Shown piece after piece: positions 1-64,000 of a DNA stretch of 64,000 nt. The stretch's first letter is position 1. Each line of letters opens with the position of its first letter. The notes under the pieces were generated by a model. That model made no database searches. It worked only from the letters and a program-made list of their open reading frames with translations, and had not been told where the DNA came from. Position numbers and translations under genes: made by a program. This stretch comes from Xestospongia muta (Eukaryota; Porifera; Demospongiae; Haplosclerida; Petrosiidae): the NCBI GenBank assembly GCA_963693285.1, contig OY848917.1, positions 1,056,501-1,120,500 on the forward strand. The letters are read 5' to 3'.

Positions 1-497
1 TGCCTGCAATCATTAGCACATTAGCTATACTTACTGTTTGTCAGCACCATATACCATATTAGTTCTAATTAAAGGAAATGTTTACATTGAAGTCTTTTGA
101 ATTTTATCCAGGTAGTTTAGGAATTATGTCAGTATGTACATATGCATATACAAAGCTACATTGATTATTGTATAATGTCAGTAATTGTCATTGTATGTCA
201 TACTGTGTAATAATCCCTTGCTATGAATATAGTTAAAGTATTTTCCCAATTTCTGAACAGAAAAAATGTAGGGAGAATCCAATAGTAACCCGATTCCTTT
301 AATTTAGCTGGAATTTAAAACTCAAATATATTTTTTATATTATAATAATTATGTTGAAAATTACAAGTATTGCATTATGTGGAGTTCTTTACTTGTGTTG
401 TTATGGTTACCTTATTTGGTTTAGAAATAAACAGCTCTAGATTAATTACATACACTGTACATGTCATAGGTATTACTTACTACCTTTCTTTTATTAG

Positions 498-2457
498 AAT
501 ACCCAATAGCTGAAGAGGTGGAGCTAAGGGTCTACTGTGAAAATCAGCCAATAGCAATTTCCACATTCACTTTCTTCCAGAACATGCCACCCTCAGATAT
601 GTTGCTGCAAATACTCCACTCTCAATTGCAGTCTCAATTCCAGTTAGGTGGTCAGGGTGGACTTGGTGGTACAGGTAGTGGAGCTACTGGAGGACAGGTA
701 CACTACTACACAACTTTTAGATTTACTTCCAATGTATGTTCTTCTGTAGACTATGAGTGCTGGACACTATGCTGGTTATATCCCATCATCAATGTACCAG
801 CTTTTGTTGGGTGCATGTCGTCTTGGTTGTGAGCCCCTAGTCTATTGTCTCCTGTGTTCTCCTGTGATGGAAGGAATATCTTCAGAGCAAATGAAAGAGG
901 CACATGAATGTGCTGAAACTAATGGACATGAAGAATTAGCTGAGCATCTTATGGAATTGTTTATTCTACATGATATGGCTTTGCCACCTCAGTTGATTAG
1001 CCGTGGACCTGGTCAGTCTAAGGAGCCAGAAAAACATGTCCCTGCTTATTATGATGCATTGGATATGATAGATCAAGGTGGCAATACACCTCAAGGTAAT
1101 GTACATGTTTAGTGTATACACATGGTATGCATTTTGTGTAAGTGTATGAGCAGCAATTATTTGGTAACATTATTGACTCAGTAGTAGCTATATTATAGCT
1201 GTGATGAGGTATATGTCATAGTTATCTCTCTTTAGTACATATTAATGTATTAAAGTTGTTTTCATTATTAATTATATGTCATCTCTCTTTACAGAACGTG
1301 CTGAGACTGTTCTCAAACAACTTGTTGTTGCTGTACAATCCAGTAAGACTAAAGAGAAAAAAGAGAATGTTGAAGAAGAGGAAAAGAAAGATGAAGAGGA
1401 AGTAGTCCTTGAAGATGATGTAATCACACCTACTAATGAGATCTCTGCCACTCTTCAAGAGCCTCCAATAGAAGATTTAACTAAACAATTGGATCAAACA
1501 AAACTTACTGTTGCAAGAAAAATCTCAGTTTCTCGTCTAAAACGGCAAACCAAGTCAATATCAGGTAAACTATATTCTCAATTTAAATAAATTGACTCAT
1601 TTTAGATGGTGATGTAGATTTACCTGAAGAACCATTCAAACCAGCCACACCCCCTCGTTCATCAAGAGGTAGTTTATCTGAAAGCGGAGATGAAGTAGGA
1701 GAGCTACCCTATAATCAGAAGAAGCATCCATTTTATCAACACAGTGATGCTGACTCAGCTATTGGCATGGTAAGCACTAGATAGACACTATACATTTATA
1801 AATGTAGTAAATTTAATCTGTTTCACACACTCCACTATAAAATTAGTTTTCTTAAAGTAATATATCATCTAATTTTATAGTCTTTTGAAGAAGAGTGCTC
1901 TTCCATGATCTTCTCTGAGGTTCAACGTCGTAGGAGTTCCTCTCTCCTACCAATAGACTATGTTGGTCAAAGTGGTGATGCTATTAGTATTAAACTACCT
2001 CAAGATGCTGGAATAGAAGGTATTGAACCACACTATATGATATGATTATTTAGCATACACTTATACATGCAGCAATATCTTAGTTGATTGACATCAAGTG
2101 ATATTGTCTTATTGTTATAGTTGCTAGCAGTCTTGAGTGGGAATCTAATATTGTGGTCATTGAAGATTATCCACCAAATCAAGAATTCAAAATTTTCCAC
2201 AAAGGAGATGGTATCATTCAGGTACATACTTTTAACCACAATAGTTGCCACACCTACTAATTGTTATAATATCACTTGTAGTCTTATTTAGTTGGATAAT
2301 TTTTACTTGTATGTACTTTTGTAGGTTGGGGAACGTCTTGTTCGTAACATGTCAGTACATGAGTTTTCTGATTTGTTTCATACTGAAGCAGCCAATGGAA
2401 TGACTCTTAAGATCATTCCAAATATGGAGAAACCAACTCAACCATCTATTGAAGTAT

Positions 2458-2495
<38 letters not shown>

Positions 2496-4535
2496 TTAAT
2501 TCCTTGAGAGAAAGAATATTACTTTTATTTCTCTTATAGCCTACATCTGTTGCTATGCTTCGTCGTACTCCTAGTGAACAAAATGTTTATGATAACATCA
2601 AAACTAAGATCAACCAGCTCCCGAGTATGAGGCCACCTAAGTAAGTCTAAACTTAAATCTACTCATTCATAATGTACAATACAATGGTTCTATTAATATT
2701 AAATGTAATGGTTTTCTTCTGTAGCTCTGAGAGGACAGTTACCATTCCACGCTCACCAAATGGTTTTGGTTTTAAAATGATTGGTGGTAAAAAAGTGGGT
2801 GTGTTTATCTCTGATATACGTGCTGATGTCACACAAGTAAGTATAAAAAAAATGATCAGTTATATATTTATCTTAGATATTATATAGTCATTGATATTAG
2901 AGCATCCTTTATAATTATATTGTTGTTCTATTACAGGTATATAGTGGTGATCAAATCCTTAACATCAATGGACATAACACACAAGGACTAACATTGTATG
3001 ATGCTAGTCAACTTTTACAGAGTGTGTCTGGTGATCTTCAGTTGACTGTAGTGGAGAACCGAGCTAGTAAGTTATAACTTATAATAACTAGATGAACACA
3101 CCCACTGAGATAGTCAGCCTCCCTTATGTACAAGTACATATAATTGCACATCCTTTGATGTACCTTTATTAGAGGGACATCCTCCTTTAAACTATACAGT
3201 TTACTGTATTAAAAATCATTGATTGATTTATTTTTTCTTTTATAGAATTTTTAAGTGTACATGAGCAAGTTGAATTAGATTCCTTATACCTCCGTAGTCG
3301 TATTGACCACACCCCCATCAGTAATCGTGAAATGACACTGAAGAAAGGGTCTTTGCTTAGGGTAGTCAATACATTTGTCCATGCTCCAAATTATTGGTTA
3401 GCTTGGGCTGTTGATGAAAGAACTGGTGTGGAGACACAACTGAAGAGAATACCAAGTCCTATATAGTAAGTAGATTGTAGTTGATAGTAAATTTATAATA
3501 ATTATAGGAAAATACCAAATAATGATCATCTTGTATTCTATCATTAGTTCTATACATGTACTAATATTTCAGTATATAGACAATGTTTATATCATATTAA
3601 AGATGTCCTAATAATATGATCCATTAATATCAAACTTATTTTTATTATAATCTCTTAATTTATTTTTTAGTGCTCAAAAACAATTTGGTTATGAGGTATA
3701 TGAGCGTGTTCAACGATCTGATGTGATGTATCGCCATCCAGTATGTATTGTTGGACCACAAAGTGATGCTATTGCTGAGAATTTGTCAAAACAAGATGGT
3801 TTCTCACTTTGTAAAAATGTTGAAGAAGTCCTGGGTGTCTGTGCTAAGGTATGTAATGAGAAGATAGACTGTACATAATGAAGTACTGTATGTCCAATAT
3901 CTTACTGTTTATAATTAGAATAGTCAGCCATTTTTATGTCTTAACTATAACAAACAATGTACATAGATCACAATGATTGTTATTATATTTTCTCCTAATT
4001 ACAGGGTTCATATCATGCAGTATACAGTGTCTCTGATAAAACTACTCTTCATCTCCTTACAGCACTACAACCAATAGTTCTCCAGACACCAACTGATACA
4101 GCACCTTTAATGGAACAACTCAAGTTCACCAAGATAACTATAGATGGTAAGTAGAGCACACATGTCCCTGTTGACTCCATTTGTGTAATATCATGAGATA
4201 TTAAAGATTGTAAAGTATATGAAATATAAAGATCTAGTCATTTAGTAATGAAATGATAAATACATTTATAATATGATTTTACTATTAGCATTAATTGTAA
4301 TAAAGTGAGTTGACTTGTCAATGTTTTAGTTCCATACATGTAGTACTTGATATATTCTAATTTATACAGTTCTAATGACATCTAAACTGTGTACATCTAA
4401 TACTAAGATTACTGTATTATTATTGTAGGTTACTTGTCTGGTGATAAGAAGAGTGAGTTAGTGAGTCAAGCTATTGATCAAGTCCATCAACTTCGATCCC
4501 TTCCAGTATGGAGACCAATGGGTATTATTCATTAA
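498..4535 (+). CDS. MAGUK-A: DBB-like, PDZ, PDZ, SH3, guanylate-kinase-like scaffold (5' exons outside window)
   Basis: Exons by splice sites and phase: 498-697, 750-1095, 1295-1564, 1606-1769, 1881-2019, 2121-2221, 2325-2453, 2540-2640, 2725-2836, 2937-3066, 3246-3465, 3671-3848, 4005-4146, 4429-4535 (stop TAA); about 779 aa visible. The first two exons look like the DBB domain of BCAP/BANK: a VELRVYCENQ strand, then an ankyrin-like helix pair ending NGHEELAEHLMELF. A Glu/Lys-rich linker and a Ser-rich PATPPR segment follow. PDZ1 spans 2121-2453; PDZ2 (2725-3066) has a GFGF carboxylate loop. The SH3 (3246-3465) contains WLAWAVDE. The GuK-like domain is short and has no GxxGxGKS P-loop (it reads VGPQSDA), so it is probably a catalytically dead binding module, as in other MAGUKs. 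SH3 and GuK resemble DLG5/CARMA-type proteins most. All exons stay in frame, unlike the other copies in this window. A membrane or junction scaffolding role is inferred from the family. Confidence 0.82.
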
Positions 4536-5305
4536 CAGTTACATACTACACTAATAATATTTCCTTCAATAAATAATACACTCAATGCTGTTATAATGAC
4601 ACATTAGTTTGTACATAGAAAACATTTGTTATTGTAACTAATGACCATTTTTTTATTTTTCATGATAATAATTTTTCTATTATATTTCTTATCTTTTTAT
4701 TGTAGTTATTATTTTATTATTAATGTTACTTCTTATTTTGTATCATTGTTCTATTGTGTTGTTAAGTTTAAACTTTAAATTTATGTAATAACAACGAATT
4801 AATGATAACAATAGTCAGAAAGTAACTGAAGAGTCTTCACAGGATGAGATTATATTGAATTTTATTATATACTACACACTGATATAAACATTGTATTTGT
4901 TTCTTATAATAAGTACAGATTTAAATTTTCTAATAGTTTTTACGGAAGCTCTTGAAGCTCAATTAATCCAAGGGGAAGCCAGTGACAGCTTGCATTTTTA
5001 TTTACTAGATACTGACCTAAGGTGTGTCTTCTCTGAGAAGGCGATTCAAGTTATATAGCACCTGTTTGCTTTGTTGTTTGTCAAATTATTGTCAGTGTAA
5101 CTGTAACTGTGAAAGGTGGCTCTCCCGTCTCTGGTATCTAGTGTGTTTTCCAATATCAATCATCATTTGATTCTCTTAGAGAATATTTCATGGAATTTGA
5201 GAGAGACTATTGACTATTCACTTTAAAGTCTAAGTTAATAACGTTGTACGTCAGTGATTGCGCTCGTTTTGGAATTGTGTACACTTTCTTCTGTGACTAC
5301 TGATT
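4536..5305 (+). promoter_or_regulatory. MAGUK-A 3' flank and presumed ROCO1 promoter / 5' UTR
   Basis: AT-rich intergenic stretch. Up to about 4780 it matches the 3' flanks of MAGUK-C (from 35693) and MAGUK-D (from 62439), so it carries the shared MAGUK 3' UTR. The last 250 bases are GC-richer and include TACGTCA (about 5247), a CRE-like half site, just before the ROCO1 ATG at 5306. The exact transcription start is not visible. Confidence 0.35.
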
Positions 5306-8300
5306 ATGGCGGACCAGAGCTCACCAGACAACAGTGCTCCTAGTGTACCACCATCAAAAAGGCCTAGAATGAGTGAAAGTGGTAAGATGATCCATGTATA
5401 TTATACACCTCTTAACAGAGGAGTATAACAGTGTGTAGTATTATCATGAACTGGACTCCCACTATGATGTAGTTATAATGTCAAATACACAAAATATGGA
5501 ATTGCTAACACAATAGAAGAAGCTATACTCTTAATTTGCTTGTGTCAGGAAGCAAAATCTCTAAAAATATTAGCACTAGATCCTCCCAAGATTCTTTTCT
5601 AGATTAAACCATGGTTTAGCAGTAGTATAGTTGGTTTATGTTGTGGTTATTATTATATTTGATTGATAACTAGTAAATTGGTCTGTATATTAGTTTGTTA
5701 GTTAATATTTTAGAAATAATGTACATTGTAAGTTACCTCCAAATTATGTTTAAATTCACAAATATCTTTTCAAAGTTAAAACAGCTGTAATTATCTAGTG
5801 GTATCTTTAAAGGAATGTGTTGATCCATTTTCCTTTACTTTCATTTATACATCCATTAATTCAATTATGTATCTACTTATTTTTATTTCTATTCATTTCA
5901 CTATAGGTACATTAACTCCACCCACTTCTAATAATATCACTTCACAACCTGTCAATATTGGACAGCTAGGAAATCCAAGCCATCTAGCCACACCTTCTTT
6001 GTATAGTAATTTGTGGACTCCACAATCTGTCATTGAAACATTTAGTCAATCAAATTCTCCTATTCTTGGGAACTCCACAATCTTTCCTAATGATCTAATT
6101 AGTACTTCAAGGCACATTGTTCCTCCTGTACTATCATTATCTACCTCTTTGACTGGTTTTGTCTCACCTGTTCTCTCTTCATCTTCTGTAATGACACACT
6201 CACCCAACATGGAAACATTCTATCAACATATGAGTGGTAATGTGACCACACCCTCAGATATAATGACCAGGCAAATGGATTATCATAATCTGCAAGGTTC
6301 CCAACATCTCTTTAATCCTAACGTTACCATGACAACTTTATCCCATTTTAATTCACCTGACATTAATCAAGATATACATTATCAGACTCCACTTCATATA
6401 AATGATCCATACCATGTAGGTTCTAGTTTACCTGCTATTCAGCCACTACAGGTTGATACTAACATGTTACCACCCTCAGCCAGGATAACAACTAATTTTA
6501 GAAGTTATAGCACTCCAAGAATGGTAGCTGACTTTAATTCACCTCACATGATTCCACATGTACCTCACCAGATCCCAAACCTTTACTCAATGAACACACA
6601 CCCTATACTTCCAAGGGTTGAACTGCTGTCCCACACTAACCAAAGTAATATGATGGCTCACTTATGTAATACTGGCAACATTCCTGAAGTCTTCCATAAT
6701 AACAGACCTCCTACACTGAACCCAGGGACTACAGGATTACCATTGGAACAAATGTTTCAAGAAGAAAAGGTATCATGACATCTATTGACATTAAAGATAG
6801 TTTACATTAACAAAGAATAGCTAATGTCAGCTACTGATTGTTACTTTATTAGCCTAACTATTCTTCTCTAATTCTCTGAATATCTGTCTGTCATAGAGCA
6901 GTCTTTAATGATCTTATTCCACATTTGACGAATGTATTTTTCTTTTATAACCTCCAGACATACTTTCCATCAAATGTGCTAGTAATTTGAGTTAATTATA
7001 CTTTACAAATGATATGTGTTACTCTAATAAGTTGTTGTTATTATATTATGTTAATGTCATAACAAACACAAACAAACTGACATTTATTAAGTTATTATAC
7101 TAACCTATTGTTGTTATATATTTATATAAACTGTTAATATAGTAAGTTATATTATATTTGTTGTTACAGATATCATCAGATGAACATCTTGAAACAAATG
7201 AACTGACCACTGTGTCTATATCACAAAGTAATGATAGTGATTTTAACAGTTCCTCTGATGAAGAGGATTTTGATCCTATGATATTTGTAAGTATGTTATA
7301 TTTGTAATGTTTTATAGGAGAGCACTCATAGTATCTATTGAGTGGACTATTAGTTACTTGTTATGTCATCAATAAATTTACATGTTACCTTGTTATCTGT
7401 CAAAATATTGACTCCTCATCTTACGTACTCTAGACAGCCTATTGTCTTTTTAGTCTTATGCTCAGACACCCACTTGTTTTAAATACTATAAAGTGTATCT
7501 GGTAATGAATCCTTATCATTTAAACAACATGTTTTAGCTAAAGAACTAGAACAATGATGTCATCAACTACACAAATCATTATCAGTAAAACATAGAATAA
7601 AAGACAAATTGTAAATTGTTTATCATGTCAACAATAAATGTAGATTTTGCCTCAATGACAGTCACCATAGTGGCCCCTCCCTTCGCATATACTTAACCGT
7701 TTATAATATCCTATGTTGTAACTTGTTGAAGTTGTTATATAATATTTAATATTGTATTATATTAAAGTATTAGTGGACTGTTTGTTACTGAACAAGATAT
7801 TTAGAGAAGAGGTTAACTGTTTTGAAATATAAAGGAATTAGAAACCTTTATATTTTTTTTTAATAATAGCTTCTTTAATATCTCAATAAAGGTCAAGCAT
7901 TAGTTATTAATATATAATACTGGCCTTACTTTCTATTATACTATTAATGTTAGTTCTATGATAATATTAATAATAATATTCATAGTTTGTTTTATCAATA
8001 TATGAATAGTGTCATTTTAATAACCTCTTATTAACATTGTTTTATATCATTTCCTACTGTGATATAGTTTATAATAAAATAAGACTGATTGATTATAATT
8101 TAGTTTAGTATAAGACTTTAATAAATCATTAAATATATGTTATTAAGTTTTATTACTCTCTATTAACTAATGACATCAAATGATGTAATGACTGAACACA
8201 TCAAACTATTGTGTATATAACTAGTGTAGTCAGTATAGACTTACTTTCATAGTTGATATTGTATCTAATGAGATATTTACTTTTGATGTAGTGTGTATTT

Positions 8301-11300
8301 ACAATATTAAGTTATATAATAAGTTATTACTAGTGTCTACTTCATAGGATGCTTCTCTACATAATGCTGTTTATTATGGCAGACTTGATAAAATTAAAAA
8401 AAGAATACAAGGTGGTACAAATGTCAATGCCAGATATGAGGTTTGTCAATATAATTATAATAATATTAGTGTAGTATACAAATAGTGTATAAAACAATAT
8501 TATAGACAATAGTCAGTATGTCATTTATATTAACCACATAATTCAATGAGACAATAACTTTATATGTAGTTATTATAAAAGATTTATTACACTTATTTAA
8601 TAATTATTATTACAATATGTTACACAACATGTTATCACAAAGTGTGTAAGTCAATTGTGAGCCTCTTTCTATAGATTACTGTATAGTGGGTATTATTGGC
8701 AGACAAAATATTTGACGGTCTGCCATCAAAATAAGCAAAATTAAAATTTGGCAATTTATTAAAATATTTGTTATAATTAAATGTGGGTGGTATTAATTAA
8801 TAGTGAGTGGTACTGTGGGTACTACCGATATAACACCACGTAAACTCTCGTGAAAGTAAGATCGATGGATGCTTGACCAAGCAGTAGTGGCCTCCCTTTA
8901 TGTTTAGTAGCAAAGTTTTCACTGTGATAGATGTGTTGTTACTGTCTGCCAGCTTTTTAAGGATGCACAATGTTCTTCATTTGGCAGGACAGTTTTCTTC
9001 GTGAAATACCTAAGTAACGCCATTTACGTAGCGGGTAGCAGATGGTGATCACGTGCAGGGAGGCGTGAAAAATTATCGACAGTTACTATAGTTAGTACTG
9101 ATGTAGTAATGTACCCAGTAGTCTATGTATATGTATTTAATTATTGATATATTATATTGTGTCTCTTTATTAGGGTACTGGTGATAGTATGATCATAGCA
9201 GCTTGTCAGTCCAATGTAGATAATGTACATGTTGTTGAATTTTTAATTAGTATTGGAGGTGACGTTGATCTTCAAAATAATGTGAGTATTAATTATTAAT
9301 AATTTTATGATATTTATTATAACATTCAATTTGTGTAATGAGATTTGTTATAACATTTTACACATGTAGGTTTATATCAGTTAAACTTAAAACATCCATA
9401 ATTATATAATATTTAATGATATACTTGTCATAGTATTATGTGACAATAAGTCTAGCTATGATCTGTTTGTTTCTGATAGTCCAGTAGAATGTTATGAACA
9501 TAGCCACACCTCTAATAATATAGTTGTAAATGTACCTAATGTTTTTACATATTTTACCCAATCTATTAATACTTGTCAATATTGTTCTATTGTATATATA
9601 TTAATGAAAATGTCAGCATGTGCTTTTAAATAATTCTATAAAATGATACATATTATCATTTTATATACATGTAGTAAGTGGTAATGAACCATATAATAGC
9701 AAACCAAGGCTATCTAGTGTGAGTAGTAATGTTTGTAGTTATTTGTCCTTAGCAAGTTGTAATTTCAATATTACTTAATATTAGGTATTATTATTAATAC
9801 ATTCATTACTAATAGTCATACACAAAGATTGGTATATACTGCTATAGATATTGTTAACTTGATGTTCCATCTTGTCCATTACAAACCTCATATTTTCAAA
9901 GATAGGTGGTACTAACTAGTAAAGAATTATTACAAAATAAATAATATTAAATTTACACTGTATGTTCCACATTGTTTATAATAGCTCTATCATTTTGTTC
10001 TATTCTACCATACATATAAAGGGTTAATTTTAAGTAATAATTGCTGATATTTCATGTAAAACACACTGCAGTAATACACCTTACCATATATGGAAGAAAT
10101 TGACTTCCCTTTTTGGTGCCTAGTACACACACATGTCAGGCTGTCCTATGAATCCACTTTTTAGTGCTTGTAATGATACATGTACCAAATGGTAATTCTA
10201 TACATATTATAGTGATATCATAGGTAATTCCTATAATCACTTTGGTCTACACATGAGCAGTCCACCCACAAACACACACACATACATACACGTACCCTAT
10301 ATTTGAAAAGTTTCATTGTGAAAAAGTTCAAATGTTGGATAATGTACAAAAATAAACACACTAAGTTTGTTACACATTGAAATATTTACAGTAGGAATAT
10401 TATGGTATGTAATTGTGTTTGAAATTTTTTCAACATAAATGAACTTTATAACATGAAAGCTTCTCCATCTACAGTATATATAATCTTTAGTTGTTTTAGA
10501 TGTACCTGGTATACACACATACTAGGCTGTCTTATGAATATACTTTTTAGTACTTATCATGATACATGTACCAGGTGGTAGTTCTATACATATAGTCATA
10601 TCACAAGCAATCCCTATAATCAATCACTTTGGTCTATACATTTGTATGCACACCCACACACTCACTTGGACACACACATACACACACACACACACATGTA
10701 CATACAAAGGTTCTTGTTAAGTTAGAACTATTTTTTAAAGTCATATTTCATATGAAACATGCTATAGTAACCCACATTGCCATATAATGGATAATAGACT
10801 TCCTTTTTAGTGCTTGGTAGTCCTATAATCACTCTAGTCTGCACACACACACACAAGCACACTTCTTTAAAAATATAATATTATTTCTTTTGTTTCTCTG
10901 TTTATTTGTACCTGTCTACAAGTTTAGTGATTATAAATTCGATTTTTATAAGCAATAACTATTAATAAAGTATTTTAGTGAAGTTGTTAATTATCATGTC
11001 ACAACTATTTCCTATTCTATGATACATGACTATAATATATACTGATAATGATTAGTTTGTCAATAGACATGATACTGCTATGTAATAAAATTATTATATT
11101 ATCAATTATTGTATCTATACAACCTAGAAAACTGTTAACATGATAATAAAATATGTTTTAATAATTATATGAATTATCTCTTATTGTTAGGATGGACGTA
11201 CTGCTGTAATTTGGGCCTCTACGTATGGACATCATAAAAGTCTAAAATGTCTTATACAAGCTGGAGCCAATGTGAATATTAAAAATAAGGTAAACATCCT

Positions 11301-14300
11301 AATAAGTACTTTATGTTCTCTTTTATAACAGTAGCTTTCCTTTTAATGTAATATGTTTAGGAACATTTTATTCATGTACAGAATATAATACCTTTGTTTA
11401 CTGTGAGTACATATTGAATGTATTTGAATAGCAGATCAATCTACTGGTATAATTATTATAGCAATCTTTTTTACTTTTCCTGTGTTTAGTTTTCTTTTCC
11501 TTTATATTAATGGTAATGTAGACAATAGACTGACTTAATGTATCTGGTTATCAGTATATTTGGCCTATCAATTGTTCTTTTGTTCTACCATATAGACAAA
11601 GGGTTATCAATAGTATTACACTACATTATACCACTGTCTATTGTTTGATACAAACAGGTTGTAGTACATTTAATATATTTATAGTATATGGTCAGAGTAC
11701 TGTATTGTAGACCAAACAGGAGAGTTATAGATACAGTGTAGTGTAAAGAAAAATGAAGCAAAGGGCTACAGGTTCAAAGGTTATTTTTATCATAACATAC
11801 TGTATGTACAACACAGTACAATATAGACTGGACTATATTGTGTATGGTTTGGTATTTGATATTATGGAATTTCAAAATGATGTCATAATTCCAATATTGG
11901 GCTGTATTTGGATACAGTGCAGGTTCCTTGTCAACACTACAGGTAGTCATCGTAAATGATCAAACATTGCACTAAAAGGAATTTTATGTCATAGATAACA
12001 GAGAATTCCTAGAGTAAACTATTTTCTAACAATTCTATGGAAGTTACATACATTAACAAACAGTATTTAGCAGACTTTCCTTCCTTTTACTGAAAACCTG
12101 GGTATGAGGCTAGTAAGACTATGTGATATGAAACATATCCCTTAGTGTGTTTAACTATAGTTCATGAAAGACTAATTTTAATAAATATTAGGTGTTTCAA
12201 ATATGCAATAAGTTTTTGTTACTGAGTTGTGTAGTTGTTAATAACATTAAGTTATCCTATAACATGTGGTAGATAATCTTATAGTTACCTCTTGAAACAA
12301 ATTGTAGACTACTACACATCCTGAGTAAAAAGGTAGTATGGTGCATTTCCTTGACATTATTGGTTCTAGTATTATCATACATGACATGTCAACTCTATCC
12401 AGTAATATACTAATAGTCACATGACACATGAGTTTTGTGAGAAGAAAAGTCAATAATGAAAATCATGTATAATTCAAAGGTGTAATAACTACCATTCCTC
12501 ATTATACAGCTGTTTCATTTTGATAAGATTAATCCCAAGTGATAACCAACTACAGGTTATTACATAATTGTAACTATCCCTCTATTTCTAGTATACTAGA
12601 TATCCTTTCCAAAGAATAAATACACAAACAAGTTTGCTATGTCATTCATTCATAAGAGACGTCAAATTGTAATAATCACATGTTTTTTCACAAGGTCATA
12701 TGACCACTAATGTCACACTGATGACACACATCAGTAGACATGAATGAAAAGGTGAATGCTATGTATGTACTCTCATTATAGTTGATCATTGATTGTAAAT
12801 CAAGCTGAAGTGAAGAAGTACTCTAAAAGTATATATCCAGATCAAATTGATGATCCTTTCATATTTTTGGCTATAAAATCAAAAGATGTACCCTCTCCTT
12901 TGTAATGTTGTGTTTGACCTATTATATACACCAGTATCAACAGCTCCCGTCAAATGAATATTCTCAACAGGAGGTGAAGCAACTTCAGGAATACGTCATT
13001 AGCTCACAGATTCCAACTTAGAAAAAGAAATTTTACTTAGACAGAACAAAAAGTATTTACAGTTAGTATAACAATAACATAGTTATCAGAAACATTGCTA
13101 CAGTGTTGTAGTTACATGTATTTAACTAATAAAACAACTTTTTTAAAACTAAAACTAAAACCAAAATGTTTTACATTATAGTAACTAAAATTATAACTAA
13201 AACTAAAAAAAATCATCAGAATATACCAAAATGAAAACTAAAACTAAACAAAATTACATTTTCTACTAAAATTAATACTAATACTAAAATTATTTTCATT
13301 ACCAAAACAACACTGCTACTGTCATGACAATTAAATTATCATCAATATTACATATTTTAGTTATTTTACAACAGATACAACAAATTTTATCGATAGATTA
13401 ACATAATTTATATATGCCACACCCAGATTCTTCCATGTTACTTCACATGTACTTAGCTAGTCCAGAAAAGCTGATGAATGTATTACAACTTCAAATTATA
13501 ATATCTTACTGTTGTTGTCACATCCTACTCTGCTTGTCTATCTTGCTTTCTCCTTTGATATAATCATTCCTGTCTTCTAGTTTATACTATCTATAGTTTA
13601 CATGTTACTTCATTGTCAGTATTACATCTTTAGATAGAGAACACTGTGGATCAATGTAGCTTCAACTTTGCATCTATTCATGTTAATGTAGACCCATGAG
13701 ATTACTTGATTGAAAGGTGTGATGGTAAATGTTGAAAATATTGTGAAATAAATTTCACAATTGGTGGAAATATATGAAAACTGCCAAAAGCGTACATCTT
13801 TAAAACTAAATCCTATACAGTATTAGTAACAGTTGATAGACACAATCATCAGTATTATGTATTATATTCTATAGAGTAGTTTTTATTTTGTAACTTAGTT
13901 TCCTTTCATTGCTCATGTTAGGAATTACCTTAAAGAATATTAACATTGCTGAATCTAGAGATAATGTTTAATATGACACACTTTGTGAAAGAGTCTGTTA
14001 TATATCTAATAAAGTGTCTTTGTAGAACAGTCGTATTATATACAATATTTCTTTGAATAAACACCCTGGCATTTGTTTCTCTCACAACATTCTTAACTAA
14101 TTGTTTAAAGAAAACTGGTATTTAATCAAAGCAGCTTTTATTTATTGTATGACATTAATTGGTTAGACATAATTCTATTGTAACAATGACTGGTTGCTAA
14201 AAATGTAGCGATATAGCAATGACATATTAAAATGACGTTAATATCCTTAGTAGCAGTGACGTATTTTCTATCTAGAACATTCTAGAACCTCTGAGCATAA

Positions 14301-17300
14301 TATCTTATTGTGGCTGCTATACCATGCTCTGCTGTCCTTGTGTCTTTCTCTACTTTCTGTCATAGTCAAATCTTAATACTACTTTTACAATAATGGGTGT
14401 TTTGTGTCAGTTTATCGTAGAGAGTGAAATATTTTCAAGTTTTTAATTTTATATCATGTACTAATAAACTATGTTATTATTAAATATACATAATGTTTTA
14501 ATACAGGATAATGTCATTATACATTTTATTTGTTTTATCCATGTAGGCTGGTGATACTCCAGTTCATTTCGCTTCCTACCGGAACCATGTAGATATACTT
14601 AAACTACTAGTGCAACACAATGCACTTTTAGATGTGAAAAATGAAGTAAGTATTTTAGTGGTATTATATTTTTCTTAGATTATTCCATTGAATAATCATA
14701 AATATAACAATTGTCTGTAAGATGACTTTAATATATAAAAAGTCTATGAAAACATTAGTACTATATTCTTCACTAAAGCATACTTATTAATTATGTCATA
14801 TATTACTATGTAATTATTGTTTACAATGTCTCCTCCCATAATGTAAACATTACATAATAATACAAACAGCTTTACAAAAGATGTTAAGTATTACAATATA
14901 TATATGTAGTGGTTTCTATTGTCCACACTGACTAGAAGTATAGTACTACTTATATTGTACATGTCATTGATAACAATAGAGGGTGATCATGTAGTTATTT
15001 AAACAAGGTATTTTTAATTCATGTACAGAAATAGTAGGTTTTTTAGTTAATATCTTGTTGATGATTGCTGTACAATAACAATGTAAATCATGTATTTAAT
15101 ACACAGTATATAAAGAAGACATATTGTAAAGTATACTTTGTTCATGTTGAGAATGAACACTAACTCTGTGTTATAACTGTGGCTAGGAATGAGTTAGAGA
15201 GAAATGATTTGTACCATTTAAAACAACTCATAAGTTCACAAATGTTATGAAAAACTAGAGCACATCTGTCTAGGAAAGTTTAAAACTATAAATCCCATAA
15301 AAGTGAATGGCATTCTTCGCATTCCACCATGACTGATGTCACACATATTTTGTATATTATTAATGAACATTTATACAAGCATTCTCCAGTTTCACTAGAA
15401 AATTTTAGAAATTGTTGAAAATGCCTTTAATACTAAACATAAGATAGATTAAGAGACAACTGCAAAGAACCACTAGCTTCAATAGACTTACCAAAAACAT
15501 TCCACCTATAATACCACTCCCTAGATCATTGATGTTGTCATAATTGAAATTCCACTAAACCATAGTCATACTCAACATGAACAGAGTATACCGTATATCG
15601 GGAAACATTCGTGTCGGGATATTTTTGCAAATTAGTGAAATTGTGTTTTTTACGAATATAAATTTTGGGAATTTGTACCATGTTTCCACCCACTTACAAT
15701 TATTACCGTTTGACTACACCCTAAACACGTTTTCTTACACCTGGTCTCTACAATGGAAGAGACGTTCGAAATGGAATCCCATATGAAAGAATACCATGTT
15801 TATAAAGAGGTATAAACATCCAATGGAGAAGAAATCATTTTTTTACTAACTATTTGCCACATGGTCACCCATAATTGAATTTTCTGCTTAACCATTTGCC
15901 ACACCCATAATTGTAAGAAATTGGCAAGAGGATATTTTTACAAAGGAGTTAAATTCGTAAAATTCGCAAAAAATTTGCAACACGAATGTTTCCTAATATA
16001 CGGTAGTAGGCAATGATGTCATTACAATTACACTCTTATAATGAGATTTGTTTGTTATGATCACCTTTTATATTACTTACCTTAGCTTCTCTATGTAGTA
16101 TCAGTTTGAGCATATGACTCAATTTATCTGTCAAGTTGTGAAATATACTCAGATATGATGAAACTCTCTCTTTGTTTAAATTGTACTTAACTCTAAGCCT
16201 GTTGATAGTGACATATTAAACTAATAGGTATACTCTGTCTGACTTGAGTTGAACTACCTAGACATGTAAATAACTTTGCTTTTTTACGTGCTATCCACAT
16301 GGAACTTATACCAATCAATTCAGCTTGCAAATGTGGATTTTATATATAAAATTTGGCTCTCTAGTGCTACGAGAAAGTAGCAAACTATAAACTCCATACA
16401 TTTTCAATGGAATACCTTCCTCATACTTCAAATTCCAGACCTTCGAATAACACTTTTCACATTGAGAAGTCAGCCGTGTGTCACGTGGCAATTCACAATT
16501 ACAGTTCTAATTATATGAACAAATGTTCTATTATAACAATTATTACTATTAAAATAATAATGAGATATTGTCTTTTGCGATTTAAGGCAGCTATAAACCC
16601 ACCATGGTTCTGAAAAGAACCTTTTAACTAAGAAGAAAGACCGAGAATGTCTAGAACTATTCGTCATCAGAACTATCAGATTGATCAGAATCATCAGACT
16701 CATCTGAGTTTGGAACCTCAGTTTCTTTTCTCTTTGCATCTTTACGAATGGGTGGAAAAATGTGGTCTGTTCGCATGACATTCACGTGAACAAGTAATGA
16801 ATAACATTAAAATGTACTTCAGTGTTAAGTGTATAAAGTAGATGAGAAAATACCTCACCTTACATTCCATACATAACAAACTTTATTTTTAATGAAGGGC
16901 TCAACTCAACTCGGACAGAATATAGTTTGTATTTTTGATATCTATACTTCAAAACTAATAACATACTCTATACTTACTTGACATTCTTGTTACCATGTAA
17001 TACCAACTTGTGATATATTTATTCCTTTTACATCATTTGTCTTGTCTGTCATTTATTAGACATGTGACAATTATCAGACTAAATTTGACAACACTTAATA
17101 TTATAGTACTTCTCTTATATTGTGTCCATTTAATTTAGTGACACTACTGAGATAATAGTCAATTATTATATTTACCAAATTATATACTAATCACCTGTTT
17201 TTGTCATGATTATGATTTAACAAGATATCTTCTTTTATTTCAGTATGGTTATACACCTCTTCATGATGCCTGCAGTAATGGATCTACTGAAGCAATAGCA

Positions 17301-20185
17301 TTGTTGCTATCTACTGGTATTATTAATCCAAACGAAACTAACAATAATAACCAAACTCCCATTGAATTGGTTAAGCCTAATGATAAAAATCGCTTCGAAA
17401 TTTTAAAGCTTTTTCTTCCATTTGAACAATGCCGTGAAAGCTATCCCATTGATTCCTATGCCAAAGTTTTCTTTTGTGGAAATACAACAGCTGGAAAGAG
17501 TTCTTTAGCTGCAGTTTTAATTCAACGAGCCAAGAAGGGTCACGACCACAAATTTAATCTATTAGAATGTGTCACTGATGTGGTACCATTAACAGCTGGT
17601 ATAGCTACACATACACTACAATCACATGAGATTGGTAATGTCGTTCTTTATGATTTAGCAGGTCACCGAGAATACTATAGTAGCCATACTGCAGTACTTG
17701 AGCATTTGATGTTAAGATCACCAGCTGTATTTTGTGTTTTATCTAAGCTTACTGATAATGATAATGATATAGCAAGTGATCTCTATTATTGGCTCAATTT
17801 TATTGAGAATATTAATGCTAGAGTGACAAAGCCTTCTCACATTATTACTGTTGGAAGCCATGTTGATTTGAAAGATAGCAGTGTAGAGTTTAATGTCATT
17901 CTTGATGACATTGTACGAGAAATTGTTCGTCGCCAGAAATTTAGTGGTTTTGCAGCTGTAGACTGTCATCGTCCAGGTGGTAAAGGTGTTAAAGAGCTTG
18001 TATCTCTCCTAGCTGAAAGTTGTAAAGCTGTACTGGACAGATCTGACAGCATTAGTATCTATTGTCATGTTTTGTATGCATTTTTACTAACACTTGATAT
18101 GGTAGCCATTAGCTTGCAGCAGCTTTGTGCATTGCTTGAAGAGAAAAATGATCCATCTCTTCCATCAAATGAATCAGCTTTGTTAGAATTTTTGACCATT
18201 CTTTCCGACAAAGGTCTTATTTTATTTTTAAAAAATGAAGACTGTGAAAGCTGGATTATTATCAAGAAAGAGGCTCTTCTTGAGGAAGTCAATGGTACCC
18301 TATTTGCTCCATCTGCTATTACACGTGTTTATCGACAGATTGCCAGTAATACTGGAGTGGTTTCTACATCTGCTCTGAGAAATCTTTTTAAAGATAAATA
18401 TGATATTAATATGTTGATATCATTTCTAATTATTCTCGAGTTTTGCCATATCCTAGATCCTGATACACTTGAAGAGATTTCAACTAATCTCTCACCTTCA
18501 TCTCCTGTAGAAACAGAAAAATTGCTCTACATTCCTGCTCTTGTACAGGCAGAGCGTCCTTCTGACGTGACTTTGGATAAAGGAATTGGATGGTGTCTTT
18601 GGTGCAACAATCCTCATCAATTTTTCTCTACTCGTTTCCTTTTTCGTTTGCTTCTTCATCTTGCCTTTAAATATTGCCTGCCAAAATGTAATGTTGGGCA
18701 AATGAAAGGTGGATCTGAATTAGCTAGACGTTGTACTTTGTGGAAAGATGGTATTTATTGGATTAGTAGAGGTGGAGTAAAGGTGATTGTTCAAATGAGT
18801 GAAAATAATCGTTGTATAACTGTACTTACTTCCAATGGTGAAGCATCAATGGCTTGCCAACTTCAAAGCAAAATTATCAATGATATTTTTAACCTTCAGA
18901 AGGACACCTGTCCTTCCTATGACATCACAGAATGTTTGATATCTCCATCTGATATTGGTAGATCACTGACCAACAGAATTAGTGATATACCAGTGTTTGT
19001 GATGAGAGATGTCACTCATGCTATGCTAACTAATACAAAGTATGTCACCGATGACAGTGGTACAACAACAGTAGAGGTTGCTAGTCTGTTTTTTGGAAAT
19101 GAGCCTTTTAGCAAAGTTTGCCCAGAATTTATTAAAGTTTTATTCGATAGTGTTAAGTCTTCGGAGCTTCTCCCATCAATTTATCTTGAGTATTTGCGCT
19201 CACGTTGCTCTGCAATAATGAAATTGTGTGCTTTGAAGGATTATACCTTCTTGTCTGTTAGAGAACATCTCAATAGTCACAGTATGTTTGCTGGACGTGA
19301 TCCTTTAGTAAGTAAATATTTTGATATTTTTGTACTGTCAGTTATTGTCTATTTGTAGACTGTTGTCTTTCCTAAACTCACTGATGATGAAATACAAATA
19401 TACTCAAAGGAATTTATTGATATATTGAAATCCTCTCCAGGTATGTCTAATACTTTATCTATTATAACATAACACTGGTCAACTTAGTTTGATGTAGTAA
19501 TGTTTGTATTTAATAGTTTTGTTTGTGCAATGTAAATGAATTTAATTATATTAGGCAATAAACACACTTAGTATGTTTGTCAAGTAATTTGACATTTTAA
19601 TATTGTTGAATCAACACTTACTCTCTTTGAAAATAACAAACAAGCCACAGTTTGCTTTTAAATCTTCTACTAAAATATATGCCCACTTCATATATTTTTG
19701 AAAACTTTAATATTAAATGTTCAAAGCAGCTGTTTTTTGTTATGATATCTGAAAGTATATGACACTGTAGTTATTTATGTTCTTTTACCATAGTAACAGG
19801 AGAGAACAGCTGTATTAAAAAATTTATTTATTTTCCTAAGTTATGTAAGTTATAGAGTTTGTTGTATTGTTATTATCAACATTGTTTAGCTGAAAAGCCT
19901 GAAAGAGTTAACTTGTTGAGTAAACTCACAGCTATTGATGCATCATGGCGCAGTATTGGCAATGGTCTTGGCCTATCTTACAATGATCTTCAAGGTTTAG
20001 CTGAATCCAATATCTCTAATCAAACAAAACTAGATCATGTCCTTCAAATGTGGCTAAACATGGATGGTGAATCTACTCCTGTAACTTGGAAAACAATTAT
20101 AGATGTCGTCAAGGGACCTCTTGTTGAAAACAAAGCTCTCGCTATTAAGATATATCAAGACTTGAAAGAAGATAGCTCTAAATAA
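5306..20185 (+). CDS. ROCO1: Ser/Thr/Pro-rich N-terminus, ankyrin repeats, Roc-COR GTPase, death domain
   Basis: Exons: 5306-5381, 5907-6769, 7170-7286, 8348-8440, 9174-9281, 11191-11289, 14547-14645, 17244-19307, 19359-19440, 19794-19844 (51 bp, possibly a cassette), 19890-20185; about 1315 aa. The first exon has a basic PSKRPRM cluster. The next encodes about 288 Ser/Thr/Pro/Asn-rich residues, and the third is acidic (SSSDEEDFDPM). The four exons from 8348 to 14645, plus the start of 17244-19307, each carry roughly one ankyrin repeat (TPVHFAS, TPLHDAC). Roc: G1 GNTTAGKSS (about residue 564), G3 DLAGHREYY (about 622), G4 VGSHVDL (about 690). COR follows (LSDKGLILFL; LWCNNPHQFFSTRF). The last exon is a death domain (WRSIGNGLGLSYNDL and a TPVTW motif). 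There is no kinase or LRR, so it resembles DAPK-type ROCO proteins minus the kinase. A GTP-regulated death-domain signalling role is inferred from the family. The ATG at 5306 is chosen because its exon joins 5907 in phase. Confidence 0.85.
8677..9080. mobile_element. TIR element (MITE), 3'-truncated copy in ROCO1 intron
   Basis: The left end TACTGTATAGTGGGTATTAT and the following 400 bases match the complete element in ROCO2 (39311-39820). Here the right terminal repeat and about 280 bases of adjacent intron are missing, so sequence matching 40020 onward follows directly. Confidence 0.7.
10130..10865. repeat. Degenerate long tandem repeat with CA microsatellites (ROCO1 intron)
   Basis: A block beginning GGCTGTCCTATGAAT at about 10139 recurs about 387 bases later as GGCTGTCTTATGAAT (10526). 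A third partial copy, around 10780-10860, includes CCTATAATCACT. Each copy ends in a CA-rich tract (10268-10290, 10660-10700, 10845-10860). The same structure is present in ROCO2 at about 42235-42970. Confidence 0.65.
13138..13310. repeat. A-rich AAACTA low-complexity tract in ROCO1 intron
   Basis: Imperfect repetition of AACTAAAACTA. A matching tract lies at 46915-47075 in ROCO2, where an opposite-strand counterpart (TTTAGTTATAG repeats, 44985-45310) also exists. Copy 1 therefore looks like one flank of a larger element whose other flank has been lost. Confidence 0.5.
15589..16005. mobile_element. Complete 417-bp TIR element (MITE) in ROCO1 intron
   Basis: The left end TACCGTATATCGGGAAACAT is mirrored at the right end, whose reverse complement reads TACCGTATATTAGGAAACAT. 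The inverted similarity extends through ATTCGTGT and TTTTGCAAATT/TTTTGCGAATT. There is no coding capacity. In ROCO2 only the right half remains (49187-49387). Confidence 0.85.
16340..16800 (-). other. Repeat-like segment with a short acidic-tailed minus-strand reading frame
   Basis: On the minus strand a frame from about 16800 down to a TAG near 16661 reads ...MRTDHIFPPIRKDAKRKE and ends in SDESDDSDQSDSSDDE. That acid-serine tail looks like a protein C-terminus, but I do not recognise the protein. The left part (GTGCTACGAGAAAGTAGCAA) has a hairpin-like arrangement and resembles dispersed repeat sequence. A parallel copy lies at 49735-50190 in ROCO2 with several replacements. It may be the tail of a transposon-borne gene; the element ends were not found. 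Confidence 0.3.
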
Positions 20186-22108
20186 GAGATTAAATGAAGT
20201 GAGTACTCAATGCTCTATTGTTTACTGACAATATATAGAGTTATGGTATTGTTAACTTTGTTACTTGTACTTTAATAATGTGATCTTGAAGTAGTACTTT
20301 AACACCTATTATTACAATTTGGTATTACTTTGTAAAGTAAATAGTATCATAATTGATACCATCCTATATTAATAATACAAGCTCACTATTATTGTGATAT
20401 TATCATTAATTTATTGTTAACTATGTCTTTTTGACTATTAGTATATAATAACAATGTAAACTATTATATGTTCCATGAAACAGGTTGACAAAGTATACTT
20501 TGTGTACATAGTCCATTCATTAGCTATGTCTTTATAATATTTTATTTTATTTACTGTAGATAATGATGACCAAGACAAACATTTTAAACTTATTAATGTC
20601 TTATCTACATTTGACTGAGCTGTTTATTATCATTTCTATATTTTTACTATTTTAATATTTCTATATTAATATGTTGTTTTTACTCCCTATATCAAAATAC
20701 TACGACAAAGTGGAGCTAAAGAGGTTGAGAGTTTGCATTCCAGCTCCACCCAAATCTACAAAAGGTCATTAAGTTGGGCGTGGTTTTAATTAATAAGTCG
20801 TTATCAAATGAATTGGCAGTTTGACATGTGTCAGTCTAAATTCGATATTATTATCAGGTTAGATACTGTTAACTACGTATCTTCATAGTATGTATATATG
20901 TTGTGTTCTCCTGTAGCTAGATGATTTGAAATCACTGATAATGTACAAGACAAGATATAAGAGTTATGATATTATCAGGTATATAGTTCTAGCTGACATA
21001 TACACGTGTAGATATGTTCTAGAGAATTGTATTGGTAAATAATTTGATGGAGTAAAAGTAACCTTGTAATATAACAATACTCCTTCATTTAATGTCTCTA
21101 GTAATGTGTGTGAAGAGTCAAGTGTTAGTCTAGTGTTGTCACTCCTTCACTTAGAAAGGAAGTATCTGGTAGTATGGATATATCAAAATCATTCAGCTCC
21201 ACCATATACTGTAGTGGTTAATTATCACATTCTTTCATCATAAATATTATTAAATAATACCACAAACAGTTAGGTCTACCAAATAAATTACTTAAATAAA
21301 CTCATAACTACTGCTAATAAAATAAAAGTATTTAAAGTTTGTGAGTTTATAGCAATCATCTAAAAGTTATTATCACTGCTAAAAGTAATGAAGATAAGAT
21401 GAATGAGTTTACCAGTGAAAGTCTAATTGGTACATCCACATCTTTAATTATATTCCAGTAGAATGTTTTTGATATATACTACTACCAGGTCCTTCCTCTC
21501 TTATCAAAGGGACAATGAGACTTTGTTCTACAGGTACAACTTCTAACCTAATAGACTAGTTTATAATAGTTACTATTACTATAGACCACATGTTCTCATG
21601 ATGTTGTTAGAAGTTATGATAATTTATCTCATGTACTAGGAGTTACTGCTATTCATGAAGAACATAGGTCAGTATTATGAAGTCAAAGTGTGTCTCAACC
21701 ACAGTCCCCTTGAGGTAAGTGAGGTTGTGGAAAACATTTATAACACTACTATATGCATAAATGAACCAGTGGTAAAGTGACACCATAATTATGTATATAA
21801 CTAACTATACATGTTGCTATTGAGATTATAAGATGTATCCTGTTTCATAATGTGTATGTTGAGATTATATTATGCACTAGTTAATACAGTTTAATACATG
21901 CTTTCACAGAGTATTGGAGTGCATGAACAGCTGTAATGAACAGCTGCAAATAATTAATGAACAAGAGCTCAATCTATTGTGTAGTCTGAGTACACTTAAC
22001 TATCATACTAACTTATACATATTTAAATAGTATATGTTACACTTACTTTTTCAACTGCAGTACAGTAAATATATGTTCTATTACTATTACTATAATCTAT
22101 CTATCCAG
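20186..22108 (+). promoter_or_regulatory. ROCO1 3' UTR, then MAGUK-B promoter and possible 5' exons
   Basis: A splice-donor-like GTGAGT lies just past the ROCO1 stop, and an acceptor TTTACTGTAG at about 20560 suggests a 3' UTR intron. From 20690 a GC-richer block (two AGCTCCAC motifs, GGTCATTAAGTTGGGCGTGG) resembles a promoter. It recurs at 56763 before MAGUK-D and, diverged, at 27510. Candidate upstream MAGUK exons are a short ATG frame at about 20941 (MYKTRYKSYDII), a frame just after 21643 (ELLLFMKNIGQYYEVKV) and a frame starting near 21924. Their phases do not join cleanly, so the 5' gene structure is unresolved. Confidence 0.35.
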
Positions 22109-25100
22109 GGTGGTGGCTCAATGGCATTTGTCTTCTACCAACCACTTCCACATGGACGAAAAGCTACTTTATACCAAAAACCAATCTAAATTACTACATT
22201 TGTCAAGTAGCTATTGATGAAAACCCACACACCCTCTCATGTGCTATCCCAAGTAAGTTTGATGACAATATCTAAAACAATACTGAAAGTAAATTATGAA
22301 GACATTGTGTATGGGCAGACAAATTAGTTTGATGTTCATAGCAATATTTCCTAAATAGTATGATAGCCATGCTTGCATTCACTCTAATATGATGTAACAG
22401 TTTATACATGAAAGCACAGCAATAGTTTTAGATAAGTCCCTTTAAAGGTCATAGTACACTTTCATCAATTGTACTAAGAAGGCAGTTTTGTTTATTGGAT
22501 AGTATTTTCTTTTGTCTTTAAGAATACCTATATTAACAACATGAAAAGGAGACTTATTTTATTCATTAGCAACTATTTACTGAGTATTAGTGTCAAATTC
22601 ATAACAGAATTTTTCATAATAAACTGACAAAATGTTGTCCCCTTATAATCAAAACATTACTTTGTTACCATAGTAAATAATTAAAGGATACTTTAAGCAT
22701 ATAATTTTCTGTTGAAGAAGTAATTGAAGTGTCAGATATTTCATTGTCCACATTAAAGAAGTATAACCATCAAGTCAGGATTAGTACCTTGTACCTTGTG
22801 ATGTATTGCCTCATATCATGATCAACAAATACTGTAGATAAAGGTGTGGTCATGTGACAGACAGTATGTTACCTTGTGACTGGAAGTAAAACATTGCCTG
22901 CAATCATTAGCACATTAGCTATACTTACTGTTTGTCAGCACCGTATACCATATTAGTTCTAATTAAAGGAAATGTTTACATTGAAGTCTTTTGAATTTTA
23001 TCCAGGTAGTTAAGGAATTATGTCAGTATGTACATATGCATATACAAAGCTGCATTGATTATTGTATAATGTCAGTTATTGTCATTGTATGTCATACTGT
23101 GTAATAATCTCTTGCTATGAATATAGTTAAAGTATTTTTCCCAATTTCTGAACAGAAAAAATGTAGGGAGAATCCAATAGTAACCTGATTCCTTTAATTT
23201 GGCAGGAATTTAAAACTCAAATACATTTTTATATTATAATAATTATGTTGAAAATTACAAGTATTGCATTATGTGGAGTTCTTTACTTGTGTTGTTATGG
23301 TTACCTTATTTGGTTTAGAAATAAACAGCTCTAGATTAATTACATACACTGTACATGTCATAGGTATTACTTACTACCTTTCTTTTATTAGAATACCCAA
23401 TAGCTGAAGAGGTGGAGCTGAGGGTCTACTGTGAAAATCAGCCAATAGCAATTTCCACATTCACTTTCTTCCAGAACATGCCACCCTCAGATATGTTGCT
23501 GCAAATACTCCACTCTCAATTGCAGTCTCAATTCCAGTTAGGTGGTCAGGGTGGACTTGGTGGTACAGGTAGTGGAGCTACTGGAGGACAGGTACACTAA
23601 ACAACTTTTAGATTTACTTCCAATGTATGTTCTTCTGTAGACTATGAGTGCTGGACACTATGCTGGTTATATCCCATCATCAATGTACCAGCTTTTGTTG
23701 GGTGCATGTCGTCTTGGTTGTGAGCCCCTAGTCTATTGTCTCCTGTGATGGAAGGAATATCTTCAGAGCAAATGAAAGAGGCACATGAATGTGCTGAAAC
23801 TAATGGACATGAAGAATTAGCTGAGCATCTTATGGAATTGTTCATTCTACATGATATGGCTCTGCCACCTAAGTTGATTAGCCGTGGACCTGGTCAGTCT
23901 AAGGAGCCAGAAAAACATGTCCATTCTTATTATGATGCATTGGATATGATGGATCAAGGTGGCAATACACCTCAAGGTAATGTACATGTTTAGTGTATAC
24001 ACATGATATGCATTTTGTGTAAGTGTATGAGCAGCAATTATTTGGCAACATTATTGACTCGGTAGTAGCTATATTATAGCTCTGATGAGGTATATGTCAT
24101 AGTTATCTCTCTTTAGTACATATTAATGTATTAAAGTTTTTTTCATTATTAATTATATGTCATTCTCTCTTTACAGAACGTCCTGAGACTGTTCTCAAAC
24201 AACTTGTTGTTGCTATACAATCCAGTAAGACTAAAGAGAAAAAACAGAATGTTGAAGAAGAGGAAAAGAAAGATGAAGAGGAAGTAATCCTTGAAGATGA
24301 CGTAATCACACCTACTAATGAGATTCCTGCCACTCTTCAAGAGCTTCCAATAGAAGATTTAACTAAACAATTGGATCAAACAAAACTTACGGTTGAAAGA
24401 AAAATCTCAGGTTCTCATCTAAAACGGCAAACCAAGTCAATATCAGGTAAACTATATTCTCAATTTAAATAAATTAACTCATTTTAGATGGTGATGTAGA
24501 TCTACCTGAGGAAGCATTCAAACCAGCCACACCCCCTCGTTTATCAAGAGGTAGTTTATCTGAAAGTGGAGATGAAGTAGGAGAGCTACCCTATAATCAG
24601 AAGAAGCATCCATTTTATCAACACAGTGATGCTGACTCAGCTATTGGCATGGTAAGCACTAGATAGACACTATACATTTATAAATGTAGTAAATTTAATC
24701 TGTTTCACACACTCCACTATAAAATTAGTTTTCTTAAAGTAATATATCATCTAATTTTATAGTCTTTTGAAGAAAAGTGCTCTTCTATGATCTTCTCTGA
24801 GGTTCAACGTCGTAGGAGTTCCTCTCTCCTTCCAATAGAATATGTTGGTCAAAGTCGTGATGCTTTTAGTATTAAACTACCTCAAGATGCTGGAATAGAA
24901 GGTATTAAACCACACTATATGATATGATTATTTAGCATACACTTATACATGCAGCAATATCTTAGTTGATTGACATCAAGTGATATTGTCTTATTGTTAT
25001 AGTTGCTAGCAGTCTTGAGTGGGAATCTAATATTGTGGTCATTGAAGATTATCCACCAAATCAAGAATGCTTCGTCGTACTCCTAGTGAACAAAATGTTT

Positions 25101-26260
25101 ATGATAACATCAAAACTAAGATCAACCAGCTCAAGGCCACCTAAGTAAGTCTAAACTTAAATCTACTCATTCATAATGTACAATACAATGGTTCTATTAA
25201 TATTATATGTAATGGTTTTCTTCTGTAGCTCTGAGAGGACAGTTACCATTCCACGCTCATCAAATGGTTTTGGTTTTAAAATGATTGGTGGTAAAACAGT
25301 GGGTGTGTTTATCTCTGATATACGTGCTGATGTCACACGAGTAAGTATTAAACACCGTAGTTGTATTGACCACACCCCCACCAGTAATCGTGAAATGACA
25401 CTCAAGAAAGGGTCTTTGCTTAGGGTAGTCAATACATTTGTCCATGCTCCAAATTATTGGTTAGCTTGGGCTGTTGATGAAAGAACTGGTGTGGAGACAC
25501 AACTGAAGAGAATACCAAGTCCTGTATAGTAAGTAGATTGTAGTTGATATTGTACCATGACTAGTATGAATTGACCAATCAGATTGCTTTAATTGAGGTT
25601 GATAAATTTCATATCAACCTCTGATTGTTATCAGTCAGGTTGACAATTTTTTTAGCGGAGGTTGACAATTTTTTACTAGTAGCGGTAATTCAAAAATAAA
25701 TAATAAATGAATCGCTAGATTCAATATCGACAAGACAATATCGGTCAGGGCGTGGTCAAATAAATGGGCGTCTACCTGAGAAAGAATAATTATAGTCCAA
25801 CTCGTCTTCCATTTTGAATTTGCGTCGTTAGAATAAAAAAAACGTTGCTAGACTACCTTTATATAGCAGGTTTGTGCGTGATATTGTTGCCATGGCAGAC
25901 CATTTCATGGTACAAGCCGGTTATATACCCTCGGTACGGTTTCCATGGCATTTATCAACCTCGCAACTTCGTCGCTCGGTTGATAAATCTCATGGAAACC
26001 TTTACCTCGGTATATAACCTATACGTAAATTTATAATAATTATAGGAAAATACCAAATAATGATCATCTTGTATTCTATCATTAGTTCTATACATGTACT
26101 AATATTTCAGTATATAGTCAATGTTTATATCATATAAAAGATGTCCTAATAATATGATCCATTAATATCAAACTTATTTTTATTATAATCTCTTAATTTA
26201 TTTTTTAGTGCTCAAAGACAATTTGGTTATGAGGTATATGAGCGTGTTCAAATAAAATAA
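22109..26260 (+). pseudogene. MAGUK-B: decayed paralog of MAGUK-A
   Basis: It aligns exon by exon with MAGUK-A and adds the preceding DBB-like exon (22109-22251, GGGSMAFVFYQPLPHG). Lesions visible against copies A and D: a 4-base net loss near 22165; a 10-base loss in the second DBB exon (about 23735); a deletion joining the first half of PDZ1 to the exon starting CTTCGTCG (about 25067), which removes the rest of PDZ1; and a deletion joining the PDZ2 donor region to mid-SH3 (about 25350). The first GuK exon ends at about 26250, where MAGUK sequence stops and ROCO-type sequence begins, giving a stop at 26258-26260. A 480-bp insertion also lies in the last intron. It cannot encode a full MAGUK. 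Confidence 0.85.
25547..26027. mobile_element. 480-bp insertion with a 101-bp near-perfect palindrome
   Basis: Absent from the same intron in MAGUK-A (after 3490) and MAGUK-D. It contains a small hairpin (GAGGTTGATA...TATCAACCTC, about 25595-25625). A long palindrome at 25919-26019 has a left arm starting GGTTATATACCCTCGG and a right arm ending CCTCGGTATATAACC, around a loop at about CAACTTCGTCG. There is no reading frame of interest. It is probably a non-autonomous foldback element. Confidence 0.7.
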
Positions 26261-26265
26261 AGTTA

Positions 26266-26825
26266 TTGCTCCGAAGTAATGAAACTCTATGTTACAAAGG
26301 AACGTACATACCTCTCTGTGAGGGAACATCTCAATAGTCACAGTATGTTTTCTGGACGTGATCCTTTGGTAAGTAAATATTTTAATATTTTTGTACTGAG
26401 AGTTATTGTCTATTTGTAGACTGTTGTCTTTCCTAAACTCACTGATGATGAAATACAAATATACTCAAAGGAATTCATTGATATGTTGAAATCCTCTCCA
26501 GGTATGTCTAATACTTTATCTATCATAACATAACACTGGTCAACTTAGTTTGATGTAGTAATGTTTGTATTTAGTAGTTTTGTTGTTTGTGCAATGTAAA
26601 TGATTTTTGAAACTATTTAATTATGTTAGGTGATAAACACACTTAGCATATTTGTCAAGTATTTTGACATTTCAAATTTTCTAATGATTACTTGATCAAA
26701 GTTTAAATTTATTTTGAAAATAACAAAAAGACTTTGTTTGCTTTTAAATCTTCTAATAAAATTTATCCCTACTTATATGGTTTGAAATGTTTACATTTAA
26801 TGTTAACTAGAATTAATGATAAGTC

Positions 26826-26865
<40 letters not shown>

Positions 26866-27209
26866 GTAGAGATTGCATTAATAAAATTCATCCATAGGCA
26901 AAAAATTGTTTCATTACTTTCTATTTAATAGATGCTCTACCTAATGTCCATGATGTACTTAAGTTATTGGGAAGTGTTAGCGCTCGCTGGCAAGAAATAG
27001 GCTTGGCCCTTGCAGTCTCTTCAAATGATTTAGAGAAGATACAACAAGTTCCTGACAGTGCAGAGGTTAAACTTTCTAAGGTTATTAATACTTGGATCAA
27101 TACTAAGTCATCTCCTATTACCTGGGAGAATATTATCTCTTCTATTGAAGGGCCTATTGTTAATAACAAAACAAAAGCTGATGAGATACGCAAGTACCTC
27201 CATTGTTGA
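26266..27209 (+). pseudogene. ROCO3 tail: 3' end of a third ROCO gene (COR end plus death domain)
   Basis: The last approximately 34 codons of the large Roc-COR exon remain (SVREHLNSHSMFSGRDPL, ending at about 26368). Then come exon 26420-26501 (TVVFPKLTDDEIQIYSK, nearly the same as ROCO1 19359-19440) and a death-domain exon 26932-27209 (WQEIGLALAVSSNDLEKI, PITWENI, stop TGA 27207-27209). The death domain is intact and clearly related to, but well diverged from, the ROCO1 and ROCO2 final death domains. Everything upstream of the COR end was lost at the junction with MAGUK-B. It could be transcribed as part of a chimeric RNA, but MAGUK-B stops before it. Confidence 0.8.
26832..26861. repeat. 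(TA)n microsatellite in ROCO3 tail intron
   Basis: Uninterrupted AT dinucleotide repeat of about 30 bases, just upstream of the death-domain exon. Confidence 0.9.
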
Positions 27210-29140
27210 GATAATTAAGAAACTATTTCAATTTACATACATTTTCTACATTGATAAATGTATACATACAAACAAACAATTCCTATTTACTAAGTTCACT
27301 TTACTATATATGTTATATCTATACCTTTGTTTGTCTAAACTTTTTATTTGCAAAGACATTTCTTTGTTAGAAAGGACTGGACAACAATCACGTCTGCGTA
27401 TGACCAAGAAGCACATATCTATCTACAGTATATATACTGATTGTTGAAGGATTGTATATAACAATTAGTCTATGTGTGTGTGTATTTTCGTTTTAATTTA
27501 CATTAAAGATTGATCCAGCTCCACCTGATGATTTGCAAACTGAGCTCCACCCATAATTGTAAAGGTCATTTTAAGTTGGGTGTGGTATTATTACTACACT
27601 GTGATTTCAAATGTTTACCACATGTTGTCAAGTTCGTTACTGCTAATGTCTCCATAGTATGTGTATAGTGTTGTCTTTGGTTACTGTAGATGAACTGAGA
27701 TCAGTTATAACGTACAAGACAAGATAGAGTCGTGAACATCATAGTTCACATTCACAACTTGACTTATAATCTAAGAGAAGTAAGATAATGATTAAATTCC
27801 TTTTCCTCTTACCAATAGTGTAAGATTTAGTTTAAATGTTTAATAGTAGTGATGTGTTAGTATTTAATATAGACCTTATATCATTATTTGTTAGGATATC
27901 CTCACTGTTTTAATTGTCCAATGGTTCAATATATTGACACTACTAATAAAGCTAAGTAAGGACAGATGAAAGACAAACAGACAGTTAAAAATGGACGATA
28001 CAGATGATTAAAGGATGGATGGATGGTTTCATGAACAGTTGTCCATACAAATGGATTAATGGACATTATCATTTAGTAAGTGTTGATCCTCCCTTAATGA
28101 TTTAGGTTGTCTGTTTATGTGACCTTTGTGTATAAATGTGTCATGTGTTCTCTCTCTGTCTTTCATACTCACTTTCTCTCTCTCATTTTATTCTGGTAAT
28201 AATCATCAATACATCTGTTGCTACATCTTTGTATTAACCAGATCTTGTCATATCCTGGCAGTATTTGTTCTCATTGTCAATATTTGGTTAGAGAATTCTT
28301 TTGATCCAAATATAGAAATATTCTGGACTATTCTCCCTTTTTATCATCAATTAATACAGTGACTGTTAGCAATATTAATGTCTTTATAATAACTATATCT
28401 ATTTTGTACTTATAGTTTTACTGATTATACAGTCAACTCTTTATAATATTCAAGTACTGGTCATGTTAGTTAGTAATACTTAGTTATAATGTTGTCACTT
28501 TGAGTCAAAACTTAAAACAGGTCAAGATTTAAGCTACGCTCTAACTCCTCCACTATACAAGATAAATCAGGTAATAAAGTGTATTGTTTCAATTGTGGAT
28601 GTGATTATAGGATCAGACAAGAGAGTGGGAGGGGAGGAGTTTTGATTGTGGTCTTGAATAGCACTAATATAGTTATAAAGAATGGTCCAACCATCAAATA
28701 AGTTACAGGTACCTCTTCTCATTGTCATTTTATCATTTCTTTATCATACAGATTGTTAGATGATACTATGTGCTTGAGATATGATGAGTACATATGTTGC
28801 TATGGTAACATTTTATATAGTTGGGATCTGCTCACATAGCAATCTGATATCATAAAATGTTGATCTCCTTTAACTCATCATTCAAATGAGATTAGTAAGT
28901 TTGTTTTATATGATATGGTTGTTGTTAACGAGAATTAAACAAGTTATACCAACTGGTTTTTTCTTCACTATTTATAAGAATATGTCCTTATTAATAATTA
29001 TCATTCTAATCTATAGTACTAGCTAGTTAGTTTAAAAGTTGTCACTATCAACTGGAGGTACCATATATTTTAGAAGATATCAACTGTTTACCTTCACATG
29101 TGTTATCTGTAACTTAACTGTTAAAGGTAGATATTTATAT
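27210..29140 (+). other. Intergenic; diverged copy of the MAGUK promoter block
   Basis: At 27510-27730 paired AGCTCCACC motifs, GGTCATTTTAAGTTGGGTGTGG and GTACAAGACAAGATA parallel the blocks at 20690-20960 and 56763-57030 in the same order. This is therefore a degenerate MAGUK 5' region whose gene body was lost or replaced. I see no convincing exon in the rest. Confidence 0.4.
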
Positions 29141-29144
29141 CACA

Positions 29145-29465
29145 TTGTTGTACAATTGTATAGGTACATCTCATGATATTGTAGGTATAGTTAATAACAA
29201 TTATTTGATGGGTGTGGCATCAAATGTGTTCTGTAAATGTTGTGGAACTGAAAGTAATTCATTTCAAAAGGTATGCAATATATATATAATTCAAAATGAT
29301 GTAATAATGATGTCATTGTTTATTTTAGATGATTATTGTGAGTACCAGATATGGAGAAGTTGGAGGTTTCTGTTGTGTATGTATTATGATATTGATAACC
29401 AAGAACTGGTTAGTCAACTGTACAATCTGTTAGATATTGACAATGTTGTATTTAAAGTAGACTAG
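29145..29465 (+). CDS. Uncharacterised short open frame (106 codons)
   Basis: Open from ATG 29145 to a TAG near 29463. It is Cys- and Tyr-rich in the middle (NVFCKCCGTE) and ends ELVSQLYNLLDIDNVVFKVD. There are possible splice sites inside it (AAAAG|GTATGC at about 29270 and TTTTAG at about 29328), so it may really be two exons. No homolog is recognised and there is no second copy in the window. It may be chance. Confidence 0.15.
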   Translation: MLYNCIGTSHDIVGIVNNNYLMGVASNVFCKCCGTESNSFQKVCNIYIIQNDVIMMSLFILDDYCEYQIWRSWRFLLCMYYDIDNQELVSQLYNLLDIDNVVFKVD

Positions 29466-29659
29466 TATATGATGAAGATATTGAAAGAGACACATGAAAA
29501 AGGTTAATTTAATTAATTATTGTTTGTTAATTAATATCCATAACCTTTATCTTATTGTGACATAATAACTTATTAATAATATACAATACTTTGTATATGA
29601 AAACTACTCCATGCTTACAACATCATCAGTTTATTATAGAATTCACTGTATACATGTGT

Positions 29660-31048
29660 CTGTGCGTCTGTAAGTAACTGTCTATCCATCAAAACTATTT
29701 GTCCATTGATCTGTTTGTCTAACCAGACTCTAAACTGTCCATTCATCCATTCATCTGTTTGTCTAGTTGGACATTAAACTGTCCATTCATCCATTCATCT
29801 GTTTGTTTAGCCGGACATTTAACTGTCCATTCAACTGTTTGTCTATTGGGACATTAAACTGTCCATTCGTCCATTGATCTGTATGTCTAGCCAGACATTA
29901 AACTGTCTATTTGTCCATTGAACTGTTTGTCTAGCCAGACGTTAAACTGTCCATTTAACTGTTTATCTAATGGGACATTAAACTGTCCATTCGTCCATTG
30001 ATCTGTTTGTCTAGCTGGACATTAAACTGTCCATTCAACTGTTTGTCTATTGGGACATTAAACTGTCCATTCGTCCATTGATCTGTATGTCTAGCCAGAC
30101 ATTAAACTGTCTATTTGTCCATTGAACTGTTTGTCTAGCCAGACGTTAAACTGTCCATTTAACTGTTTATCTAATGGGACATTAAACTGTCCATTTGTCT
30201 ATTGATCTGTTTGTCTAGCTGGACATTAAACTGTCCATTCAACTGTTTGTCTATTGGGACATTAAACTGTCCATTCGTCCATTGATCTGTATGTCTAGCC
30301 AGACATTAAACTGTCTATTTGTCCATTGAACTGTTTGTCTAGCCAGACGTTAAACTGTCCATTTAACTGTTTATCTAATGGGACATTAAACTGTCCATTT
30401 GTCTATTGATCTGTTTGTCTAGCTGGACATTAAACTGTCCATTCAACTGTTTGTCTATTGGGACATTAAACTGTCCTTTCGTCCATTGATTTGTTTGCCT
30501 AGCTGGACATTAAACTGTTCATTCGTCCATTCATCTGTTTGTCTAACCGGACATTAAACTGTCCGTTCGTCCATTGATCTGTTTGTCTAGCCAGACATTA
30601 AACTGTCCATTCAACTGTTTGTCTAGTGGGAGATTAAACTGTCCATTTGTCCATTGATCTGTTTGTCTAGAAAAAAAACATTAATCTGTCCATTCATCCG
30701 TTCATCTCTTTGTCCATCTGAACATTAAACTGTCCATTTGTCCATTCACCTGTTTGTCTAGCCAGACATTAAACTGTCCATTCAACTGTTTGTCTATTGG
30801 GACATTAAACTGTCCTTTCGTCCATTGATTTGTTTGTCTAGCTGGACATTAAACTGTCCATTGATCTGTCTGTCTAGCTGGACATTAAACTGTCCATTCA
30901 TCCATTGATCTGTTTGTCTAGTGGGGGACATTAAACTGTCCATTCGTCCATTGATCTGTTTGTCTAGACAGACATTAAACTGTCCATTCGTCCATTGATC
31001 TGTCTGTCTAGCTGGACATTAAACTGTCCATTCGTCCATTAATCTATG
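29660..31048. repeat. 44/36-bp minisatellite with 204-bp higher-order repeat
   Basis: About 1.4 kb of imperfect tandem units around ATTAAACTGTCCATTCGTCC followed by a GTTTGTCTAGCCAGAC-type half. Long units are 44 bp and short units 36 bp. The short-unit marker TCCATTCAACTGTTTGTCTA recurs at 29826, 30030, 30234 and 30438, exactly 204 bp apart, showing amplification of a five-unit block (44+44+36+44+36). The unit order is irregular after 30500. Confidence 0.92.
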
Positions 31049-32219
31049 TATTCACTCATATTTTAAATGAAGTATGACATGACCCAATTCAGTTCTCATA
31101 TTGTAGAAAATTAACAAACTAAAATAAACCAACATATTACAAATTGTTTATCATTTATAATGAATATTAATAAGTTGATAAATACATTGATAGATGATCT
31201 AGTTAATAGAGAGATGAACACATCATAATATAATAGAGAGAACAAGTGTTTATAATGTTGTTTATTTGTAGCTTCAATTTATTTTAAGTTGTCTGAAGAT
31301 TGTCTAGAGATGGATCTTATAGTCAAGGTATATTGTAAGTATAAATGGATGGATGATAGAGAGATGAATGGATGGATAGATAGATTTAGAATTGACAGCT
31401 GGTGTTCAATGGATTATTAGAGAGTGATATAGACAGATATATAAACACTTACATTATATAACATATTTTATTTCTTAGTTATTTCCAAAAAGTGATTAAA
31501 AAGTCAGTTTATCTACTGACATTAGGAGAACCATATCATATACTTTGTCAGTAATATCTCACAAAGTAAGTTCTATTAAGTAGATGTTATCAAATGATAT
31601 TATATATATATTGTATAGTTGTCATGTAGAGATAGTGGAAGACTGAATATAGAGGTATTTACTAAGGTATATTATGTATAGTTATAATATATCTATGTAG
31701 TTATTACTTTATTATAGAAGTCTCCACCCATTAATTAATGTCAATGATAATGGTGTTATTATGTACGAGACATGATTACTGTCAGTATTGAACAGAGGTA
31801 GGTAAAATACACAGTTAGTACTATGTTTTAAGGTTTAGGAATATTTAGACAACCATATATTTGTTACTATGGTAATATCATATCATTTCATTGTTATCAA
31901 TGAAGTTGTGATCTTTGTGTATTTGGTAATGGTCTAAAAAATTTTTAAAATGTCAAGTTTATCTGCTAATATAGAGAGTGATATTTGATATCAATAGAGT
32001 TATGTTGATATCATTTCTACTAGATTCATACAATTGTTTTATCAATAAGACTATAAATGATAGAAAGAACAACAACTATTAAATTCTATTAGATAACAAC
32101 CTTATACAATAGTACCAGTAGATGATTATAATATCATTTAAAACACTCAACATTATAACATTTTACATGATATAATGATGTAATATTATATGGTATATAA
32201 TATTACATCATACATTTAT
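31049..32219. other. Intergenic, no gene recognised
   Basis: AT-rich sequence with many short stops in all frames. No repeat array or coding exon could be supported. Confidence 0.4.
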
Positions 32220-32513
32220 GATATTACATGTTGTTATAATAGAACATATATGGTATATAATATTACATCATACATTAATATTATTATTCATAACATTTGA
32301 ATACACTTTATTATAGTTCCAATAACATATGAATACACACTAACACTGTCAGTACCACACAATAATAGTACACACAACAACATTACTACTACATGTTATG
32401 AAATGACATATATTATTAGAACATTGTAATCACAGTGTCTTAAAAGAATAGATATAGTCAGAGTGTTACATCCTCCAGATATAATGTAATATTGGTCTTG
32501 TCATAGTTAGTTA
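32220..32513. repeat. Direct repeat, left copy (about 290 bp)
   Basis: Nearly identical to 33779-34070 in the same orientation; both contain GAATACACACTAACACTGTC and ATCCTCCAGATATAATGTAA. The two copies flank the 36-bp and 52-bp tandem arrays, so they could recombine to delete or expand them. Confidence 0.85.
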
Positions 32514-32689
32514 GTTATATCTTAGTAATGATACTATGATAATATTAACAGCGCAACAATTTTCACTACCTTAGAATATTACTATGTGTTAAAAAGAGTA
32601 ATTGTATTTTTGACCAGTTGTGTGTGTTATCTATTAACATACATAAATGTCCATATTGTTAATATACATGTACATGTACATGTACTGTA

Positions 32690-32937
32690 GTATATGACAT
32701 GTGTTGTTATATTACATGTACTGTAGTATATGACATGTGTTGTTATATCACATGTACTGTAGTATATGACATATGTTATTATATTACATGTACTGTAGCA
32801 TATGACATGTGTTATATTACATGTATTGTAGCATATGACATGTGTTGTTATATTGCATGTACTGTAGTATATGACATGTGTTGTTATATTACATCTACTT
32901 TAGCATATGACATGTGTTGTTATATTATATGTACTTT
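32690..32937. repeat. 36-bp tandem repeat, about seven copies
   Basis: The unit contains CATGTGTTGTTATATTACAT and GTACTGTAGTATATGA. Because 36 is divisible by three, it keeps a frame open (a 12-residue MCCYITCTVVYD repeat); this is a consequence of the array, not evidence of a protein. Confidence 0.9.
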
Positions 32938-33049
32938 GTCACTTAGTTAACCACACCCATTTAACCACTAAACATGTAAACAGATACTTATAAAATACTT
33001 TATATAAGAGAATACATTTCCTGTTATGATAATGTGCTCACTCTATTGT

Positions 33050-33310
33050 TTATACACTGTAGTACAGGAGATATATTATATAAACACTAAACAACCATAC
33101 CTTATACACTGTAGTACAGGAGATATATTATATAAACACTAAACTACCATACTTTATACACTGTAGTACAGGAGATATATTATATAAACACTAAACTACC
33201 ATACCTTATACACTGTAGTACAGGAGATATATTCTATAAACACTAAACTACCATACCTTATACACTGTAGTACAGGAGATATATTATATAAACACTAAAT
33301 TACCATATCT
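33050..33310. repeat. 52-bp tandem repeat, five copies
   Basis: The unit starts TTATACACTGTAGTACAGGA. Start spacing is 52 bp (33051, 33103, 33155 and on), and copies differ by only a few bases, indicating recent amplification. Confidence 0.92.
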
Positions 33311-33778
33311 TCTCAATAAAAGATTGTACATCTTATATCATTGGTTTATTTATTGTAATGTGAAGTCTTATACCACTGTAGTAGGGGAATTGCTTTTTTA
33401 CAATTGATCATATTAGTAAATCATTAGCCATACTTTCTCATTTAAAACTTATACTTACCTTATATAATATTTGTGTAGTCTAAAATATTGTAATAATATG
33501 ATGATGACTTCTTAACACATCTAATGTAGAAATAGACTAATCTATTTTGTCAGCATATGTTAATTCCACAAACATTTAGTCAAAGTAAAAGTAATTATAG
33601 CTATTATCTGTAAAATAAAACAATGATCATCTGGCTTGTTGTTAAACCTGTTGTTTAATAGTTAGTATATAGTATCATTAACAATTAACTAGTTACTGTA
33701 TACTGTACAATAATGGTAACTGTCTGACTACATGATCCTCACTATGCATATCACAATATAGACTAACTTAATGAATAT

Positions 33779-34070
33779 GATATTACATGTTGTTATAATA
33801 GAACATATATGATATATAATATTACATCATTACATTAATATCAATATTCATGACATTTGAATACACTCTATTATAGTTCCAATAACATATGAATACACAC
33901 TAACACTGTCAGTACCACACAATAATAGTACACACAACAACATTACTACTACATGTTATGAAATGACATATATTATTAGAACATTGTAATCACAGTATCT
34001 TAAAAGAATAGATATAGTCAGAGTGTTACATCCTCCAGATATAATGTAATATTGGTCCTGTAATAATTAA
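33779..34070. repeat. Direct repeat, right copy (about 290 bp)
   Basis: Right-hand partner of 32220-32513, same orientation, a few substitutions. Between here and 34826 I see no gene. Confidence 0.85.
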
Positions 34071-34823
34071 TTATATCTTAGTGATGATAGTGTCATAATT
34101 CCTTTTAAATTTGTAACTACTTATTTGGTTAATACAAAGAGCCAATGAATTTACTACAAGCACTACAATGCTAGGTATAACAACTTGAATCTTTATCATT
34201 GTATAACTTAACAAAATGCTTCTAGGCAATACCATAGACTTTTACTCCTCTAATTTTTAATGCAATGTAATTTTCAACATTATGAACTTAACTTTAGACC
34301 TTTATCATAAAAGCAGTGTAACTGACAGTATAAGGTATATTTTATATGATAGAAAGATCAGATATCACTATAACTGTTGTCTGAATAATTTAAATTTTGT
34401 CCAAAAAAATAGCAAATGTGAAAGTCACTAATTAATGTTATATTATTCATGAGCTGTGTTTTGAGAAGCAATTAACACCTAGTATACAAAACAATTAAGT
34501 ATTAATTATATTAGTAGGTATTAAGTCAGTAAAGTAAAAACTAAAGTAGAGTTCATAACATACAAAGATGATGATGTTTGTGTTACTCTAATTTACATTG
34601 TAAACAACAACTTAGTTATGTTATATTTAATAATACAATCTGAAGGATGGGACAACATATGATTTTAAAATATCATAATAATAAATAAATTTATTATTTC
34701 AAAGCTGTAATTACGTAGTGGTTGTGATAGTTATTGTTGAGATATTGATACTGGCTTCATTTATCCACAAAACAGTCCTCTTCAATTTATTCCATTTGTG
34801 GTTGATCTCAATGTTGTCTCTTA

Positions 34824-34826
<3 letters not shown>

Positions 34827-34867
<41 letters not shown>
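34827..34867. repeat. (CT)n microsatellite at a rearrangement boundary
   Basis: 41 bases of CT repeat that directly abut the first base of MAGUK homology at 34868, in the middle of what is an exon in copy A. A simple-repeat breakpoint is likely. Confidence 0.9.
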
Positions 34868-34871
<4 letters not shown>

Positions 34872-35692
34872 AATCTGATGTGATGTATTGACATCCACTA
34901 TGTATTGTTGGACCACAAAGTGATGTTATTGCTGAGAATTTGTCAAAATAGGATAGTTTCTTACTTTGTAAAAATGTTGAAGAAGTCGTGGGTGTCTGTG
35001 CTAAGGTATGTAATGAGAAGATAGACTGTACATAATGAAGTACTGTATGTCCAATATCTTACTGTTTATAATTAGAATAGTCAGCCATTTTTCTGTCTTA
35101 ACTATAACAAACAATGTACATAGATTACAATGATTGTTATTATATTTTCTTCTAATTACAGGGTTCATATCATGCAGTATACAGTGTCTCTGATAAAACT
35201 ACTCTTCATCTCCTTATAGCACTACAACCAATAGTTCTCCAGACACCAACTGATACAACACCTTTAATGGAACAAGTCAAGTTCATCAAGATAACTGTAG
35301 ATGGTAAGTAGAGCACACATGTCCCTGTTGACTACATTTGTGTAATATCATGAGATATTAAAGATTGTAAAGTATATGAAATATAAAGATCTAGTCATTT
35401 AGTAATGAAATGATAAATACATTTATAAAATGATTTTACTATTAGCATTAATTGTAATAAAGTGACTTGACTTGTCAATGTTTTAGTTCCATACATGTAG
35501 TACTTGATATATTCTAATTTATATAGTTCTAATGACATCTAAACTGTGTACATCTAATACTAAGATTACTGTATTATTATTGTAGGTTACTTGTCTGGTG
35601 ATAAGAAGAGTGATTTAGTGAGTCAAGCTATTGATCAAGTCCATCAACTTCGATCCCTTCCAGTATGGAGACCAATGGGTATTATTCATTAA
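34868..35692 (+). pseudogene. MAGUK-C: 3' fragment, guanylate-kinase-like exons only
   Basis: It starts inside the first GuK exon (equivalent to about 3708 in copy A) and keeps the last three exons: to 35005, 35162-35303, 35586-35692. In the first, copy A TATCGC reads TATTGA (stop) and AAACAAGATGG reads AAATAGGATAG (stop). The two later exons remain open. There is no promoter, PDZ or SH3. Confidence 0.85.
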
Positions 35693-36998
35693 CAGTTACA
35701 TACTACACTAATATAATATTTCCTTCAATAAATAATACACTCAATGCTGTTATAATGACACATTAGTTTGTACATAGAAAACATTTGTTATTGTAACTAA
35801 TGACCATTTTTTATTTTCCATGATAATAATAATTTTTCTACTCTGTTTCTTATCTTTTTATTGTAGTTGTTATTTTTATTATTAATGTTACTTCTCATTT
35901 TGTACTGTTGTTCTATTGTGTTGTTAAGTTTAAAAATTAATACATCAATAACAACTAATATTATATAATTAAGGATGTAGTATGATATTTTACCTGTGAA
36001 CCATATACAAGATATTAATATGAACACTACATCATTGATATTAATTTGAACTGTTGATGATATCAACTAAAGGTCTGGAGAAACTATTCAACTTGTACAG
36101 GAGCTTCACAGTGACATTGACAATGTCAGCTGCTTCACAGGGTCAGATATATTATTGTAGACCAGTCCATTGCTGTGTAGAACATAAATTCTAGTCTAAT
36201 AACATAATAACTGATTTATTTATCATTCAAGTACACTAATACTTTACTAAATACTATTAAATATCACAAACAGTCTAATAGTAAAATTAGATAGTTTGTG
36301 TGATCACAGAACCTGTGGTTATATAACAACAGTATATTAATTGTTTCTTTTTTTAATAATTATGTAATTTATGACAAAGAATGTTGTCATAATAGTAACA
36401 CAACAATATGAAACATTTTGTAGTTGACATATTTATTACACGTTTAAATATCTTAAGTTTAAACTAGTTAATTGATAATTATTAAGAGTGTGGGTATTGT
36501 GTTAATAGCTATTAATACTGGTTGGTTTACCTACAAAAGGTTGTTGTCTTGAAAGGACTCCTCATGCTACAATGATATGAGATTGATCACACAGCTCCTT
36601 CTTTCTATCATTTGTTTCTTTGTTGTTTTTATTATGTGACAAAGCCACCTTAACTTCATTTGAAAATTTTATATTGCTTTCAGTCTGAGCACCACCCAAG
36701 CTCTGCCAACAACACCCACGTAATCAAATCACGTGATGTGAAGGAACTGTTTTTGCAGACGCCCTTCTTGTTAAAAGAAAAGAAAAGGGAAGTGTGAGAC
36801 TTATACAACGCAGAGCGAAGTCTAACGAGGAGATCACAATATTAGTAAGTAATAATACATTATAATAGTTGCTAATAGATAGATATAGTATAGAGGATTT
36901 GTGAGCTAACTCATTGATCATTAATCGTGTTCTCTCTCTCTCTCTAAACAGAAAACGAAAAGATAGAGTAGTTACAAGGAACAAACACAGCACATACA
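35693..36998 (+). promoter_or_regulatory. MAGUK-C 3' flank and ROCO2 promoter / 5' UTR
   Basis: 35693-36430 matches the MAGUK-D 3' flank (62439-63170). From about 36680 the sequence becomes GC-richer and contains TCACGTGA (36729-36736), a palindromic E-box of the type bound by MITF/TFE-like bHLH-ZIP factors, about 260 bases before the ATG. A short CT repeat (about 36931-36945) lies just before AAACAG at 36952, a possible acceptor of a 5' UTR intron. This region has no counterpart before ROCO1. Confidence 0.4.
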
Positions 36999-39900
36999 AT
37001 GGGTAATAAAGAAAGTAAACCAGTGAAAGAGGAGAAGAGGACTACTTCAGTAAGTCTACTTGTATGATAATTGTAACAAATAGTGAACTTGTATACTCTA
37101 TAGCCATTACTAAAAGTAAGACTAAGTAAGAGTACTAACTCTTCTGGAGGAGAAGGAAAATCAAGTGTAAAGAAACTTGATCCAATGAAATTGGTCAGTA
37201 CAATATAGAAAGTAATAGTTATATCATCATAACTTGTAGTCCCTTTAAATGACAGGTGTTACTTTTATTGTTAATGTTTACACATAATTATCTTATCATT
37301 TATTTCCTCTTTGATGTAACTTTTATTATGTAATTATTGTTAATTATAGGATCTGTGTTTTATAACTTGATATAAAGACTACATGACTCATTGTGTTAAT
37401 AGATTAGATAATGTTCCTTATATAGTTTCTCTATTATATGAGATGTAGGTGTGGCTTATATAATTAGTTCAAGACCATTACTCGTCTGTCTCTTATACTC
37501 TTAATAACGAAGACATATTTAGTTATAACTTGTATGTTCTTTCTCTTTGTATAATATTATGAGATAGTTTGTTCACTCAACTTATTAATGTCATCTGTAC
37601 TGTAATATCTTCACCAATATTGGTCATAGACTAAGTTACTATACTAATCCATTCACATTATACACTGATATATATTGTTAAGAAAGTACTGATGTTCATA
37701 TTTTCTGTCACAGGTAACACATGATGTCAGTCTTCAAACAAGTAAATTAGACACTGTATCATCACAACTAAGTTCAAATGACCCTCCAAATAATGAAAAG
37801 GACATTGATCCCATGAAATTGGTTAGTATATGTTACATTTACAATGATTTATAGGAGAGTACTAATAATATTTATTATATAATATCATGACTTAATAATT
37901 TGAGTTAATTATACTTTACAAATGATATGTGTTAGTCTAATAAGTTGTTGTTATTATATTATGTTAATGTCATAACAAACACAAACAAAGTGACATTTAT
38001 TAAGTTATTATACTAACCTATTGTTGTTATATATTTATATAAACTGTTAATATAATAAGATATATTATATTTATTGTTACAGATATCATCAGATGAACAT
38101 CTTGAAACAAATGAACTGACCACTGTGTCTATATCACAAAGTAGTGATAGTGATTTTAACAGTTCCTCTGATGAAGAGGATTTTAATTCTATGATATTGG
38201 TAAGTATATTATATTGTAATGTTTTATAGGAGAGCACTCATAATATCTATTGAGTGGACTATTAGTTACTTGTTATGTCATCAATAAATTTAAATGTTAC
38301 CTTGTTATCTGTCAAAATATTGGCTCCTTCTCTTACGTACTCTAGACAGCCTATTGTCTTTTTAGTCTTATACTTAGATACCCACTTGTTTTAAATGCTA
38401 TAAAGTGTATCTGGTAATGATTCCTTATCATTTAAACAACATGTTTTAGCTAAATAACTAGAACAATGATATACAAAGCTTTTTTCTCTTTGATTGAAGA
38501 GAAAAGCTGAGTCACCAAACAACAGCTTGTAATGTGCATCACGTGATCCCATCAATAATTTGACCACACCTTGTTCAATCTTAAATGTACATGTACATGC
38601 ATTCTGAAGTATAGATTTACACTGGGCACTGCAGCGAGGTTAAGCATTTTAGTACATTTTTATTTATTATCATTATTTTATATCATTTCCTACTGTGATA
38701 TAGTTTATAATAAAATAAGACTGATTTCATTATAATTTAGTTTGGTATAAGACTTTAATACATCATTAAATATATGTTAATAAGTTTTATTACTCTCTAT
38801 TAACTAATGACATCAAATGATGTAATAGCTGAACACATCAAACTATTGTGTATATAACTAGTGTAGTCAGTATAGACTTACTTTCATAGTTGATATTGTA
38901 TCTAATGAGATATTTACTTTTGATGTAGTGTGTATTTACAATATTAAGTTATATAATAAGTTATTACTAGTGTCTACTTCACAGGATGACTCCTTGTGGT
39001 CAGCAGCTTATAATGGCAGACTTGATGAAATCGAAGCAATACAAGGTGGTACAAATGTCAATGCCAGAGATAAGGTTTGTCAATATAATTATAATAATAT
39101 TAGTGTAGTATACAAATAGTGTATAAAACAATATTATAGACAATAGTCAGTATGTCATTTATATTAACCACATAATTCAATGAGACAATAACTTTATATG
39201 TAGTTATTATAAAAGATTTATTACACTTATTTAATGATTATTATTACAATATGTTACATAATATGTTATCACAAAGTGTGTAAGTCAATTGTGAGCCTCT
39301 TTCTATAGATTACTGTATAGCAGGTATTATTGGCGGACAAAATATTTGATGGTCTGCCATCAAAATAAACAAAATTAAAATTTGGCGATTTATTAAAATA
39401 TTTGTTATAATTAAATGTGGGAGGTATACTTAACAGTGAGTGGTACTGTGGGTACTACCGTTATAATGCCACGTAAACTCTCGTGAAAGTAAGAAAGTAA
39501 AGTAAAGTTGAAAGAAAGTAAAGTTGGATGTTTGACCAAGCAGTAGTGGCCTCCCTTTATGTTTAGTAGGCAAAGTTTTCACTGTGATAGATGCAATGTT
39601 ACTCTCTGCCAGCTTCTTAAGGATGCACAATGTTCGTCATTTGGCAGGACAGTTCTCTTCGTAAAATACCTAAGTAACGCCATTTACATAGCGGGTAGCA
39701 GATGGTGATCACATGCAGGGAGGCATGAAAAATTATCGACGGTTTTTGATTTGACGATTTTGTTGCAGAGCGTTAATACGCCAAATTAAATTCGCTGCCA
39801 ATAATACCCGCTATATGGTATTACCTTACATTTGTATAGAACTAACACTTATTACATGACTATTGTAATAACATTATACTATAATACTATTAGTTAGAGT

Positions 39901-42900
39901 ATACATGTTATCTGTGTATCCATAGCAACAGATAATATATGAGGTATCATGTTTTTATAGTCCAGTATATATTATATACTTTGTATAAGTGGTGTTATGT
40001 TACTATTGTGTAATTGAGTATTACTATAGTTAGTACTGATGTAGTAATGTACCCAGTAATCTATGTATATGTATTTAATTATTGACATATTATATTGTGT
40101 CTCTTTATTAGGGTACTGGTGATAGTATGATCATAGCAGCTTGTAAATCTGATAAAGATAACTCACATGTTGTTGAATACTTAATTGACAAAAGAGGTGA
40201 CGTTAATCTTCAAAATAATGTGAGTATTAATTATCAATAATTTTATGATATTTATTATAACATTCAATTTGTGTAATGACATTTGTTATAACATTTTAGA
40301 CATGTAGGTTTATATCAGTTAAATTTAAAACATCCATAATTATATAGTATTTGATGATATACTTGTCATAGTATTATGTGACAATAAGTCTAGCTATGAT
40401 CTGTTTGTTTCTGATAGTCCAGTAGAATGTTATGAACATAGCCACACCTCTAATAACATAGTTGTAAATGTACCTAATGTTTTTACATATTTTACCCAAT
40501 CTATCAATACTTGTCAATATTGTTCTATTGTATATATACTAATGAAAATGTCAGCATGTACTTTTAAATAATTCTATAAAATGATACATATTATCATTTT
40601 ATATACATGTAGTAAGTGTCCATATAATAGCAAACCAAGGCTATCTAGTGTGAGTAGTAATGTTTGTAGTTATTTGTCCTTAGCAACTTGTAATTTCAAT
40701 ATTAATTAATATTAGGTAATATTATTAATACATTCATTACTAATAGTCATACATAAAGGTTGGTATATACTGCTATAGATATTGTTAACTTGATGCTCCA
40801 TCTTGTCCATTACAAACCTCATGTTTTCAAAGATAGGTGGTACTAACTAGTAAAGTATTACTACAAAATAAATGAAAGGCACTAAAGTGCCGAACCTCGC
40901 TGTAGTTTCTAAGTTATTTATAAATTCTATGCCAGCTTAGGCCCAGCTATGATGTTGTTATTGCAAGAAAATTTATTAACATTCCAGAAGGTGTGGTTAT
41001 AAAATGGCAAGCTTTGTCATCCTGTATATGTTCATTAATTGTTGCTTGATTTCTAGCTTTGCCATGTTTGTGAAGCAGTAACTGAATAAGTGATAGTATC
41101 ATTCAATTCCCAAGCAAGATTAAGTGCTACTTTCGTGATGAAAAGTTTCTCTGAGTCTTTACATGACCCTTTAAAATCTATCAATATTTCATATACAAAA
41201 TTTATTGTAACTTGAAGATGAAACCTTCTTTGGAAACGTCCCGTGGTACAAATATAAATCGATATATTGTCTATTAGTAGCAGTCTTTTCAGTGCTTGGA
41301 GACGTTTCCTGAATGCGTTACTTCCCTCCAAGTCCACAAAACATTTTTCAGAACTTTTCTAACGATTACTTCGACCAACGGCCTTCTGTCTTGCTGATCC
41401 GTATTCCTCTGAGATTGTTTACAACATACTAAAAAATCTCCACGTTAAGTTTTTTACTTTTCGAGAAACGACACTTGACCTCTGCAGCCTGAAAAAATCT
41501 ATCAATATTTCATATACAAAATTTATTGTAACTTGAAGATGAAACCTTCTTTGGAAACGTCCCGTGGTACAAATATAAATCGATATATTATCTATTAGTA
41601 GCAGTCTTTTCAGTGCTTGGAGACGTTTCCTGAATGCGTTACTTCCCTCCAAGTCCACAAAACATTTTTCAGAACTTTTATAACGATTACTTCGACCAAC
41701 GGCCTTCTGTCTTGCTGATCCGCATTCCTCTGAGATTGTTTACAACATACTAAAAAATCTCCACGTTAAGTTTTTTACTTTTCGAGAAACGGCACTTGAC
41801 CTCTGCAGCCTGAAAATTCTTTTGCGAGTTTTAAGCTTCTGTTTTTCTTGACGATGTTCTTGACACTACTGTTGTAAAGTCCACATGCTTTTCTATTCGT
41901 TGCTAAACGTTGGTAGCTGCTAATGCTTCGGTTGCCAAGTTATAGCAGTTCAAAAAAAACAACTCTGGTAACAGACACACACACACACACACAAACAGAC
42001 TACAGTACCCTCGCTATGCGCCCACGCACAGCGAGGTTAATAATATTAAATTTACACTGTATGTTCCACATTGTTTATAATAGCTCTATCATTTTTGTTC
42101 TATTCTACCATATATATAAAGGGTTAATTTTAAGTAATAATTGCTGATATTTCATGTAAAACACACTGCAGTAATACACCTTACCATGTATGGAAGAAAT
42201 TGACTTCCCTTTTTGATGCCTAGTACACATACATGTCAGGCTGTCCTATGAATCCACTTTTTAGTGCTTGTAATGATACATGTACCAAATGGTAATTCTA
42301 TACATATTATAGTGATATCGCAGGTAATTCCTATAATCACTTTGGTCTACACATAAGCAGTCCACCCACAAGCATACACACATACATACATGTACCCTAT
42401 ATTTGAAAAGTTTCATTGTGAAAAAGTTCAAATGTTGGATAATGTACAAAAATAAACACACTAAGTTTGTTACACATTGAAATATTTACAATAGGAATAT
42501 TATGGTATGTAATTGTGTTTGAAATTTTTTCAACATAAATGAACTTTATAACATGAAAGCTTCTCCATCTACAGTATATATAATCTTTAGTTTGTTTTAG
42601 ATGTACCTGGTATGCACACATACTAGGCTGTCTTATGAATATACTTTTTAGTGCTTATCATGATACATGTACCAGGTGGTAGTTCTATACATATAGTCAT
42701 ATCACAAGCAATCCCTATAATCAATCACTTGGTCTATACATATATATGCACACCCACACACCCACTTGCACACACATATACACACACACACATGTACATA
42801 CAAAGGTTCTTGTTAAGTTAGAACTATTTTTTAAAGTCATATTTCATATGAAACATGCTATAGTAACCCACATTGCCATATAACGGATAATAGATTTCCT

Positions 42901-45900
42901 TTTTAGTGCTTGGTAGTCCTATAATCACTCTGGTCTGCTCACACACACACACACACACACACACACAAGCACACTTCTTTAAAAATATAATCTTGTTTCT
43001 TTTGTTTCTGTGTTTATTTGTACCTGTCTACAAATTTAGTGATTATAAATTCAATTTTTATAAGCAATAACTATTGATAAAGTATTTTAGTGAAGTTGTT
43101 AATTATCATGTCACAACTATTTCCTATTCTATGATACATGACTATAATATGTACTGATAATGATTAGTTTGTTAATAAACATGATACTGCTATGTAATAA
43201 AATTATTATATTATCAATTATTGTATCTATACAACCTAGAAAACTGTTAACATGATAATAAAATATGTTTTAATAATTATATGATTTATCTCTTATTGTT
43301 AGAATGGACGTACTGCTGTAATTTTGGCCTCTATCATGGGACATCATAAATGTCTAAAATGTCTTATACAAGCTGGAGCAAATGTGAATATTAAAGATAA
43401 GGTAAACATCCTAATAAGTACTTTATGTTCTCTTTTATAACAGTAGTTTCCTTTCAATGTAATATGTTTAGGAAGATTTTATTCATGTACAGAATATAAT
43501 ACCTTTGTTTACTGTGAGTACATATTGAATGTGTTTGAATAGTAGATCTATCTACTGGTATAACTAAAATAGCAATCTTCTTTACTTTTCCTGTGTTTAG
43601 TTTTCTTTTCCTTTATATTAATGGTAATGTAGACAATAGACTGACTTAATGTATCTGGTTATCAGTATATTTGCCCTATCAATTGTTCTTTTGTTCTACC
43701 ATATAGACAAAGGGTTATCAATAGTATTATACTACATTATACCACTGTCTATTGTTTGATACAAACAGGTTGTAGTACATTTAATATATTTATAGTATAT
43801 GGTCAGAGTACTGTATTGTAGACCAAACAGGAGAGTTGTAGATACAGTGTAGTGTAAAGAAAAATGAAGCAAAGGGCTACAGGTTCAAAGGTTATTTTTA
43901 TCATAACATACTGTATGTACAACACAGTACAATATAGATTGGACTATAATGTGTATGGGTTGGTGTTTGATATTATGGAATTTCAAAATGATGTTATAAG
44001 TCCAATATTGGGCTGAATATGAATGCAGTGCAGGTTCCTTGTCAGCACTACAGGTAGTCATCGTAAATGATTAAACATTGCACTAAAAGGAATTTTTACG
44101 TCATAGCTAACAGAGAATTCCTAGAGTATACTATTTTCTAACAATTCTATGGAAGTTACATACATTAGCAAACAGTATTTAGCAGACTTTACTTCCTTTT
44201 ACTGAAAACCTGGGTATGAGGCTAGTAAGACTATGTGATATGAAACATATTCCTTTGTATGTTTAACTATAGTTCATGAAAGACTAATTTTAATAAATAT
44301 TAGGTGTTTCAAATATGCAATAAGTTTTTGTTACTGAGTTGTGTAGTTGTTAATAACATTAAGTTATCCTATAACATGTGGTAGATAATCTTGTAGTTAC
44401 CTCTTGAAAAGTATTGTAGACTACTACACATCCTGAGTAAAAAGGCAGTATGGTGCATTTCCTTGACATTACTGGCTCTAGTATTATCATACATGACATG
44501 TCAACTCTATCCAGTAATATACTAATGGCCACATGACACATGAGTTTTGTGAGAAGAAAAGTCAATAATGAAAATCATGATAATTCAAAGGTGTAATAAC
44601 TACCGTTCCTCATTATACAGCTGTTTCATTTTGATAAGATTAATCCCAAGTGATAACCAACTACAGGTTATTACATAATTGTAACTATCTCTCTATTTCT
44701 AGTATACCAGATATCCTTTCCAAAGAATAAATACACAAACAAGTTTGCTATGTCATTCATTCCTAAGAGACGTCAAATTGTAATAATCACATGTTTTTTC
44801 ACAAGGTCATATGATCACTAATGTCACACTGATGACACTAGGACCAAGAATTTGAAAGAAATGCACCAGACTAGCCTTTATTTAGGGATGTGGCTATCTG
44901 TTGTTGAGACTATACCAGACTGCCATTTTACTAAGGTGTGTGACAGTCTTTGGATGTGACTAGATTAGTGTTGTTTTAGTAGGTGTTTTAGTTTTACTTT
45001 AGTTATAGTAAAAGGTAAAATTTATTTTTAGTTTTAATATTAGTTATAGTATACTTGAAGTATTGCCATACTCCACTTTCTCTTGGCCTACCAGGACCAG
45101 CTGGTAATAACTAGAAAATCACTCATGCATGGAAGGTTAAATGGACAGACAACTCAGGCATGCATTACCTAACATCATAATTATGTTAATGCTTTACACA
45201 TTCTATGTGGTTAATAACTAATATAATTGAGGCTATTTAATTTAGTATTAGTTATAGTTCAAGGAAAGTTTTAATTTTAGTTATAGTTATAGTAAATTAT
45301 CTGTTACTTTACCAATCATTATAATGTGCTATACTTACCATCCTGTATGAACATGTATGTACAATGTTCTTGAGAATATAATGCTTTTATAATTACCATG
45401 TCTATACTGTCAGTGTAACATGTTTGTGTTATTATAATAGAAAATATATTTCTGTAAGTGTCATTAAAATTGATCTCTTCTTTCAGTTTTTCTCTATTTT
45501 TATTTACTTATTAATTAAAGTTATATGGACTATAGTCTGTCTGAGTTGAGAAGAGCCCTTATTAAAATTCAGTGTGATACTTTAAATGTGATGAGAATGT
45601 CCCACTTTGTCTACTAAGTTAGAATATATACAATTTTACCTAGCATATGATATCACTGTAACTTATGAAGATGTGAACTATCTCCATCTTCTTCACTGTA
45701 AAATTGCCTCTCTTTCTTCTTTACTTAACATTAGATACTTTGCCTTATATCACTCTTCCCTAGCTAGCTCAATTGTTGGTACAAAACAAAGCACATGTTG
45801 TGTTAAAAACTACTCAATACTTTGTTAGAGTATTATGTAATGACATATGTACATTGTTGTCATCATTGTTGTCCAATATTGTCCATTGATATGACAAAAC

Positions 45901-48900
45901 TTGCCACTCTTTCTTCTTTAGTTAGCATTGCATACCTTGTTCTATGGAACTATCATAAATTCTAATACTATATATGTTTGTTTAGTATTATGTTTAAATG
46001 TTATATACTCAATAAATATATCTTGTACCTTTGTACATGAGGTCTCACATATATCCAGATCAAATTGATGATCCTTTCATATTTTTGGCTAGAAAATCAA
46101 AACAACACAATTATTAACACAATGAGTCATGCAGTCTTTATACCGTATAGCAGGTTTTTTCAGGGGGTAACATTTTCATGGTTTTCGTGGTTAAGAAACA
46201 ACCCACAAAATATTTAACCTCGAAAGTGAATTAGATGCAATGTGCCACGCCCATTCATGCGTACACATGCTTGCACGCAAGTTATCATGTTGTTGATCAG
46301 TGAGTCTTAGATTCAGTATGGCCTTGTTTCGATACTTCAAGAGGGAAAAGAACAACCTACCTGATCCTCATGGCCCTTTAGCACAATCTGTACCACGTTT
46401 GATGTCCATGAAAATTTTCCCCCCGAAAAAACCCCGCTATACAGTATTAATTAACTTTGCTTTTAGTTTTAGTACATTCACACATGGATCTGTTGAATGT
46501 CACACATCAGTAGACATAAATGAAAAGGTGAATGCTATGTATGTACTCTCATTATAGTTGATCATTGATTGTAAATCAAGCTGAAGTGAAGAAGTGCTCT
46601 TAAAGTATATATCCAGATCAAATTGATGATCCTTTCATATTTTTGGCTATAAAATCAAAAGATGTACCCTCTCCTTTGTAATGTTGTGTTTGACCTATTA
46701 TATACACCAGCATCAACAGCTCCCATCAAATGAATATTCTCAACAGGAGGTGAAGCAACTTCAGGAATACATAATTAGCTCACAGATTCCAACTTAGAAA
46801 GAGAAATTTTACTTAGACAGAACAAAAAGTATTTACAGTTAGTATAACAATAACATAGTTATTGGAAACATTACTACAGTGTTGTAGTTACATGTATTTA
46901 ACTAATAAAACAACTTTTTTTAAAATTAAAACTAAAACCAAAATGCCTTACATTATAGTAACTATAACTAAAACTAAAAAATCATCTTAATATACCATAA
47001 TGAAAACTAAAACTAAAACAAAATTACATTTCCTACTAAAACTAATACTAATACTAAAATTATTTCATCACCAAAACAACACTGGTACTGTCATGACAAT
47101 TAAATTATCATCAATATTACATATTTTAGTTATTTTACAACATGGTGGTGTAGTTATTGAATTAAATATATCATCTAGTTGTATTTTTGTGTACATATTT
47201 GGTGAACATATGACTGACTTAGTTCCCTTATATTTCTTTAACTTAATCCTCACTTTTTAATAAGTTTATAGACATAGATATATAGTAACTTGCTATATGA
47301 CTCTAGTCAGTATTTCAGACTATTTGATGATGATTCTTCTCACTTTATACCACAAACATAAAGTTGATGATAATATTATGTTTATGTTATATCAACAATA
47401 GCTATGTATATGGAATAGGTGTGTCTTGTACTTGTAACTTTATATGTTAAAGGTGTTATGTGTTTATACTACTAGTGTGTAGATATGACATACTAAAATG
47501 AAGTAGCTCACAAACTATAGACAAATCTATCTAGAATGTTCTATACCATGTAGCACTAAATTTTGGAGGGACAATATTGTCTTACATAAGCATTTTGTGA
47601 AATACATTTTGTGGAATTTTGATAAGCCACACCCAGATCCTTACATGTTACTTCACATGTACTTAGCTAGTCCAGAAAAGCTGATGAATGTATTCCAACT
47701 TCAAATTGTAGTATCTTACTGTTGTTGTCACACCCTACTCTACTTGTCTATCTTGCTTTCTCCTTTGATGTAATCATTCCTGTCTTCTAGTTTATACTAT
47801 CTATAGTTTACATGTTACTTCATTGTCAGTATTATATATTTAGATAGGGAACACTGTGGATCAATGTAGCTTTAATTTTGCATATATTCATTAGAAATGT
47901 TGATGTAGACCCATGAGAGTACTTGATTGAAAGGCGTGATTGTAAATGTTGAAAATATCATGAAATAAATTTCACAATTGGTAGAAATATATGAAAACCG
48001 CAAAAATGTACATCTTTAAAACTAAATCCTATACAGTATTAGTAACAGTTGATAGACACAATCATCAGTATTATGTATTATATTCTATAGAGTAGTTTTT
48101 ATTTTGTATCTTAGTTTCCTTTCTTTGTTCATGTTAAGAATTACCTTATAGAATATTAACATTGCTGAATCTAGAGATAATGTTTAATATGACACACTTT
48201 GTGAAAGAGTCTGTTATATATCTAATAAAGTGTCTTTGTAGAACAGTCATATTATATACAATATTTCTTTGAATAAACACACTGGCATTTGTTTCTCTCA
48301 CAACATTCTTAACTAGTTGTTTAAAGAAAACTGGTATTTAATCAAAGCAGCTTTTATTTACTGTATGACATTAATTGGTTAGACATAATTCTATTGTAAC
48401 AATGACTGGTTGCTAAAAATGTAACGATATAGCAATGACATACTAAAATGACATTAATATCCTTAGTAGCAATGACGTATTTTCTATCTAGAACATTCTA
48501 GAACCTCTGAGCATAATATCTTATTGTGGCTGCTATACCATGCTCTGCTGTCCTTTTGTCTTTCTCTACTTTCTGTCATAGTTCAATCTTAATACTACTT
48601 TTCACAATAATGGGTGTTTTATGTCAGTTTATCTTAGAGAGTGAAATATTTTCAAGTTTTTAATTTTATATCATGTACTAATAAACTATGTTATTATTAA
48701 ATATACATACTGTTTTAATGCAGGATAATGTCATTATACATTTTATTTGTTTTATCCATGTAGATTGGTGATACTCCAGTTCATTGGGCTTCCTACCATA
48801 ACCATGTAGATATACTCAAACTACTAGTGCAACACAAAGCACTTTTAGATGTCAAAGATAATGTAAGTATTAGTAGTATTATATTTTTCTTAGATTAGTC

Positions 48901-51900
48901 CATTGAATAATCATAAATGTAACAATTGTCTGTAAGATGATTTTAATATATAAAAAGTCTATAAAAACATTAGTACTATATTCTTCACTAAAGCATACTT
49001 ATTAATTATGTCATATATTACTATGTAATTATTGTTTACAATGTCTCCTCCCATAATGTAAACATTACATAATAATACAAAGAGCTTTGCAAAAGATGTT
49101 AACTATTACAATATGTATATGTAGTGGTTTCTATTGTTCACACTGACTAGAAGTATAGTACTACTTATATTGTACATGTCATTGATAAAGAGGTATAGAT
49201 GTCCAATAGAGATGAAATCTTTTTTTTTACTAACTATTTGCCACATGGTCACCCATAATCAAATTTTCTGCTTAACCATTTGCCACATCCATAATTGTAA
49301 GAAATTGACATTCATATTTTTACGAAGGAGTTAAATTGGTGAAATTTGCAAAAATTTTGCAATGCATATGTTTCCTGATATACAGTAGTAGGCAATGATG
49401 TCATTACAACTACACTCTTATAATGAGATTTGTTTGTTATGATCACCTTTTATATTGATAATTACATTACTTACCTTAGCTTCTCTTTGTAGTATCAGTT
49501 TGAGCATATGACTCAATTTATCTGTCAAGTTGTGAAATATACTCAGATATGATGAAGCTCTCTTTTTGTGTAAATTGTACTTAACTCTAAGCCTGTTGAT
49601 AGTGACACATTAAACTAATAGGTATACTCTGTCTGACTTGAGTTGAGCTACCTAGACATGTAAATAACTTTGCTTTTTTACATGCTATCCACATGGAACT
49701 TGTACCAATCAATTCGGCTTGCAAATGTGCATTTTATATATAAAATTAGGCTCTCTAGTGCTACGAGAAAGTAGCAAACTATAAACTCCATACATTTTCA
49801 ATGGAATACCTTCCTCATACTTCAAATTCCAGACCTTCAAATAACACTTTTCACCTTAAGAAGTCAGCCGTGTGTCACGTGGCAATTCACAATTACAGTT
49901 CTAATTATATGAACAAATGTTCTATTATAACAATTATTACTATTAAAATAATAATCAGATATTGTCTTTTGCAATTTAAGGCAGCTATAAACCCACCGTG
50001 GTTCTGAAAAGAACCTTTTAACTAAGAAAAAAGACTGAGAATGTCTAGAACTATTCATCATTAGAACTATCAGATTGATCAGAATCATCAGACTCATCAA
50101 AGTTTGCAACCTCAGTTTCTTTCCCCTTTGCATCTTTATGAATGGGTGGAAAAATGTGGTCTGTTCACATGACATTCACGTGAAGAATTAATGAATAATA
50201 TTAAAATGTACTTCAGTGTTAAGTGTATAAAGTAGGTGAGAAAATACCTCACCTTACATTCCATGCATAACAAACTTTATTTTTAATGAAGGGCTCAACT
50301 CAAGTCAGACAGAATATAGTTTGTATTTTTGATATCTATACTTCAAAACTAATAACATACTCTATACTTGCTTGACATTCTTGTTACCATGTAATACCAA
50401 CTTGTGATATATTTATTCCTTTTACATCATTTGTCTTGTCTGTCATTTATTAGACATGTGACAATTATCAGACTAAATTTGACAACACTTGATATTATAG
50501 TACTTTTCTTATATTGTGTCCATTTAATTTAGTGACACTACTGAGATAATACTCAATTATTATATTTACCAAATTATATACTAATCACCTGTTTTTGTCA
50601 TGACTATGATTTAACAAGATATCTTCTTTTATTTCAGGATGGTGAAACACCTCTTCACTTTGCCTGCAGTAATGGATCTACTGAAGCAATAGCATTGTTG
50701 CTATCTACCGGTATTGTTAATCCAAATGAAACTAACAATAATAACCAAACTCCCATTGAATTGGTTATGCCTTATGATAAAAATCGCTTCGAAATTTTAA
50801 AGCTTTTTCTTCCATTTGAACAATGCCGTGAAAGCTATCCCATTGATTCCTATGCCAAAGTTTTTTTCTGTGGAAATACAACAGCTGGAAAGAGTTCTTT
50901 AGCTGCAGTCTTAATTCAACGAGCCAAGAAGGGTCGTGACCACAAGTTTAATCTATTAGAGTGTGTCACTGATGTTGTACCATTAACAGCTGGTATAGCT
51001 ACACATACACTACAATCACATGAGATTGGTAATGTCGTTCTTTATGATTTAGCAGGTCACCGAGAATACTATAGTAGCCATACTGCAGTACTTGAGCACT
51101 TAATGTTAAGATCACCAGCTGTATTTTGTGTTTTATCTAAGCTTACTGATAATGATAATGATATAGCAAGTGATCTCTATTATTGGCTCAATTTTATTGA
51201 GAATATCAATGATAGACTAACTCAACCTTCTCAAGTCATTGTGATAGCTAGCCATGTTGACCTTAAAGATATCAGCTCACAGTTTAAATTCATTCTCTAT
51301 GATATTGTTAGAGAAACTGTTCATCATAACAAGTTTAGTGGTTTTGTTGCTGCGGACTGTCATCGTCCAGGAGGTAAAGGTGTTACAGAGCTTGTATCTC
51401 TACTAGCTAAAAGCTGTAAAGCAGTTGTAGACAAGTCTGATAGCATTAGTATCTATAGTCACGTCTTGTATGCATTTTTACTCACCCTTAATATGGTAGC
51501 CATTAGCTTACAACATCTCTGTGCTTTGCTTGAAGAGAAAAATGATCCATCTCTTCCATCAAATGAATCAGCTTTGTTAGAATTCCTGACAATTCTTTCC
51601 GACAAAGGTTTAATATTATTTCTTAGAAGGGATGAGTCTCAAAGTTGGATAATTATCAAGAAAGAGGCTCTTCTTGAGGAAGTCAATGGTACCCTATTTG
51701 CTCCATCTGCTATTACACGTGTTTATCGACAGATAGCTAGCAACATAGGATTAGTCCCTGTGTCTGCTCTGAAAAGTCTCTTTCATGGTAAATATGATAC
51801 TGAGATGTTAGTATCATTTCTGATAATTCTAGAGTTTTGTCATGTACTAGATGCTGATGCACTTAAAAAAATCCCTACCAATCTCTCACTTTTGTCTCCA

Positions 51901-54900
51901 ACTGAATCCGAGCAGTTATTGTACATACCTGCACTGGTAAGTGCAGAGCGTCCTCCTGATGTTGGTTTGACAGAAGGTGTTGGTTGGTGTCTGTGGTGTA
52001 ACAATCCTCATCAATTTTTCTCCACGCGCTTTCTTTTCCTTTTACTTCTTTGTCTTGCCTTTAAATATTGCCTACCTAAATCTAGTTTTGGACAAGTGAA
52101 ACCAAGCTCTGTTTTAGCTCGACGATGTAAATTCTGGAAAGATGGTATTAATTGGATCAGTGATGGTGGAGTCGAAGTGATCGTTCAAGTAAGCGAATTC
52201 AATCGAAGAGTAACAGTACTTGTTTCAGATGTTCATTCAATACTGTCCTGTTCTCTCCAGAGCCAAATTATCACTGATATTTTTTGTCTTCAGAAGGAAA
52301 TTTGTCCTTGTTATGATATTATAGAGGGTCTGATATCACCAACTCATCTTAGCAAGTCACTTACAGATACAATCAGAGATATACCAGTGTTTATAATGGA
52401 AGATGTAGCCCACGCTATCCTACTGAAAACCAACTACATTACTGATGACAGCGGTTCACAAAGAACAAACATTACAGATCTACTTAACCAACATGAGGTA
52501 TTTACTAACCTTTGTCCAGTTGTTATCAAGGAACTATTTGATGATTCTCAAGCTGATCAACCTCTTCCTTTGAAATACCTTAAATATATACAGCATCAAT
52601 GCTCAGATATAATGAGTTTGTATACTTTTGAAAATACTCATCAATCTGTTAGAGATCATCTTAACAACTACAGTATATTTGCTGGACAAAATCCCTTGGT
52701 GAGTTGATGATGTTAACTATAGTTTATAAGTATTATTATTTCATGTTAGGATATTGCATATCCACCTATTACTTCTGTTGAATTACAAATCCTTTCCAAA
52801 TCATTCTTAGAAGATGAAGAAGAATTAGGTAAGCCTCACTGCTTAGCTTGATAATCTGTTAATAAATTGTGAATATTTACTTTTTTGACTTGAGATCCTA
52901 TTAAATAATAATTTTTTATTGACTGTTAAGAGAAATATTTGTATATACTTGATATCTTAAATAGTGTATAACATATATTGACATTAACATTGTTTACTTT
53001 ATGACATTAGATTTGTCCTCTTTGCCCACAATAATTAACTCGATAATGAATGATGTTAACTGGAAGGCTCTTGGAGTCCAACTGAATTTTGAAGAGAGCA
53101 TATTAGATAAAATGGAGAGCTCAGATGACAGAACTTCTATGAAGATAATGCTATCGAAGTGGTTAATAAGGGGTGGAGCAACTAGACAAATCCTACATGA
53201 GGCCATTGTAAATGTCATTTCTAAAGGTAACTTTTGGAATCCTTGAACTGTACAAATGTTTTATATGTATAATACAGATAAAACACTGAAAAGAAAAAAT
53301 GAACAATTTCAAAGAGCATTGAAAAGAAAAAATGAACAATTTCAAAAAACATTGAAAAGAAAAAATGAACAATTTCAACGAGTTGGTATGTTATTAATTA
53401 ATTGTGTGCTCTATTTAGTCTTATACATTATACATTAGATCAAAAAAACCTACGAAAAGCTCTCAAAGAAGGATCTATCAAGTGTTATATTTCAAAAGTT
53501 GCCATCCAAGGTCCAGCTAGAGTTGGTAAAACCTCAATAAAATGTCTCATTCTGTACAAAAATTATGAGAATTTTATCAGCACTAGTTGTGTTGATTCTC
53601 CACAAATAGCTGTTGGAAATTTCAACATTTCTCGCTTTGGTGGCCATGGTACGGATAGCAAATACTGGGAATTAATTGACGATGATCGTTTGGAAAGTGA
53701 AGTGGCTAGTAAAATTAAGTCTTTTGCTGTAACACTTTTGAGTTCCAATGAAGCCCAGGAGAAATCAATGATTTCAGAGATATATCAGAAAAATGTGCAA
53801 CAACCTTCTAGCACTACAGATAACACTGCAAATGTAGCTTCTTTTGAAAGTCATAATACTACACACATCAAATTGGAGACGGTGTCACGTAATAGTCAAA
53901 GTAAGTCTTATCTTGTCCCAGCACCTTCTGCGCAACCAAAAAAAGATGAAAGTGAAAAAGCAGAAGCTAAAGAGATAGTTAATTATTTTTTTGCTCTAGT
54001 GAATGAATCAGATGGTAAGTTGCAGCTTCATCAAAGATGGCTTTACTTTCTTGATTGTGGAGGTCAGATACAATTCCAGAAGTTAATGCAAGCTTTCATA
54101 CCATGTGTCTCAGTCCTTATGCTTGTTACGAGTTTAGCTAATGATCTATCAAATCAATCTTCTACTGAATTACAATGTGAAAATCAAAAATACATTACAA
54201 GCGAACACTCGTTGACTGTTGAAACAATCTTAAAGCAACTTACTCTCATGGTTGACATTTCTACACAACAACAGAAGTTGTTAATTGAGAGTGATCCAGT
54301 GCTTTCTGAAGTAATTACACCTCCTGAGAAAAATCTAGAAATTATTGCTGTTGCTACTCATCCTGATGAATATGACAAGCAAAAAGCAAATGCCAAAGAT
54401 GACTTTGAAAACATCAAAGACAAAGAACATCGTATTGCCAGAATATTGGAACCCTGGGAGAGAAACCTGTCTTATTATCGAAGTGAAGACAAGCGTAAAA
54501 TTTTGCATATAGTTGATGGCCGTAATGCTTTTCAGGCTGAAACGTTCAATGATCCAATTGGCACCATTGATAGCATTTCTAAGAAATTAGCAGAGCAAGC
54601 ATATACAGTACAAGTACCTATAAAATGGTATGCTTTTGAAATTCTTTTACGTAAACTTGCTAAAAAAGGTTGTGGAGTCCTTAGCTTACAAAAGTGCAAG
54701 ATTTTAGGTAGTGAGTTAAATATTGTTGGTAATGAGGTTGAGAGTGCTCTGAAGTTTTTCCATATTCTCAACACATTATTGTATTATCCAAAAGTAGCTC
54801 CTATAGTGTTTGTCCTCCCTGAAAGTGTAATTAAAATAATTGACGAATTGATGTTAGAAATTTGTAAGGCACGACAAGAAATAGATTTTAGCAGGGCTAT

Positions 54901-56258
54901 TAGAAGAATGGCTATTGAGGGTATCATTTCTAAAGATGTCCTTAAAATGAATAGCAAATGTCAGAAAATATCAGTAGAATTCCAAGATTTTGAAACAAAG
55001 CTTTTATCCATTTTTGAACACCTTCACGTAGCAAGCAAATTATCAGGAAAAGATGAATTTTTCATGCCTGCATTACTGCCATTAACCGACACATCAAACC
55101 CCAATCCTTTTTTAGTTTCTGCCCCGTGTCCCTTTCTACTTTACTTTGAGAAAGGTGTTTCAATTGGTCTCTTTTGTAAATTCATTAACCATCTACATGC
55201 ATATGACATTAATAAGAAAAAATTGTCTATTGTTAGTAGCATAGAGTCTCCTAACTATTCTAATCTTATTGTAATGTCATATCCTAAATGTGATGGTAAA
55301 ATAGCTTTTGTGGAATGCCTTTGTTGGTTTGAGGTTCACTGTGAAACCCTAAAAGATCAACCAATAATACGTGAGGTGATTGAAAGTGCTTTAGAGTTCT
55401 TCAATGAAGGCATCGAACCACAAAAGGGATTTCTTTGCCCTTGTGAAGAGAGAGGGCTAGAGCACCGCCATGTTGCTATATTGACTGAAGAATGGAGGCT
55501 TAAATGTAGTGAAACAAAAATCATGGTAAAGAATAAAGCTGGATTCCCCACGTACCACTTGTCTTGGAAAAGTGAGTTTAAACATTGTTATTGATAAAAT
55601 GCATCTTATAATTGCATTTTTGCAAAGTTAAAACCTTTGTATAATTTGTGAATTGGTACAGCTATTAAACTATGGCTATCAGACAAATGTATTTGGTATT
55701 TGCATAGTCCCTGTGTACAGCCATGCAATGTCACATGGCTACTTAAAATTCTTAAATTTTTTTCTCTCTATAGTTGTAAATATAGCTACACATGTAAATT
55801 AGTTCTATTGTTAATTACTTTTGAAAGTATTATTTTTATTTTTTTTATTATTTGATTTTATTATAGTACCAGAAATGGACAGCTGTACTAATCAATTTAG
55901 TTATTTTCCTAAGTTATGTAAGTTATAGAGTTTGTTGTATTGTTACTATCAACATTGTTTAGCTGAAAAGCCTGAAAGAGTTAACTTGTTGAGTAAACTC
56001 ACAACTATTGATGCATCATGGCGCAGTATTGGCAATGGTCTTGGCCTATCTTACAATGATCTTCAAGGTTTAGCTGAATCCAATATCTCTAATCAAACAA
56101 AACTAGATCATGTCCTTCAAATGTGGCTAAACATGGATGGTGAATCTACTCCTGTAACTTGGAAAACAATTATAGATGTTGTCAAGGGACCTCTTGTTAA
56201 AAACAAAGCTCTCGCTATTAAGATATATCGAGACTTGAAAGAAGATAGCTCTAAATAA
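36999..56258 (+). CDS. ROCO2: ankyrin repeats with two Roc-COR-death-domain modules
   Basis: Exons: 36999-37049, 37104-37193, 37714-37821, 38083-38199, 38985-39074, 40112-40219, 43303-43401, 48764-48862, 50638-52698, 52750-52828, 53011-53226, 53278-53385, 53439-55571, 55867-55917, 55963-56258; about 1901 aa. The N-terminus MGNKESK fits an N-myristoylation signal. Three successive exons end in related DPMKL/NSMIL motifs. Ankyrin repeats cover about residues 123-290. Module 1: GNTTAGKSS (about 333), DLAGHREYY, IASHVDL, COR with LWCNNPHQFFSTRF, then a death-domain-like exon (53011-53226, VNWKALGVQLNF). A linker exon holds three LKRKNEQFQ repeats. Module 2: P-loop GPARVGKTS (about 1100), a long insert, DCGGQIQF, ATHPDEYD, COR (LLYYPKVAPIVF, GLFCKF), then the final death domain shared with ROCO1. 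All junctions are in phase and no internal stop occurs. Alternative: two genes, but exon 53439 has no convincing start. Confidence 0.82.
39311..39820. mobile_element. Complete 510-bp TIR element (MITE) in ROCO2 intron
   Basis: The left end TACTGTATAGCAGGTATTAT has a right-end reverse complement TACCATATAGCGGGTATTAT, with similarity continuing through TGGC. It has no transposase. A truncated copy at the orthologous position of ROCO1 (8677-9080) shows the insertion preceded the duplication. Confidence 0.85.
40874..42038. mobile_element. 1.17-kb insertion with a 321-bp internal direct repeat (ROCO2 only)
   Basis: ROCO1 reads AAATAAATAATATTAAATTT without interruption at about 9938; in ROCO2 this sequence is split by about 1165 bases. 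Near the ends are AACCTCGCTGT (40893-40903) and its complement ACAGCGAGGTT (42028-42038). A unit of about 321 bp occurs twice (about 41174 and 41495) and carries a short minus-strand frame beginning MDLEGSNAFRKRLQALKRLL in each copy. No transposase motif is recognised. A (CA)n tract lies at about 41975-41990. It is probably a non-autonomous DNA transposon; it is also GC-richer than the surrounding intron. Confidence 0.65.
42235..42970. repeat. Degenerate long tandem repeat with CA microsatellites (ROCO2 intron)
   Basis: Counterpart of 10130-10865. The last CA tract is longer here (about 42938-42966), as expected for microsatellite drift between duplicates. Confidence 0.65.
44836..46499. other. 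1.66-kb segment present in ROCO2 intron and absent from ROCO1
   Basis: ROCO1 (about 12722) joins the two flanks across a shared CAC. In ROCO2 this interval holds TTTAGTTATAG low-complexity sequence (44985-45310), a 306-bp TIR element, and a 56-bp motif (TATATCCAGATCAAATTGAT at about 46051) that recurs 561 bases later just outside it (about 46611). Because only the TTTAG tract is missing from ROCO1, while its opposite-strand partner (13138-13310) remains, deletion in ROCO1 is as likely as insertion in ROCO2. Confidence 0.6.
46141..46446. mobile_element. 306-bp TIR element (MITE)
   Basis: The left end TACCGTATAGCAGGTTTTTT has a right-end reverse complement TACTGTATAGCGGGGTTTTT. Inverted similarity runs for about 40 bases to TTTTCATGG. 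It has no coding capacity. Its termini resemble those of the elements at 39311 and 15589. Confidence 0.85.
49187..49387. mobile_element. Right half of a TIR element (remnant)
   Basis: Matches the right half of 15589-16005, ending GATATACAGTA. The left terminal repeat and about 215 bases have been lost in this copy. Confidence 0.75.
49735..50190 (-). other. Second copy of repeat-like segment with acidic-tailed minus-strand frame
   Basis: Parallel of 16340-16800. The minus-strand frame is still open and again ends in an Asp/Ser-rich tail, with a few replacements. No function is recognised. Confidence 0.25.
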
Positions 56259-58180
56259 GAGATTAAATGAAGTGAGTACTCAATGCTCTATTGTTTACTG
56301 ACAATATATAGAGTTATAGTATTGTTAACTTTGTTAGTTGTACTTTAATAATGTGATCTTTTAGTAGTACTTTAACACCTATTATTACAAGTTGGTATTA
56401 CTTTGTAAAGGAAATAGTATCATAATTAATACCATCCTATATTAATAATACAAGCTCACTATTATTGTGATATTATCATTAATTTATTGTTAACTAAATC
56501 TTTTTGACTATTAGTATATAATAACAATGTAAACTATTATATGTTCCATGAAACACAGGTTGACAAAGTATACTTTGTGTACATTGTCCATTCATTAGCT
56601 ATGTCTTTATAATATTTTATTTTATTTACTGTAGGTAATGATGACCAAGACAAACAATTTAAACTTATTAATATCTTATCTACATTTGACTGAGCTGTTT
56701 ATTATGATTTCTATATTTTTTACTATTTTAATATTTCTATATTAATATGTTGTTTTTACTCCCTATATCAAAATACTACGACAAGGTGGAGCTAAGGAGG
56801 TTGAGAGTTTGCATTCCAGCTCCACCCAAATCTGTAAAAGGTCATTAAGTTGGGCGTGGTTTTAATTAATAAGTCGTTATCAAATGAATTGGCAGTTTGA
56901 CATGTGTCAGTCTAAATTCGATATTATTATCAGGTTCGATACTGTTAACTACGTATCTTCATAGTATGTATATATGTTGTGTTCTCCTGTAGCTAGATGA
57001 ATTGAAATCACTGATAATGTACAAGACAAGATATAAGAGTTATGATATTATCAGGTATATAGTTCTAGCTGACATATACACGTGTAGATGTGTTATAGAG
57101 AATTGTATTGGTAAATAATTTGATGGAGTAAAAGTAACCTTGTAATATAACAATACTCCTTCATTTAATGTCTCTAGTAATGTGTGTGAAGAGTCAAGTG
57201 TTAGTCTAGTGTTGTCACTCCTTCACTTAGAAAGGAAGTATCTGGTAGTATGGATATATCAAAATCATTCAGCTCCACCATATACTGTAGTGGTTAATTA
57301 TCACATTATTTCATCATAAATATTATTAAATAATACCACAAACAGTTAGGTCTACCAAATAAATTACTTAAATAAACTCATAACTACTGCTAATAAAATA
57401 GAAGTATTTAAAGTTTGTGAGTTTATAACAATCATCTAAAAGTTATTATCACTGCTAAAAGTAATGAAGATAAGATGAATGAGTTTACCAGTGAAAGTCT
57501 ACTTGGTACATCCACATCTTTAATTATATTCCAGTAGAATGTTTTTGATATATACTACTAGCAGGTCCTTCCTCTCTTATCAAAGGGACAATGAGACTTT
57601 GTTCTACAGGTACAACTTCTAACCTAATAGACTAGTTTATAATAGTTACTATTACTATAGACCACTTGTTCTCATGATATTGTTAGAAGTTATGATAATT
57701 TATCTCATGTACTAGGAGTTACTGCTATTCATGAAGAACATAGGTCAATATTATGAAGTCAAAGTGTGTCTCAACCACAGTTCCCTTGAGGTAAGTGAGG
57801 TAGTGGAAAGTGTCTATAACAGTGCTCTATGCATAAGTGAACCAGTGGCAAAGTGCCACCATAATTATGTATATAACTGTAGATGTTGTTATTGAGATTA
57901 TAAGATATAGCCTATTTCATAATGTGTATGTTGAGATTATATTATGCACTAGTTAATACAGTTTAATACATGCTTTCACAGACCATTGGAGTGCATGAGC
58001 AGCTGTAATGAACAGCTGCAATTAATTAATGAACAGGAGCTCAATCTACTGTGTAGTCTGAGTACACTTAACTATCATGCTAACTTATACATATTTAAAT
58101 AGTATATGTTACACTTACTTTTTCAACTGCAGTACAGTAAATATATGTTCTATTACTATTACTATAATCTATCTATCCAG
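56259..58180 (+). promoter_or_regulatory. ROCO2 3' UTR, then MAGUK-D promoter and possible 5' exons
   Basis: Nearly identical to 20186-22108. It contains the post-stop GTGAGT donor and the TTTACTGTAG acceptor (about 56633), the paired AGCTCCAC promoter-like block at 56780-56860, and the same candidate 5' exons (about 57015, 57718, 57996). Conservation of these frames between the two copies supports at least one being real. Confidence 0.35.
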
Positions 58181-62438
<4,258 letters not shown>

Positions 62439-63169
62439 CAGTTACATACTACACTAATTATATTTCCTTTAATAAATAATACACTCAATGCTGTTATAAT
62501 GACACATTAGTTTGTACATAGAAAACATTTGTTATTGTAACTAATGTCCATTTTTTTATTTTCCATGATAATAATAATTTTTCTACTCTGTTTCTTACCT
62601 TTTTATTGTAGTTATTATTTTTATTATTAATGTGACTTCTCATTTTGTACCATTGTTCTATTGTGTTGTTAAGTTTTAAAATTAATACATCAATAACAAC
62701 TAATATTATACAATTAAGGATGTAGTATGATATTTTACCTGTGAACCATATACAAGATATTAATATGAACACCACATCATTGATATTAATTTGAACTGGT
62801 GATGATGTCAACTAAAGGTCTGGAGAAAGTATTCAACTTGTACAGGAGCTTTATAGTGACATTGACAATGTCAGCTGCTTCACAGGGTAAGATATATTAT
62901 TGTAGTCCAGTCCATTGCTGTGTAGAACATACAATTCTAGTCTAATAACATAATAACTGATTTATTTATCATTCAAGTACACTAATACTTTACTAAATAC
63001 TATTAAATATCACAAACAGTCTAATAGTGAAATTGGATAGTTTGTGTGATCACAGAACCTGTGGTTATATAACAACAGTATATTAATTGTTTCTCTTAAT
63101 AGTTATGTATTTTATGATAGTGATTGTTGTCCTAATGCTAACATAACAATATGAAATATTATGTAATTA
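62439..63169 (+). other. MAGUK-D 3' flank, no gene recognised
   Basis: Matches 35693-36430. Includes the presumed 3' UTR and non-coding flank up to the hAT insertion. Confidence 0.5.
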
Positions 63170-64000
63170 ACATGGAGCCAAGTACATTTGTAAGGACTTA
63201 AGTAAAATACAAGTACTTTTGAAAAATATAAAGTACAAGTACAATCTCTAATATGAAGATATACTTAAGTATAAGTACTTTGAAAGTACTTAATTACAAG
63301 TACAAATACAATGCTTCAACTGATATATATATATATAATGAATTAGGATGTGCTTGGTAGTGCTTACTGTTTAGATACTGATCAAAAGATCCATATGTCA
63401 AACAGTATTATAATTACATCTTACAAACTTTAACTGTTTAAATCAATCATCACTCAGTCTATATCTTTCTGATTAATTTTCCCAAGTTGCTGAACAGCCT
63501 CTCTATTGAAGAGGATAAAGAAGGTATTCCAAGAAATTTTTTGGTAAGCTTCGCAAGAGATGGACACTGTCTATGATTCTCTTTCTAATACTTGGCTGGA
63601 TTTGTATCAATGGAGATACAAGGAGATGCTAAGTAATTGTCTGTGTTTGAATGACTCTGGAAAGGTATGGTTTCAACCTCAGACTCTGGCATGAAGCTAA
63701 ATAAGGTTTTGCTCTTCTTTGAAGGTGGTTCAAAACTACCCTCAACATGAACTTGAGTAGAGTTAACTTTGTCGACTTGATGGGTAAGATTAAAAGGACT
63801 TAAATGTACTTCAAAGTACTTCAAAGTACTTACTAGTATTATAGTACTTGTAAATACATAGCTCAGTACTTGAATACAAGTACAATTACTGTGCAGAAAT
63901 GAAGGAAGGACTTAAGTATAAGTACATGTACTTTCATAGCTGTACTTATAGTAGTTAAGTACAAGTACCAATGTACTTGGCCCCATGTCAAGTACATATA
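63170..64000 (-). mobile_element. hAT-type DNA transposon remnant (internally deleted)
   Basis: The terminal inverted repeat starts ACATGGAGCCAAGTACAT on the left; the right end's reverse complement reads ACATGGGGCCAAGTACAT. Many AAGTAC subterminal motifs lie in both orientations. A minus-strand frame (63824-63585) continues past a TAG (63585-63587) into PSLAKLTKKFLGIPS and ERLFSNLGK. This matches the C-terminal hAT dimerisation domain, in which a Trp is expected right at the stop position (TGG to TAG). The rest of the transposase is missing. The inverted similarity may extend to the window edge, so the right end and target duplication are not settled. Confidence 0.75.

Follow-up and report, generated by a model that had tools for sequence, protein, structure and literature searches.

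Hypervariable ankyrin exons between near-uniform introns in a tandem array of ankyrin-ROCO-death genes of the sponge Xestospongia muta

Why should the coding exons of neighbouring gene copies differ more than the introns that separate them? The question is raised by two genes of Xestospongia muta, ROCO1 (8348-20185, counted from the first ankyrin exon) and ROCO2 (38985-56258), which are tandem copies on the + strand of a 64,000-nucleotide stretch of DNA (hereafter the window, G000:C1:1056501-1120500, from a genome of 158 Mb in 28 contigs). A sequence-only reading of the window had claimed that the ankyrin exons of the pair were far more diverged than their introns, and had taken this for a variable recognition surface combined with a conserved output. 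Coordinates given without a contig are window positions. The following parts were distinguished.

7170-7286, + strand: ROCO1 short acidic exon of 39 codons, phase 0, upstream of the ankyrin exons; AG/GT borders, within a block aligned with ROCO2; the 5'-most exon read
8348-8440, + strand: ROCO1 ankyrin exon 1, N-cap-like repeat, hypervariable (exon versus flank divergence in 14 paralogs)
9174-9281, + strand: ROCO1 ankyrin exon 2, hypervariable; its changes in length keep the frame (15 paralogs)
11191-11289, + strand: ROCO1 ankyrin exon 3 (9 paralogs)
14547-14645, + strand: ROCO1 ankyrin exon 4 (16 copies in 15 genes)
17244-19307, + strand: ROCO1 large exon with ankyrin repeat 5, Roc GTPase and COR, class A (Pfam Ank and Roc, RocCOR fold match; donor GTAAGT at 19308)
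17244-17342, + strand: ROCO1 ankyrin repeat 5, inside the large exon (codons 1, 3, 8, 11, 12 and 20 variable in 15 paralogs)
17800-19307, + strand: ROCO1 dimorphic block, comprising the Roc C-terminal part, COR and the C-terminal part, class A (dS between classes A and B)
19359-19440, + strand: ROCO1 short exon 3' of the large exon (splice signals only)
19890-20185, + strand: ROCO1 death-domain exon with stop codon (Pfam Death 22.4 bits; 3 residues differ from ROCO2)
38985-39074, + strand: ROCO2 ankyrin exon 1
40112-40219, + strand: ROCO2 ankyrin exon 2
43303-43401, + strand: ROCO2 ankyrin exon 3
48764-48862, + strand: ROCO2 ankyrin exon 4
50638-52698, + strand: ROCO2 large exon with ankyrin repeat 5, Roc and COR, class B, the last ~300 bases of a third type (3' end placed as in ROCO1, at the Val-Ser codons that precede the stop)
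55963-56258, + strand: ROCO2 death-domain exon (Pfam Death 22.3 bits, cut-off 22.6)

ROCO1 belongs to the ROCO GTPases by its Roc domain. Pfam Roc scored 25.3 bits in the large exon (E 1.9e-5), just below the cut-off of 27; a profile match to LRRK2 Roc chains was obtained at E 4.4e-5, and the P-loop is visible. A COR domain follows directly, as judged by fold: an AlphaFold model of the large exon (pLDDT 75) matched the RocCOR tandem 3dpu (E 2.6e-15, 582 columns) and also 3dpt, a structure of COR alone. Pfam gave no COR match in ROCO1 and a weak COR-B match in the relative P0092 (14.8 bits, cut-off 27). The gene is closed by a death domain (Pfam Death, E 1.3e-4, 22.4 bits, cut-off 22.6). Exactly five ankyrin repeats were found in each of ROCO1 and ROCO2 when ankyrin frames were scanned. 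The large exon matched no families other than Ank and Roc at E up to 0.01, and so neither NACHT nor NB-ARC. No kinase domain was detected in the frames scanned, in a gene read from the acidic exon onwards.

Recounting the differences between ROCO1 and ROCO2 reproduced the earlier hand counts. Exon 2 (9174-9281 versus 40112-40219) differs at 18 of 108 bases, and the downstream intron at 3 of 80 aligned bases. In exon 1 (8348-8440 versus 38985-39074), 21 of 90 aligned bases differ, with 10 replaced codons, four changed silently only and one codon deletion; next to it, 0 of 96 aligned intron bases differ, as the claim of an identical intron would have it. Over exons 1-4, the figures of 31 replaced and 9 silent-only codons proved exact, and the death-domain exon does differ at three residues (4 of 297 bases). 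For all five repeats together, differences were counted at 70 of 496 exon bases versus 16 of 796 flank bases (p = 4e-17, Fisher's test); taken by itself, repeat 5 gave 9/100 versus 1/50, which is not significant (p = 0.17). Non-exon sequence as a whole differs at 321 of 8519 aligned bases (3.8%). Examined in 60-base steps, most introns show 0-4 differences, and the worst steps of ankyrin exons 1 and 2 show 15 and 17. The large exon is conserved to ~17790, beyond which the difference is 7-45% per 100 bases with short conserved patches.

The two genes are part of a larger family. An own-genome search with 8028-9942 as the query returned a series of additional copies on C1, between ~729 kb and 1157 kb. 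The large ROCO exon and ankyrin exon 4 each occur there at 15 sites, in order, and exon 3 at nine, giving a tandem array of 15 genes over ~441 kb (measured between exon 1 of U1 and the U15 large exon). Array genes are labelled U1-U15, ROCO1 being U12 and ROCO2 U13. A second cluster, at C1:9.2-9.6 Mb, is more diverged, and C9 and C8 carry additional copies. Exon 3 is absent from six array genes (U3, U6, U8, U9, U10, U11). A scan of four of these for other ankyrin frames found some in U9 and U10, one weak piece in U3 and none in U6. U7 carries two copies of exon 4 (C1:918.7 and 919.9 kb) whose variable codons differ, a gain of a repeat module.

Other observations concern the surroundings of these genes. 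At least 154 Roc-domain matches, counted by exon, were obtained in this single genome, which looks like a large ROCO complement. A class-A-like ROCO exon on C9 (L042, G000:C9:3502807-3504980) is interrupted by stops and looks like a decayed copy. The spacer between ROCO1 and ROCO2 contains a tandem array of ~1.35 kb with a period of 44 / 204 bases (29697-31045). Another repeated segment of the unit was recognized at 1-4799, 22895-26251, 34868-36430 and 58981-63173, its copies being mostly 95-99% alike. A frame at 25161-25526 is PDZ-like by eye, with no confirmation from Pfam. The unit also contains a second kind of gene. In it, a death-domain-like exon (52965-53243; Pfam Death below its cut-off at 19.3 bits) is followed by a 730-codon open frame (to 55591) with a P-loop-like GPARVGKTS motif; this frame had no Pfam match at E 0.01 and no PDB sequence match at E 1.

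Across the array, the ankyrin exons differ by 9-18% among copies, and the flanking introns mostly by 1-4%. The mean pairwise difference (p) was 0.175 for exon 1 (14 copies; flanks 0.028 and 0.011), 0.153 for exon 2 (15 copies; 5' flank 0.035, 3' flank mean 0.136, median 0.050), 0.091 for exon 3 (9 copies; 3' flank 0.010, 5' flank mean 0.126, median 0.030), 0.121 for exon 4 (16 copies, U7 having two; flanks 0.044 and 0.030) and 0.107 for the repeat 5 part of the large exon (15 copies; flank 0.013). The raised means of the exon 2 3' flank and the exon 3 5' flank arise because some copies diverge strongly in the intron stretch there. Hits below 72% identity (one exon 3-like hit in U3) and a minus-strand copy of exon 4 on C9 were left out of these alignments. 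Apart from these two flanks, exon divergence stays above intron divergence when the array loci are aligned, over 14, 15, 9, 16 and 15 copies of repeats 1-5, and the frame is open in every copy aligned. The comparison of 15 genes supports the exon-intron contrast more strongly than the ROCO1/ROCO2 pair could. Its extension to the second cluster mostly failed. An excess is present there in exon 1 (0.141 versus flanks of 0.060 and 0.089, five copies), but no clear excess was observed in exon 2 (0.047 versus 0.037 and 0.039, four copies) or exon 4 (0.125 versus 0.113 and 0.134, four copies).

Codon by codon, the array copies show a constant framework with a few wild positions. Codons 1, 3, 8, 12 and 33 of exon 4 carry 6-8 residues each, with many two- and three-base changes, and codons 6, 9, 10, 13, 15, 16 and 20-23 show no base change in 16 copies. 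Over the five repeats, the most diverse positions in designed-ankyrin numbering are 14, 10, 3, 13, 5 and 2. Positions 2, 3, 5, 13, 14 and 33 are taken here as those randomised in designed ankyrin proteins (DARPins), in numbering attributed to Binz et al. (2003). That DARPins are randomised at surface positions is stated in the available text of PMC8683736 and PMC10542815. Amino-acid diversity at the six positions was 0.499 versus 0.149 elsewhere, a difference reached by 7 of 20,000 random six-position sets and by none of 20,000 within-exon shuffles over the five repeats, in agreement with the earlier impression that changes cluster at variable ankyrin positions. The correspondence has two exceptions: position 33 is randomised in DARPins and constant here, and position 10 belongs to the DARPin framework and is variable here. 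Distinct peptides are encoded by 14 of 14, 15 of 15, 9 of 9 and 16 of 16 copies of exons 1-4, and by 14 of 15 copies of repeat 5. Among 56 aligned relatives from public assemblies, drawn from 120 proteins listed out of at least 876 found (with the 7995 best candidates scored), repeat 5 is complete in seven, and the same positions vary (1, 3, 8, 11, 12).

The near-identical introns provide an internal neutral standard, so that selection can be measured codon by codon. Pooled diversity was 0.027 in introns (without the exon 2 3' flank and the exon 3 5' flank, where some copies diverge strongly). At the first two codon bases it was 0.308 at DARPin-randomised positions, about eleven times the intron variation, and 0.094 elsewhere. 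The third base of constant codons gave 0.077, and 0.014 in exons 3 and 4 taken together. These values bear on the idea that the ankyrin exons are drifting freely, through relaxed constraint or as pseudogenes. The stop-interrupted relative of the large exon on C9 is the kind of copy it predicts, but drift should not outrun the intron rate, the array ankyrin exons are open in each aligned copy and many of their codons show no change. We reject it for the array because the rates exceed the intron level, and we give it close to no credence.

Silent diversity at constant codons separates the exons into two groups. It is at the intron level in exon 3 (0.012) and exon 4 (0.017), and above it in exon 1 (0.087), exon 2 (0.067) and exon 5, the repeat 5 part (0.173). 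In exons 3 and 4 the excess thus consists of replacement changes only, which argues for selection and not for exon import; in exons 1, 2 and 5 the raised silent diversity means that part of the excess is older variation or exchange. Taking silent excess as proof of exon import was considered, and is contradicted by exons 3 and 4. The same silent sites count against a mutation process targeted to the exons, germline or somatic, with selection acting only as a filter. Sharp exon borders and the many two- and three-base codon changes would be expected of such a process; it should, however, also hit neighbouring silent sites and intron edges, and these are spared in exons 3 and 4. We regard it as very improbable.

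Codon models were fitted with our own script, in which FastTree branch lengths were scaled per exon, not re-optimised, and exon 2 codons split by a gap were counted as missing. The likelihoods are therefore approximate, and with this proviso M2a was preferred over M1a for the ankyrin codons with 2dlnL of 119.5, omega being 6.2 for 17% of codons. The site-wise check proposed in the sequence-only reading thus places about 17% of the ankyrin codons near 6, not below 1. Twenty sites were above 0.95 in M2a, only one of them in repeat 5, and at these top sites 549 and 248 of 1758 codon pairs are two- and three-base changes, respectively. The one-ratio omega of the ankyrin codons is 0.78. Exon 3 gave dN 0.109 and dS 0.054 (9 paralogs), and exon 4 gave dN 0.146 and dS 0.087 (16 copies). 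By NG86, dN/dS falls below 1 in exons 1, 2 and 5. The claim therefore depends on the site pattern and on introns as the standard of comparison, and not on ratios for whole exons. Because recombination can mislead site tests, the test was run again on random trees, in three sets (2dlnL 174, 200 and 208), and on trees built from the flanking introns (438). Control codons of Roc and COR, compared within class A and within class B (see below), gave no significant signal (2dlnL 4.7, where the 5% limit is 5.99). We rejected the choice of trees as a source of artefact, since random and intron trees agree and the control is not significant. Diversifying selection on the ankyrin surface codons is strongly supported, and the replacement rate exceeds the neutral one at sites that, by the ankyrin register, are putatively ligand-facing.

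The exon types are also reassorted among the array genes, largely independently of each other. Distance matrices of the ankyrin exons, compared in 10 pairs, gave r from -0.13 to 0.33, none significant (the smallest p, 0.058, belongs to exon 1 versus exon 2). Of the 21 matrix comparisons in total, uncorrected, four had p <0.1 and two <0.05 (exon 1 versus the middle ROC block, p 0.035; exon 3 versus the first ROC part, p 0.040), so independence is not complete everywhere. The ankyrin difference hardly depends on the Roc-COR class: within and between classes, respectively, it was 0.166 and 0.184 for exon 1, 0.158 and 0.148 for exon 2 and 0.118 and 0.120 for exon 4; for the middle ROC block it was 0.063 and 0.217. 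U8 and U10, which are not neighbours and belong to different Roc-COR classes, have closely similar exons 1 and 2 (0.086, 0.074). In U5 and U10, again not neighbours, repeat 5 is nearly the same (p 0.01). The probable route of this reassortment would be unequal exchange or gene conversion.

The back end of the genes exists in two main versions, which have diverged deeply. From ~17800 the large exon splits across the array into class A (U1, U5, U10, U11, U12, U14) and class B (U3, U4, U6-U9, U13, U15). U2 is B-like to ~18290 and then unlike both classes in the part examined, which ends before the C-terminal part; class comparisons and the Roc and COR control were made on six class A and eight class B genes, leaving out U2. 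Between classes, dS was 0.69 in the Roc C part, 0.67 in COR and 1.01 in the C-terminal part, versus 0.097 in the Roc N part just before; omega was 0.20-0.26 (Roc C part, COR). Roc and COR were shown to be under purifying selection within each class. Along the row of 15 tandem genes the two main versions alternate, and the borders of the blocks are sharp (17800-19307; ~51194-52698). The last 300 bases of class B comprise further types, that of ROCO2 being unlike all others, and U3, U4, U6 and U15 are A-like again in the last 100 bases. A copy at 9.49 Mb is nearer B first and nearer A from ~18690 to 19090. Judging from these sequences, the block types seem to be older than the separation of the two clusters, and the two main versions are possibly long-kept alternative signalling halves. 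The earlier picture of a variable surface with a conserved output accordingly holds for the surface, where diversifying selection is strongly supported, but only in part for the back end.

Exon-sized gene conversion from older, divergent paralogs, with introns homogenised and looking young for that reason, could produce divergent exons with no special selection. It would fit the reassortment of exon types, the similarity of repeat 5 in U5 and U10 and of exons 1 and 2 in U8 and U10 despite their separation, the raised silent diversity in exons 1, 2 and 5, and the Roc-COR blocks, which have clearly been exchanged blockwise. Importing whole exons would, however, bring silent differences along, and the constant-codon silent sites of exons 3 and 4 are intron-like while the adjoining variable codons differ at all three bases. 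Nor would conversion explain the common register of variable positions in five repeats. The silent uniformity already disfavours it for exons 3 and 4, and as an account of the array we find it distinctly unlikely. The suggestion that exon-sized exchange contributes stands to the extent that exons are reassorted and that exons 1, 2 and 5 have elevated silent diversity; exchange is not the source of the hypervariability in exons 3 and 4.

Taking selection and reassortment together, we consider it probable that the locus is a combinatorial array of ankyrin-ROCO-death sensors, with reassorted exons, an ankyrin surface under diversifying selection and a DARPin-like, gene-specific binding face. Ankyrin exon types are reassorted among the genes, whose introns are nearly uniform, and diversifying selection keeps changing the codons at positions that face a ligand in designed ankyrin proteins. 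Each gene may then encode a cytosolic sensor whose repeats form its own binding face for a foreign, altered-self or partner protein. Binding might change the Roc-COR GTPase and bring death domains together, leading to a cell-death or immune response. The two main Roc-COR versions are mixed with the binding faces; they may differ in the partners to which they couple, or be selective in dimerisation.

The role of such sensors is perhaps in immunity, allorecognition or self/non-self discrimination. Binding faces that diversify family-wise toward endogenous partners or symbionts, by subfunctionalisation and not against pathogens or non-self, should leave the same sequence signature, and nearly every gene having its own face suits this as well. 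By an argument of fit, a death-domain output and two mixed back ends agree better with defence or recognition, and we hold the endogenous alternative to be unlikely. On the sensor reading, a bolder version is offered tentatively: the array may be a non-NLR, non-Ig repertoire, a natural DARPin library in which selection on single codons, independent modules and two ancient Roc-COR back ends serve self/non-self or pathogen sensing. Natural variation that falls largely on the positions engineered in DARPins would point to a recognition repertoire built on ankyrin repeats that belongs to none of the NLR, TLR and immunoglobulin families, and the array would provide a defined locus for studies of self/non-self recognition.

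The best-known ROCO proteins are LRRK2 and DAPK1. Human DAPK1, of a family with an N-terminal kinase, has ankyrin repeats, Roc-COR and a death domain in the same order as here; it is not known as a hypervariable multigene array. Snake-venom toxin genes and plant NLR clusters, which are unrelated protein families, provide other cases of divergence that is higher in exons than in introns, or of diversifying selection in a tandem array. DARPins share the variation at surface positions 2, 3, 5, 13 and 14 on a constant framework, the difference being that this is a natural gene family. Large families of proteins that have death-like and TRADD-N domains, in many cases together with ankyrin repeats, are described for the sponge Amphimedon and serve as a parallel only. 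Among the open-literature matches listed, a set with most subscription papers outside it, no hypervariable ankyrin-ROCO-death array is reported, and the literature search returned no related report of introns more conserved than exons.

The closest parallels in the literature searched are brown-algal LRR-ROCO genes and fungal NLRs with ANK repeats. Brown-algal LRR-ROC-COR genes have been proposed as immune receptors (Teng et al., 2024, PMC11378527; Zambounis et al., 2012, as cited there). According to the available text of PMC11378527, they share with this array the ROCO GTPase, a repeat per fixed-phase exon, exon shuffling and diversifying selection on ligand-facing repeat positions. Their LRR exons, however, measure 72 bases in phase 2, an arrangement that ROCO1 lacks; its repeats are ankyrin, four of the five on their own phase-0 exons of 93-108 bases. 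In the same text, no ROCO domain combination besides LRR-ROC-COR is described, whereas a death domain follows here, and near-uniform introns beside hypervariable exons, as measured here, are not reported there. Fungal NLRs with ANK, TPR or WD repeats are likewise repeat-based variable sensors, built on a NACHT/NB-ARC core instead of Roc-COR (Dyrka et al., 2014, PMC4986451). In the part of that paper available, the ANK positions under positive selection lie, with one exception, on the concave face and hairpin. Repeats within a fungal gene are described there as nearly alike, suggesting concerted evolution, whereas repeats within a gene differ here: 13 of 33 residues are common to ROCO1 exons 3 and 4 (by eye), and similarity outside the variable codons is instead seen between corresponding exons of different genes.
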